This document shows positions 1 to 64,000 of a stretch of 64,000 bases of DNA, piece by piece. How positions within the stretch are numbered: the stretch's first letter is position 1; the number at the start of each line of letters is the position of its first letter. The stretch is from Zarea fungicola (taxonomy: Eukaryota; Ascomycota; Sordariomycetes; Hypocreales; Cordycipitaceae): NCBI GenBank assembly GCA_900169235.1, contig FWCC01000080.1:124001-188000 (forward strand), read 5' to 3'. The notes below the pieces were generated by a model. The model was not told where the DNA came from, made no database searches, and saw only the letters and a program-made list of their open reading frames with translations. A program made the translations under genes and the position numbers.

Positions 1-2
1 GT

Positions 3-799
3 GCCCCGATGTACTCAGACACTGGCTGTTTTCTACTCCAAAACGGCCGAGAGGTAACTCATCCGTCTACCTGTAGGCATTATCTTTGGAAGGGATAAAA
101 TTACTAATTTGTTTGAAGACATACGAAGGAAGTATCTGGCTGTACACCTTTTACGCCCCGCATGATATGGCCGCCTTGATCGAGACCCTCGGTGGAAGTG
201 ACGCATTTGTCAAGCGACTCCAATTCTTGCTTGACACCCCAAAGTTACTATACACGGGTGACGAGCAGGCCTTTCACATCCCTTTTCTATTCCATTACGC
301 CGGCCGTCCGGCCCTATCGGCGCGCTATGCGCATCAGTACATCCCTGCTCAATTCAACGATACAGTTGGCGGTGTAAGTGGTGGAACAGATAGATCCATT
401 TGAAGTCTCAAGCTGACGATTCACTCTCCATTATAGATTCCAGGAAATGATGATTCTGGGGCCATGTCCTCGTTTAGCAGCCTTGTGATGATGGGTCTCT
501 GGCCAATCCCCGGCCAGGACGTGTATCTGATTCTGCCGCCCTTCTTTCCGGAAGTCAACATCACCAATGGCATTACAGGAAAGATTGCCACAATCAGAAA
601 CGTCAATTTCGACAGCAATTATGAGAATATATACATTCAAAGTGCAAAATTGAATGGGAAAGAGTATACTAAGAATTGGATATCGCATAGTCTCTTTAGT
701 GATGGCGGTGTCTTGGAATTAACACTGGGCAAAAATGAAAGCACATGGGGTACTGGTTCGGGGGACATACCACCAAGCCTGGAAGCAACGCTTGAGTAA
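3..799 (+). CDS. GH92 alpha-mannosidase, 3' part only
   Basis: C-terminal portion of a glycoside hydrolase family 92 enzyme; fungal members are exo-acting alpha-mannosidases (often alpha-1,2), commonly secreted and acting on N-glycans or mannans. The gene enters from the left edge, so the start is missing. Exons as read: 3-53, 119-373 and 437-799, with introns 54-118 and 374-436 (GT-AG, the second with GTAAGT). Joined exons give the typical ETYEGS...W.Y.F..PHDMA block, then the GNDDSGAMSS motif of the GH92 catalytic half, a glycine-rich stretch and the beta-sandwich end. The second splice restores IPGNDDSGAMSS exactly, which fixes that junction. The first intron is inferred from frame and motif only. 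Family assignment is confident; substrate is inferred. Confidence 0.85.
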
Positions 800-1720
800 C
801 ATGGATCCAGATACTATACTAATTATAGCTAGGCGATTGAGCAGAATTTCTGTCGCCTAGCTGAGCCGCACTAGTTCTGGCTGTGGCGGTGACCCTGGTT
901 CTAGGTAGCCGAAAGTTGCAGAAAAATCCAAAGACGATCGAGGATGAGCTGCAATCAGCTTACAAATTTCAGGCGTTAATTCCAAACTAGTGAAATATAT
1001 TTCAGGAATAATAGGAATAATATTCGAGTAATCTCCGAATAATGAAAATGACCAATGCGCACCTGCGCTTTGTAGGATCTACCGCGGCCTTTTTCCTTTA
1101 CGGCTTCTGGGGGCTGCACCCGGACGGCGTTGAAACGACCAAACCGGCCTCCGTGGTAAAATACAGGTCAAGGTTGCTTTTATTTGACGAGATCCGCTAC
1201 TGTTCGTCTGTGGAGGCAACTTGGGGCATGAGCAAGACAGCCTTTCACGACATTATTAGAAACAGATCACGGTGGCGTCGCTTTGCCCGACAATTACGTT
1301 CGACCCACAATGTCAGCCGCTGCAATAGTGCTAAATAGACAGGTAGATATTTGCACCATTTGTTTCCGTCACTACGAAATTCATTTACTCCCTCTATACA
1401 TATATTTGCAACGATGAAGGGTCAACGCTCTGCATGAAATATGAGTGGGCTAGATTGGACACAAGCATTTATATCAATGCATAATCTCCATTGTTTCGTT
1501 TGTGTATAACTAGATTCGTACCTCATGGGACAGGGACGGTCCGCAGCGCACTAAACATCCACTATTGGAGGCCAACGTGCCAACTACTACATCGGACGCA
1601 GAGTGAATGGTACGATCCATGGTCACTTGCTGTTTGCCAATCATCATTCCGTCTGATACCCGTGGAATAGTCACATTCTGGAATCGCCATTGTACCACCA
1701 ACCACTATCCAGGCGGATAT
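800..1720. other. intergenic, no supported gene
   Basis: Nothing recognised between the GH92 stop and the end of the convergent small secreted gene. A 98-codon open frame at 1042-1338 (+) begins with a true ATG but shows no signal peptide, motif or intron support. An AT-rich patch with repeated GAATAAT words lies at about 1000-1045. A minus-strand open frame of 63 codons at 1510-1701 could be 3' UTR or an alternative 3' exon of the next gene. Confidence 0.4.
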
Positions 1721-2093
1721 TTATCGAGACTTGCAGTATGCTTCGAGACTGCAAACACTTGCACAGAAGCCCCCTGTATTTGTTAGTCTGACAATCTATT
1801 ATGTTCTTTTTATTGACTTACATGCGCTATTTGTCAAGTAGTTAGCAAATTTCAAGTTCAGAAAGGAATATTACGACTTACAAAGTTGATGAGAAGCCTT
1901 GCCGAGCAAGGTTGAAGAGACATGCCAGACACGCGGGGTCATCGGCACGTGCTATCTCACAGTCAGTTCTGTATTGAACTCATAATTAAAGGGCAATACC
2001 TTCGACCAAACTAGTCTTGCCATCCAAATCACTAACGGGCATGGAAAAGGCAGCAGGGAGGAAACACCCAAGAATCAGAGTGCTAGGACGCAT
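1721..2093 (-). CDS. small secreted Cys-containing protein with 5-nt microexon (candidate)
   Basis: Unrecognised small protein, predicted 73 aa from four exons: 2000-2093, 1882-1951, 1822-1826 and 1721-1773. Exon 1 encodes a signal-peptide-like start (MRPSTLILGCFLPAAFS). The rest carries cysteines spaced as CLAC and FCASVC...YC before the stop. All three introns are GT-AG. Introns 1827-1881 and 1774-1821 both start GTAAGT and contain perfect TGCTAAC and GACTAAC branch boxes, leaving a 5-nt exon between them, and all phases agree (94+70+5+53 = 222 nt). It is effector-like by architecture; function unknown. The alternative is skipping of the microexon, which changes the C-terminal frame and reads into the sequence below 1721. 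No homology was recognised, so confidence rests on splice signals and signal peptide. Confidence 0.4.
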
Positions 2094-3584
2094 TTTTGCT
2101 AGGTTAATGAAAGGTGTTGCTTTAATGGTAGAGAGAAGTCGTCAATTTGTGCTAGTAGTATAATGCTCTGTGTTTGCTGGTGGTTGTGAGTAAATAAAAT
2201 CGTGGCAACTGGCCCAAATTGAGTGAGGTGGCCTGCAATATATATTTTGGTTGATTCAACTGTGGAACTTTAGCAGGTAAGCTCTTTACAACAAAACTGT
2301 AAGTCGCAAAAGTATTTCCTTATTTTTAGTATACAAAACTAAATTTAGCCGTATCCTGTACAGAGTGAGCTGAGCTCAAATGCTCAGAATAATCCGGGAG
2401 TAATCGGCAAGCTTGAGTCATGTTGTCCAAGGCCCACTAGTGCCTGTAATCTCAACGGTTTCATTATAACACCTTATGCTGACGGGGAGTGTGATCGTCA
2501 AGGTGGCTGTTGCGGTAGCCTGCTTATGGGACTGATCAGCACAATGAGCCTTGGGTGACCGGATGCGGACCGCCAGCCAACGAGCTGGGCGACAGCAGCC
2601 TACCGTGGATACAGAGGCAAACATCGTGATAGTTGCCCTATTTACATTTCCCTATCTTTTCGTTTTGTGTATCTGGATTAATTCCTCCTTTCCTAATAGT
2701 AGTTCGAACCAAGCTACACCTGCATAATCACTGAGAGAAGCCCTCTCAATTCCGCGCAACATAACACCAGAATGTTTTGTTGAACCAACAGTGGCCAGAT
2801 CCGGAGCTGTCCTACTATGGGTTGTGTCCCACCAATAGGTCAAAATCCCACTATAAACTTCAATGAGTAAAGGACGCACCAGGCCCAAAGCGGTTGTTGG
2901 TCATTTTTCTCGACACCTACTGTGGCTTTGCCGATCTGGGGACTTCAGCCAGTCAGCCGAGAGAGCGGGACTGCGGCAAGCCAGAGCTATGCGAATGACT
3001 CGGAACTACCCGTAGTTAGCATCATTCACATCCCTGATCAGCATGATTTATGGGGTGGTAATACCGTAGCCTTGGTTTAAGCGTCTACTTTTTGCCGCCC
3101 GCTCGTCATATCTCGGTCCTTTCGGATGCAGAATGGCGTTTCTGGGCTAATGATCACTCATCGCACTGGAGCAAGTACGCAAAATAGCACTCGTTGTGGC
3201 CCATGCAGCTTACGCATCGCGTTAATTTTACATATGCCGAGTGGCACTTACTCGGAACAAGTAGCGAACCACGGATCCCATCCCAGCAGTTGAGTTTATA
3301 CGGAGGCATCACATTCCAAAGTAGAGCTCCAGTAAGCAAGTGAAACTATTTTTGGATTAATATCTATATTTTTAGCGATGAGTAATGAGGTTTTTCTTTG
3401 CGTAAACTTACATTACGCTGAGTCGTGTATTGCCATTACTCTTCTCCCACAAAGGCAGACACATATATAGCATGGACCAGGCCCAGAATCTATAAGCTCT
3501 TTGGCTGCCATCACAAACTTCAGCAACCTTTTCTTGCCATACAGACCACATTCAAACCCATTTTTCCTTGTCATTTATTTCGAA
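2094..3584. other. intergenic, about 1.5 kb
   Basis: Shared upstream region of two divergent small secreted-protein genes. Short open frames at 2418-2624, 2652-2888 and 3154-3339 (all minus) have no recognisable domain, signal peptide or intron support. No repeat or RNA gene seen. Confidence 0.35.
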
Positions 3585-3983
3585 ATGAAAGCCATCAGCT
3601 TCCTACTCCTCGGGGCCTCCATCCCAGCCGTACTCGCAACCGCGCAAGTTTCTTGCGTTCAAACCAGCCACTGCACGGACGGCAACGAGTACGTCCTAGT
3701 GGGCACAGATATTGCCGACGGGTCTGAGCCCAGCATTTGCGGCAGCATCGACTCAACGCTAAAGACGGCAATCAAGAACAACGGCGGCTCGGTCATTCTT
3801 CGCAGTAATGACTGCAGCACGCAGAGACAGAGCGGGGATGAGAGTGTTATGCTCGTCTTTTTGAAAATGGACAAGCAGTCGCCGACCTTCCAGTCAAGCT
3901 TGCTGACGGGTGCCGTCAACACCGCGTTTGGAGGCTCGGGTGTTTCTTATTCCGCGTGCGACGTGTCTAGACTGCCAGCCTAG
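3585..3983 (+). CDS. small secreted cysteine-containing protein, 132 aa
   Basis: Single-exon protein with a clear N-terminal signal peptide (MKAISFLLLGASIPAVLATA) and a mature part of about 112 aa with five cysteines, in the pattern CVQTSHC, later SICG, NDC and SAC. The ATG at 3585 was preferred over an in-frame ATG at 3501 because it places the hydrophobic signal at the extreme N-terminus. Family not recognised. It resembles in size and composition the many small secreted proteins of plant- or insect-associated fungi, but no function can be assigned. The odd number of cysteines means at least one is unpaired or an intermolecular bond forms. Confidence 0.7.
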   Translation: MKAISFLLLGASIPAVLATAQVSCVQTSHCTDGNEYVLVGTDIADGSEPSICGSIDSTLKTAIKNNGGSVILRSNDCSTQRQSGDESVMLVFLKMDKQSPTFQSSLLTGAVNTAFGGSGVSYSACDVSRLPA

Positions 3984-5754
3984 AGGAGTGAGCGTCACGC
4001 GGGATTTCTGAGATGCCTCGTCAGACAGGCGATGGAGCAGTTTGGATTACACTAGCGCCTGAGAAGGATCTGAACAGTTTTGTGGTTTGGAGGTACGCCG
4101 TCTTGGTCGAAGGGTACTTATTACGCAGTATACTGTGCCGTCTACTGCCGCTCTCATGGACTGTTTCTGTTGTTGATCATCTTTGTCTTACCGCTGCAAC
4201 TCTCTTGCCTTTTGGTCAGTTATATATTAGAAGTTAGCCTCCAGATTAAGGTTCAGAATCACTTTCTTTGCGCATATGAGCCCCTGTCTGTGGAATTGAG
4301 TCTTTTTAATGGTATCCGTAGCCATGTTAACACTCGGTTAACTGTTGGTATGATCACAAGTAGTTACAAGGCACGGAGGAATTCCTCCTCTATATGCAGG
4401 AATTGAAAGGCAGGCAAGAGCAAAAAGCGAAAAACCAAACAGGAAAACTTCTCTATAGCTGTCGTGATGCTCTCGTATCCAGGGAGGCTGCCGTCGGGCG
4501 TCGCTGGATACGCTGCTTGACTCGAGTCAGCAGTCACAACAAAAACTGTACCAACTGAAATCGTTTATGTGGTCCTTTTGTGGGCCGAACCATATCCATC
4601 ACCATATACATTATGGAGCATTATCAAAGTCAAATGGCCTGGCGTTGTCGACTGGCAGCAGCCAATTCAATGACTTGCAGCTCAGGCTGCCACGGCAATC
4701 ATTGCGCATATAGATTATAGCAGTATATTTCCGTAGCGATTCAATATTATTATGGTACTAATTACGCGATTGACGTCGAATTTAGGGTCATATCGCAGAA
4801 CGAGACAATGCCAAAAGACACAAGGGTGTGTAATGTACACACCTCGGTAGCGAAGCTCACTGAAACAAAGCATTTTACATCACTACGAGCTAGCGTTCCA
4901 TGTCAATGAGGACAGCTGTGAATAATGCCCATGGGGCCATTGCCGCACGGACCAAAATTGTGTAATTTCATGGGGAGCACCACACGGATCGGGCCCGCGT
5001 GGGCCGCGTGGGTTGGTGGCTGAGCACGGACGAAATACGTCTGTGTCTTCAATTTATCGAGGACCCTTGGTACTATAATAAATAAGCGTTTGAAAGCTAA
5101 ATCCAATTTGCCAGCTTTATCAGAATGGCCAGGACTCAGTCCTAAATTAACACATACAATTAACACACCAGTCTGGCCAACATCTGCTTCCCTATATCTT
5201 GCTACCGCCATCCGGCACACTCTCTATAAATATCCAATGTCCGCGCCTTATTCCTTGTTCTACAGTAGCTGTATACTTTAAAGAGCTTAAAGGTGAATCA
5301 ATTCACACTCTACATTTCATCTTTCGTTGACGGGTAACTTCTCGACACTTGGATGTATTGGAAGTGAGGTCGATGTGGGGAGGTGGGTATCGATCAATAT
5401 TGATAAGGATTGTGCATATATAGAAGTACTGTAAAATTTCCAACGTGTGATTAGGAAACTAGTGAACTTTGGGACTGCATCCAATACCTCGATACGGAGG
5501 ATACGACGGAAGACGAACGACTCTGTGAGCACAGATCAAGTTAAATATTTGCGTGTTTAGCTATAGACATCTATGTACCTAATTGTTTTTGTATGTATAA
5601 GGAAAATTTTATATGTAAAAAGAAGGGCAGAGGGTGTTTTATGTACAATCAGACGTATGTACAAGTTTGGGTCGTCCATGCAGGGATCATTCAGCTCCCG
5701 TTCATGGACTCTCCCATGTCTGAAATCACTTTGCAAGATGTTTTGTTTCCCAAC
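3984..5754. other. intergenic with a dispersed repeat copy
   Basis: About 1.8 kb between two convergent secreted-protein genes. Contains the repeat copy listed separately at 4374-4550. Short overlapping open frames on both strands (4013-4406, 4903-5281, 5317-5532) look like chance frames; no domain or splice support. Confidence 0.35.
4374..4550 (+). repeat. dispersed repeat, copy 1 (transposon remnant)
   Basis: Begins with GGAGGAATTCCTCCTCTATAT and runs to a block reading GAGTCAGCAGTCACAACA. The same two blocks, in the same order and spacing, recur at 51208-51390 with many substitutions. Likely a decayed LTR or similar element end; no coding part is visible. Confidence 0.45.
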
Positions 5755-6201
5755 TTAGATGGTCCAAGTGGCACCACGGATAAGAGAGCCGTCGTTGTCG
5801 TGGCCGCCAAAGGCAGTCCAGATGTCGAGGCAGGTGTCGATGGAGTTGTCGACGCTCAGGTTGCGGTCAGCAACAATGGCAGTCTTGGTGACGCCATTCT
5901 TGGTAATCTTGATGGTCTTGCCGCAGAGGGTGTTGTGCTGGGCAGAGCCAAACTTGTCAAAGACGCCAGCGGGCATGGCGACAAAGGAGGCACCCTGGTT
6001 GACGTTCTTGAAGTAGGTGGAGATGCCGCAGGCACCAGCATCCCGGAGAATGTGGTGGCAGCGGGTGGCATCACCAAAGGCGAAGATGGAGATGTTTTGG
6101 TTCTTGCCAGAGGTAACGGCGGCGGCGCGGTCCTCCACAGCGGGAGCAGCCGAGACGGTGAGAGCCAGAGCGGCGACGAGGGAGGCAACGGAGAACTGCA
6201 T
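5755..6201 (-). CDS. secreted double-psi beta-barrel (barwin/expansin-like) protein
   Basis: 148-aa single-exon secreted protein. Residues 1-19 form a signal peptide (MQFSVASLVAALALTVSAA); the in-frame ATG 33 nt upstream (6234) would bury it, so 6201 is chosen. The mature region has the layout of RlpA-like double-psi beta-barrel proteins: ACGISTYF near residue 57, a 'VAMPAGVFDKF' strand, LCGKTIKIT at 92-100, ADR at 111-113, then DIWTAFGG and a closing W-T-I strand. Four cysteines (48, 58, 93, 124) can make two disulfides. Fungal relatives include cerato-platanin- and expansin-like proteins that bind or loosen cell-wall polysaccharide; catalysis is not implied. A long open frame on the opposite strand is a coding-bias shadow. 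Confidence 0.7.
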   Translation of the reverse strand: MQFSVASLVAALALTVSAAPAVEDRAAAVTSGKNQNISIFAFGDATRCHHILRDAGACGISTYFKNVNQGASFVAMPAGVFDKFGSAQHNTLCGKTIKITKNGVTKTAIVADRNLSVDNSIDTCLDIWTAFGGHDNDGSLIRGATWTI

Positions 6202-8824
6202 TTTTGCTGTTTGGTTGTTTTTTGAGTGTATCAAAGTAGATGTGATTGTGAGAGAGTGTGTATTGAGTAGAAGAGGACTGTTTGAATTGTTGATGCTATT
6301 ACAAGGCTGCTTTGAAAGGGAACATCAGTCTCCTTTTATACGCAAAAACTTGAGTCCGTCGAAATATAGACCAGGTTCCTTCGGACGAACCAAGGGTCCG
6401 TTTCACAAGACATTTTGCCAGGACAAGGCTTCTGCCATGGTTGATTCCAACTAGGAAGCCGCCGGTGTCTTCAGCAAGACCGAAAGCGTACAGTTGCGGC
6501 TGATTTTAGAGTAAGCACCTTTACAGAATAGGCAAAGCCACTCCGTGCTTTGAGACGCTATTGGCGGGATAAAACACACTAGATACAATGCTAGCCAGGG
6601 GAAAGCATGTACTAGATTGAGAGGTCCCCGTGCGCCATTCGCGCACTCCGATGGTGGCATTCTTTAGCGGATGGATCCGTGACCCCCATTCCGTCCCTCA
6701 CCGTCCATGGAGTCTCGGCCGTGGACCCGGATACAGACTGCGTCAGCGTCAGCCCAGTGGGCTCGGCGGATTTCCACGTTGATAAATGATAGGTGCCGGC
6801 CTTTTTTAATATGATAAATGACACATAAACGGTGGATGATTCCATGGTAGATTATTAATCCATGATGGCCGTTACTTGACGGACAGGTTTCATGGAGATG
6901 ATGCACTGTAGTATTGCCAAGTGCTGAAATAAGAGTAGATTCATGCTGCCAAGGTATGTTTTGAATTATTGACATGGTCAATATAGCATAGACGGTGGCT
7001 GATCGGCATCAAGATACATGCTTAATCGAGACGGCATAATCCATATCGCAGCAGCTCTCCGCCACACATTAGTGTGTGTGGTGTGAGATGGTTCGTAACC
7101 ACCATGCCGTTTACTGGCATGTCGGCAGTTGTTCTCTTTCTGTCGTCCCGTAGTCTACCGACATCGGTTAGACCGTAAATGGAAGAGCGATTTCGCGACA
7201 TGTCCGTTCCGTACCGCAGCCATTAGACTTTTGACCGAGCATATCCGATTACCGAAATGGTTGCATGCAATGCCGTAATCGGTGCACATGCCTGAGATCA
7301 AATGGCCAAAACTATAAACGGGTACCTGCCGAACCCCTGGAAGGGCTGGTGGTGCCGCCCTCTTTCGAGGTGCCGAGAGGGGGGTTGGTTACCCCAGATT
7401 TGTTTAAAAGGTGCGCATCCAGCGAACCAATCAGTTGCGGAGATTTCCACGTGCTGTCAGACATGGGTAAATCCCGACAGAATACACAGTTTTATGCCCA
7501 AATCGGCCGCCGTACGGTGCTGACAAGTCGGCCGGACACGGGGCGGGCCAAAACCCATCTGGGAGAGAGATATATTTTACGCTTATGGCGGCGGAGACTT
7601 TAAGCCACGCCGCTCATGGCGCCGTTCACGCCAACGTTTTATCTGTTAACTAGGGTTTTAAGAGCCGATAACGCCATTGTGCATGGGTTGCGCGCTCGAA
7701 CCAGTGGCAATCGAGAAGTTCGTGGCGCCATCCAGCCGGGTACATTGACACCCGACTTTGAAACCCTCTTTGCACACTGTTTGCACACACTGTCTCAATC
7801 CCTCTGTGGAGCCCCCTGTTGACGGGAACTTTTGTGTAACTAGCCAAAAACAGGCCAACACGGACATGTTCCTCGCAGGGAGCGGGATGACAGAGTGTCA
7901 GATTGAGAGCGAGCTGGGTGGGCCTGAGGATAATCCCGGCTCCCCCAGAGTTGCTTTACAAAGCGTTATTTGTGCCATCAATAACAGTGGGTTCGTCAAC
8001 GCACAGCGTTTCTTGTCCTTTGGAATCCTGTGGTGGCGTGGTCGGCTCGGCGACAAGGTTCTTTGGCCGGCCAGTTTCTTATTGATCAGCCCTAGGCGGC
8101 TCGCTGTTGTCTTCCCTTTTCGGGTTACTGTAAAGATGAAGGACGCTTCGAACAGCACGAGCAAACCATCCCACGTAGCATTTGTATTATTTGTAGCATT
8201 CATGGTTTTGGTGGCCTTTTCCCATGACCTCAGAGATTTTGTGGTGTTGACAGAGCCAGCAATCTGTTTATTGGTGGGTAGCAATCCATGTATTGGAACT
8301 CGGCCTCTCCGTTGGTGGCGGGAGGACTGTGGCTGACGATGTAACAATGGGAAGAGTCCACTGTCCACAAGTGTCAAAAATCGACTTCAATATTGCAGGA
8401 CAGGCCTGTCGATGGTAGCCAGAGTCCACTGTGGTCGAGAATCGATTCCATTCATCGCAAGACCATACTGTCGATGGGATACGAGAGACCGGTGCCGCTG
8501 GAACTGGCCTCGGTAGTTGTAGTTTGATATTGTCAATGGAACAATGAGAGTCCACTCAGGAGGCAAAGTTTGCCGAGTGCTACAACAGAACATCCATGAT
8601 GATATAGCACTATGCATTAAAGAATCTCTAGAAATGTATAAGTATTGCACTGTAGTCTTGACGATGGGTTTGCTGCCGTTCTCTTCAGACTCGTTCTCTT
8701 GAACCAAGATCTCTGTTGACCAAAGACCTTTACACATTCCTTATTTTGCCTTGACACTCATTGAAAGTGATTCTCTCCTTTACACTCCTTCGAGTTCATT
8801 CACTTCTTTATCAACATATTCAAA
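6202..8824. other. intergenic, 2.6 kb divergent promoter region
   Basis: Lies between the divergent barrel protein and the lysozyme-like gene. Contains many overlapping open frames (for example 7265-8377 on both strands), none with a domain, signal peptide or splice support. Three imperfect repeats are listed at 8345-8560. No RNA gene seen. Confidence 0.35.
8345..8560. repeat. imperfect direct repeats upstream of lysozyme-like gene
   Basis: AGAGTCCACT occurs at about 8352, 8421 and 8549, each near a TGTC(G/A)ATGG word (about 8408, 8471 and 8533), making a loosely repeated module 265-475 bp upstream of the ATG at 8825. Could be a promoter repeat or old duplication; function unknown. Confidence 0.35.
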
Positions 8825-9526
8825 ATGTTTGCCCTCGGTGTCCTTACTGCCGCTCTCGCCGCCGTGGCCAGCGCCGTGCCTCTGGAATCTCGCTTCGCCA
8901 ACACGTACAAGTTCTACAAGGGCGACGGCTCCGCCAAGGCGGGCTGGCCTGCGGTCTCGGCCTGGGGCTCCTTTGACCAGATGTGGAACGCCAACCTGCC
9001 TCTCATCCAGCAGGCGTGCGCCAACAACGGCGGCGCGGCCAACAACTCGCCCACGGAGACGGCCAACCTCAAGAGCGCCATCAACAGCGTCTCTGGCCAG
9101 ACGGGCGTGGATGCGCGCTTCATCCTCGCCATTGTCATGCAGGAGTCCAAGGGCTGCGTGCGCATCCGGACGACGGTGAGCCCCGACGGGACGGTGCGTA
9201 ACCCGGGCCTCATGCAGTCGCACAACGGGTCGGGCAGCTGCTTCAACGTGAACCCGTGCCCGGCGTCCAAGATTACGCAAATGATCCACGACGGCACCGC
9301 GGGCACCAGCTCCGGGGACGGTCTGCAGCAGACGCTGGCCAAGGCCAAGAGCGCGACGGGCGACAGTGGCTCGCGCATGTTTTATGCGGCTGCACGCGTG
9401 TACAACTCTGGGTCGGGCAACTTTGGCAACTTGAACGACGGCAAGGGCGCGACCAACTGCTATTCCAATGATGTTGCCAACCGCCTTACTGGATGGACTC
9501 TTGCCCCGTCCAAGTGCACTGCTTAA
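8825..9526 (+). CDS. secreted lysozyme/SLT-like protein
   Basis: 233-aa single-exon protein starting with a signal peptide (MFALGVLTAALAAVASA). The core has features of the soluble lytic transglycosylase/goose-lysozyme fold: a helix ending ARFILAIVMQESKG, where Glu107 sits in the position of the catalytic glutamate; a PGLMQSHNG segment like the GLMQ motif of SLT domains; and a later YNSGSGNFGN stretch. Such enzymes cleave the MurNAc-GlcNAc bond of bacterial peptidoglycan. In a fungus a secreted copy suggests antibacterial activity or use of bacterial walls, as inference. Codon use is strongly G/C-ending, so a long antisense frame (8780-9565) appears; that is not a gene. Promoter repeats lie upstream. 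Confidence 0.72.
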   Translation: MFALGVLTAALAAVASAVPLESRFANTYKFYKGDGSAKAGWPAVSAWGSFDQMWNANLPLIQQACANNGGAANNSPTETANLKSAINSVSGQTGVDARFILAIVMQESKGCVRIRTTVSPDGTVRNPGLMQSHNGSGSCFNVNPCPASKITQMIHDGTAGTSSGDGLQQTLAKAKSATGDSGSRMFYAAARVYNSGSGNFGNLNDGKGATNCYSNDVANRLTGWTLAPSKCTA

Positions 9527-11630
9527 GCTGACTCTACAGGTGCAGGTACAAGGGGCAGCGGACAAGGGACAACTGTTCTACCTTTTTTTTTCTACTCTTT
9601 TTTCTGCTTTTTTTTTTCTTTCACTGTACATATTTGAGTCTTTTCCCATATTACATATTACAAACTAGTACATACCTGTATATACAAGTACATAGGACTA
9701 AACCAATACATATGCGCAGCTGCTGCAATTGCATCAGCTATAAAACTCAACCAACTGTAGTAAGAAGGAGGCCTTCAATAAATTGCCTTGGTTAATTAAT
9801 AGTTAATAGGTGATGTGGTGTAGATTGTACTTTTTTTAAGATGCGACAATAAAGTTCCAGTTTTTGATGAAAGAGAGAGTCATTGCGAAACCTGGAGTAG
9901 ATGTTACTCTGTTGGCAGCTGTGTGGTTAATGACAAGATTCCGTGGCGTTGTTGGTTTGTCGCTGCATGTCGGAAATGAGTACTCCCTGCATTCCATTTT
10001 ACATACATATGCACATTTTCCAAGCCTCCCTCTTTTTTGTCCCCTATCCCATCCATTTAGTTTTTTTTAGTCTCTCGCAAGCCTTCATCTGTTTTGTGGG
10101 AGAACCTGGAGTGGTGCAGGGTAAGTGGTAGTTGTCGGGCAAGCCTAAATCTATAGTTAATCTGCGCTATCACGTTTATTTTTGGAAATAGAGTTGGTTC
10201 ACGGGTATCGCGATGGGTTCGGCTATGTTCCTGTAATTAAATAGTCTGGCTTATTTTTTTTTAGTGATGCTAGTTTGGGGCCAAAGGTGAGACCAACACA
10301 ATTGCAGTTACTCCCAGACTGGCTTTAGTCAAGGTGGGACTTGCTGATGCGATGGCCAATGAAGAGCAACAGCTTTCTGCCACCGTGCCAGCCGCCCAGC
10401 CTGTCGACACCACTTTGAAGGAGCGAAAAAGGCAGCATTTTGAGAGTGTAACTCGTACCAGTATTGCCCACAACCGCGGGGCATTGTAGCGACGACCGGG
10501 ACATGCATCGGCAATTGAGCAGACTCTGTAGCACACGTGAGGACAGGACTGCCACCCGCAGAACAGAGGCGCCACAGAAGCCCCAGGAGGCCCAGTAAAA
10601 AGGTCGAGCCGGCCCCTGGAAAGACTGGTACAAGTCCCCTAAACCACGCGCATTGGCAGGCTTAACCCGCTGTAGAGCCCACCAGTCCACCATCTGGCTG
10701 GGGCATCCCTGCACAACATCCACTCCACTGCACTCAACAACTGTACAGAGTACTGGACGCTGAGGTAATTCTGCTCTACAGGTGCTTTGACTGGCCCAGG
10801 CTGATTACTGATATTTTCTATTCCCCCACACAGGCGACTTTCCCCGACCATCCACAATATATTATCATCATTACCATCCATCATCCACCATCTATTGTCG
10901 TCTACATCGGCCGCTTCATTTCCAGCTCCATATTCATCAGCAATGGCTGCCAATACGCCATTCATCGCCAAGTCGACCGCCCAGACAAGCCCAACCCATC
11001 GCCCTGCCTAGCCGCTCCGGTTTGGCGTTGACGCCACCCATCTGCAAACGCTCTCGGCATGGAGTAGATCTGGCCAAGCCTATGCCGCCACCGCTAAAAT
11101 GGCTCTCAACTTGTTTCGGCAATAGAAAAATCTCTACACACACATATTCAAACAGCGAACTGAGCGACGGCCTGTCCACCCCCATCTTTTCATCCCACTT
11201 ACTCGTACACAGTGGATTAAATCTGTGGGGGGTAACCAACCGGAATCAAGCTGCACATTTCCGACAAGCTCATACGGAAAGGATTATCCACTAAACAAGC
11301 CATGTGCCGCTAGGGAAATGCCTGGGTTTTCTCCTCGCGCGGGCGGACCATCGAGCAAAGAAGCAACAGACGAAGCTTAAACCGAGCTGCCAGGTGCAGC
11401 CTGTTTTGTATTCGGGCCGTCGAAATTGGCGACGGAAGGAATTGCTAGACCCCCATCCATGGGTCTCGTCATTTAAATGTCTCCTTGCTTCCCCGCCCTC
11501 TGCTCTGTTTATATATTCCGCCTCTCTGCTGTTTCGTCGCCTGCTGGTTAGCCTGGTTTGCTACGTCTAATTTTCACGCCAACCAGTCACCCCGCTCTCG
11601 TGAGAGTGACGCCCCTTCTGCAGTGCAGTC
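9527..11630. other. intergenic, 2.1 kb
   Basis: No convincing gene. T-rich tracts follow the lysozyme-like stop (about 9582-9625) and probably belong to its 3' region. Short frames at 9864-10131, 10270-10971 and 10937-11294 show no domain or splice support. The stretch before 11631 is the permease promoter. Confidence 0.35.
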
Positions 11631-13427
11631 ATGGACGACAAAATCTCCCCCGCGGCCCCTGCGCCAAACGACCAGGATAAGCATCAGGTTGAAAATGTCG
11701 AATACTCTGGCGACGACACCGGCGCTCCTGTCCCGGCCACTGGTCTCGCTGCCATGGCCGCCGCCGCCGGCATCACCCTTCCCAACATTGACCCAGCCCG
11801 CCGCGCCGCCGTCGAAAAGAGCCTCCTGCGCAAGCTCGACGGCCGCTGCTCCATCTTTGTTCTCATCTACATCATGAACTACCTCGACCGCAACAACATT
11901 GGTGCCGCCCGACTCAAGGGCCTCCAGCAGGAGCTCCATCTCAACGACACCCAGTACGCCACCTGCCTCAGCATCCTCTACGTCGGCTACATCCTCATGC
12001 AGGTCCCCTCCAACATGTTCATCAACCGCATCCAGAGGCCCTCCCTCTACATCTCCGCCGCCATGCTCCTCTGGGGCATCATCTCCACACTCTCCGGCAA
12101 CGCCACCGGCTTCGGCAGCATGGTTGCCATTCGCTTCCTCCTCGGCTTTGTCGAGGCTGCTTTCCTCCCCGGCGCCCTGCTCATCCTCTCCAAGTGGTAT
12201 ACCCGTCGCGAGCTCACCAAGCGCAATGCCATTCTCTTTTGCGGAAACCTCATCTCCAATGCCTTTTCCTCCCTCGTCGGCGCCGGCGTCTTGTCCAACA
12301 TGAATGGTGTCCTCGGCCACTCCGCCTGGCGCTGGCTCTTTTGGATCGAGGGCTCCGTCACCATGGCCGTCGCCATTGCCGCCGCCTTTATCCTGCCCGA
12401 CTTGCCCCACAACTCTCGCGGATTCACCGAGGAGGAGCGCCAGGTTGCCCAGCTGCGCATTCTCGAGGATGTTGGTGAGCTCGACTCGGATGCCGGCCAC
12501 ACGGCCACGGCTGGCTTGAAGATGGCCCTCAAGGATGTCAAGATTTATGTCATGATGCTCACCTTTTCGGCTTATGTTGTTGGTCTCTCGTTTAATGCCT
12601 TTTTCGTAAGTAGATCCATGAACACGAACTCGGTCACCGACTGTGGCCCACGCAATCTGCTCAGACTGCTCAGAGCAACTTGCTAACTTCTTTACAGCCG
12701 AGCCTCACTGCAACGCTTGGATTCTCATACGTTCCCACGCTGCTCATGAGCGCTCCCCCATGGGCGTTTTCCTGCATTGTCTCCCTGCTTGTCGCCTGGA
12801 ACTCGGATCGTACCCAAGAGCGAGTAAGTTGTTACATCAAGCTTCCTTTTTTCTTTTCTTTTCTTTTCTTTTCTTCTCTTTTTTCTCTCTTTGTTTTTTA
12901 TAAAAAAAACACACTAACACCTTCCTCAGTTCTGGCACATTGTCATTCCCATGTTTGTCGGCATTGTCGGCTTCGTCATTTGCATGTCCACCCTCAATGT
13001 CGCCGCCCGCTACGTCGCCCTCTTCCTCCAGACCAGCTCCTATGCTGGCTACATTGTCTTTTACTCTTGGATCTCGTCGTCCTTTCCCCGCCCCCCTGCC
13101 AAGCGTGCCGTCGCCATTGCTCTGATTAATGGTTTCGCCCAGCTTGGCAACATTGCCGGCTCCTATGTGTGGAACCTCAAGGAGCACGGCTACCGCAAGA
13201 GCTACGCCATTGTCCTCAGCATGTTTGGCGTCACCATTTTCGGCTGCTGGGTTGTACGTGTCATGCTGGCCAACCTCAACGCCCAGCTCGAAAAGAGCGA
13301 GGCCTCGTCGGACGAGGATGCACAGAGCACAACGGGCGGTCATGGCCATGGGTCGGGGGCCATGGAGACTCTCAACAGCCCTAATGAGGCGCTCCAGATG
13401 CGTAAGGGCTTCCGCTATTTGTTGTAA
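11631..13427 (+). CDS. MFS transporter, allantoate/anion permease (Dal5-like) type
   Basis: 532-aa, 12-helix major facilitator of the anion:cation symporter family that includes yeast Dal5 and fungal allantoate, nicotinate and vitamin permeases; a plasma-membrane proton symporter for small organic anions. Exons 11631-12605, 12698-12823 and 12930-13427; introns of 92 and 106 nt with GTAAGT donors, all phase 0. Family hallmarks: a KLDGRCSIFVLIYIMNYLDR entry into helix 1, YILMQVPSNM in helix 2, a GFVEAAFLPGALLILSKWY block and the WRWLFWIEGS segment. A cytosolic acidic/His-Gly tail ends the protein. Intron 2 holds a (TTTTC)n run. It is convergent with the exo-glucosaminidase gene (stops 258 bp apart). 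Substrate is not readable from the sequence. Confidence 0.88.
12842..12890 (+). repeat. TTTTC-type microsatellite inside permease intron 2
   Basis: Pyrimidine-only run with repeated CTTTT units inside intron 12824-12929; it is not coding and sits well upstream of the acceptor. Confidence 0.7.
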
Positions 13428-13685
13428 CTGAAAGAGTAGAGTATGTAAACGAATTATATAAACGAAGTGGTGGCTTTTGAAGAGCCGCCACCTGTCCGTC
13501 TTGAAATTTCTCATAAATTACACTGCAAAATATTGAGCATTCATGTGTATTTGTTATTCATTGCATTCAATTGTGTACACTCCATGGCAGTTCTCTATTC
13601 TCCAAAGAAAATGCCATGATAAGGTCCGACGTGAAAAAAAAAAGTATATCATTAATGAAAGAAATAAAAAGTGGCTAGACTGAAA

Positions 13686-16364
13686 CTAGATTGAAATCTT
13701 GGCAGCCTTGACATTATAACCCTTAATCTCCACAGCCTTGGCCCCATCAGCCCACTGCGAGGCTGTGAGCTTAATCTTCTCGCCGGGCCAGAGCGTGACA
13801 TAGTTGTCGGTCCAGACGACGGGCACAACATCGGCACCCGAGGCATCCACCAGGTTCAGGCTCACGAAAAAGGCGGGGACCGTCGACTTGTTGACGAGGG
13901 TGACCGTCTTGCCCTTGGTGCCGGGGACGCCCGGCTTGCAGCCCGAGGCGTCAATCGAGGCGACGACGGTGGCGGGCTGGAGCTTGGTCAGGGCCGAGTA
14001 GTCGATGAACTTGGTGACGGGGGTCCACCACCAGGTGGTGTTGTCCCAGTCGAGGGCGTCGACGCCCTGGGTGAGCCAGTAGACGTTGCGGCTCAGCGTC
14101 TTGCCGCCCTGGTTGGTGAGGGTGAGGCGGAGGAAGACGACATCCTTGATGGTGTCGAGGCCGCTGACCTTGCCGACGCTCTTGGACGTGTTGGGATCCG
14201 TCGAGGTGGCAATGGTCTGGCTCGAGAGGCTCTTGCCGGTGAGGTCAATGACGTCGACCTTGATGCTGCGAGCACCCTTCTTGTCGAGCGAGTGGTTGAT
14301 GAGATGGACCTCGTGGGTGACGTAGTCATAGGCAACGTGCTCAGTGCGGGAGCCCGTCTTGGTGCCATAGTAGGAGCCGGCGGTGCGGAAGTAGTAGTCC
14401 CAGTTGTTCCAGTGAAGACTGGGCCAGGCATTGTTCTGCATCCAGTAGATGAGACCAGTGGCGGGACGAGCGGCGCTCCAAAACGACGAGTAGCCCTCGT
14501 ACTCGGAGCGAGTGGCCTCGTAGTCCATGAGCTGGGCCTTCATGAGGTAGTCGTCGAGAGAGGTGGGCTTGCCCAGGCGGGCGTAGAGGGCGGCGTTGTA
14601 GCCGCTGCGGTCGTAGAACTGGGAGTCATTGTTGGACATGTGATAGAGGCCCTTGTCGGGGTTGGTCCAGAGATCATCCATGTCGGCCTTGGTGAGGAAC
14701 TTCTTGAGACTGCCCAGCTCGGGGGTGCCGACACCAGGGCCGAGCTCGGAGCCAAAGCCAAACGAGGAGCCGTAGCGGTTGGTTCCGTCGCCGTTGATGT
14801 CATACCAGTAGTTGGGAGGGACCCAGTCGTAGGGACCGTCCATCTTCATGCCGGAAGGACCGAGGAGGGCAGGGAAGCCGCGCTTGGCAGCCGAGGCAAT
14901 GATGGGAACCTGCCAGCCAGCAGCCTTGAGGGCATCGACATAGATCTTGGTGGCACGATCGTTGGGCCAGTAGTCGCTGCCGACAAAGTAGCTGAGCATG
15001 CTGGGATGAGTTTGGAGAACACCGGCCTCGTGGACCATGCTGGCATTGGCAATGGCATAGTCGCGCTCGTCCCAGATGGGGGGAGGGTCGAGGGCAAGGT
15101 CATGGTTGTAGTCCCATGCCTCCCACTTGTCGCAGCACTCCCAGCCGGCAATGACAAAGAGACCGAGCTTGTCGGCAATCTCGTAGAGCTCGGGCTGCTC
15201 CATCTTGCCCTCGAGACGGATGGTGTTGTAGCCAATGTCGAACATGTACTGGACAATCTTGGTGAAGCGGGCCGAGTCCCATCTCAGGAACATGTCGGCG
15301 CCGTATCCACCACCTCTGACCTGGAAGGGCTGGCCATTGACGGTAAACATGGTGTCGTTGTGGGAGTTGACCACGGAGGTGACGGTACGAATACCAAATT
15401 TGGACGAGGCGGTGTCAGAGACGGCATTGTTGACGGAAAAGTCAACCTTGGCGGAGTAGAGAGGCTGGGCGCCCCATTCCTTGGGCCACCAGATCTTGGG
15501 GTTCTTGACCGTCTGCTTGAACTCGACGTACTTGGACTCATTGGGAGCGAGGGTGATGCTCTGGTCCGAGGATCCGACGGCACCGCCCGAGGGGTCTGAG
15601 ACGGTGGCCTTGGCAGCAAGCTTGACGGTGGTTTTTTCGAGGTTGGTGGCCTTTGCGCGGATGGTGACGGTGGCATCCTTTTGGCCAATGGGGAAGGGGG
15701 CATCGACGGCGATGCTGAGGGTGCCCATGGCGACGGAGCCGGTCTGCTTGATGTTGATGTCGCGCCAGATGCCGGTGCCATTGTCGGGGGAGTAGGGGTT
15801 CCAGTCGACGAAGCCGACGGCAAAGTCAAAGAGGTACTGGGTGGGGTAGACGCGGACGAGAAAAGCGTTGTTGGCAGCAGCAAGATCGGTAATCTCGTAG
15901 GTGTGGCCGCCGTAGGCACCGGCCTGGAACTCGGCGTCGGCAATCTGCTTGCCGTTGAAGTAGAGATCGGCCTTGGAGGAGATGCCGTTTGTCTCTAGGA
16001 AGAAGTGCTGGCCCTTGCCGGCCTTGGGGAGCTGGAACTCGTTGCGGTAGACCCAGGGGACGGTGAACTGGCCCCAATTGAACTTTGTGAGGTTGTCGGA
16101 GAACCAGAGGTCCGAGTCCTTGTACTTGCCGTTTTTGAGGAAGCAGCCCATGAGGGTGCAGGCGGAGGCGTCGACGTGGTTCCATGACTTTGTGTTGAGG
16201 CCCGTCTTGGAGAGCTTGGCGAGGTCCTTGTCGACGCTCGAGGTGGATTGAAAGTCCCAATTGGGGATGGCAGCCTTGTCGCCATTGCCGTTGACGAGGG
16301 GCTTGGCGTTGGCACTGACACCAGCGGCCAAGGCCAGCAGCGAGAGCAGAGTCTTGTGCATCAT
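13686..16364 (-). CDS. GH2 exo-beta-D-glucosaminidase, secreted
   Basis: 892-aa single-exon enzyme that removes glucosamine residues from the non-reducing end of chitosan oligomers, a late step of chitin/chitosan breakdown. Signal peptide at residues 1-18, then the GH2 sugar-binding domain (roughly 30-210), immunoglobulin-like domain, TIM barrel (about 330-620) and C-terminal beta domains. It matches the fungal/actinobacterial exo-glucosaminidase branch of GH2: VGSDYWP puts an aspartate at residue 464 as probable acid/base and FGSELGPG puts Glu540 as nucleophile, the same Asp/Glu pair described for bacterial CsxA. WECCDKWEAWDYNHD at 408-422 is another branch signature. Either of two adjacent ATGs could start. 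Very G/C-rich codon use gives long antisense frames. Confidence 0.92.
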   Translation of the reverse strand: MMHKTLLSLLALAAGVSANAKPLVNGNGDKAAIPNWDFQSTSSVDKDLAKLSKTGLNTKSWNHVDASACTLMGCFLKNGKYKDSDLWFSDNLTKFNWGQFTVPWVYRNEFQLPKAGKGQHFFLETNGISSKADLYFNGKQIADAEFQAGAYGGHTYEITDLAAANNAFLVRVYPTQYLFDFAVGFVDWNPYSPDNGTGIWRDINIKQTGSVAMGTLSIAVDAPFPIGQKDATVTIRAKATNLEKTTVKLAAKATVSDPSGGAVGSSDQSITLAPNESKYVEFKQTVKNPKIWWPKEWGAQPLYSAKVDFSVNNAVSDTASSKFGIRTVTSVVNSHNDTMFTVNGQPFQVRGGGYGADMFLRWDSARFTKIVQYMFDIGYNTIRLEGKMEQPELYEIADKLGLFVIAGWECCDKWEAWDYNHDLALDPPPIWDERDYAIANASMVHEAGVLQTHPSMLSYFVGSDYWPNDRATKIYVDALKAAGWQVPIIASAAKRGFPALLGPSGMKMDGPYDWVPPNYWYDINGDGTNRYGSSFGFGSELGPGVGTPELGSLKKFLTKADMDDLWTNPDKGLYHMSNNDSQFYDRSGYNAALYARLGKPTSLDDYLMKAQLMDYEATRSEYEGYSSFWSAARPATGLIYWMQNNAWPSLHWNNWDYYFRTAGSYYGTKTGSRTEHVAYDYVTHEVHLINHSLDKKGARSIKVDVIDLTGKSLSSQTIATSTDPNTSKSVGKVSGLDTIKDVVFLRLTLTNQGGKTLSRNVYWLTQGVDALDWDNTTWWWTPVTKFIDYSALTKLQPATVVASIDASGCKPGVPGTKGKTVTLVNKSTVPAFFVSLNLVDASGADVVPVVWTDNYVTLWPGEKIKLTASQWADGAKAVEIKGYNVKAAKISI

Positions 16365-17036
16365 GCTGGAAGAATGCCCAGCAAAGGTGGGCGGTGATGG
16401 TGCAGCAGCAAGTAGGCTACCTAGCAGTGAGGGGGAAAAAGAGAACCCTTGGAGAGCGTGTCGGGACGGGCCAGGGCGGCATTCTTATTTAGAAGCTGCA
16501 TACGGAATACTGGGTAACTTTGCAGAATAATTATTATGCAGTGCAGTGCAATACAACGTTACCCAGTCTTGGCCTCGAATTATCGCCCGCGCCCGCGCTG
16601 ATTAGCTCTAGTGGCTTGGGGTAGCTGTACTGGATATGACGATAAGGAGCTTGGCGGATGGATTTTCTTGGGGAAATGGAGCTCAATGCCGGCAATGTTC
16701 GGCGAGACAGGGCCGGGGAGGCTTACGGGCCAAGAGGGCGTTTGCATGATCGTCAACATGAAGGAGATGAGGCGGGGAGCGCGGCAGCGTTGGCAGCGTT
16801 TGCAGCGTAACCGGAAAAAACGGCAGAAGCCGAGATGGTCAGCCGGGGCTGGGCTGTATAGATGAATAGTGTGAGCGATGTATGATGCCGTGCCTGATTG
16901 AAACACCGTGTATTGTTGGATGGAGTGGTGATGGTAGGATTGGCGATGGAGTTGTGTGTGTCTGTGTGCGGAGTAAGAACTGGTGTGGCTAGTTAGTGCG
17001 GACAAGTAATTGCTCCAATGGGGGCAGAGCCACTCA

Positions 17037-17066
17037 ACCACTGTAGTACAGTAGTACAACAGTGGT
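17037..17066. repeat. inverted repeat (hairpin)
   Basis: ACCACTGT and ACAGTGGT arms flank an inner AGTAC/GTACA palindrome, so the strand can fold on itself. Intergenic; no gene end nearby, function unknown. Confidence 0.4.
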
Positions 17067-18114
17067 GCAGCACGGGTAGAAAAAGACAGGCTGACGGGTT
17101 CCAGCCACTGTGGCTGTCTTATGCAGGCCAAGTATAGCCCTACGGCAGAAACCCCGAACATCCCCCATGGGCGGACGCTATCCGTGCCCACAGGTGAGGG
17201 GTGGTGAGGGGGAGGCCGGGAAATGGCTTTCTGCAGCAAGTGTTAGTGGTGGCCCGCAGTGTCTTCAGTGGACAGGGCGCTGTGGCTTCAGGGCCGGCAC
17301 TTGTTTCCCCGGGGAATGCCACCTTCAGCACCTCTTAGCCCAGGCACCTCTATCAGTAGTACCTAGTCCAGAGAGCTTCTCACTGTAAAGGCTGCTACCA
17401 GTAAGCATTGTCCAGTGGCTCTCCAGTGGCTCCCAGTGGTCCTGCGCCCCCACGTTACAATCTACACCAAGCCACTGCGGCGTTATCAGCCGTCCTCACT
17501 CAATATTCAACCATAATACGTCTCTCCGTCCCTCCCGAGTCCCGCCATTACTTTCTTCCGTAAAACTACAGAGATGGAGGAGACCTGACCCCTCATGCGC
17601 TGGTGTGCTGGGACACTGAACCAGCCGCTTTGACACTATGCCTACTTTAACCCTAGTACATGCCATGCTGACCCGACCCATGGCGGACATGTGGAAATTG
17701 GAATTGGGTGTTTTGATTTGCTGCCTCGCCTCCATTAACCGAAAAAGGAAAAAGAACAAATTAACAGGCTCGTGTGTCGTGTGTCAGGCCACCACGCCAC
17801 GGCCGTGTAGGGTAACTAAAACCACGGCGTGGCACCAACCGCTAGTAAATTAAGAGTTAATAAACCAAGTGGCGCTCCAGAGCTACTAGTTAATGGGTAT
17901 TGACCGTTAATTTATTACCAGCATTGCTGTTGGCCCAAAATCCACAATAAAAGGCATCCATACGCATAGCCAAACCAACGGCTTACATACCCACCAGGCC
18001 CCTGAAGCAACCCGAGCAACGTAGACTCCATACCATGTAGCCATCTAACAGACTTCTGACCATTGTTAGCCAAGATGAAAAGGATCAAGAAGTACCCGCA
18101 AGGTCAAAGCTCGC

Positions 18115-18175
18115 CCACCATCCACCATCCACCATCCAACCATCCAACATCCAACTATCCAACCATCCACCCATA
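18115..18175 (+). repeat. CCATCCA minisatellite
   Basis: Eight to nine imperfect copies of a 7-8 nt CCATCCA(A/C) unit about 100 bp upstream of the DUF7704-like start; likely length-variable. Confidence 0.75.
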
Positions 18176-18272
18176 CACAAATATCACTTCTGCCTCTTCA
18201 TAACCATTAAACCACGTTATCCCTTGGAGTTTCACCTAGAAAGAAATACTCTTTTACCGAATCAACCACATT

Positions 18273-18725
18273 ATGTCGCCTCATCCTATCCCATGGTACT
18301 ATCGCATCCCGCTACTCTACATTGAACCACCAATCGCTCTCATTGGAGCTTGGATCCTCTTCACCTCGCCGCATGAATTCCTTCAAGTCGTCAGCCCTCG
18401 AGCCGGACAGTCGCCTACAGTTTCCACTTCACTTGCAGAGACGCGCATTCTCTCAGACCAGTTGGCCATATTCCAGCTCGTCTTTGCATTCAACCTCGCC
18501 ATTGTCCTGCAGGTTTCTCGAGATGTCAAAGTCTGGCGTGTCCTCTCTGCGGGAATGCTCATGTCCGACATCCTACACATGGCGGTGAGCGCCAGAGAAT
18601 TGGGTTGGCTGGGTACCGGGCCGACCTGGCCCTGGCGGCCTGATGATTCGACCAACTTTGGCATACTCGGTGTCATGGCTTTGGTACGACTCGGGCTTGT
18701 GCTCGGCAAAGGCCTCGGCAACTGA
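18273..18725 (+). CDS. DUF7704-like small membrane protein
   Basis: 150-aa integral membrane protein, single exon. It opens with an amphipathic IPWYYRIPLLYIEPP segment followed by a hydrophobic helix, and has about four membrane-spanning stretches (roughly 15-30, 65-80, 88-105 and 130-148). This is the shape of the fungal DUF7704 family, whose members have a conserved R-(L/I)-x-x-LYIEP start and often lie near secondary metabolism genes. No enzymatic motif is seen and function is unknown. It is convergent with the first P450 (426 bp between stops), so a shared pathway is possible but unproven. Confidence 0.6.
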   Translation: MSPHPIPWYYRIPLLYIEPPIALIGAWILFTSPHEFLQVVSPRAGQSPTVSTSLAETRILSDQLAIFQLVFAFNLAIVLQVSRDVKVWRVLSAGMLMSDILHMAVSARELGWLGTGPTWPWRPDDSTNFGILGVMALVRLGLVLGKGLGN

Positions 18726-19151
18726 AAATGCCAATGGATACATTGGGTAGTGAGAAAAGATGTAACCAGACTTGGGAAAAGAATAGAGCCAGTATTCGCC
18801 AACCAATCAAGCATTTATTTTGCAAAGCCGTTGTTGGTCACACCAAACATCACGTCCTACCGAACAAGAGATATTCGGCATTTCCACTCATCTAATTACT
18901 TCACGAGACGACGAATCTATTCAGAAAAAGGTCGAAATGAATGTCATTTCAAATGGGAACAATACGATGTATATTCAAACGCCAGATGATGCAAAAGCTT
19001 CGACTAATGGACAACATCCGCAATTATTGGCTACCAGGTACTGTTCACCATCCTAGGAACCCTCAAAACAGCTACACTTAGACTTCCAACGCTCCGTTTT
19101 TTTTTCTTTTTTTTCTTTTTGCTTTTTAGACTAATGCACCAATATTTAGGA
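18726..19151. other. convergent intergenic spacer
   Basis: 426 bp between the stops of the DUF7704-like gene and the minus-strand P450. Holds a T-rich tract at about 19098-19121 that would serve as 3' sequence; no gene seen. Confidence 0.4.
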
Positions 19152-20899
19152 TCAAGACTGTCTCCGACGTAGCATAACCGTTTGCGAAAGCGGTGGCATC
19201 GGTGAGTCTCCCAACACGTATATACCAGGCGCCGCGTCAATCGCTTCCATGTCAAAGTCCAAAATAATCCTTGCCATCAGGAGCTGAGTAAGATGAACAA
19301 CAAGCCATCGTCCGGGACTGCATGAGTTAGCATCTTTACATCCATACTGGTTTTGTATCTGCCTCCAAGTACATACCAAGCGCCTCTGCCATATCCCCAG
19401 CCAAGGTACCGATCTGTGGTCTGGCCGGCGTGAAGTTGTCGACCCTCATTGCGTTTCTCATCTTCTTGTTTTTCCGACGCGGATGGTGGGTTACTCGACT
19501 CCACGAACCTAAACGGTTGGTATTCCTTTGGGTCCGCGTAGAACCGACTGTCAGTGTGAATGCTGTAAATCGGCACACCAACCCAAGTGCCACGAGGCAC
19601 TCGTGTCCCGCCCGGCAACTCTATGCCTCCAGGACGAACAACCTCCCGTGTAAGGCCATTGATCAATGGTGGGTGCAGTCGCAGGCTTTCTCGTATGGCG
19701 CTGTTCATTAACACCAATTCTTTAAGCTTGGCTGCATTCTTCCAGTCATCCTCTGATTTGAAGACAGCCTCAACTTCCACTCGCAACTCTTGGTAGACTT
19801 GAGAAAAGTCGGAGCAGCTGACCATGTCCAAGACCATGTGCGCCAAATGGGAAGATGTCGGAAACGTGGAGCTGAAAGCCTACAAGAAAAAAAGGTCAGC
19901 TTAACAGGTATAAAGAAGGGAACATATGTTAATACCAGTCCTAAAGTCTGCTGAATCAGCATCTCTGCGCTAGATTCTTTTCTAAGAGCTTCGTCTTTCA
20001 ATGTCGATTTGATGCATTGGGCAAGGACGTCGTTTTCATCACCGACGGGATTTTCGACACGAGATAGACGCTTGCGCACAACCGGGAGGACAACTTTCTG
20101 GAGTCTTCTGTTGAAATACCACAAGGGTATGCTGAAAAATGGGCCAACCAATCCTCTCAGGATTGCCGGAAGTTGGCCAATGACCATGACGCTTATGCCT
20201 ATTGTATTCATAAAGCCGTGATACGACTCGAGAAATTCTTCATTATGGCATATTGGAGATCCAAACATGAGTCTTGCCATGACCTTGGAATTGATATCCC
20301 GCACGGTATTGTAGACGTTGAATGGCTGCCAAGTGTCATCACACTTCGCCAGCGTACCTTTGACGGCAGTGCAGATTTCATCATACATGATTTCATGCAT
20401 GAGATCCAAATTCTTTGAAAGGCTGTCGTTGACAATTCTCGTCAAAAAGTGAACAATGGCCTTGTCATCGAGTCCGATTCGCAAGTGCTTTAGAGAGTGG
20501 CGCACATCTCTCACCCGGTGAATGGAAAGCACAGACTCTGGCTCGGCTGTAAACCATTTGACGTGCTCCGGCGGCAACATGACCTCGTCTCTGGCATCTA
20601 GGTTGGGAATAGCAAAGAGCTTCCCCGACATGGAAAACTAGAGCACACGATGGTATTAGAAATTTAAGCCGCATTGAGCAGTGGTACTGTATAGAACTTT
20701 TTTAATTTACTTTGGAGTAACCTTGTAGCTGGTTTTGCAGAGAATATCTGGTTTGTCGGATTGCTGCCCTCCATGATTTAAAAATCTCGTTCCGGACACC
20801 AACATTGGGTATTGACAAAGGCACACGCTTAGGTCTAAGCACTCGATGGGAGCCGAGTAGCAGCAACGCGGACAAAAGGTACAGCAAAAGGGGCTCCAT
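19152..20899 (-). CDS. cytochrome P450 (CYP), four exons
   Basis: 519-aa microsomal monooxygenase. Exons (5' to 3'): 20711-20899, 19936-20637, 19377-19879 and 19152-19317; introns 73, 56 and 59 nt, GT-AG, phases consistent. Residues 1-16 are a hydrophobic membrane anchor (MEPLLLYLLSALLLLG). The ExxR motif lies in SAIRESLRLHPP. The heme motif is split by the last intron and restored on splicing as LGWGYGRGACPGRW, cysteine at about 465. The motif has Gly where many relatives have His before Ala-Cys. The PPEHVKWFTAEPESVLS segment resembles the ent-kaurene-oxidase-like fungal P450 group, which modifies terpenoids or indole-diterpenes; the substrate cannot be assigned. Divergent from a second P450 about 2.2 kb away. 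Confidence 0.88.
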
Positions 20900-23051
20900 G
20901 GATCATGTAGACCTTTCAAGGAACTGCAGGACAAGACAAGACGAGACAAGACAATCTAGCGGCGCAAGTGTCGTAGCAGGATGGCGGACTTTGTTTCGGA
21001 TCGAGAAGAAAATAAGTTTATCCAAAAAGTCAAGATATAAAGTTCTCAGCTTACGTGACAATGCGACCCCCCCTTGTCGTGATGTTTTATCATCCTAAGC
21101 TTTGATCACGGCTGCCCCTCGACCTTTTGCCAGTTTCGGTTCATCAGTTGACCTGACAGATTTAGCCAATAAACCAGCCCGACTTTTTGATTAGTTATGA
21201 AGATAACGATATTTAGACCAATTAGACGGCAGTGGCGGTGAATATGAATCGTGTCACTGTCAAGGCAATGCGAAAAGTGACCCCCTCTTGCCCACAGCGG
21301 AAAGCGTGGGTCCTGTTTCCTCTTGCAGATGGCACTGTTTTCTTGTCTTTGACTAGTCTTTTAACGATGCATTCTGTCAGCTTTCCGCACCTGTCACATT
21401 TCCTAATCGCGCGTTGGTCACATCATCCTCTGGGTCGATCTCGGCTACAAATGGGCCACTGCGTTAGTGCTGATGTGTGGGCAGGTGGCCTGACTCGTCC
21501 AGGGGAAGAAGCCTTGCTGCATTAGGGAATCTCGGAATACCCATGGGTTGGGCACGTCCTCTGCTTGCCTGGTCCCGCAGATCCCGGTCCCGAGCAGCGG
21601 ATTGCAACATGCGTTTTGAAAACAGCATACACGCTATACCTAACCTATTTTAATGGTCCATATGTCCCTTCTAGTGCAGACTTTTAGCTAATTAGAAGCC
21701 ACTAGCTCTAAGCAGCTTAGTTAACCAGTATAGACAACGAGGGATCATAGATGACACATATAGCCACTGTGCCCACCTATTTACCATGTAGAATGCGGCC
21801 TCATGTGTTGTGGGTGACCCATTAGAGCCATAGGCTACCTCCCTCACAGTCAAATTTGGCCAGCTTTGCCCTAGCCGCTGCCTTTATCTAAGCCGCTGCC
21901 TTTGCAATAGTATTACCTTTAGTAGCAGCATTATTGGCAGCCATCATAGTTAAACTAGAAGTAGAGTAATAATCCCTGTAGATTGAGGTGGAGAAAACTC
22001 ATGTTTGTCCCCAATTAGGTAAAGCGTATGTGCTGCCTTTTCAAAATGCATTTGGCAAAATTCACTGCTCCTCGGTCCGAACGACCCACGACTATCGGCC
22101 CGCAAGAAGCTAGCGGTTCCATTGTCCTTCCATTCTCTCACCGTCACGTCTCTTCCTCGTCATGTTCGTCAAGACGCCAGGGGGTGTATGTGGGTATACT
22201 AGTGCTGATGCGTAGGCTGCGTTGACCTAGCCTGTCTGGGTGAAAGGAGTCCTGGTTCATTGGGGAAGTATTTGCATGGATATTGCTGCAAGTCTTGACT
22301 CGTTTATCAAGCAACGTCTGCATAGAAGCCTGACGCCCGATTGCAGGCAGCCGTCGGTCACGGCAATGGCCGACGGCAGTCAAAAAAGCCAGGCCATAGC
22401 CGTGGCTATAGATAGATTTTCTATCTATTACGTTTTTTTTTGCCTCGTTTTAATCCCCTCTAAACGGAGGAGGAATTCCTACCCCAGCCATAGATGGACT
22501 TCAATTTTTATCAAGTTACATTCTGCATACCAGCTGAGAGAAGCACCTCTCAGCCTGTCCATCGTAACCAATTGTGATGGTACCAAAAGATATCGCAATG
22601 AAGATTATTTCATGGAGCATTAAAGAAGCAAGCAGCTCCTCGGCCCTGTCAAGAGCAGACTCCGGGATACCCACTTCGGTCCGGCTTTGAACCATCACAA
22701 GTTCCAACTAAATTTGCAGAGTGGAATAAAGCCTAGGCTACTCCTTTAATCCTTGTTTCTAGCTTGGATACAGAATTCGTTTTTGGACACCTGACCTATC
22801 AGTATGCAAATGAAAAGACGAATTAACCAGTCTTGAATCGGAAAAGCGGGCAAATATACAGAGTAGGCACCGAGTCAGATAGGCCTTAGCGGTGCCCTAC
22901 AAATTGTTGATGAAATATATTTTGGAAGACAGCTGCGTATTTTCTCCATAATTATTTCAATACATAATGAATAAAATCGGCACCTGTACTGTGCCATTAT
23001 GTACTCGCTAAGCCACATGCGCGGCCGTCCTTTCATTTTTCTCCTCCAGTG
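20900..23051. other. intergenic, 2.2 kb between divergent P450s
   Basis: Holds both P450 promoters. A short AGACA/AAGAC repeat lies at about 20930-20952, a 13-nt duplicated word AGCCGCTGCCTTT at about 21870 and 21891, and a GGAGGAGGAATTCCT block at 22466-22480 shared with the dispersed repeat seen at 4.4 and 51.2 kb. Short open frames (21232-21525, 22240-22623) have no support. Confidence 0.35.
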
Positions 23052-24969
23052 ATGGCAAACTCAATGTCAGCTCTCGGAATGTCAGCCCATGACTTTTCGT
23101 TAATGATTAGTTGGGCTATGATTGCTCTAATCATAGTAGCTGGCCTTGTGGTGCTGGTGACCGTGTCTGAGTCCCTTTATTCAATGTATCGGTTCCGTCA
23201 CTTTCCCTTGTCAAACTCTACAAACTGGTGGCCGTGGCACTGGTATCGTAATACTCTTGCAACGATTTTTAATTGCTGTGATATTGTTACGAGTGGATAC
23301 AGAGAGGTAAGAACAGCCTTGAATACAGCCAATATAACCAAACGAGGCTAATGAAATCAGTTCTCAACGCAAAACAAAATCTTCGTTCTTCCATCCCTAT
23401 TATTCAAACCAGAATTAATATGCCCGAGCTCTCACATAAAGTCCCTCATCTCCTATCCGGATACTATACTAAGCTTCCCTGCCGCCATGGAAGATAACCT
23501 TGAAGCCGAGTATACTCTAAGATCTCTGCATCCATCACTTGTGCGAAACCAGTGGCATACAGTTCCCGCTAGCTTCTTAGGAACCCGTGCACCGAACAAG
23601 GTTTCACTCTGTGCTGAGGAAATCTCTGCTGCCCTCGATGATTACCTTGGACAAGATACAGATCACTGGGCAGGTATGCCTGTCTTGGATACCATGGCAA
23701 AAATTGCAGTGCGATCTGCTAATCGGCTTATGTTTGGGGAGCATTTATGTAATTCCTAACATACTGACTTTTATATTAAGTATCAAGTACTAACATGATA
23801 TAGGCAGAAACACCGAGGTGGTCGATTCAGTAGTCAAATTTGGATTTTCTAGTTTTTCAACTGCTGCAATGATTCGTATCCTACCAGATTGGCTGAAACC
23901 GTACGTATTACCCGTCAATAATATCTCGAATTGCTACTTACACTTTCGAATAGGGTATTGGGACCAGTTCTTGCCTTGCAAGCAAGGCAATATCATGCAT
24001 CCTTTGAGCGTATTCTTCTACCTATTGTTGATGAGAAGATCAAGGCAACTATCCCCAGGGAGAAGACTAGATCTATTCCTAACACGGTAACTTACAACAA
24101 TTTCACACAGCCATAAGAGTTATTGGCTAATTATTATAGGATGACATGATTCAGTGGCATATAGACTATACGTCTACTTTTGGTCCCGAGGATGATCTTA
24201 CAGCTGATCTAATCACTAAGCGACTGCTGATGCTTTGCATTGGTGCAATGGTGACTCCCGCCATGGGGTTGACTCACCTGATCTTTAACCTATTCTCTAA
24301 AGAGACTGCTGATCTGATACCCGAGCTGCGCAATGAAGTGCTGTCTTCCTTGGAGGACCATCATGGAGAATGGTCTATTGGCGCCTTGAATAGAATGAGT
24401 AAGCTCGATTCGGCCATTAAAGAGAGTCTACGCATCTCCTGTTTTGGAACTCGAGTTTGCGCCCGGAGAGTTCGTATAACCCGCCACAGATGAAACCTGC
24501 TGCAATTTCCAAGGCCAAGATTGCTAATTATGAGTTAGGTTCTACCGACTGAGGGTGTAACATTTCGAGATGGGACCCATCTTCCGCATAACGCGACTGT
24601 TTCTGTCCCGCAATGGCAGGTTCACCACGACGAGAAGCTATACCCCGATGCGCATACGTATAAGCCACTGCGGTTTTACAACCCTGGAGCGCCTAGTGGC
24701 ATTACTGCGACAACTCCAGAGTACCTAGCTTTCGGCATTGGTAGACATGCTTGGTATGTAGTCCTGCTACGTTGTGCAAGATATGCCATTGCTGATAATT
24801 TCGCAGCCCCGCACGAGCACTTGCAGCAATTGAGCTCAAAATTGTCGCAGCAATAATGATTTTAAAATACGATGTCGCTCCAATAGAGACGAAATCTAGT
24901 AGCTGGCTTGGACCAAGCTATATACCAAGCAGGGATAGTATTCAAGTAAAAAGACGAAAGGTAGAATAG
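23052..24969 (+). CDS. cytochrome P450 (CYP), seven exons
   Basis: 526-aa membrane-anchored monooxygenase, apparently intact. Exons 23052-23306, 23361-23748, 23804-23900, 23954-24086, 24140-24469, 24539-24753 and 24807-24969; six introns of 52-69 nt, all GT-AG with consistent phase. An N-terminal transmembrane helix covers about residues 18-40. The I-helix region reads IGAMVTPAMGLTH, ExxR is in SAIKESLRIS, and the heme motif AFGIGRHACPARAL is created by joining exons 6 and 7 (Cys about 473). The donor at 24470 (GTTCGT) is weak and could be read differently. Overall similar in style to the neighbouring divergent P450 and perhaps part of the same pathway; no PKS, NRPS or terpene synthase is visible here. 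Confidence 0.85.
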
Positions 24970-25222
24970 AAAATGTAAGCTACGTCTGTGGTTCATCAAT
25001 ACAGATATAGACTGTCTAGGGAATGGATCGCTCTCATTCCAGTAAAAGCCTAACTGTCTATTGCCGCTTCTCGGATTGCTTGGATTCTTCTTTGGACTGC
25101 ATTTTCTTCCCTTGCGGAGCCTCGTTTGTTGCCAAAGTAGAGAGACGCACCAAGTTGCGCGATCTCGGGACCTACACAGCCACAACTAGGCCAATCCCCA
25201 TACCATGCTCAGGCTTATCTTG

Positions 25223-28200
25223 TTAGCTATTTCTTGTCAACTGCTTCCAAAATTTCGATATCCCCCCTGATCGGGCTAATGAGTTTGCTTTGCGCTTATT
25301 TTGGGACTTTTTCTGCTGTACAGGCGTTGCCATTGACTGTGTTGGTATACTTGAGGCCGCGTTATTTGGGAAGAATGACTCTCTTGATGAAAGAGCCGAA
25401 CTTGACAAGTTTGACATGTCTTGCGGTGTAAGTAAAGAAGACTTTTCTGACTTTGGTGAGAGTGTAGAGTCTGCCTTTGCGAACGGAATTGAGTGACCAG
25501 GATCAGGGACTTGTTGTTCTTGCGCTCCAAATGCAAACCTGATCTGGCGCGCTACCTCATGGTCAGGATCTCGCTTTCTGTACCCCGATTGTTTGAGTAG
25601 TTGTAGAACATTGTCATCTGAAATAAATTCTTTCCAGGTTTTGCGTCCCGCTGGGAGGATATTGGGATCCGCGCCATGCTCAAGCAGCAGGACCATGATG
25701 GGAAGCAGACGCTGCTTTGCAGCGTAATAGAGCGCAGTCCTTCTTCCAGAATTCATGCCATTTACATCATGGCCCAAGCTTAGGAACAGATTGATCATAG
25801 GGATGTTGCCCGTGGTTACGGCCTGTTTTATTGTCACAGCCCGTCGTAGCCCTGTGACGGCTCTGCAACAGCGTGACTTGCGAAAAGCCAAGTTACAGAT
25901 GGCCTTATAGTTATGACTCGATGGCCTTAGATCGAGCCAGTCTTCTGGTGTAAGGCCGCTCTCATCAAACAAGCCCCGAGGATCTTCAATAGCAGTGCTA
26001 TCCAGAAGGACCTGGATAGTAGCTAGATCTTGACTATAAACAGCCAGATGAAGAACAGACCAGCCATGATTGTCTTGCTGAGAGGCATTCATTCTCACGC
26101 GCTCGTCTTCCAGGAGACACTGGGCAACTTGAGAATGACCCATGTAGGCTGCATGGTGTAATGCAGTCCACCCGTGACAGTTTGCCTTGAGCGCGTCCGC
26201 ACGATGTGAAAGAAGCAGCTTTACGATGCTAGAATGCCCTCCATTGGCAGCGCAATGCAGCGCTGACGTGCCATATGAGCTCACAGCATTAATGCTGGCT
26301 CCTGATTCCAACAATAAGCGCACAACTTCCATATGGCCCTCTTCCGCTGCCCAGTGTATGGCAGACCAGCCATCCCGATCACGAGAATTCGGATTTGCGC
26401 CTTTACCGAGAAGCAGTTGTGAAATGAAATAGTTGCCAGCCGCAGCAGCTTCGTCTAAAGGCATCATCATCGGCCCCTTTAGCGACCTCAACACATTCGC
26501 ACCGCGTTCCACAAGCATTTGAGCAATTCTTATATGGCTGAGACCGGCTGCCCAAGCCAGCGCAGACTTTCCATCCGGGCTGGCTGAGTTGGGATTTCCA
26601 GCGCCCAGGGATAAAAGTTTCTCAGTGGTTTCGGCCTTGCCAGCAACCACAGCCCAGAGGAGCGGAGTAAATCCGTAGTTGTCCATGGGCTCAGCGTCAA
26701 CGCCATTGTCGGTCAAAATTTGTATGCCATTCGTGTTGCCCATCTGTGCAGCATAATGCAAAGCTGTTTGGCCATTGTCGTCGCCTAGATTCATAATGGA
26801 TTTATCGCCGGCGTTGAGCAACAGATCTATAAGAGCAGGATAACAAGACTGTTGCACGAAGGCGTAGTGGAATGTCGTTCTACCGCTTTTGTCTCTGCTG
26901 CTCAGCTTTGCGCCGCCCTGGATCAAAGACTTGGCCGATTGTAAATCGCCTGTCTGCACAGCATGATGAAGCTTTGTCATTCCTGCCTCGTTTTTATCTT
27001 CCAGGTCAAGCCTCCTTACTGATGGATCAAGGTCTTCCGCGACGAGATCCAAATCGACATTGGCTGCCTCAGCGTCGCCATCGCCGTCCTGGAAAACGAG
27101 ATCTTCGTCGTCGTCCAGTACGCTGTACATGGATCCACGGAGATTTTCTAACCCAGGCCCAACTTCATCATCGAATGACTCGTCGCTATCAAAGTTCATA
27201 TTGTGCTCATCTTCATGGCTCGGCAGCTTTTGCAGGGTAAGCAAAGCAATTTCCTTTATATGGCCGGCAATATGTGACTGTAGAGCTTGGCTCGCAAAGA
27301 CGGGACTCGGTTCGACTTTTTCCGGGGGCTGGAAATCATCATTAAAGGGGCATTGCAGCATTTTATCGAGTATTGGTCTTCGCGCTGCGCTGCTGAGAAT
27401 CCCGACATGAGTCTCCGGTACGCCATGCTCCCTGATCGAATGCTCCTGGTACTGGATCTCCTCGTTGAATGTCATTGGAGAGTGAGAAGGGGCTCTACAC
27501 TCCCATGCATGCCCGTGAGCGTTTTGCATGTGGCTGATCCAAGCGTTTGACGTTTCAAATGTTGCCGGAGCGGTTGTCTCATCTTTTCCCTCCAAGCAGT
27601 GCGGAAAGACACAAATAAAGGGTTCCAAGTCTCTGATGACGTGATTTCTAACGCATATTAGCTCTGGTATAATACTATTAAGAAAGTAGTGTTCCGCTTA
27701 CTGCCACAACGTTGACCTTGACCCGATCTTAAATTCAATAATAACGCCACAGTACGGGCATTCTGGTGACGAAGGTACTGGAGGGAACGATAGTTTATTG
27801 TTGACTACAATTGATTTAGCGCGAGGGACCTCCGTTGTGGACTTTGCGTAGAAAGCGCCAACAGCAGTCTGTCGAGCCGTCGTCGCATTTGTCGCTGGCG
27901 CTGGCACGAAGCCGGCTGGTCCTGATGGTTTATTGACACTCGCAGGTTTTTGGAACACGCCCGCAGCAAAACTCACTGTCTGATGAGGAGCCTCCTTCAT
28001 CTTGGGTAGTTGTGGACGAACAGCTTGGGTGAATTGTGGATTCTGAATACTCAAGTCAATGCGCCGTCGGTGGGATCGCTGATAATACAGCCGTCGAAGT
28101 CGCAGCTCATTAGCTTTGACTAATGCTTTACGAAGTGAATCAGGCGCCTCGGGAAACCGGAAGCGAATGTAGCATTCTGTGTAGAGACGCAACTCAGCTA

Positions 28201-29068
28201 TAGCGATGTTTGCTTCTTCATCGTCGATGTATCGTTCGATTTTGTGAGCCCGGTTGGCCTTTGCAGACCTTCGCACGGCATTGGAGAGGCGGAAGAGTCG
28301 TGTTACAGTGCCGTGGATTGTGACTGTGATTTTTGAAATATTCTCTTCTGTCTGATCCAGCTCACTATCCGAGTCGCTTGAATAGTTTTCGTCGGTTCTC
28401 CTCGTGACCTGTGAATCTTTGTCTTCTCCTATGCGCTGTTTTTTCCTTGTCCGTTTCGGTGGTCCTTGTTCTTCGACTGGTTGCACTGTGGAGGAGAATC
28501 CCGTCAGCATAAAATTCGTTGACCTACAGTCCATTCCAAAATCATGCAACGACAGGCACTTACAAGAATCTAAAGTCTCACAGATAACGTCCAGGAGCTG
28601 ATGTAAAATCTGGACGACTGTGGGACTGTATCGGAGTCTGTAGTCCAGCGAAACATTGAGCGGTCCGTAGACGTCCATGTTGTTTGCCCACAGTGTGAAG
28701 CGTGCCAACTGGTCATCCATAATCGTAGGATCCGGCACGATATCCGCAATGGCCATTTTCCTCTGGAAAAGGGAGTTGCACTGGGTTGCGTGCTCTGCGA
28801 TTGTCGGGCAGAGAGCCTCTTGAAGAAAGATATCCTCAGTAAAGTCATCCTCCATAGTATCCAGCCCACTCATAGCGACAAAGAGGGAGGCACCGTAGTA
28901 GGCGACGTCCCTGTGAGAGCGCAGGATATTCACGAAGCTGATGCGCGTCAATGCGCAATAAGAGGAGAGAAGAGGAAGCAGAGAATCTTGAATCCTAGAC
29001 AGCACAAGCAAATCTTGGCCAATACTTGAGTTTGCAAAAGGTGTTGTATATGCCTCGGCGAGGGACAA
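25223..29068 (-). CDS. large zinc-finger/ankyrin-repeat protein
   Basis: Predicted 1237 aa from exons 28564-29068, 27702-28485 and 25223-27647. The N-terminal 170 residues are a helical domain with a RFTLWANN...SLDYRLR signature common in fungal ankyrin and STAND proteins. A basic/acidic linker follows, then a C2H2-like zinc-binding region beginning CPYCG (about 415), split by the 54-nt intron and continuing as FICVFPHC, ISHMQNAH and W-E-C. About eleven ankyrin repeats occupy roughly 648-1120. The tail is Ser-rich with a KKSQNKRK nuclear-localisation-like stretch. Intron 28486-28563 is 78 nt and stop-free, so retention is also possible. Start faces the gasdermin gene across 663 bp. Role unknown; a scaffold or sensor function is inferred from architecture and location. 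Confidence 0.8.
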
Positions 29069-29731
29069 GCTAGGCCACTACTGAAGCCGGGGGAGAGGGC
29101 GATTCAGAGCCTGTCAATGTCCATTCAGCGCTTTGGGCACGACCGCTATTATACAATGACAGCGCATTTCAAAAGAACCTTGAACTAGTGGCTGCGGTGC
29201 AGGACCCGCCCTTCCGCCGAAGGGGAATTAGGTCCATAACTGGCTTGCTCAATTTCAGACGGGCGCGACCCTCTGTTGTCTCTGTCGTGGCGGCTGAAGG
29301 TTGATAAAAGAACCCTCCGTCACTCGCAGGTGATAGCATATGCACACTCCCATTCCACTAATCCTGCCCCGTCTTTTATTTGAGCGGGTGACACTGCAGG
29401 CAACCCGCGTCTCATACTGTACTGGCTCGCACAGTGTCTTGTGTACTGTAGCTCAAGGCAGCTGAAAATGTATCAACCGCTAAGAAGGCCGTATGTTTCA
29501 AAGTCCTTTTGGCGCTTCTGCTTGTACAATATTAGGTTCAAGAAAGAGGAGGCCAGTTCGTGCGACAGGCGCCGCCACCACAAACCTGATTTCATAACAG
29601 GCCCAACGACGGACCAGAGCATTCCGGAAGCAATAAATAAATTGCCAAAGACTGTCAAGTAGACCAGTGCATAGCGTCCTTGGCTGGGAATTAAGACCCA
29701 GGATCTTGCTTTGAGCCTTGCTTCAACAGCC
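29069..29731. promoter_or_regulatory. shared divergent promoter, ankyrin protein / gasdermin
   Basis: 663 bp separating two divergent ATGs. No open frame of note apart from a 73-codon one at 29441-29662. Presumed to hold both promoters; no specific operator could be identified. Confidence 0.4.
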
Positions 29732-30565
29732 ATGTCTTTCACAAAGACATATTTTCTATGCCCAACGTCGGATTTCATCCACCCACCACCAGCAGGTCCG
29801 CTCTGTCTCGGCTCTATACTTCGCTCCTCGTCAACACCGCAATACCCTCTAAATAGGGCAAACGTTATCGCCGTGCCTGACACATCAATTTTTCCAATCG
29901 TCGAGACTGACTGGAAGAAGACTGTTTCCACCAGCCAGGATTTTGGCCTGGGTGTCTATGCTCAGTTCCTTCAGCTAGCCACTGGTACTGAAGCGGAAGT
30001 GGCGCATTCAAATCAAACCTCGAATACGTTTGCTTTTGACACGTTGACGACGCTGGCCTTTGAACCGACGCAGGAATATGTGAAGGAAGCCATAAAAGCA
30101 GCTCCTGCGGTGCAGTCGTGGCTGAAGGAGCCGAGGCAGCGGTTCGCACCATCTTGCTCGCTCTACCTCGTCACGGGCATGAAGCTCGTCAAGGGCGCAA
30201 TGATTAAGTTCTCAACTTCAAAGAACACGACAGCTACGGGAAATCTTGGTGTCAATGTACCCACTTTGGGCTTGACTGTCGGACCAAAGGGCCATTGGAA
30301 GTCTGCGGCTAGCGACGAGACCGCGTTTAACCGTGAGTCGAAGTTTGTGTTTGCGTTCCGTCTGAAAAGGCTCAAGTTTGGGCGCAATGTCAAGATGGAA
30401 GAGTATAACAAGGGTGCTTTTCTGGCTGTTGATGGTGGGGAGGAAGAGGGCAACGACGCATCACTTTCTGTTTTGGTAGAAGATGTGGATGGCTCTGAAA
30501 TCAACACTGCGAAAGCTGTTTCAGATGTGACAGAGAACGGTATGGTTTATTGCGTCCCGACTTGA
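29732..30565 (+). CDS. fungal gasdermin-like pore-forming protein (HET-Q1/RCD-1 type)
   Basis: 277-aa single-exon cytosolic protein with no signal peptide. Recognised as fungal gasdermin-like from blocks CPTSDFIHPPPAGPLCLGS (10-28), FGLGVYAQFLQL (71-82), EPRQRFAP (133-140), LYLVTGMKLVKGA (144-156) and FVFAFRLKRLKF (205-216). Length matches the Podospora HET-Q1 class. These proteins form membrane pores and kill the cell after proteolytic removal of a short C-terminal inhibitory piece, or by incompatible allele contact in RCD-1. Here residues about 232-277 form an acidic tail that could be the inhibitor. The first true ATG is 29732. Its stop is 82 bp from the stop of the convergent S8 protease, its likely activator. 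Family recognition is from memory, without a search. Confidence 0.82.
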   Translation: MSFTKTYFLCPTSDFIHPPPAGPLCLGSILRSSSTPQYPLNRANVIAVPDTSIFPIVETDWKKTVSTSQDFGLGVYAQFLQLATGTEAEVAHSNQTSNTFAFDTLTTLAFEPTQEYVKEAIKAAPAVQSWLKEPRQRFAPSCSLYLVTGMKLVKGAMIKFSTSKNTTATGNLGVNVPTLGLTVGPKGHWKSAASDETAFNRESKFVFAFRLKRLKFGRNVKMEEYNKGAFLAVDGGEEEGNDASLSVLVEDVDGSEINTAKAVSDVTENGMVYCVPT

Positions 30566-30647
30566 TTGTGGTATATGGTGAGATGAAATTGAGATGCTAG
30601 TATACTACATATAGTAGAAAAATTGACTGGAACCATTTACTGAGCTT

Positions 30648-33600
30648 CTAGTCATACATGTGTCGTCTGAGATCCTTGATCCTGTCATAGACTTTCTCTC
30701 TCGACGCCCCCCTATCGAAAAGCTCACTCGGCCTGATGTAGCTGTACCCAGCCCCCCTCGTCTGACTGGCCATGCTCTTCAGCACCATATCCATGGAATG
30801 AACGTCCTTCAGCCACGGCCCTAATAATTCACCTCCTGCCATGGCGTGCTGGTCTTGCTGCCTCACAAACGACAGGACCGAAGCGGCAAGCCCTGCGGCA
30901 ATCGGTGTTGCGACCGATGTCCCTGACATGGCATTGACAGGTTCGCTGAGGCCATTCGCAAGGCTAACCGGCCAGTAGGAGGAGACATTCTCCCCGAGGA
31001 GACTAAAATTGACGTCTTTATCGTCTGCGGTCGGGTTGAACGCAGACGGGTTGCCGTTTCCATCGGTCGAGTGTATACAAAAGATACTTGGGTATTTAGC
31101 GGGAAACGCTCTTCCTAGATTGGCTCCATCGTTCGATGCCGCTGCGAACATCAATGTCTGACCGTGTAGGGCATTCGATATAGCTTTTGTCATTGGCTCG
31201 TTATATTCACGAATCCCGAACGACATTGATATAATGTCTACGTTCCATTCAGACACTGCGTGATTAATGGCCTTTACACACAATTAGCTCAGTCTGAGAG
31301 GGAAAAAAAAGAAAAAAAAAGGAAAGAAAAAGAGTTCATGGTCTGCCAGCCAGACTTGCCTTTGCAATGTCATCGTACGTGTTACGATTCAGTGTTGCTC
31401 GATGCGCAATTTTGCCGATATAAATCTCAGCGCATGGGGCAACTTTCAGTAGCAGACCAAGGGCGTGAGTGCCGTGCCCAATCTCGTCTCGAATGTCCTG
31501 TGGATCTGTGCCATGTACAAAACTCTGTGCAGCCTTGATTCGTGGGTCTATTTGTCCGAGGTCATCCCTCAGGAGCGGGTTTTCAGGGTCAAACCCGGAA
31601 TCCAAGATGGCTATTCGCACAGGTTCGACAGTTTGGAGCGTACCAGCTTGGACAGGGTCGAAGGGGTCAACGAATTGGTAAATCGAGGAGAGTAGGTTGT
31701 CCATCCATTTTCGCGATAGTGGATTCCTGGCAAAAGGTCATTAGTATGACGTTGGTTTATAAACTCTGAAACAATCCCTTACTCCTGTTCACAGCCCGTC
31801 TGATGGCTTGCGTCGAAAAAGTGCAAGCTATGTGTTGAATCCTCAGGGATTTTCGCACGAGGAGTTTGCGCAGATTTCTGTACCACCATGTCGGAATTGA
31901 AGCTTGCCGTCACAGACTCAGACATTGAGCGTTGTGCAGATGCGCGCACCAAATTATTTGTATCAGCGGGAGAGTCATGCTTGCCAGTTTCAAGGCGGAC
32001 GACTTCTCGACCGATGGAGCCCCAACAGTTTTCATTCTCTCGATTATCGAATGAGCTCAGATCCTCTATTCGAAGACGCCACGACTTGAAAATTTCGGCC
32101 TCAAGTCGTTTGACCACATTTTGATAGAAGAGCCGTTGGACTGTCTCAGAGTCAAAGGCTGCGTCCTGTCCAGCGGGCAAGTATTCCCAGTGCAGGCATG
32201 CCTTCGTGGCCAGATAGTAATCCAGGCCAGCCTCAGCTTCTAGCGTCTTCAGTATCTCAAGGCTTGTATACCAATCAGTGTTTACATTCTTTTTGGCAAC
32301 CGAGTCGCTTTGCCAGTGCTCCACGGCAGTCAGATGATGGAGCTCACACAGGAGGATGCCGAGCGCTAGCACACTGGCGTTGGGATGAATGCTCTGATTG
32401 GACACGTCAGAGCCACCGACATTTGTGCCTGTCTTTTTGCCAGCTGTGAAGATGGGGATGTGCTCCATAGCCAGAAAAGGCTTCGTGATATCGGGCAGCT
32501 GTTCATCCTCCAGCGGCTGAAAAAACAAAATCTTGGAATGGTTGAACGAGGGCTGCAGCCACGGCGTCTCCAAGAACGGAAGAAGCGCTGAGGCGAGTGT
32601 GATGGCCAAGACTCGCTTACCCTTGAGTGACAAGGCAGATGAGCTGCCACGTAACTCTTGTTGACGCTTGAATAAAGCCGCCAAGGACATTGTCCGGGAC
32701 ATTTTATCTCCACCAAAGGTCTTTGGCTGAGGACGAAGTCTCTGAAATGTCCCATGTTCAAGAGCCAAATGCAAGCAATTTCGCTGGCCGAGGGAGTCTG
32801 AAATACTTTGGCAAATGTGAACCAAATCGCCTGCGCCGCCATCGACAGGCGCGGATGAGCTCCTCCCCCTGCTGTATACGTCCCTGCCGTGAATAAAGGT
32901 GTCAGCGTAACTCAGGTACCTGGAAAATCGATCCAACACTTACTTGATTGTTATTTTGGCCTCTTGCAATGAAATTGCAGGTACAGACCGTATACCGAAA
33001 AACACATCAAAGGACGTCTCATCTTTGGAGTCTTTCTTTTGGGGCAGGGAAAGTCTGACGCTCAACCCTGAGCATTTCTGGCAAACACATACCCACTGTT
33101 TCCGTAGCGCATTGTCCAAGGATACCAAATGTCTCCTTGTCAACATGGCGAGGTCAGTATCGCCCTCTTCGAAATTGTCGCCGGCACTGGGTTCTTCACG
33201 AGCAATGACTCGGCGCTTCTTTGAGTCCCTGTCCATGTATTCTATTTCCTCGATTATTTGGTCCCTTTGTCGACTTCTTTTACCAACGCGAATCGTAAGA
33301 CCTTGATTGGAATCCGGACTCTCGACCATGTTGCGCAATGCCTGAAGCTTCGGATACGGCCCCTCCGGCAGGAAGTTCTGCCTCGCAACCTAATGTCAGT
33401 AGGAGCGAAGGAAAAAAAAAAAAAGGAGGCAAAAGAGTAAAGCTTGCCGCATATCATCCCGGGAGCACTTACGAAATCTGGTCCTCCGTCAGGATTGACT
33501 TCAACGTAGCCTTCAAGCGCATGAAGCGTTCTTTTACGCTGCTCAGGCCCCATCTCGTCAAATGCATCGGCATCATGCTGCAGAAAAGCATCCGTCCTTA

Positions 33601-33721
33601 GCCAAGCATCCTGTCTCCGCGCTTTTAAAGATTTGGGTTTCTTTATCGGCCGTTCCTGTGGTTTTCGAGCAAGAAACCCAAACACGGACCTCAGCAGGCC
33701 GGGAGTCTCGTCGGCGTCCAT
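30648..33721 (-). CDS. DUF7580-like + subtilisin (S8) protease, HET-Q2-like gasdermin activator
   Basis: 928 aa from five exons: 33473-33721, 32944-33389, 31783-32883, 31360-31726 and 30648-31271; phases agree throughout. No signal peptide, so cytosolic. The N-terminal part includes a DUF7580-like helical region (about 310-530, with HPNASVLALGILLCELH). The C-terminal S8 domain has a complete catalytic set: Asp641 in AILDSGFD, His683 in IGHGTHALG, oxyanion Asn768 in AAASNDG and Ser840 in MSGTSVATPIAAG. The intron 31272-31359 has a GC donor (AAG/GCAAGT) and is needed to join IAK to AINHAVSEW. This is the HET-Q2 architecture; HET-Q2 cleaves gasdermin HET-Q1. The tail-to-tail gasdermin neighbour makes the same role likely here. 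Confidence 0.85.
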
Positions 33722-35743
33722 AATTTTACATAAAAACGACGAGTCTGGAGGTTTCGTTGAGTGACAATTCGGCTGCGTTGTGCCACCCCGCGGACAGAGC
33801 GGAGGCACCAAAGGGTAGAGAAACCAGAGTGTGCCGTGGCCGGACTGTGGTTTGTGGACTGTGAATTAATACCCTTGGAAGATGGATTGGATGTATGTCT
33901 TTCAGCGTCTCCCGGCTTGAAGGTGTCAAGACACGCAAAGTAGAGCCGCAAGCTAGGCAGCAATGAACTGAGTCTCCGACACTGTATTGATGGCGGCTAT
34001 GAGGAGAAAAGAGAGCTAATGCACACATGTCCCAAAGATCCGCCTCTTATTACAGTGGTGAAAATCCATGCTTCTCCTCGATTGCCTGTCTTTGTGGTGG
34101 AATATACTGCCTTCAGGTTGCATTACGGGAGCTTACAGCGGCTTACAGCGGCCGACAGCGGGGGGGGAGGGTGCTGCCATCTTTACCCGGCTGGCCTTGG
34201 TTGGCGCCCTGGGCTGCATACCTTACAGTGTACAGGGCACTGTATGCAAGGAAATAAGAATTCCAGTCAAATCACCTGCATGATGCTTCTTGCACTTTTG
34301 GCTTGGCCGCCGCTGTAGGTAGGAGAACTAACCAGGTTGCCAGGGTCTGCCCTTCTCGGCCCTGAGGTGCAGCAAGGTGGGCTGGCTACCCAGTATGCGT
34401 GACAGAGTGTCTCAAGGGAAAAGTATGTGCTGCCTCTGACCTGCCCGAATGAGCAGTATGCCCGACGCAGGAGCAGGGTGCCAGAGGGCGTGCAGGTGCA
34501 TGTACAGACGGATAGGTGCAATCTACCTTGGCGCAGTCTCCGACAGCGCTGGTCGAGTAAGGTGCTGGCTGGATTATGTGTAGCCCGAGGCGCTGTGGTT
34601 TCCCTGCCATTGGATCACATTCGGTTGACTCTTTGAGGTATTGCTCTATCCTCGACCGCTTGAAAGGACACAAGCTGGGTCGGCCGATAATTGATCTTTG
34701 CTCGAGTTCTGTCCAACTTCTTCTATTTGGCGCCGGTTTCTCGCAACTCTCGGCGACTCACATCCTCACACTTTTTGAATCATTCTTAGAATCGCGTTAA
34801 TTGGGGCAAATTTGTCTCCTCCCGAGGCACACTACGCTGCGACTGGCATAACACGCGTCGCTCTCTTCAGCCACCATGCGGCCTTGAAACAGATGGTTTG
34901 GTCTGTAGGATTTGCAAAACAAGTCTCCATCGTGACCTAGAACTGAGTTGCGAACTAGCGGCTCAAGTCTTTCTGCACGCAAGAACAGGTAGCCAAGTCT
35001 CACAGGCAGTGGGTGTCGTTATGTAGATTAGACCCTGCACCGACGACAGTCGAGTACTGATGCAGGATTTCTCGGACGCGAATTAGCCACATCGCACCAT
35101 TCCAAAGCTTCCAGATAGATAATCGCCAATATCCACAAGTAGTACAATTGCCCCCTGAAACAATGTTATCGAGCGACTTGCATCGGGAGCAGTATAGTAC
35201 AATAAAGACTGAGAAAAAAACCTACATTCAAGGAAAGATCATATAAGATTAGTATTTTCCAACTAGACAGTCTTTTTTTCATTACTAAAATTGATATCGT
35301 GGTTATTTTTTTTTTATGTTGCTGTTGATAGTGGATTGACGAGAATTTGACTGGAAAACTGAAGCTATTTTTGAGATACAAGGTCGCTTCCGACATTACG
35401 GTAATAATCCTGGTTTTAATTGGCTGATTTAGTATCTAATAAGTACTACACCAATATTATTTCAGGGGGGCTATTGTACTCCTTTCCCTCCGTCTGTTCC
35501 CGTCACTTGTTCGTCCATTTTCACGGAACATGGTGAGGCTAGAAGGGCGCCAGCAGCCCAAGGCATATGCTGATTTCCCTGGATCTCCCAGAGAAAATAG
35601 CTCTATAACGCCAAAACAACAGAATGGACTCGGAGACACTGCCACGCCCTCAACTCCAAGCGTTCCCAGCTTTTACTGACGAGCCTTGCTCCAACAGCGC
35701 CACCTACGTTGGCAGGTCGGCACTGAGGCTGAAATGGTAGTAC
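33722..35743. other. intergenic, 2.0 kb
   Basis: Protease promoter at the left, 3' region of the PAQR gene at the right. A short GCTTACAGCG tandem followed by a G-run lies at about 34131-34168. Overlapping open frames at 34019-34800 on both strands lack support; the 34797-35670 part is AT-rich with no gene seen. Confidence 0.35.
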
Positions 35744-36847
35744 TCAAGAGGCCGAGCAGGTAATGCGTGAGTATGCATAGTCGAAGGCCTCCAGATACCC
35801 TTTCATCTGGATGACAGCGGCGCAGACCACCAGGACGTGCATGAATGAGTGGGAGCTGCACATGTCGAATTTTCCAGGCCACCAGCTTTCGGGAAACCTC
35901 ATCTTTCAAATCACGTATATTAGGATCAATTTTCCACCAGCATGGACAAAACGGGAGACTCACTGCATAAAGCGCGGTTCCAGATAAAAGGCAGCGTACC
36001 TTTGCCACCATGGTATAGGTGAAGGCTTTTTTGTTCATCAGGCCTAGCCCGAATATACTGAGGCCATGAATCAAGGGCGCCACAACGGACATGCCAGTCG
36101 CGACGAACGCTAGTGTTCGCAAGGAGCGATACTTGTGGCTCTGGAGCTTAGGATGAACGTTTGTGATGATGGTCATTGCCCCAAAAACACCAATCTATTC
36201 GCAGATGAAGGTGGTGTTAGATTCCATCACCAGTCCAAGGGCAGACAAGGCCAAGCATTGAGGGATCAGCTTACCATGGACCAATAAATATTGCGTAGCG
36301 TAGTCTCACACCAAAAAATTAAATATATTCCCAGGACAATGTCACCGACGATAAAGATGCTTATACCAAGCATATCTAGTCGGTGGCAGAAATGGTCCAC
36401 GGAGCAAGAGTGGTTCATCAAAGTATGATAGACGGCTGAAAATCCATAGCAAATGGTCGCCGTAAGTATAAACGACGAGAAGGCAAGAAAATCGGCGCTA
36501 GTGACTCTGGAATATTTGCTAGCAAGGTACTGCAAGATGAACCACTCGCCGAGGAGGAAGACAATAGCTGGAATAAGATGTGTATAGATGTTCACCGTCT
36601 CGTTGTGGAGATACCACCAGCTGCGAAACGAGGCACGAACCGAGCCCGATATGGGCCGGTAACTGTGAAGAATCCACTGATTGTTGTCGTGTTGAAACCA
36701 TTCTGGCATCTCATCGAACGAGAGAAGAGCCTGGCGTCCGCGTCTTGCCTCAGCGGACCAGGGTCTGGATGCGTCGTCTTCCATTCCCCGCCTTTTGAAC
36801 ACGTCTGGCTCCTTGGATGGAACTCGGAGACGGGTAACGGACGCCAT
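35744..36847 (-). CDS. PAQR / hemolysin III family seven-helix membrane receptor
   Basis: 320 aa from exons 36275-36847, 35964-36194 and 35744-35902 (introns 80 and 61 nt, both phase 0). Residues 1-80 are cytosolic, followed by seven transmembrane helices. Family landmarks: LHNETVNIYTHLIPA, then SAVYHTLMNHS with the first zinc-binding histidine, LDMLGI with the aspartate, and MCSSHSFMHV with the last two histidines, all of the PAQR zinc site. AMRFPESWWPGKFD restores the conserved RFPE...PGKFD loop only when the second intron is taken as 35903-35963, which fixes that model. Fungal relatives (Izh proteins) affect zinc and sterol homeostasis and may act as ceramidase-like receptors; yeast Izh2 is an osmotin receptor. 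Divergent from the NLR gene. Confidence 0.88.
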
Positions 36848-36951
36848 TTACTGTCGCGCCTGGTGATGTGTAATTCCTGAAGGCCAGAGTGTGAGAGTGA
36901 GCAAAAATGGAATCAAAGAAATGCATCTTCTCTTTGTTTCGTATGTTTTTT

Positions 36952-36984
36952 GGGGGGGGGGGGGGNNCGGGGGGGGGGGGGGGG
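36952..36984 (+). repeat. poly-G tract with NN
   Basis: 14 G, two N, one C and 16 G. Homopolymer with unresolved bases, real length unknown. Confidence 0.9.
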
Positions 36985-37994
36985 ACAAGCTAGTCGACCC
37001 CCGGTTACACCAGCGGTTAAGCTAGGCAGGCTCCCCGAATGGTGGCTTGACTGTGGCGGACGCCCAATGGCGGCGTTACATGTGGACTTTTCCAGGGGCT
37101 GGTTGCCTAGGCCCACTCGCGCCTCGTCAGGGCCTGTTTGCCCATCAAAATCTCAAAGATTCTAGTCTCCGATGCAAAGGTCAATGTGTCAGCGATTGCA
37201 AGTTGAGGGGCGCGCTCCTGGATTGTGCTGCGAGATGCTAGCACCACAAAACGCCATTTATTATTAGCAATCGACCCCACATGCCCGAGGCCGGCCACAC
37301 AGCCGCTAATTATTTGTTGCGCGGGGTGGTGATCGAGACAAGAAGGGGGTCTTGCATCCGAGACAAGGCTGCCAGTTGTAATCTCAAAGGGAGTTCAGCT
37401 CCGTGGACAATAACCAGTCAACAGTCGATCCTTGCCAACGAGGTGACGTGGCGTCACGGCTTTGCATGTCGCATACTATACAACCAGTATGCCCGCTTTC
37501 AACTCCGCGCCGTGACCAAGGGCGTTGACTAAGCCACTCGAGGTAGACCTTGAGCACCTGAGTCATGAGGTACCTACACACATTCGCTGCAGCTTGGGCA
37601 ATGGAGTGTCAACTGCCCATGTGGTAAACTGTGTTTAGGCTTGGTTGGAATCTCCTGGTACTAGTGCGCAACAAAGTTTGGGAATGCGTCTTGGCGTCCT
37701 TGAGCTGAGGCTGCACGTGAACATCCTGGCTCAAACAACTCGACATGGTTGGTTACTGGCCTGCTCCGTCAGCGGCCCAATGCATCTCCGGCATGCAGTA
37801 TATATTGATAGGTTTCATTAGTTCCCTTCCAGCGATACGCCTGTTTGGTAAAATGATGGACCCCGCCCCAGCGACTAGCTACGGGTTGCGATAGGCTAAC
37901 TGAAAGCGTCGCTTTATTCCCATTCGGGCCGAGCCGTCTCGCCGTTCTTTTGAGTTGGTTTGGTCTTGGATAAGTGGGCTGGTCAACGGCTTCA

Positions 37995-38028
37995 CCCCCC
38001 CCCCCCCCCCCCNNCCCCCCCCCCCCCC
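37995..38028 (+). repeat. poly-C tract with NN
   Basis: 18 C, two N and 14 C. Mirror of the poly-G tract 1 kb upstream; real length unknown. Confidence 0.9.
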
Positions 38029-38181
38029 TCCTCTCTTCAAATGATGCGACGGCGTAAAAAATCGAGACAATGTCGCGTAATGGACGGACAGTTCAGGCAA
38101 AGTCACGAACCGCTAACAGAATACATCGCACGGACGCTCCCCGAGTCTCTCATTTCTTGATGACCTGCGCCCTAGCTGGAG

Positions 38182-41100
38182 ATGGCGTCCCGTGAAGACT
38201 ATGTAGTTGGGTGGCTCTGCCATTTGCCTGTCGAGGTGGCCGCAGCCAAAGCAGCGCTCGATTGCGTCCATGGAAATCTTCCCACGGATCAGGATTCAGA
38301 CAGCAACAACGAATACATCCTGGGCAGTCTGCACGGCCACAATGTCGTTGTGGCGTATCCAAAGGTGTACAGCAAATCGTCGCTGGCCGACGTCCTCGCA
38401 CAGTTGCATGCAAGCTACCCGTCTGTCCGATTCAATCTCATGGTCGGCATTGCGGGAGGAGTGCCCGATACGAAGGAGGATGTTCGTCTTGGTGATGTTG
38501 TCGTCAGCAAGTCGGCAGCCGGCTGGTCAGGTGTCCTCGAGTACGATATGAACGGGGAACGAGCGAAAGATCAGATTGGTCTCGGCAGAGGCCTGGATCA
38601 GCCGACGCTTTTGCTTCTCACAGCTATGGGAAAGGTTGAGACAGCCGCCATATTTAAAGAAAGCAAGATGCCACGCTACATCTCCGAGATCGTGCAGAAA
38701 GATCCAGTTGCCTTTGCCCACCCTGGCCCTGGACAAGACGTCCTATTCGACGCAGAGTATAATCATGTAACCAAGGAATCCGAACAAGGCGGATGTAGTC
38801 ATTGTGACCCGGACAGGATCCGGTCAAGGCAGCCGCGTGACGTACAGGATCCCGTTGTTCATTATGGCTCAATTGCCTCCACCCGTCATTTGACACGCAA
38901 CGGAGCAGGCCGGGACCATTTCGCGCGCAAGCATGGTATAATCTGCCTCGAGAAAGACGCAACTGAGCTGAGGGATGACGCCCAGTACCTGGTCATCCGA
39001 GGAATCAGCGACTACGCAGACTCGCACAGCTCAGACATCTGGCATGCCTGGGCAGCAGTGACCGCAGCAGCATGTGCAAGAGAGCTCCTTTCATTCGTGC
39101 CCGCCGCCTCCAAGACGGTACCTCTGCCCGCAAACGCGTATGACGAGGCCGACGCCGCGGCCGTTCTTGAGGCCTTGCTTCTGACAAGACCTGACGTTGA
39201 TCGCAAGTCCCTCATGGCACTGAAGGGACGCAGGGTTGATGGAACCTGCGAGTGGGTTACGAAGCATCGACATTATCAAGACTGGCTGGCAGATACGAGT
39301 CAACCACTCCTCTGGGTCTTGAGTCAGCCACTCCTCTGGATCTCAGGTGGCCCTGGAAAAGGAAAGACAATGCTCGCGATTTATATCACCGAGGTGCTGC
39401 AACCACTGGTCGACGCTGGTGGCCATGTTCTCCTCTATTACTTCTGCAGTAATCGTGACAAGAATCGAAACACCGCATTCGCTATTTTAAGAGGCATCCT
39501 GCATCAATGGATTGACCTCCAGCCTCACCTGGCCAAAGAAGTCAAGAGCTCATTCGAGGGGGCGGACATGACAAAGTCCACAGTTTCCAGTATTCTCGCG
39601 CTGTGGAGTGTTTTCTTGACTCTGCTCCAGCATACCACATCTTCTCAGGTAATCTGTGTCCTCGATGGTCTCGACGAGTGCGACAAGGAATCACTCACAC
39701 AGCTTCTAGATGCCATTGGGAGCTACTTGTCGCAGACTAGAGAAGAGGCAAAGCCGCGACTGAAGCTCATTATTCTCTCCAGACCTCAGTCGGCTGCGTT
39801 GGAGAGCAAACTCAGCCTCCATCGACAGATTCGGTTAGACGCCTCGGACCCGGAAACAGAAACTGCGCATGACGTCGAGAGATACATCTTTGCCAAAGTC
39901 GCCGAACTGGCATCTGAGCAAGACCTTTCCGAAGAGATGGTCGCGCACGTTCGGCTGCACCTGCTCGCTGGCACTGATGGCACCTTTCTGTGGGTTGCAT
40001 TCGTTACCAATGAGCTTCAGGGCCGGAGTTGGGGCGAGATGGAACAAGTGCTCCGCGAAATTCCCAAAGGCCTAGGTGGGATTTATCAGCGGTTTCTTCG
40101 TCAGGTCCACGGCAAGGAAGCCCTGGTCCCCATTCTTCAATGGGTTGTTCTCGCTGCCCGACCCCTCACACTGGAAGAACTGGCCGTGGCCGCCGAGGTC
40201 AAGGAGGATCGTACTATTCCAGCAACGCAAGTGACCCGGAGGCAGCTCAAGCTCGGCGGGTTGCTCGTCAAGGTCGAAGGAGACATCGTCTATTTGGTTC
40301 ACGAATCAGCCAAAGAATTCTTTCAGAGCGATCAAGTCAACATAAAAGGGATCGACATGTTCCATATGGGCCGCATAACCCACAGAAAGCTCATGCAGAC
40401 TTGTCTGGCTCACGTAGAAGACAGATACGGAAATTCCAGCGCACCCGGGCAGGATCCCTTCTTATCTTACGCCAGCCAGTACTGGCCGGTACATTTTCAC
40501 CACGCTATTCATGTGATTGACTCTGCAACGGAATTCTCGCGCCCATTCTTTCGAGTGAATTCTCCCATCCGGACAGAATGGTGGAAGTTCTACTGGGAGG
40601 AAGGGAAGAACGGCGGCAGCCCGCCAACTTTCACGCTCTTGCATTTCGCGGCATACTTTGGAAACGTGCCCTGGGCCAAAATGCTACTCGCCACGCATGC
40701 CCGCCTCATTTCGCGCAAGGACAATTACGGCCGGACACCTTTGTACTGGGCAGTCAACGAAGGTCACCAAGAAATGGTGGAGCTCCTGCTTGAACATGGA
40801 GCACGTGTCAACTTCAAGGATCGAAGCATGTTAACTGCTTTACACATTGCAGTAATCGGCCAAAACAGAGACATTGTCAGTGTGCTGCTCGATCATGGTG
40901 CCCATATCGAGGCCAAGGGGGAGACTGGCGACACAGACACCCCATTGGTGCGAGCTATTTTGCTCAACTCGATAAACATTATGGAAGAACTACTCCTGCA
41001 AGGAGCGCGTGTGGATAAATTGCCATCTCTTCTGGGAGTCGCTCCTCTGAAAGGGCCGGCGTATCCATTAAAGGAACGGGTGATAGAGCTACTTGGGCTC

Positions 41101-42189
41101 CAGAAGCAGGTCCTGAATGCACGCTTCAATAATTCGACGCGAGCTGTGGACCTGGTTACGAAGGGGCTGTTCCTGTCCATCCGCGTTCCTCTGGTCCTCG
41201 AAGTGATGACCCTCTATCTCAAGTATATGGCGTTGAACCGCATGGACAGTCTGCCTGTCCTGCGGGAGTTGGTCCAGGGGAACAAGAGGAAGAAACTGCG
41301 GGCATGGGCAAAGCCGTACCATGTGTTTCTCGCGGGACTGGTGCACGCTAAAAGTGCAAGGAAGCTCCAGGCCATGGGCGACCTGCCGACATATTGCTTG
41401 CAGAAGGTCACACCCGGGGATATGCAGGCATTGGTGGTCATCATGACCTTCACCGGCATGGAAACGAAACTCACTGCTGTCCAACATGGATGGATGCCAG
41501 GAGACGAGATCACATCTGCGGCAATCGCAGACTGGGCCGCCATAGCCTACGAGAGGGACTCTCTAAACTACTTCGACATCGGCATCAGGGAATTCCTGAT
41601 TGATTTCGGTGCTTGTATCCGGAGTGGGAACCGGGAAGAGAGCGTGCTACGAACGACGGTACTCATAACGGTCCACTGCGCCATGCTCGACAAACAGAAA
41701 CCCGGGCCGATCGAGTACATATCCCGGGTCATCGCGGACTTCTTGGAAGCATACATGGACAGCGTTGTCGATGTTGGACTGGCCGGCGGCGCGAACAGAG
41801 CGTACGCAAACAGGCTGCGCGTCGCCAGCGACACCCGAGACTCTGCCCTGCTGCGTCGCCTCCTCACTACCGTTTTCCAGTACGCCCAACAGGCCCACGA
41901 GACGTCACAAGAACGCTTTCTCAGCATACCCTCGGTCGCCTGCCTGATCCTCTGCCAGGAGAACGCAGGAGCCCACCGGTGGCTCATTGGCGAGGCCATC
42001 CCGGAGGAGATGGCGGCGTTGATTGCGCAGCAGCCTCAGGGAGCACTGCAGAAGCGGGCTTACAAGGCTTTGATAGAGTGCCTGATTATTGGGAAGCAGT
42101 ACGGCTTGGGCGCTCAGAAAAAAAGCGTCGAGATGTATCTGTCCTCGCCAGAGGTTCATCATATGATAAATCGCATACTGGATGTATAA
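38182..42189 (+). CDS. NLR-type receptor: nucleoside-phosphorylase-like, NACHT, ankyrin
   Basis: 1335-aa single-exon STAND protein. Residues 1-300: nucleoside phosphorylase-like domain (AIAGGVPDT-type glycine loop, HYGSIAS, DHFARKHGIICLEKDA, VIRGISDYADSH). Residues about 370-700: NACHT NTPase with Walker A GGPGKGKT at 389-396, Walker B LDGLDECD at 494-501 and an IILSRPQ sensor. Residues about 814-912: three ankyrin repeats, then about 420 mostly helical residues of unknown type. Fungal NLRs of this build sense non-self through the repeats and trigger incompatibility or defence reactions. The phosphorylase signature ExEAAGL is altered (see findings), and an 8-residue tandem duplication precedes Walker A. 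Several competing ATG-starting frames in this interval are shadows. Lies 4.5 kb from the protease start. Confidence 0.9.
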   Translation: MASREDYVVGWLCHLPVEVAAAKAALDCVHGNLPTDQDSDSNNEYILGSLHGHNVVVAYPKVYSKSSLADVLAQLHASYPSVRFNLMVGIAGGVPDTKEDVRLGDVVVSKSAAGWSGVLEYDMNGERAKDQIGLGRGLDQPTLLLLTAMGKVETAAIFKESKMPRYISEIVQKDPVAFAHPGPGQDVLFDAEYNHVTKESEQGGCSHCDPDRIRSRQPRDVQDPVVHYGSIASTRHLTRNGAGRDHFARKHGIICLEKDATELRDDAQYLVIRGISDYADSHSSDIWHAWAAVTAAACARELLSFVPAASKTVPLPANAYDEADAAAVLEALLLTRPDVDRKSLMALKGRRVDGTCEWVTKHRHYQDWLADTSQPLLWVLSQPLLWISGGPGKGKTMLAIYITEVLQPLVDAGGHVLLYYFCSNRDKNRNTAFAILRGILHQWIDLQPHLAKEVKSSFEGADMTKSTVSSILALWSVFLTLLQHTTSSQVICVLDGLDECDKESLTQLLDAIGSYLSQTREEAKPRLKLIILSRPQSAALESKLSLHRQIRLDASDPETETAHDVERYIFAKVAELASEQDLSEEMVAHVRLHLLAGTDGTFLWVAFVTNELQGRSWGEMEQVLREIPKGLGGIYQRFLRQVHGKEALVPILQWVVLAARPLTLEELAVAAEVKEDRTIPATQVTRRQLKLGGLLVKVEGDIVYLVHESAKEFFQSDQVNIKGIDMFHMGRITHRKLMQTCLAHVEDRYGNSSAPGQDPFLSYASQYWPVHFHHAIHVIDSATEFSRPFFRVNSPIRTEWWKFYWEEGKNGGSPPTFTLLHFAAYFGNVPWAKMLLATHARLISRKDNYGRTPLYWAVNEGHQEMVELLLEHGARVNFKDRSMLTALHIAVIGQNRDIVSVLLDHGAHIEAKGETGDTDTPLVRAILLNSINIMEELLLQGARVDKLPSLLGVAPLKGPAYPLKERVIELLGLQKQVLNARFNNSTRAVDLVTKGLFLSIRVPLVLEVMTLYLKYMALNRMDSLPVLRELVQGNKRKKLRAWAKPYHVFLAGLVHAKSARKLQAMGDLPTYCLQKVTPGDMQALVVIMTFTGMETKLTAVQHGWMPGDEITSAAIADWAAIAYERDSLNYFDIGIREFLIDFGACIRSGNREESVLRTTVLITVHCAMLDKQKPGPIEYISRVIADFLEAYMDSVVDVGLAGGANRAYANRLRVASDTRDSALLRRLLTTVFQYAQQAHETSQERFLSIPSVACLILCQENAGAHRWLIGEAIPEEMAALIAQQPQGALQKRAYKALIECLIIGKQYGLGAQKKSVEMYLSSPEVHHMINRILDV
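39298..39345 (+). repeat. 24-bp tandem duplication inside the NLR gene
   Basis: Two adjacent 24-nt units encode SQPLLWVL and SQPLLWIS, differing at five positions, ending at the first glycine of the Walker A loop. In-frame, so the protein stays open. Confidence 0.85.
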
Positions 42190-44609
42190 AGAATTATGGG
42201 ATACGCGCTCACTTTCCTGTAATCGCGCACAAAATTGCATGTTGGCGTACTAATTATGAACAAAAATTTATGTATTTGCGGCTTTCATGCTGTACCTACT
42301 GGTGGAGGTGATGGCGGAGATCATCGATTTGCTGAGCATGTGAGGCGTGTCCTGTCCTGGGTTTCTTCATACCTCGCGAGCTGGAGTTTGAAGGGTGGGA
42401 AGAGTAACGCACGCTCAACATGGATGATGCCCACGAACGATATCACAGGAAAGATCAGGATCTCTCCTCTTAGCTCTTCAATTCTACCTCTTTGTACCAA
42501 GATTGTTTAGATAGATGGAATGAATCGCCCAAACCCTCAAATTTGGGAAGAATTCAAATAAATTAGAACTCATACGACCCCTCGTGCGAATGTAGCGACT
42601 CTTGCATTTTTCTCTTGAGAAAAACGTTGGGAACTGACACGCTCATGAGTCGCAATACTCGTACTTACCCGTGAGAAACTACCGGGTTTTCTTGCGCGCG
42701 CCCCTTAGCACGCCCAGGGAAACAGCAGGCTCGTTTACGCCAACGAGAATATCGACGAATGGGACGAGACTAGCCCTCAAGACGAACCGACGACCTTTTA
42801 GATGATGGAGGCAGGCAGCCAGGATGGGGGCTCCCCGTGGAGAAGCACCAAGCTAATTCTGCAAATGATGACACAGATGTCCAAACGACTACAAGCGCTG
42901 CATGCCGACCGATGAAACGACCGAGTCGACCGGGAGAATGATGACGACGGAATGCGGCCGCAAATCCAAGCATTGCAATATGGGATGACTACGTCCACCG
43001 TGACCCCTAGCTACTAATACTCAAGCCTGAGCCAATCTGACCTGGAGCAGGGATTAGACCCAAGAGAAGCAATCAACTCTCAAGGCACGCTCAGATGGCA
43101 AAAGATCAAAAATCCGCGATTGCTTGTTCGTCGGGGAGAAATTGTCAATCAATACACAACATGGGTGTAGGAATAAATAAACTGCTCCGTTCTAGTAATA
43201 CATTGATTGGGGTGACTTGTCATGCATGGGCCATTCAGTAAATCGAGAATATCGAGCAACGCGCCTGCATCGTCAATTAAGTCATTTTGGTGCAGGAGAA
43301 CGAACAATTGGCTCCATTTGAACGAGCAAATCCAGTAAATTCACGCACTGCGTCCCACATTGCATTGAGGCTGCGATGTGGATGGTGCCATGACCAGTTT
43401 CCCTGACGGCGCATGCAGATCACCATGCATGGAACTTTGTTTTCTTGCAGCGCGAACTAGGATATAGAAATGGTTCTTTTGCATTTATCTGGTTGCCAAA
43501 AATAGAAGCGCATCCGAAAGCCCCCCCGGATAGCGGCGCAACGGCAGACAATTAGGCATAAAACTTAAGATCTGCGCTTAGATCGGCATCCCAGCTACCG
43601 GATCCTGCTGCGCTACCCAAATATGATACAAGGGCCTGTCAGTCCAAGCCAGCCAACCAGTAGCGAATGCAACATCGCACGGCGCATGCTTAATTTTTTT
43701 AGACCTTCACCTGCCTCTTTCGGGAATGAGAGACGGTCGCCTTACTCTCCCGGTCCTGGGGGCTGCCAAATTAAGAAGAACAGGCGGATACCAGCTAGGC
43801 TGCAGAATGTCTCATGTCGGTCTCCTGCGCTATTTCGGCCCTATGGTATCTTTGAGGCATGTGATGTTAGCCGCAGCAGACGGGAGCCACGGAGGTGAGA
43901 AGGAGCAACATCTACACCGCAGCCACAGAGGCAACACGGGACAAGAACCGACGGAACTTTTGTAAGAAGGCGGAAAATGGGAGGAAAACTCCTAAGGAGT
44001 AACTTGTCTATATTCCCTTCAAGTTTCCTTTGGTGTGTAGTAAATGGTGAAACAGACCTAGTCCAGTTCCCGGCATTGAAATTCGGACTCCTACATCTTC
44101 ATCGCCCGTAAAAATCTCCCTTGAACAACTATTGTTGCCCAGGTAGCTCATGCGATTCTCAAGATAAGGTTCCGTGCTTCCACTCGACCAAGGTCAGCAA
44201 ATGAAACCCTCTCTTCCGCGTGCACTTTCATCCAGTCATTCAGAGCTACGGGAACAGATCGGCAAACCAGTGTCTAGATGGGGGAGGAGGCGACCAGATC
44301 TACACACAGCGCGTGGATCCTCACGTCGAACAAACACGAAATATCATCCTTTCATGCTACCTGCTTCTTTGCACGAAGTACCTTCCTAAAATTGGCAAAA
44401 CCGCTATTTGAAGAATATTGTAGCAATCTGTAGCAATTCATAGCTGTCAAATATGTATATATAGCGTGTCTTTTCATAGATTTGTTGACTTGAGCACCTC
44501 CATTGACACCATTCAACATTCGCTCTATTCTCCTGAACTTGCCCACGATCAGCTTTTCCCCCTATACACCCTATACACCCTATACACTAGATATCGAATA
44601 CAGTTCAAT
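42190..44609. other. intergenic, 2.4 kb
   Basis: No gene recognised. Short frames at 42235-42510, 42770-42998, 43623-43965 and 44174-44411 have no domains or splice support. The 3' end holds the promoter and 5' UTR of the subtilisin gene, including a CCCTATACA repeat (44561-44588). Confidence 0.35.
44561..44588 (+). repeat. CCCTATACA tandem in subtilisin 5' leader
   Basis: Three copies of a 9-nt CCCTATACA unit ending 22 bp before the ATG; it is in the 5' UTR and not a telomere repeat. Confidence 0.7.
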
Positions 44610-45949
<1,340 letters not shown>

Positions 45950-46045
45950 TGTAATAGAGTATACACTTTTCTAGTACAGTACAAAAGAAATAAAATTGGC
46001 ACTGCCAAGTTCCGTGTAAGTTTGCAGTGAATTAGTGCCTCGCTT

Positions 46046-47755
46046 CTAGTTTCCAAACAATTTCTGCCTTTTCATAGCTACAGAGGCAACCACGAGGACC
46101 ACACCAGCCACAACGACCAGAATGAATGGCTTTTGCATGGCATCAACAATAGCCTGAATTGCTTGCTGTTTGAGACCATCATTCAACCCGCCAAACATGT
46201 CGCTCTGCGTTCCAGCAATCATGCCTTGAATATCCTTGTCGGAGAGTCCCGACCCAGCAAGGACAACCCGTAAATTGTGGAAAGCTGTAGACTGGAAGGC
46301 TTGGCTGGCGATGACCAGTGCAATTACTGAACTCCCAATCTGTGAGACGTTTTGCATGGAAATGGCATTTCCAATATCATGCGGCGGCAGAACAAGTGTG
46401 GCGACAGAGTACCCGAGTTGAAGCGAGAGGCCCGTACCGACAGCCGCAAGAACAGTAAACCCGTAAATGCTAGCCTCGGATGTAGAAGTTTTTAGATAAA
46501 CCTTTAGCAAAGCTCCTCCCAGTGTGATAAAAATACCCGAGGTGAGGAATATCGGCATATAGTACTTTACCATAGCAAGAAGATGTCCTGCAACAAGGTT
46601 GAACGTCACCGTAATAACAACATACGGCAGTAGTCGGACCGCTGCCATGATGGACGAATCTCCATGGACAAACTGGAAGTAGATTGGTATGTAGTAAACC
46701 ACGACAAACAGAACGGTAATTGAACAAGACGTCGCGACATAGAGGAGAATCTGAGTGCGAGAGCGGAGCAGATGACCAGGAAAAGAACGGTGGTCCTTTG
46801 TTGTAAAGATGGTGAGGTATTGCTGAAGTGCGTAAAAGGCGAGCAGCAGCCCGAAAACAACCACAGTGGCGATAGTTCGGCCGTCGCTCCAGGACCATTG
46901 GCCCCCTGCATTGATGAAGGCCAAGGTGAAGGCCACCCACATTCCAGCGCTGAGAATTGTACCCAAAGGATCAAATTGAGAAATGTCCAGCGCCGCAACG
47001 AGCTTACCTTGGGGATAAATCGACGGAAGATGAATGATGTAAATAGGAGCTGCCGCAGCGCCGATGACGAGATTGATATAAAACGCCCAGCGCCAGGTTG
47101 CGTTGGAGACAGCAAAGGCACCTCCTATAACAGGTCCAAGAACTGCCCCCATTCCCCAGTGAAACCCGACCAGTGCGATATATATACCGCGCTCCTTTTC
47201 CGTAGTAAGATGCGATATGTAGTTGATTGCACCAGTAAGGATGCCGCTTCCGCCACAGCCTGCAATGACTCGTCCAACGCACAACGCCGATATTGTAGGC
47301 GCGGCGCCGCACACAGCTGAACCAATTTCGAATAGGAGAATACTGCCGATGAAGAGAAATTTGAGATCAAATATTGTGTACAGTTTACCAACGAGTAGGA
47401 TGATTGCAACTGATCCCATAGGAAAACCCGCGCCCACCCAAGCTAGTTGGTCAATGTTGCCAAACGATTTAATCAACGAGCCTTGGACATCTGCGGCAAT
47501 GGTGGTATCGAGACCATATAAGAAGGTGGAAATGTACACTGACATACAGACAAGGAACCATTTCAGGCCTTGAATGGACCGGGGTGCATGGGTTTGGTTG
47601 TCCTGATCGCCAGCAACCGCGATTGCTGCTTCTGCGGTTTCGGGTTCCAGTCTCCCGTCTTTCTCCATGTCCTCAGTCGACGTATTTGGACCATGAATAG
47701 GTCTTTGAGCAGCAGTGTCAGACAATGAAGTTGATTTAAATGATACCCCCGCCAT
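46046..47755 (-). CDS. MFS drug efflux pump, DHA2 (14-helix) type
   Basis: 569-aa single-exon multidrug:proton antiporter-2 family transporter. After about 60 cytosolic residues come 14 predicted helices. Landmarks: FLYGLDTTIAADVQ in helix 1 (the D-x-T-I-V motif D1 region), WVGAGFPMGS, VGRVIAGCGGSGILTGA, and the motif C-like GFHWGMGAVLGPVIGGAF typical of drug antiporters. Such pumps export toxins, fungicides or self-made metabolites. ATG 47755 is preferred; an in-frame ATG at 47827 would add 24 residues without similarity. A Zn2Cys6 regulator lies directly upstream on the same strand, 544 bp away, suggesting local control. The convergent subtilisin stop is 96 bp away. Confidence 0.88.
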   Translation of the reverse strand: MAGVSFKSTSLSDTAAQRPIHGPNTSTEDMEKDGRLEPETAEAAIAVAGDQDNQTHAPRSIQGLKWFLVCMSVYISTFLYGLDTTIAADVQGSLIKSFGNIDQLAWVGAGFPMGSVAIILLVGKLYTIFDLKFLFIGSILLFEIGSAVCGAAPTISALCVGRVIAGCGGSGILTGAINYISHLTTEKERGIYIALVGFHWGMGAVLGPVIGGAFAVSNATWRWAFYINLVIGAAAAPIYIIHLPSIYPQGKLVAALDISQFDPLGTILSAGMWVAFTLAFINAGGQWSWSDGRTIATVVVFGLLLAFYALQQYLTIFTTKDHRSFPGHLLRSRTQILLYVATSCSITVLFVVVYYIPIYFQFVHGDSSIMAAVRLLPYVVITVTFNLVAGHLLAMVKYYMPIFLTSGIFITLGGALLKVYLKTSTSEASIYGFTVLAAVGTGLSLQLGYSVATLVLPPHDIGNAISMQNVSQIGSSVIALVIASQAFQSTAFHNLRVVLAGSGLSDKDIQGMIAGTQSDMFGGLNDGLKQQAIQAIVDAMQKPFILVVVAGVVLVVASVAMKRQKLFGN

Positions 47756-48299
47756 TGCTAAGCTGAGAAATTCGCAAGCAGTTGAATGAATTAGCCTTGT
47801 AGTGTACGAAGCAAAGTGGGCAAGCAAATAGCGGACAAACGAATGTGTGTTAGCTGTGCTGGTTGCTACTGCAATTCAACGTTGTGACATTAAGTCCTTT
47901 ATAGTACTGATATATCCGCGGCCATTCTCATTGCATTTGTAATACAGCCAGTTTGTGCGTATTTTGACAGAGCACTGGCCAGTGTCCGTTGAACTTGTAC
48001 CGCCTGTCGCATACTTGAGCAGCGGCCAAAATGAAGCAAGGCCGCCTCGGCCGAGACCCCTGTCAACCCACCCACCACCCCTTTGATCTACGGTCCACAT
48101 TTCAACACAAGCCAAGTGGTTTACATGTTCTTTAATGTGTGCGAAGTGCACAGTGCTTTTATGGAGAATGAGAATGATGAAGCGGCACCTTGCGCGGAGT
48201 GCGTCCGGCATGAGACAGTACTATCCTCGCAGCTTAATTTGAAAGCCGGGAAATTAAGAATTTGAATTCTGCAATAAATAGCGTAAAATAAGGGCCAGT
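47756..48299. promoter_or_regulatory. efflux pump promoter region
   Basis: 544 bp between the regulator stop and pump ATG. A 60-111-codon open frame pair here is not supported. No defined operator; CGG/CCG triplets exist but no clear Zn2Cys6 site was established. Confidence 0.35.
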
Positions 48300-49996
48300 C
48301 TATTGATAATGGACAGTTTCGGGATGCTTCCCTAGGCGCTGTAAGAGAATTTCTGCAGAAGAAAATGTTAGAGCTGTCAGTGATGGCGTCGTTGATGTGT
48401 AAGAGTCATACCGCCAATGTGCCACCTAGAAGAGTACAGTGCCAGGCCTTTCTTGAGATTTGAAACGCCCTGCTCAGAAATTGGTTCCGATTGCGATTCC
48501 ACCAAGGACAAGGCCGCTGTGTAGAGGCAACATAGGCCGAGGAAGCATGCTCGCCTGGGATCCCACTGCCCGCTCGAGGAAGCCTCCATTGTCTGCTGGC
48601 ACATGTCAAAAATCATATCACTCACGAATTTCGTGGCAATGTCGGATTTCTTTTCGCTGCACACATCGTCGATAGGCTCTCGGGATGAGTATATGCATAC
48701 CAAAGCGCTGTTCTGCGTGTTACTATGCAAACGTGTGTCCCTCAGTTGGGTAGCATGCTAGCTTACCTGAGAGACATGGCCACGGCCTCGCAGTAAGGGT
48801 AAGAGGTGTCCTGGGACATGGAGATATTCTTGTGTACCATGTTAAGTAGCGCACCTTGGATTTCGACGAGACCATTGTCGTCGGCAGTGCGACTAGTTGT
48901 CAGAGCCTCGCCAACGACAAGGGCAGAGCGTGCTCTGTTCCACAGAATGGAGCCAGGATCACTCTCTTCATTCTTTTCCAAGCCATGCTCGTATACAGAA
49001 AAAGAGGTATCAATTGTCATTAGCAACGGGATAGTGTAGTCCAGATGCGACAAGGTAATTGTGCTAGCGCGATGGTAAGCCAGGAGGCAAGTCCGCGATG
49101 TATTATTTCATAGCATCTTACCGGTCAATCAGTACCATGCCGCTCCAGCACTGTCGCATCTCTGTTGTTGCTCTTTCATTCTCTGTCGAGTTTGGTATAA
49201 TTGTTCTTGCGTTCAAAAAGGCGCGCTGCCGAAAAAGGCTCAGCGTAACTGCCAGAGTTGCATGCGCAGTCTCGGCTTGGCCATGTCCACACTCGTAGGC
49301 AGAGATCAGCAGGCCTGACTGGATCAAGTAAATGTCGGAACTTTGTTGTGATGCGTGGAGAACGAGGAACAACCGTTTCGCGGTTCGATAGAGCACGTTC
49401 CAAACAGAGTGGTTTGGGTGAATGCACGGGGGCCGTGAGAACAGGTGCATGGATAAAATAAGGAGCGCAAGGGGGTCGTCTTTAGTACAAGATTTCATGC
49501 AGGTAATTGCTGTCACGATGTCTTGCTCCACAAGAATGGGCAGGAGTGCGTGGGCATGTTGAAAGTAGTCCCGCGCCACCGAGAGCACATCGATGCCCGC
49601 TGCTTCAAAAATATCTCTGACTAGCGTCTGCACCGACGGTTCCGAGACGGCGTCCTCATCTACAGAACACTGCGCTGTCAAAAGAAGCAGACGCTCGCCC
49701 TGTACGGATAGATCAAAGGTGCATGGGTTTCGCAAGACGAAGAGGGAGTCAACGACTACTGGTGCTGCAGAGGATGGGACTGGGGGGCTCTTCTTGTCTA
49801 GAGGACGATTTTGGGGGTAGAAGCACGGTATGAACCTCCTACAACGTGTATTAGCATGCAGCGCCATCGCACGATGCCATATCGGACTGACGTACGAGGA
49901 GCAGCGCGAGCAACTGGGACGCTGTTTGTCACAAGAGACTTTACGGCTGGTACACGCCTTGCAGGCCTTTTGTGGTCGCTGTAGCGATCGTTCCAT
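48300..49996 (-). CDS. Zn2Cys6 transcription factor
   Basis: 487 aa from five exons: 49896-49996, 49122-49838, 48767-49063, 48412-48707 and 48300-48352, introns 57-59 nt, all GT-AG with matching phase. The first intron interrupts the zinc cluster; splicing gives CKACTSRKVSC followed by CSRC and a final Cys39, spacing C-x2-C-x6-C-x6-C-x2-C-x6-C, a canonical GAL4-type binuclear cluster binding CGG/CCG half-sites. The rest is helical like fungal regulatory middle domains. ATG 49996 was chosen because the upstream in-frame codons are not ATG. The acceptor of intron 3 at 48708 (AACAG) was selected by phase. Probably nuclear and, from position, a candidate regulator of the adjacent efflux pump. Confidence 0.85.
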
Positions 49997-50897
49997 TGCT
50001 AAAATGCCTTCCAGCGCCGCGGCCAAGCACTGGAACTATGCTTTTTCGTGTGGCAGTCACAATGAGGGCTGATTGTTACAAGGGTTTGTTCTTGTAGCGG
50101 GTGGGCCTGCTGCTGTAATTAGTAAGTGTGAACAGGAAAGCGAAAGAGAAAGGTGTGGCCTCAGATGGTGCCGCGGTCAGGAAGAGGAACGACTAGGCGG
50201 GTGGATCTGCGTTCTTGAGACCCAGTCATGTAAACCGTATAAGGATGGGCTATCTTTTTAATTGTGCTTGCCTGTACAGCAGCAGCATTATCTCTGCCAA
50301 TAAACCGTCATCAATATGGTCGAATGCGTAATTGTTTTCGTAGCGGATCCTGAACAGAAGAACATTGTACGTAGTGCAGAGCATCTCGGTTCAAATGGGG
50401 TCTTGCCTCAATCAACCGCGCAACTACTTGTTACCCACGACTAACTATCGCGTGTTTTACTTTACACTCGGCTATAGCAGGGAGATGGTATTACTTGGCG
50501 CGGGATTTTAGATTATCCTCTCTAGTACATTTGTATTCCTGCTTCTGAATCGTTTTCCTGCTTTTGATTTATCAGCCCGACTTGAATCAGTCAGACTTTC
50601 GAAGCCTGTGCAGGGGTCTCGGCCGAGCAGTGGATCAATCTAGATGGAATGTGTGGATAGCGCACCAAGATATTCCGGCTCAGTTCGACGACCTTGCCAA
50701 CTGAAACTTCAATTCAAAATATATTGTACTTATTAGTACATACTTTAGCAAGTATCTTGTCGCTATTCATTGATAAGTAGTATTCCTAGTGGGCGATCTA
50801 AATAGGCTTGACCGCCTACATCGCCTACATTTCATAGGCAAAGCAACATGTACAAAGGCGGAAATAGCGGAAATGGTGCTCCCTGCCTTGTAGCTAG

Positions 50898-50926
50898 TAA
50901 AAGCAGCTAAAAGCAGCTAAAAGCAG
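50898..50926 (+). repeat. TAAAAGCAGC tandem repeat
   Basis: Three near-perfect 10-nt copies in AT-rich intergenic sequence. Confidence 0.7.
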
Positions 50927-51008
50927 AAATAGGTCAGCGACCCATCACAGGTACTACGACGGTATAGTTAGCGCCGGAAGAATGAAGCTAGGTAAATTAC
51001 AACTGCAC

Positions 51009-51156
51009 GCAAGCTTCGAGCGGCCGAGCACCCATACTGAATCGAATTATCTCAATGCACTAGTGGTTTAATTTAGTTTAATTTAAATGGATAAATAGAG
51101 TTAAGACATATAGTATATATAAGTAATATATATATAAGGCCTAAAAGTAAGAGACT
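51009..51156 (+). repeat. dispersed repeat, A/T-shifted copy
   Basis: Shares CAAGCTTCGAGCGG, ACTGAATCGAAT, GTGG-TT and CCTAAA blocks with 56052-56195. Where the copies differ many sites are T or A here and C or G there, including three CG-to-TA changes in the TTTAATTTAGTTTAATTTAA stretch, as RIP would leave. Confidence 0.55.
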
Positions 51157-51207
51157 AACTATTACAGTTAGGCTAATTATAATTAAAGAAACCTAGCTAT
51201 AGATAGA

Positions 51208-51390
51208 GGAGGAATTCCTTTTCTATATATAGAAGGTTAAAAGTAAGAAAGCAAATAATAAATAGGATAGATTTCTCTTTCCTCCCTAGCTACTGGGATG
51301 GCCTTGTATCGATGGCAGGCTGCTGTGGCAGGAGTCAGGGCTTATAGGAAGAGCTGATTGACCTGAGTCAGTGGTCACAACAACAACTCT
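51208..51390 (+). repeat. dispersed repeat, copy 2
   Basis: GGAGGAATTCCTTTTCTATAT to GAGTCAGTGGTCACAACA, matching the order and spacing of 4374-4550 but richer in A and T. Probable transposon remnant. Confidence 0.45.
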
Positions 51391-51486
51391 CAGTCACTCG
51401 AACTGTGACGATCCAGTAGGCCCCGACCGTAACACTTAGTAATGTGCCTTAAAAGTATCCCTTCCCCGCTATCGCAGGAGATGACC

Positions 51487-51945
51487 CTAATTACCACAAA
51501 TATAACTATAGCAGACAAGCTGATCGTCATAATTTGTCTCAAGAATGCTATATGGGCTTAAACCGCATGCTGCAAGTTTAGCGTCATTTTTGTAGCAAGT
51601 CCCTTGAATTGATCCATCGCCACCATCGACATAAAATTCCCAATGTCCAAGGTTTGCGCGGTAATAGAAGTCCAATTGCCCCATTCCACAGAGACCGGCG
51701 TTGAGAGAAAAATCGCCACTAGTTGAGCCTTTCGAAACTTGGACACCACGGTCAGCATTGGCCGCAAAGCCTCCATAGCAGTTGCAGTTTAAGTAGTTTG
51801 AAGGGCACGCAATATATTGAGTGAATGTAACAGGAGGTAAGTCGCTGTGAGTGATTTGAGTTTTGTCAGCCCTGCCAACATGGAAGTTGGCAAAGCCCAA
51901 GGTAGCAAGGCTTCCAAAGATAACGATGATAGAATAGAAATGCAT
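51487..51945 (-). CDS. small secreted 8-cysteine protein
   Basis: 152-aa-range single-exon protein with a clear signal peptide (MHFYSIIVIFGSLATLGFA) and eight cysteines in the mature part: YIAC, LNCNC, AGLCG, GTCY, AACG, VC and IC near the C-terminus, consistent with four disulfides. The upstream in-frame ATG (51984) is rejected because it precedes a polar stretch before the signal. No family recognised. Size, secretion, cysteine content and location in a repeat-rich, gene-poor region make it effector-like. Base composition is more AT-rich than the 9-16 kb genes. Confidence 0.68.
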   Translation of the reverse strand: MHFYSIIVIFGSLATLGFANFHVGRADKTQITHSDLPPVTFTQYIACPSNYLNCNCYGGFAANADRGVQVSKGSTSGDFSLNAGLCGMGQLDFYYRANLGHWEFYVDGGDGSIQGTCYKNDAKLAACGLSPYSILETNYDDQLVCYSYICGN

Positions 51946-53889
51946 CTTGAGAGACAGAGTTGTAATATAATACTCTATAGTCAAAGCATATAGAATATAA
52001 GACTGAGTGGCAAGTATTATTAAGATGCCTGCCCTGAGAACCTTGTCCTTGGGTGTTGTATCTTATTTATATTTCCGCATCGTACGATTTAGTGTTCCTT
52101 CTCGCCAGCACCAGCAAGCGTAAATTCGTATTCAATGTATTATTGACTAACACATAAAACCCCATGTGAGATTTAGCTAAAAATCCGACACAGTCGCTCC
52201 ATGCCCCCCTTCCCCCAGGGCGAAATTCGCATCTTGAGGCACGGCGCGGCCCGCCGCGGCCCGGCCTAACCCTTTTGTCTAAGCTTAACGATGTATGAAC
52301 TGATGATGTAGAAAACTGCTTTAGCAGCAATAATAACAAGCCAATTCGTAGCGCGTCCCACACTGCGGACGAGATTCGGTTCCAAATCCCTGCCAGGTCG
52401 GAAGGTGTTCGGTGCACAGTTCTGCTGTGTTGTAAAAGTGTATCGGAATGGACGGAGCAGCGATCACTGTCTAGACGATTGGAGAGCCGGAAGGGTACAA
52501 TTAGATATACAATCTGTCCTGATTTTTTTCTTTTACAAAATAATTAATCTAATCAAGAAGTTGTACCTTTATTTATGCGCAAACTGTCTTGCTATGCCGT
52601 CCTTCCCCGGTTGTTCATTGACCTCTTTGCTGATTATTCGGCGCTTCTACGACGCTGGTGGTAGCGGACCATCCTTGTTATGTTCTCGCCAAGATGGCTG
52701 CTTAAAGGTGGTGACATTGCCCACTGATGCATAAATTTGTTTTATGTATATCAGGTACGCACATATTTCCGATATTCGCAAGAAAGTAGTACGAATGTAA
52801 CGTTTGGGGTGCCGCATGACCGCCCAACGCAGAACGCCGCTCGTAATTACCCAGTAGCATACTAAATACCCTGGCCACTACTTTCCCATCCGTATTAACT
52901 ATCTAATTACTTCCCAGACAAAATAAAATAACCATCCTCCCACACATATCCCTATATTGGTGTTGTGTTCAGGCGGAAAACTGGCTTGGACAAATTGTAA
53001 CTCAGTGCTAAGGACACCAGATGACAACCTCATAATGGCCAACTAGCAAGTTCTGTACCCTGTCGCCAGCATAATAGACAGGGGAGAGTTCAGCTAATTA
53101 ACAGCCCACAAGCGAGTGCATGTGTGTCAACAAGTGTATCACTGGGCGAGGTCACGGCACAAGACGCTTAGAGGCAGCCTTACAACCTTTGGTATGTGTT
53201 TAATGCCGCTTTGATATTATCCGTTTCGCGCGAGTTATTGCGACAGCCGTAAAGCTTGAAGTCCTTGCCTCTTCTACAAAAGTCCTCTAGCCCAACAAGC
53301 ATCAATCTCCACATGAGCTAGCGCACCATTGTGCCGCGATGAGTCTCGGACAATTTCTCGCAGACCTTACAATAAGCACTAACTAATTCGTTGTTAGGCA
53401 CACTTTTTCGGCACCAAATCGGCTTCCAATCGCATTTTTGCCGACCTTCGAGCAAGGCACTCACATTCTCTAGTACAGACTGCTAATACAATTTAGGTAA
53501 TATATCACGATGCCATTGTTGGCGAACATGGTGAAAGACGCTTTAGCCAAAGAGTTTCTCTCTGGGAATTGCCTGATTTGAACTTACATGTGGACGTAGA
53601 ATACTGTTCAAGCGCCTCATCCGGCATTAATAGTATAATCTTACGTCAGACAACCATTGTGACTACCAGTAGTCTATTTTACCGGCTTCATGTATGCGGA
53701 AATATCTATATAAGCTCCAACTATCGCTCAGACATGCATCATTGACCTCATCAGCTCTCCTGTCAACGTCAACATAGGTTTAATATTTCGTTTAATAATA
53801 TAACCGTGTACTACACTTAAATAACAGACTTATGGTAATCGAATGCCAAGACACCATTTCTAATCCCCGACTGAACAGTTCTCAGCAAT
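51946..53889. other. intergenic, 1.9 kb
   Basis: No supported gene. A GC-rich patch at about 52206-52270 stands out in AT-rich sequence. Short frames at 52067-52417 and 52405-52734 have no domain or signal peptide. Confidence 0.35.
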
Positions 53890-54130
53890 ATGAAGGCCAA
53901 TAGCCTTGTCTTCACTTTTTTAACTAGTCTGGCGGCTGTTGCAATGGCAGCCCCTGAGCTGTCCTGCCAAGGTGTACGCCTACCCTACTTTCATTGATAA
54001 AGTCTTTATTAACGCTTGAAAGCATTGCGATGGTAATCAACAAGTATGCATATGCCCTGGATCATATTCCGGCAGGTGCACCTCTGGTAGTGTATGTCCC
54101 CCCGGTCCCAAATTCTCATATTACTTGTAA
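53890..54130 (+). CDS. small secreted 6-cysteine peptide (candidate)
   Basis: Predicted 63 aa from exons 53890-53973 and 54023-54130. Exon 1 encodes a strong signal peptide (MKANSLVFTFLTSLAAVAMA). Splicing a 49-nt GT-AG intron in phase 0 gives a mature peptide of about 43 aa with six cysteines (26, 30, 37, 39, 47, 53), defensin-sized. The donor (GTACGC) is not ideal. Two other frames just downstream also look coding-like: one reads ITCKGYNVQNTDALTV and another, from 54166, reads CSSSQDSC...VVCQGPV to a stop at about 54243. An extra intron (GTAAAG at 54127 to TTACAG at 54165) or a frameshift could extend the protein. It may therefore be longer or a decaying gene. Confidence 0.4.
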
Positions 54131-54964
54131 AGGTTATAATGTTCAAAATACTGATGCACTTACAGTGTTCGAGCTCTCAAGATAGCTGCACTATATTTAT
54201 TGTATCAGGACAGCAAGGTGTCGTCTGCCAAGGCCCAGTTTAACTAGATATATCGGCAATGCAGTAGAACGAACCGTCAACTGCAACTTCAAGCAAGGGA
54301 AGATACTAGGCCATGCGCATTGTATTACAAGCAGGACCATCAGAAGGGCTGGCGGTCTGGCCAGTTACTCAGCTTGATACACAGACAAACTAGATGGCCA
54401 CTCTCAAGAATACAATCAATGCTCTATTGAGAGTGAGGACGGCGTATCCTTTTATGAACTGCTGGCTGGTACCCTAATCGAGAGTAGAGGCTCGCCAGGA
54501 ATGACGACCACGCAGTTATCCGTGCTTTCTGGCAGGTGATAGCTGGAGAACCGAGAGTTCTGACACCCGTAATTATCGATTGGCTGGATGTGATGACTAC
54601 GGAACCGTTTTAAAAGACTTGGTCACCTTTCTTATTCCCTCTTTTTACCTTCTTGCTTCTTCTGCCCCAACAAAGTGATGAAACGCGCAGCTACCTTGGC
54701 TGCCATGATATAATGCGTTGTAATGTATTTTCTATATAAAATCCTTTTTTATTATTATTACATAAGCCCAGTCATGAAGAAAACACCCGACTGTAATAAA
54801 CGGCTCGTCTGTGGCTTTAAAAGCTATATATACTGCTATTACGCCTACTGGTGTTGCCAGAATTGCTTTAATAGCCTTAACCTTTGGCCCCGTTGCCTGA
54901 CAGCATAGACACCGGCCCCCACCAGCGGTCATGCGGCGTTGAGGTCAGCATCTACAATCATGCG

Positions 54965-55024
54965 AAGTATTCATAAAACTTATTTGTAAAAGTATTCATA
55001 AAACTTATTTATAAAAGTATTCAA
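54965..55024 (+). repeat. 28-nt tandem repeat
   Basis: AGTATTCATAAAACTTATTT followed by (G/A)TAAA occurs twice, with a third partial AGTATTCA, in AT-rich intergenic DNA. Confidence 0.8.
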
Positions 55025-56051
55025 GCCGGGCTTCTAGAATTTAAAATGAATTATATACCTGTAATTTTACGATAAATTGCGCTTGTAGGCTTAGCGACCA
55101 CCATGGTAAGTAATATCAGGTCTGTGTCGGTCAGGACCCGAAAAAATGGCGAGTAGAGAACCTGATATCTATTAATGGGCTCCAGGACAGTTAAGCAATT
55201 GGGTCCTCTGCTTTAAAAATGAATTCTGGGCTGGGTGACTCAAGAAATCGCAAATCAACCTCGTGCTTTGCAAGGACTGGCACAAAGTGCTCAATGACAC
55301 ATTCACTCTTGGTTGGGATCCCATCTGGCCAATCGATTGACAACTCCTCTCACAGTGCTTATCCGTCTTGGAAGACAGTTCAGCCTCGGCAGAAGGTAGT
55401 AAACCGCCCTCTCCCCTTGGCTGCGTGACGGAATCCTAATACGGCCCGGCGAGCCAACTCTGAGTACAGTCATGTATACCGCACCTGTCTCATCGTCAGT
55501 GACGACGTTCTTCGTGTCAAGTAAGCCCGATCCTCTTCGAGTTCGAGTTCGAGCGGCATTGACAACGGCAATTAATACGACAGCTCCGAAACTCTTGCCG
55601 CATAGAACGAGGCTACGGCATTTTGTACCGAGTTTCGGAAACACCTGCGTAGCGGAGATTAACGCTAATACTGGACTAAACCCCAATGGGAAGGGCGACA
55701 CTTTTTACATGGTTCACTATGGCCCTAGGTGAGAATTTAGTATATATACAGTACATCAGAGTAGTATTCCGGATATGTCGGAAGAGAAGGTTCATGTGAG
55801 TAGGAAACCACAGAATATAAGCTAGTATAGTTAGATATAAGTGGAATTACTATGGTTCTAGACTCTCTTAATCAACTTGCAATTCGATCAGAAACAGAAA
55901 TGCATTATTACTGGCAAAGGTATGGCAGGTATGTACTTTGTAACTTTACGATTGTCACAAGAAAAAGCATTTCATCTGGCCAGTATCCCCTCCTAGACTT
56001 GATTATGTTCATCCACAGCTCTACTTCCAGACAAATCTACAGTCTAAACAA

Positions 56052-56195
56052 TCAAGCTTCGAGCGGTCCAGCACTAATATTGAATCGAATCATGCGAGTG
56101 GACTGGTGGTTCAATTCGAATCGAATCGAATAGATGAATAGAATCGAGGCGTGGATGGAGCGTAGGTAACATATATGTGAGACCTAAAGTGCTAC
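56052..56195 (+). repeat. dispersed repeat, less mutated copy
   Basis: Partner of 51009-51156. Contains a GAATC-rich run (TTCGAATCGAATCGAATAG) that is TA-shifted in the other copy. Confidence 0.55.
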
Positions 56196-56603
56196 CCTAT
56201 ATGATTCGATATTCGCATGACTTGGCATCGAATGAATCGAATGAATCGATCAACCATTCGCAAGATGTCCAACCTTGGTATGTTACTCTTAGACCACTGT
56301 AGCTACTCAGTTAATGATTGTGACAAGTTTTTTTCCCCTATAAAACTCAAATGTCTGCATCTCTGTGACTGGTTCATTTTCGTGTGTCGCCAAATCTATG
56401 TACCAGACGTCAAGTGAACACGTCTAAAATGCTGCGAGTGATCTACGTTCCAATGGGGAAGCGGTTCGGCAAAATACACATCTCAAAAAAAAAACCTATA
56501 ATGTTAATATGTGTGACAGTTCTCTAAAAAAAGGCACAAGAATATAACAATCGCACCGCTATTCCACTTGCGCCAGCTTGCGTTAAATGAACCCGGAATT
56601 TAT

Positions 56604-57308
56604 TTACCAATTAAACCATTGCCCTGCTTGACTGCCGGCTATTTCAGCAGTGTATCTGATTTTACCCATGTGTTCTAAACTCGTCAACATAGCCCTCTTC
56701 TGTTGCCCTCGGCTGAGTGGTGGGGTGATGAAATATCCCAGACATTCTCGTCGTATTCGATTTTCTTCACGGAGCTCTTGCAATTGGTGCTTGAGCATCA
56801 CCTTTTCAATCATCAGTTGTTCAAGCGAATCCTGCAATACTCTGATGCGTGCGTTTAAATCTTCAGTGTATGTTTTTCGTCGCTCTCTGAATGCTCGTTG
56901 ACTAGTTATGCGTTAATTAGCTCTTCAAGAAAGTGAAGTGTAGCATATGGGCAATACACACGAAGCGCGGTTCAGGGCTCGTCTCTTTAGTCTTCTTGTC
57001 TCGTCACGGTTACCATCATTATTATTTGTGTCTTCGCCATTTATTTCAGCTGCTTCTTGAGGCGGCAATAGATGGTTCGGCTCAGTAGTGTCAGCGGTGT
57101 GCCTTGCACCATAAAACCAGGTTTTATCTTGAACCGAGAGCTCACTGGGTGTGAGGTTCGCCCACAATAAATGCCTATTGTTGTCTTCGCGATTAAGAAC
57201 AGAATCGAAATTGATGTTAGTCTTGGCAGTATCCGCTTCGCAATCACGCTCCTAGTGAGTTAAGTTAGTAATTACCGTCCAATGCTAATCTACATAATCG
57301 TGCTTCAT
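56604..57308 (-). CDS. bZIP transcription factor (AP-1-like basic region)
   Basis: About 200 aa. Solid exons 56962-57251 and 56604-56901 are joined by a 60-nt intron whose removal assembles a basic region RRALNRASQRAFRERRKTY (NxxAQRAFRxR type, as in Yap/AP-1 proteins). A heptad leucine zipper follows (LNARIRVLQDSLEQL...LKHQLQELREENRI). The 5' end is uncertain: a stop lies just upstream of 57251 beside an acceptor (CTAG), so a first exon is needed. The best candidate is 57294-57308 (MKHDY) with a 42-nt intron, very short. Acts in the nucleus on TTAC/TGA-type sites by family. C-terminal redox cysteine domain is absent. Orphan in a gene-poor, effector-bearing region. Confidence 0.65.
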
Positions 57309-60300
57309 TCCGCTCTCATATTCATATTTCAGAAGTTTAGCTCACCATAGTTCCTGTAAAAATATTTACGCTCCTTGAGATTCAGTTGTACTTCAATACA
57401 CAATAGCGCACGTCGGTTATGTAGCTATTTAATTATGGGATCGTTATTAGAAGGCAAGGTGTTGCAGCGGAAATTATCTCGATCTAGTCTACAAAACCAA
57501 GGGGATTAAAAGTCCGATTCCATGCTTAGCCTACGGCTATTTTCTTAGTCTACGGCTATTTGCCCGTTGCACGGCGGGTACTTGTACCCGATAAATCATA
57601 TTGTTTTGAGTGTTCTCCACAATCAATATATGGCCGGGTGAAAGGCAGAAAGCAGTGAATAGAACCAATAGCCAGGGTTAGCGTTAGAGTTAGCAACAAC
57701 CACACCAGTCAATGCAATAACCGCATCGGAGTGAAGCTGGACTTCCCACTTCGATTGGGCCAAAAATAAAATGCACATTTGTTGTAATAACTGCTTGACG
57801 CGAGCACAAGATTGGAGTTATGCACCCTGTAGAATCCATTTGGAGTTATTCGCGACTTCATACCAGTGCAAGTAATGCCTGAGAACAGCTACCCTTCGGA
57901 GGGCTAATTGTCTCCCCATTCTGATCGGCAAAACCCCAGTTCGGAATTGCTTGCAGAAGCTTCCGCCGGCGTTTTAAACGAATAAGCACGCGCTTATTCC
58001 GCACTAGTCATCCACTCGGCGAATAACCACGCACCTATTCCGCACAAGAAACCTGCTGCAGTAGGAGCACTGCCACCCTAACAGAGCATCTCCTGCGAAC
58101 TACACGAGAAGCCAACACTCGTTATTTTAGGATCTGGAGCATCTCCGAGGTACCATGATTCTCCCCACACGAGAAGATCTCCGCCACGCTTATCGATGAA
58201 TTCCTGGTCAATTTTTGCCTTCCGTGGTTGGTGGACACACGGAACATGAACGTCCGGCGTCCACCATGGATAGCACCGACTTATGTATCTTGAGTAGGAA
58301 AGGTTCACCGCGTCTGGATCCTCTTGCTAGAACGCCATTAGATGGGCCCGCTTCTGGATTACCTAAAGCTAACCTTCATCTATTCTAGACTCCTCTCGTG
58401 GCGGCGCCCTATGGTAAAAATGCCAAGTGTCAAAATCGACAGGGGCTGCGGCTCACAATCTATGGATATCTACCACCCCTGAGAGTACAACTGCCACTAT
58501 TCTCGTATTAGAACTTGCTCGCCAGGTTGAATATGGAAGACCTAAAACTGCCAACTTCAAATCCAGCACAGAAGAGTCACTTGACAGAGACTTTCAAGCG
58601 TACACCGGTCCTCTCCTATGCTGACTACAGGAATTAATTGTGAGTATACTGGTACTGAGAAATTACCGCCAAGGTAAGTTATAGAACTCTAGTTCCCGTG
58701 CAAAAAATGCTCCCTATCGCCCAGCCTTGCAGAGGCAGCAAAGGACATCTCGCCCGAGTTCAACAGCGGCGGAATTGGCTTTAGTCCTGGTAAGACTAAC
58801 GTCGAAACCATTTGTCGCATAGTTAACAAGTAGAGAGCCCTGCGACCTGCTTCGGCGACAAATTGTCGCTGAATCGGTGTCGGGCACAGCTGACTCGGCC
58901 GGCAGGAGGGTGCAGTGGGAATATTCCGTCAACCCACAACGCATAAGAGAACTAGAGAAATTAGGGTCATGAACCAATAGGATGACAAAATGTGCTAAAT
59001 CGTGGTCCAGCTAGGTACCGGCCCTTGCACGGCCAGATGCGGTGTTACATATTGCCGGCCACCCTTTTAGACGGCTGTAAGCCCACAACAATAGTGCACC
59101 ATCTATAAATAGATAGCTTCATTATCATATATTTATCGACTTCCTCCTAGAAATATAAAGAGTGAGGGTAGTAGTAATTAAAGACCTACTAGCTGCCTTT
59201 ACGGTTAAGAGTAGAGGATGACTACTTCTAATCAGCACCTAGTTATTCCTAGCTTCTAACAGGTAATCACTATAGGATCAAGGGGCTTGCTAAACTCTAT
59301 ACCTTGGCTGAAATTCCTTTTCTAGATACCTGAACTCTAAGCCAGATCGCTGAGGGTTAAATCAGTTACTGTCTTGTCTAATCTCTACACCATGCTCTGC
59401 CTCACTAACTCGGATCGCCTGTCATTTTTGGACGAGAATCTCTCTTGTTATGAAAGTATCGCTTTAAAATGTCGTGTAGGGGGCATTTACAAACTTGGAT
59501 ATGATGGCAAGGTATTTACAGCCAATCTTTTGTCGATAGATGTCTACCAGGTGCCTCCTGAGCAGCCGAGGAGCAGTCCATGGTACTTGACGTGGCAGGT
59601 GATTAAATCCTTTCAACTCCAACAAAACTGGCTCGCCCCAACCAAGACCTTGATAGTAATCACAATACTCACAGAGCTCGTCTTTCTAGCCATCTAACTC
59701 GCGGTGGCCACAGGCATCTCTGCATCTGGCAGAATAGCAGCCCGTCAGTGTCAACCTGGGTATGGGCAGCTTTCAGCACTGCTTTCAATTACAAAATTTG
59801 ACTTGAAAAATAGCTTCGATAAACACTAGTTATATTCTAAGCAGTACATATTATGCGAAATAAGATGAAGAGTTAAACTAACACTATGAGTGTGAAACTT
59901 GTCCTGTCTGCTAGAGAATTGCCCCCCCTGAAAATGTCTTAGATCCGTTCCCTGACTCAAGATCACGTCTGACATAATAGGCGTCCTGTGTCGTGCCGCC
60001 TAGCCTTTTTAGGTTTAAATTTACTACTGTCACACTAGCATGGAATCTTTTTACATAATATGATGGATCCATTACATAGAGTAGCTACAAAAGCCACAAA
60101 AGCCACATTCCCCGGACACAAGAGGATGCTACAATGTTGAATCTTAATGCCTGGTCAAAGTTGTGTAGGACTCCGTTTGGCCAGCGCGACGCCAAATGGA
60201 AATAAAGATTGCTTAATCTGTTAGAAATATTCGCCGGTTTCATTCTCATAAAGTGAGTATTATTTCTATTTTGTTGTGCGCACTGGAGGCAATGGGGATA

Positions 60301-60864
60301 TCCAGCTTGTGATTCCCCGTTAACAGAGCTAACTAGACGTGCAATAAGTTTCGGCCGGATACACGAGGAACCGAGACCCGCAGCTTATGCTTCAGTGGTA
60401 CGCTTCAGACATAAATTTAACAGCTTCGCAACGCCGGTAAGCATGACCAATAGCCTATTTTACCGAGCTTGCTCCACGTGCTTCTGTCATGAAGTGGCAG
60501 CCGCGCTGCCTTGTCGGACGGCATGCCCGTAAATGGCCAACATCTCGGATAAAACCCTGCTAATCCACCAGTCAACATCGCTCTGATCCATATACAGTGT
60601 GTTATGTTACAAAACACATTGGAGAGTGGTCACAACTGGGCGGCTTCTCGGATTTGCCTCCAACCATGGAGAGCATCGATGAGCTCCTACTCTTGGTGTC
60701 AGATAGTGTTTTCTTGTCCATAGCAGGTACCGCCTCGGATGAGGTCTTGACTCAAAAAAACTATAAAGCCATGTAGTTTCTCCCTCTTCAGTAAATGTAT
60801 CAACCATCTCAAATCTTCTCCTCAGCTCACTCTACATTTTAACCACGTCCAACATTACTTAAAC
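57309..60864. other. intergenic, 3.6 kb, gene-poor
   Basis: No supported gene. Features: a doubled CTTAG(C/T)CTACGGCTATTT word (57525-57560), a GAATAAGC/GCTTATTC hairpin (57980-57999), and AT-rich sequence at 59090-59260. Open frames at 58078-58308, 58427-58624, 58714-58977 and 59374-59697 have no domain, signal peptide or splice support. Confidence 0.35.
57980..57999. repeat. 8-bp perfect hairpin
   Basis: GAATAAGC-ACGC-GCTTATTC, a perfect 8-bp inverted repeat around a 4-nt loop; function unknown. Confidence 0.6.
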
Positions 60865-61837
60865 ATGCTGTCTAAGTCTCCTATCGTCGCCGCTCTTGCA
60901 ACGGTTGCTGTTGCAAACACTGTTCACCCCCTTAGCTTTATGACAGGGGACTCAATGAATCCGGCCTTGTGGGCAGCACCGTACGTACTTCTGAGTATTC
61001 GTTCTTCAATGTTTCGCTGACATTTCTGCATTTAAAAGTCAGTGGAATTTCCCTACCGGTACCTGTCTTCCTAGCACAGCTAGCATCAACGGCGGGCAAA
61101 ATCCGGGGAATGCTCCTGATAATTGCAATATCCATAAGTTGGATCATAACTGCCCTTCTGCGCCTCAATGGAATGGAGCGAATACTCCCATGTGGTCATT
61201 TCCTACTTACTACGACCACCAGCGATGCACGGCTACAGAGTACCGTACCGCCTACAATGTCTATTTTACAAAGGTATCTGTCTCTTATAAACTATTTTAA
61301 GATTTTTTCTAATAGAATAGTAGGACACCGCCCACAGACACGATATAGAATGGGTTATTGTTGTATGGGGCTCGAATGACGGTGGAAAAACCTTCTACAG
61401 AAACAGGATGATCTTCCAGCAAGACAACCACAACCCATCTAAACAATGGGGCGATATCCAAAACACTTTCGAGTAAGTCGTTTGTTTATTACCTTATATC
61501 TATAGTATGTTCTAACATAAACAAGCAACCAAAGTGATCAACTTAGCCTGGGTACACAGTTCCAAAACCATGCTCGCGTTTTTGTCGGAAAATTTCACCA
61601 CCCTATGCTTGATGACCGCTATACAGGCTTTAAGAACACTTGCCCGCCGGAATCTAAAGACGATTTCCGCACAGACGATTTCTATTTCTGGTCCAACGAG
61701 AATCTCGTGCATGTGGACACTATTCCCGGTAAGTAGCTGAAGTGGAAAGCTGCATGAAAAATACTAACAAAAAAACAGGAGACTGGAATTTCAGCCCCGC
61801 GGCCTTTGCTCGCGGCCAGGGCATTTGCAATTTTTGA
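60865..61837 (+). CDS. NLP family (necrosis- and ethylene-inducing-like) secreted protein
   Basis: 250 aa from five exons: 60865-60980, 61039-61273, 61324-61472, 61535-61728 and 61779-61837; introns 50-62 nt, GT-AG, phases consistent, so no single long open frame shows it. Signal peptide at about 1-18. The NPP1 domain is recognised by SFPTYY...EYRTAYNVYFTKD, the heptapeptide region at residues 120-126, FRTDDFYF and the closing WNFSPAAFARG. NLPs bind glycosylated sphingolipids of plant membranes and can lyse dicot cells; many members are non-cytolytic. Here the usual GHRHDWE heptapeptide reads AHRHDIE, keeping His, Asp and Glu used for metal binding but changing the first Gly and the Trp, so activity is uncertain. 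Six cysteines suggest a disulfide-rich type. Confidence 0.82.
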
Positions 61838-63043
61838 GACAGCCCACCATTGTCACACATTGAACCGGGACGAGCAGCAGCGCCGACCCCCAGACGCTGG
61901 GCAATACATGGAATCGTCATCACAACGGGATCATGTGAGCCAGGACAGGACCATGTGAGGAACATCAGATGTGGAAGGGAGAGTTTGAAAGAGGGACATT
62001 GAAGATATAAGCAAGTATATACAATTTTCTTGACAGCTTAGCTAGAGGAACTCGGATCTTCCGTAGCCAATCAACGCAGTTACTTGTTAATTGAGAACAA
62101 CTTCTTCGCAATACACTTGAAGCGTGAGTCCCTCATTGTGTCTAGTCTCTAGTCAGACATCAATTCCTCTGCTACTCGGAATATTACCATGCTAGATATA
62201 CTATTGACCTGTAAAACGTGTATTTCTAACCTATAAGATATCACAGCTTTGCATATGATGATCCTATTACTCTCTTCTTAGCGTCCTTTAGATATTTTGA
62301 TCTAATTCGAAAGGGCTCGGTAGACGAACATGAGACTTGGAATGAGTTATCTTTGCAATGAAATTAGTGATTATGTAGCTCAATGTCCTTCTTAACGACC
62401 GGTCCATGACTAATTGACAGTTGAAAAGATATTTTCTTCAGACTACGGTGGTATCTATTTCGTAACTAAACTGCAAAGCCACTACATTCAGGCGAGCTAA
62501 CGAGTTGCTTTCTGGCGTCTTGTAACGCTGAATTCATTCGCCTCGGAGCGGTCGGTCAATTATCTCAGCGTGAAGATGCCGAACTAATCCTGCCATACGA
62601 GGATCAGCTATCACGCACTGTTGTTGAATGAATGTCCTCAATTACTACGTCTGACTGGAACTGAGCATTGGTTGACATAAATCAAAACAGGTTTATAGAA
62701 TTATTATACAATAATAATGTGCGAAGTGTCCAAGAAATTTGCAGGTTGCTAGTTGCAGAGTATCGCATATGCTCTCTGTTGAATTCATGTATTCATATTT
62801 GTTGTTTAAAGTTGAAATCTAAGATGAACTTTGTCTGGATCTATCATATACTTGCTCGTCTAGTATGAGTTGAGATATATCTGACACCGAGATCTTGATT
62901 GATATAGTGGTAACGCTTTCAGTTCATTGCAATGGCCGCATTCGACCAGTGGCTTCATCCATGGGCCGCTGGATGGGTTTCGACGCTTGTAACCTTGTGC
63001 ACCACGATCATGTCGAGACCGGCAGTTAAGATCATGGTCGCCG
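61838..63043. other. convergent intergenic spacer
   Basis: 1.2 kb between NLP stop and KP4-like stop. A 66-codon frame at 62668-62868 lacks an ATG start and support. No repeat or RNA gene seen. Confidence 0.35.
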
Positions 63044-63430
63044 TCAGTTGGCGACCATGTTGGCGGTCAGCATGCCACGGCTAACGTCGTTGCCAGGATT
63101 TGTGGGGTCCGAACCACAGGCGTGGCAGCCGTGGTCGATGAGGTTCTGGACATGCTCGATCGTCTCGAAGACTTTGAACGTGCGACCGGTGTTCTGGTAG
63201 AAGATGCAGAGAGAAGCCTTATCGGTAGTGACTTTGGGCTTCACGCAGGTGATGTGCTGACCATCGCCGACTATTTGGTTCTGATCCATGGCGCGAAGAT
63301 TGTCTTGAGCTTCGCCCAGGATCCCATTGTTCTCATGGCAGAGAGTACTGCCGCGGCAGTTGATACCAAGGGCTGCTGAGGTAACAGCCATCATGGAGAT
63401 GGCGAGAGCGAAGATTTTAGTGTTGAGCAT
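63044..63430 (-). CDS. KP4-like killer toxin family protein
   Basis: 128-aa single-exon secreted protein. Signal peptide at about 1-20, then LGINCRGS at the mature N-terminus and the C-terminal signature HGCHACGSDP followed by NDVSRGMLT, both hallmarks of the KP4 family first known from a virus-encoded Ustilago killer toxin that blocks calcium channels. Chromosomal KP4-like genes are scattered in ascomycetes and probably act against competing fungi or plant roots. Six cysteines (25, 31, 62, 75, 102, 105) are present versus ten in the viral toxin, and the usual terminal cysteine is missing, as the protein ends a few residues early. Function is therefore inferred by family only. No virus sequence lies around it. 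Confidence 0.88.
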   Translation of the reverse strand: MLNTKIFALAISMMAVTSAALGINCRGSTLCHENNGILGEAQDNLRAMDQNQIVGDGQHITCVKPKVTTDKASLCIFYQNTGRTFKVFETIEHVQNLIDHGCHACGSDPTNPGNDVSRGMLTANMVAN

Positions 63431-64000
63431 GATTGTGAGGCTGGATCAAGGTGTCTGAGTGAGTGATACTTTATTGTACAGGCTCCATCAGGCCGGCAAA
63501 CCAACAATACTTGTAGCTTTTGGCTTCACTAGTACTTATCATCGTCACCTATTAAAGCAGACCCGCATGTAAGGCGCCAAGGCTCGGACCACCTGGATTG
63601 TTCTACAATAGCCTAGGTGTGTCATTTGCTGACCTAAAATCGTCACGATGACACTGCTTTCGGCCCCGCCCATTAATCATGCTGCTCGGCGGACGTAAGG
63701 ATCCCAACATTATTACATTAGCCAAGATTCTTGCGTTGAGCCGGTATGGGGCACTGCCGGAAATGTGGCCAGATGCGCAGATATAGCTTCACAGGAATCA
63801 ACGCTATTGTTGCCAGTAGTGTCGTTGGAAAAGCAGCTATCATCACTTTATCCCCGCGGCGAACCATCAATGCAAGTTACGTGATTGACTAGCGGAATGA
63901 CTATTCCTCCTAGGCCCCTTTCCTTTACCATATTATACAATCATAACTTCTTTGAATCTATAGCCAGTCGATTCATTGTCCTGCTCGGCCTATTCCCATC
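63431..64000. other. right-end intergenic
   Basis: Promoter side of the KP4-like gene, AT/GC-mixed; no open frame or repeat of note before the window ends. Confidence 0.35.

Follow-up and report, generated by a model that had tools for sequence, protein, structure and literature searches.

Described gasdermin systems and the locus of Zarea fungicola

According to a 2025 review, over 80% of fungal gasdermin genes are clustered with protease genes; it also mentions clusters of two or three genes, and proteases that are fused to predicted kinase-like domains (PMC12881547). Bacterial gasdermins are likewise described as executioners clustered with a protease (PMC12881547). In Podospora, HET-Q1 and HET-Q2, an S8 protease of 388 aa, are reported to meet upon fusion of different strains (PMC10989679).

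We analyzed a window of 64,000 nucleotides from Zarea fungicola (contig FWCC01000080.1, positions 124,001 to 188,000) that carries a gasdermin gene, a protease gene, and a third gene. By description, the first two resemble HET-Q1/HET-Q2 in the size of the gasdermin (277 aa here, 278 aa for HET-Q1), the S8 type of the protease, a phenylalanine near the gasdermin C terminus, and a tail of about 5 kDa. They are unlike it in that the HET-Q partners come from different strains and in the length of HET-Q2, and the descriptions cited mention no third gene for HET-Q. An earlier note on this DNA had presented the pair as a het-Q1/het-Q2-like module. Homology and gene order uphold an executioner gasdermin with a probable activating S8 protease, but not the HET-Q system as such, both genes being in one genome while the HET-Q partners occur in different, antagonistic strains. 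Identity with HET-Q is also disfavored by the 388 aa of HET-Q2, against 928 aa here with DUF7580 and a further N-terminal region.

The fitting comparison is with the clustered pairs of a gasdermin and a Q2-like protease (Clave et al. 2022, as presented in reviews), which also consist of an adjacent gasdermin and a multidomain S8 protease. What the present analysis adds to these published two-gene clusters is a definition and a count of one particular third gene family and of the DUF7580 region. The third gene may already be present in the tables of Clave et al. 2022; the portions of the literature covered by our search offered nothing specific on a third gene of gasdermin clusters.

The gasdermin and its conserved tail

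The gene at 29732-30565 on the forward strand is an uninterrupted open reading frame of 277 aa whose product, by homology, is a fungal gasdermin (fGSDM). A profile of this protein and 55 relatives matched Neurospora RCD-1-2 (8jyz_B; E = 1.3e-12) and RCD-1-1 (8jyz_A; E = 1.2e-10). With the limit set at E = 1 there were 10 matches, 4 of them to RCD-1, and the next best were fatty-acid-binding proteins (E = 0.0045 and 0.0054). A single paralogue used alone also matched RCD-1 (E = 9e-5). Unlike what is proposed here for the window gasdermin, RCD-1 is described as being activated by the meeting of two allelic forms, without cleavage (PMC12881547). The Pfam scan of the window gasdermin gave nothing at E ≤ 0.1. 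The RCD-1 profile match bears out the earlier note's gasdermin assignment. Structure lends it weak support: the AlphaFold model, built from 56 close relatives, was poor (mean pLDDT, 44.6), and Foldseek with this model placed gasdermin entries in the first 25 of 48 rows, none of them significant (best E = 0.09). There were 308 relatives at E ≤ 1e-3. Among them are the gasdermin of Trichoderma reesei QM6a (P0096) and one from Beauveria bassiana that was 85% identical to that of the window. PF26164 is precomputed for some of the relatives.

The tail of the protein carries a GAF motif that was invariant in 56 aligned sequences and present in 119 of 121. By analogy with Phe238 of HET-Q1, we propose its phenylalanine, Phe230 (codon 30419..30421, forward strand), as the P1 residue of a putative cleavage, and the predicted cut would release a tail of 47 aa (4.8 kDa).

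A subtilisin with a DUF7580 region

The stop codon of the gasdermin lies 82 bp from that of the protease gene (gap 30566-30647), which occupies 30648..33721 on the reverse strand. Its model, derived from splice sites, has five exons (33721-33473, 33389-32944, 32883-31783, 31726-31360, and 31271-30648) and four introns, and encodes exactly 928 aa once spliced. The Peptidase_S8 match covers residues 635-857 (E = 3.4e-24; domain at 30864..31620, reverse strand). Judged from its motifs, the triad is intact, with Asp641 in IAILDSGFD, His683 in DEIGHGTHA, and Ser840 in MSGTSVATP, together with the oxyanion Asn768 in AAASNDGAN. The stop-to-stop distance, the length, the catalytic residues, and the DUF7580-like N-terminal region were all as the earlier note had read them.

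The protease had 123 relatives at E ≤ 1e-3. Among the best 120 of these, the sole B. bassiana protease was 53% identical to that of the window. The closest relatives of the window's gasdermin and protease came from Talaromyces pinophilus and Penicillium occitanis.

The intron at 31272..31359 (reverse strand) is of the GC-AG type and falls between the codons of the catalytic His and the oxyanion Asn; left unspliced, it ends the reading ahead of both the oxyanion Asn and the catalytic Ser. The protease models of 14 relatives end at this very point, the next residue being Ala in 13 and Val in 1.

DUF7580 (PF24476) matches residues 168-496 of the protease over 329 residues (E = 7e-29; 32091..33137, reverse strand) and is preceded by a further N-terminal region. 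Modeling makes it weakly kinase-like: the best Foldseek E value against kinase folds was 0.048, with TM-scores near 0.2. Where the kinase catalytic Asp (HRD) would fall in an alignment made by eye, 52 of 59 sequences have Ser and 1 has Asp. Kinase entries filled the fold list. DUF7580 was not mentioned in the literature searched.

The third gene and other neighbors

On the other side of the gasdermin, a gene conserved beside the pair and absent from the first reading lies at 25223..28873 on the reverse strand. It encodes 1,198 aa with one intron (27701-27648) and comprises an N-terminal part, a C2H2-like block, and ankyrin repeats. Only ankyrin families exceeded the Pfam cutoff in its 824-aa frame, and no family did so in its 459-aa frame; neither NACHT nor NB-ARC was found by Pfam in this protein. 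The C2H2-like block is seen as alignment columns, and zf-C2H2_4 in the third gene of cluster C119 was below its cutoff. Other members of the family carry additional parts: the one at C258 includes NACHT-ankyrin parts (NPHP3_N, E = 6.5e-33), and the one at C451 adjoins a TPR array, which suggests, at the level of domain content, a receptor role. Among the best 120 of 206 relatives, the closest were from Akanthomyces and Beauveria. PF26082 is shown for some rows of the family, and the Pfam version scanned here gave no such match.

The start of the third gene faces that of the gasdermin across a divergent intergenic region of 858 bp (28874..29731), a putative promoter region. Homology and gene order agree with the earlier note that further recognition-type genes flank the pair. 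One of them, a NACHT-ankyrin NLR with PNP_UDP_1 below the cutoff (38176..42186, forward strand), lies 4.5 kb beyond the protease and is a possible associate only. Its proximity is weak evidence because the genome has 117 NPHP3_N matches; with about 100 NPHP3_N loci such a neighbor is a 5% event, and we do not conclude that it is a fourth member.

Recurrence of the three genes in the genome and in other fungi

The genome yielded eight gasdermins, seven of them beside a DUF7580-S8 protease and a gene of the third family and one (C327) alone, with no protease or third-gene partner found nearby. Those of C196 and C451 were sought only beside proteases, and that of C451 is weakly supported (two pieces, with E = 1.6e-4 and 1e-3, in a search over fetched loci only). 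DUF7580 had 10 matches, with S8 exons adjoining on the same strand in 7. At all seven of these loci, the S8 part has a gasdermin no more than 3.3 kb away, and the distance from that gasdermin to a gene of the third family is at most 6.5 kb. The start of the third gene, judged from the positions of open reading frames, faces that of the protease in 5 of the 7 clusters.

The gasdermins found with the window protein all had an S8 locus less than 10 kb away (5 of 5; P = 6e-10 under random placement with 31 S8 loci), as did 5 of the 6 found without regard to proteases (P = 3.6e-9, random placement). The third family occurs at 9 places, 7 of which are inside gasdermin-protease clusters (P ≈ 3e-16, random placement); the figure for at least 5 of the 9 being near the six gasdermins is 2e-11.

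For other fungi, 83, 99, and 93 relatives' rows were taken in, and a shared contig was judged from equal lengths. Gasdermin and protease shared a contig in 23 cases, gasdermin and third gene in 28, protease and third gene in 36, and all three in 9. Locus tags of protease and third gene could be compared for 15 pairs from other Ascomycota; the gap was exactly two in 11 of them, and the remaining gaps were 3 (N0V90), 4 (LTR86), 70 (LZL87), and 5437 (FVEG). One gasdermin-third gene pair (A9Z42) had tags 60 apart. When third-gene tags were predicted in advance (n = 7), 3 were found exactly, 1 was off by one, and 3 were absent from the best 120 of the 206 third-gene relatives. Distances between partners were correlated (r = 0.785, 0.780, and 0.930; 0 of 5,000 shuffles each), as is also expected from common species history. 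On the protease tree (94 rows), the class label has to change 19 times where 4 changes would be the least possible, but its starred branches force only 4 changes in each of two classes; ancient paralogues or balanced versions would leave the same picture as horizontal transfer.

A proposed regulated-cell-death module and its alternatives

The three genes, their domains, the triad, the tail motif, and the repeated co-occurrence are read directly from the DNA. We give a probability of about 0.6 to the whole explanation built on them, a three-gene module of regulated cell death including cleavage, autoinhibition, and a sensor role. The protease probably activates the gasdermin, and, both being present in one genome, it must therefore be held off. 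The gasdermin would be made inactive, restrained by its own C-terminal tail, and the presumably cytosolic protease would be silenced by its N-terminal part, including DUF7580. The third protein, as likely receptor or gatekeeper, would sense a trigger and free the protease, which would cut the gasdermin after about Phe230; the released pore domain would then oligomerize in the plasma membrane and kill the compartment.

A more far-reaching form of this explanation is tentative. It sees a fungal, uncontracted inflammasome-like pathway whose parts are co-encoded and inherited as one unit, perhaps horizontally, across Ascomycota: a gasdermin, a subtilisin gated by a pseudokinase, and, as a protein of its own, an NLR/ankyrin receptor whose N-terminal region is C2H2-like. 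In this pathway, retention of the recurrent GC-AG intron, removing the catalytic Ser, may also control the protease. The mammalian path from NLR inflammasome to caspase-1 to GSDMD possibly follows the same three-tier logic, in which three distinct proteins serve as receptor, protease, and gasdermin, but the order of steps proposed here is conjectural and the likeness drawn is one of logic.

The third protein could instead be a brake, a scaffold, or a transcription factor of the module. Its C2H2-like block and the start-to-start arrangements with the gasdermin in the window and the protease elsewhere are in keeping with this, but the NACHT-ankyrin parts at C258 and the TPR array at C451 are of receptor type, and we consider a role other than sensing rather doubtful. 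It is unlikely that the trio forms a HET-Q-like allorecognition (het) locus, where alternative versions of the module segregate and fusion of unlike strains brings death. HET-Q1 and HET-Q2 are described as operating in this way (PMC10989679, PMC12881547), and the disparity between the B. bassiana gasdermin (85%) and protease (53%, among the best 120 of 123 matches) could reflect alternative versions, or paralogous clusters; however, gasdermin and protease coexist in this genome and on one contig in the 23 other cases, and therefore simple co-presence cannot kill. Quite improbable is a service in controlled secretion rather than death, which the review names as a role to explore for such two-gene clusters (PMC12881547), since the fungal gasdermins described as characterized so far cause death (PMC12881547, PMC10989679). 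Chance neighborhood in regions rich in defense genes, where NLR-type genes are indeed common, is hardly credible given the placement of gasdermins (3.6e-9) and third-family genes (~3e-16 or 2e-11) and the recurrence of the trio in other species.

The 2025 review names as a major open question what kind of stimuli activate the putative fungal sensors (PMC12881547). Found with gasdermin and protease in seven clusters of this genome, and with them in various other Ascomycota, the third gene is a concrete candidate for the sensor or switch that is still missing. Should DUF7580 prove to be a pseudokinase, a necroptosis-style switch and a pyroptosis-style activator would be combined in a single protein.

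Structure of the gasdermin-protease pair

The gasdermin is encoded by an uninterrupted open reading frame of 277 aa (positions 29732 to 30565, plus strand), and the DUF7580-S8 protease gene lies on the opposite strand (33721 to 30648), with 82 bp between the two stops. Both genes of the tail-to-tail pair proposed in the earlier note at 29732 to 33721 are thus present. Pfam matched no family on the window gasdermin. Its proposed identity was supported by a profile of this protein and 55 relatives, which matched chains of the solved Neurospora RCD-1 (E of 1.3e−12 and 1.2e−10); 4 of the 10 profile matches up to an E of 1 were RCD-1, followed by two fatty-acid-binding proteins (0.0045 and 0.0054). 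A paralogue on another contig (C216), used as sole query, also matched RCD-1 (E = 9e−5). The AlphaFold model of the gasdermin was poor (mean pLDDT of 44.6), and the Foldseek result is therefore only suggestive: the first 25 of 48 rows were gasdermin entries of fungal, mammalian, and Trichoplax origin and from a bacterium (best E of 0.09). There were 308 relatives at E ≤ 1e−3, the best 120 of which showed 63 to 87% identity over 83 to 100% of the query; the named organisms among these 120 are presumably all Ascomycota.

Of the four introns of the protease gene, three are GT-AG and one is GC-AG; the spliced product is exactly 928 aa. As the first reading had it, the S8 triad is intact (Asp641, His683, and Ser840, with oxyanion Asn768, all within the expected motifs; Peptidase_S8 at residues 635 to 857, E = 3.4e−24), and the N-terminal region matches DUF7580 (residues 168 to 496, E = 7e−29). 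By eye, neither the gasdermin nor the protease starts with a signal peptide.

Near the end of the gasdermin, residues 228 to 230 (GAF) are invariant across 56 aligned proteins, and GAF is present in 119 of 121 sequences. A putative cut after Phe230 would free a tail of 47 residues (computed mass, 4.8 kDa). For HET-Q1, the cleavage site is Phe238 and the part removed is 40 residues long, about 5 kDa (PMC10989679). By analogy, the putative site at Phe230 may correspond to Phe238 of HET-Q1.

Clusters in the genome

The search covered 43.1 Mb in 456 contigs, with only the best candidates scored. The window gasdermin retrieved five loci, itself included, all five with DUF7580 and S8 exons nearby; a full gene model was built for the window copy only. 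Genome-wide, S8 gave 36 matches (31 merged loci) and DUF7580 gave 10. DUF7580 also stands next to S8 on contigs C196 and C451, and both loci carry gasdermin-like frames as well (profile E of 1.2e−8 for C196, and of 1.6e−4 and 1e−3 for the two pieces of C451, among the fetched loci only). A genome-wide search with the C196 and C258 gasdermins as queries gave an eighth on C327 (8766 to 9500 of locus L029, plus strand), which has a Y-x-R-G-A motif near its end as the window family does. It has no protease or third-family neighbor in the surrounding 19 kb, and its whole contig gave no match in S8, DUF7580, third-family, or CHAT searches. Seven of the eight gasdermins lie less than 10 kb from an S8 locus (1e−12 under random placement). 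Those of C196 and C451 were sought solely because of the proteases there, which biases the sample; without them the figure is five of six (3.6e−9).

The third gene and other neighbors

The gene adjoining the gasdermin on its other side (28873 to 25223, minus strand) reads as one gene of 1,198 aa with one intron. Its N-terminal part looks helical by eye, it carries ankyrin repeats (Pfam), and in the alignment of its C2H2-like block with four paralogues, Cys, His, and Trp columns are invariant. A member of this third family adjoins all seven loci joining DUF7580 and S8. With two queries run genome-wide, the family was found at nine places, the seven clusters plus C363 and C210. The C210 match (217583 to 219682, minus strand) is 1.3 kb from a same-strand NPHP3_N match; away from any gasdermin found, this gene is possibly a free-standing NLR of the third family. 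The genome holds 117 matches to NPHP3_N (NACHT-type), a large NLR repertoire.

The C-terminal parts vary across the family, with ankyrin in the window copy. On C258, NPHP3_N and the C2H2-like block share one open frame, followed by a frame with ankyrin matches and a winged-helix match below its cutoff; by eye, a PNP-like part is in one frame with this NPHP3_N. On C451, a TPR array lies beside the C2H2-like block, its membership in the same gene resting on a tentative splice. The scanned third-gene frames of C119, C216, C54, and C196 gave no informative Pfam family. In the literature covered, which excludes the main survey, we found no description of the third gene of gasdermin clusters and no mention of DUF7580.

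A NACHT-ankyrin NLR gene (38176 to 42186, plus strand; Pfam, with PNP_UDP_1 below cutoff) lies 4.5 kb beyond the protease, and an exon of a HlyIII-type membrane protein (36269 to 36847, minus strand; Pfam) lies between them. A second subtilase (44424 to 45946, plus strand), with I9 propeptide and S8 matches in neighboring frames, looks like an ordinary secreted enzyme. The window also encodes MFS transporter and Zn2Cys6 transcription factor frames (46049 to 50035, minus strand) and a gene of glycoside hydrolase family 2 whose product carries an exo-beta-D-glucosaminidase Ig-like domain (13689 to 16484, minus strand; Pfam).

Recurrence in other species

Partners were paired by locus tags and by contigs of equal length, the latter taken as the same contig, using 83, 99, and 93 of the 120 rows of each of the three protein searches. 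Among these rows, at least 23 pairs of gasdermin and protease, 28 of gasdermin and third gene, and 36 of protease and third gene share a contig; at least 9 contigs hold all three genes and at least 69 hold two or more. Seven third-gene tags were predicted before the third-gene search: three were exact (ETB97_000459, PFICI_10860, and CDD82_3356), one was missed by one (N0V90_001841), and three were absent from the best 120 of 206 matches. Protease and third-gene tags are exactly two apart in 11 of 15 comparable pairs, as expected if the gasdermin stands between them; the other gaps are 3 (N0V90), 4 (LTR86), 70 (LZL87), and 5,437 (FVEG). Gasdermin-protease gaps are one in seven pairs and two in one, and gasdermin-third gaps in 12 pairs are one (six), two (three), four (two), and 60 (A9Z42). 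In its terminal stretch, P0192, the deposited protease model of Aspergillus avenaceus, corresponds to the start of a gasdermin read in antisense, direct evidence of the tail-to-tail order there.

Pairwise distances of the partners are correlated (0.785, 0.780, and 0.930 for 23, 28, and 36 pairs), values reached by none of 5,000 shuffles; shared species history by itself also yields correlation. Classes are mixed in the protease tree (19 label changes versus a minimum of 4), a pattern compatible with horizontal movement, with old duplicates, or with balanced versions. Strongly diverged module proteins occur under the single names Beauveria bassiana, Fusarium mundagurra, and Xylaria scruposa; such proteins could be paralogues or alternative haplotypes.

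Proposed mechanism and the GC-AG intron

About 80% of fungal gasdermins are clustered with proteases and some 63% stand beside S8 proteases (PMC10197012); the module belongs among these published systems. The proposed likeness to HET-Q1/HET-Q2 holds for the final step, a protease presumably acting on a gasdermin. It does not extend to the allorecognition pair: the HET-Q partners occur in different strains, whereas here both genes share one genome, and the protease must therefore be silent at rest. To the observed adjacency, domains, and conservation of the module, characterized relatives add the functional steps, every one of which we infer from them. The protease would be held inactive by its own N-terminal part and released by the third protein or by the trigger of the latter. 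It would then cut the gasdermin near Phe230, which would free the pore domain.

The fourth protease intron (31272 to 31359, minus strand), the GC-AG one, interrupts the catalytic domain and separates the codon of the catalytic His from that of the oxyanion Asn. The deposited models of 14 relatives end exactly at its position, where the next residue is Ala in 13 and Val in 1. Ala is what a GC donor would give if read through; one of the 13, the deposited protein P0226, is uninformative because its model ends at that Ala. These models show that the GC donor recurs among relatives; since models missing the intron are over-represented in the list, this speaks to its recurrence and not to its frequency. 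If the GC-AG intron were retained, the protease product would lack Asn768 and Ser840.
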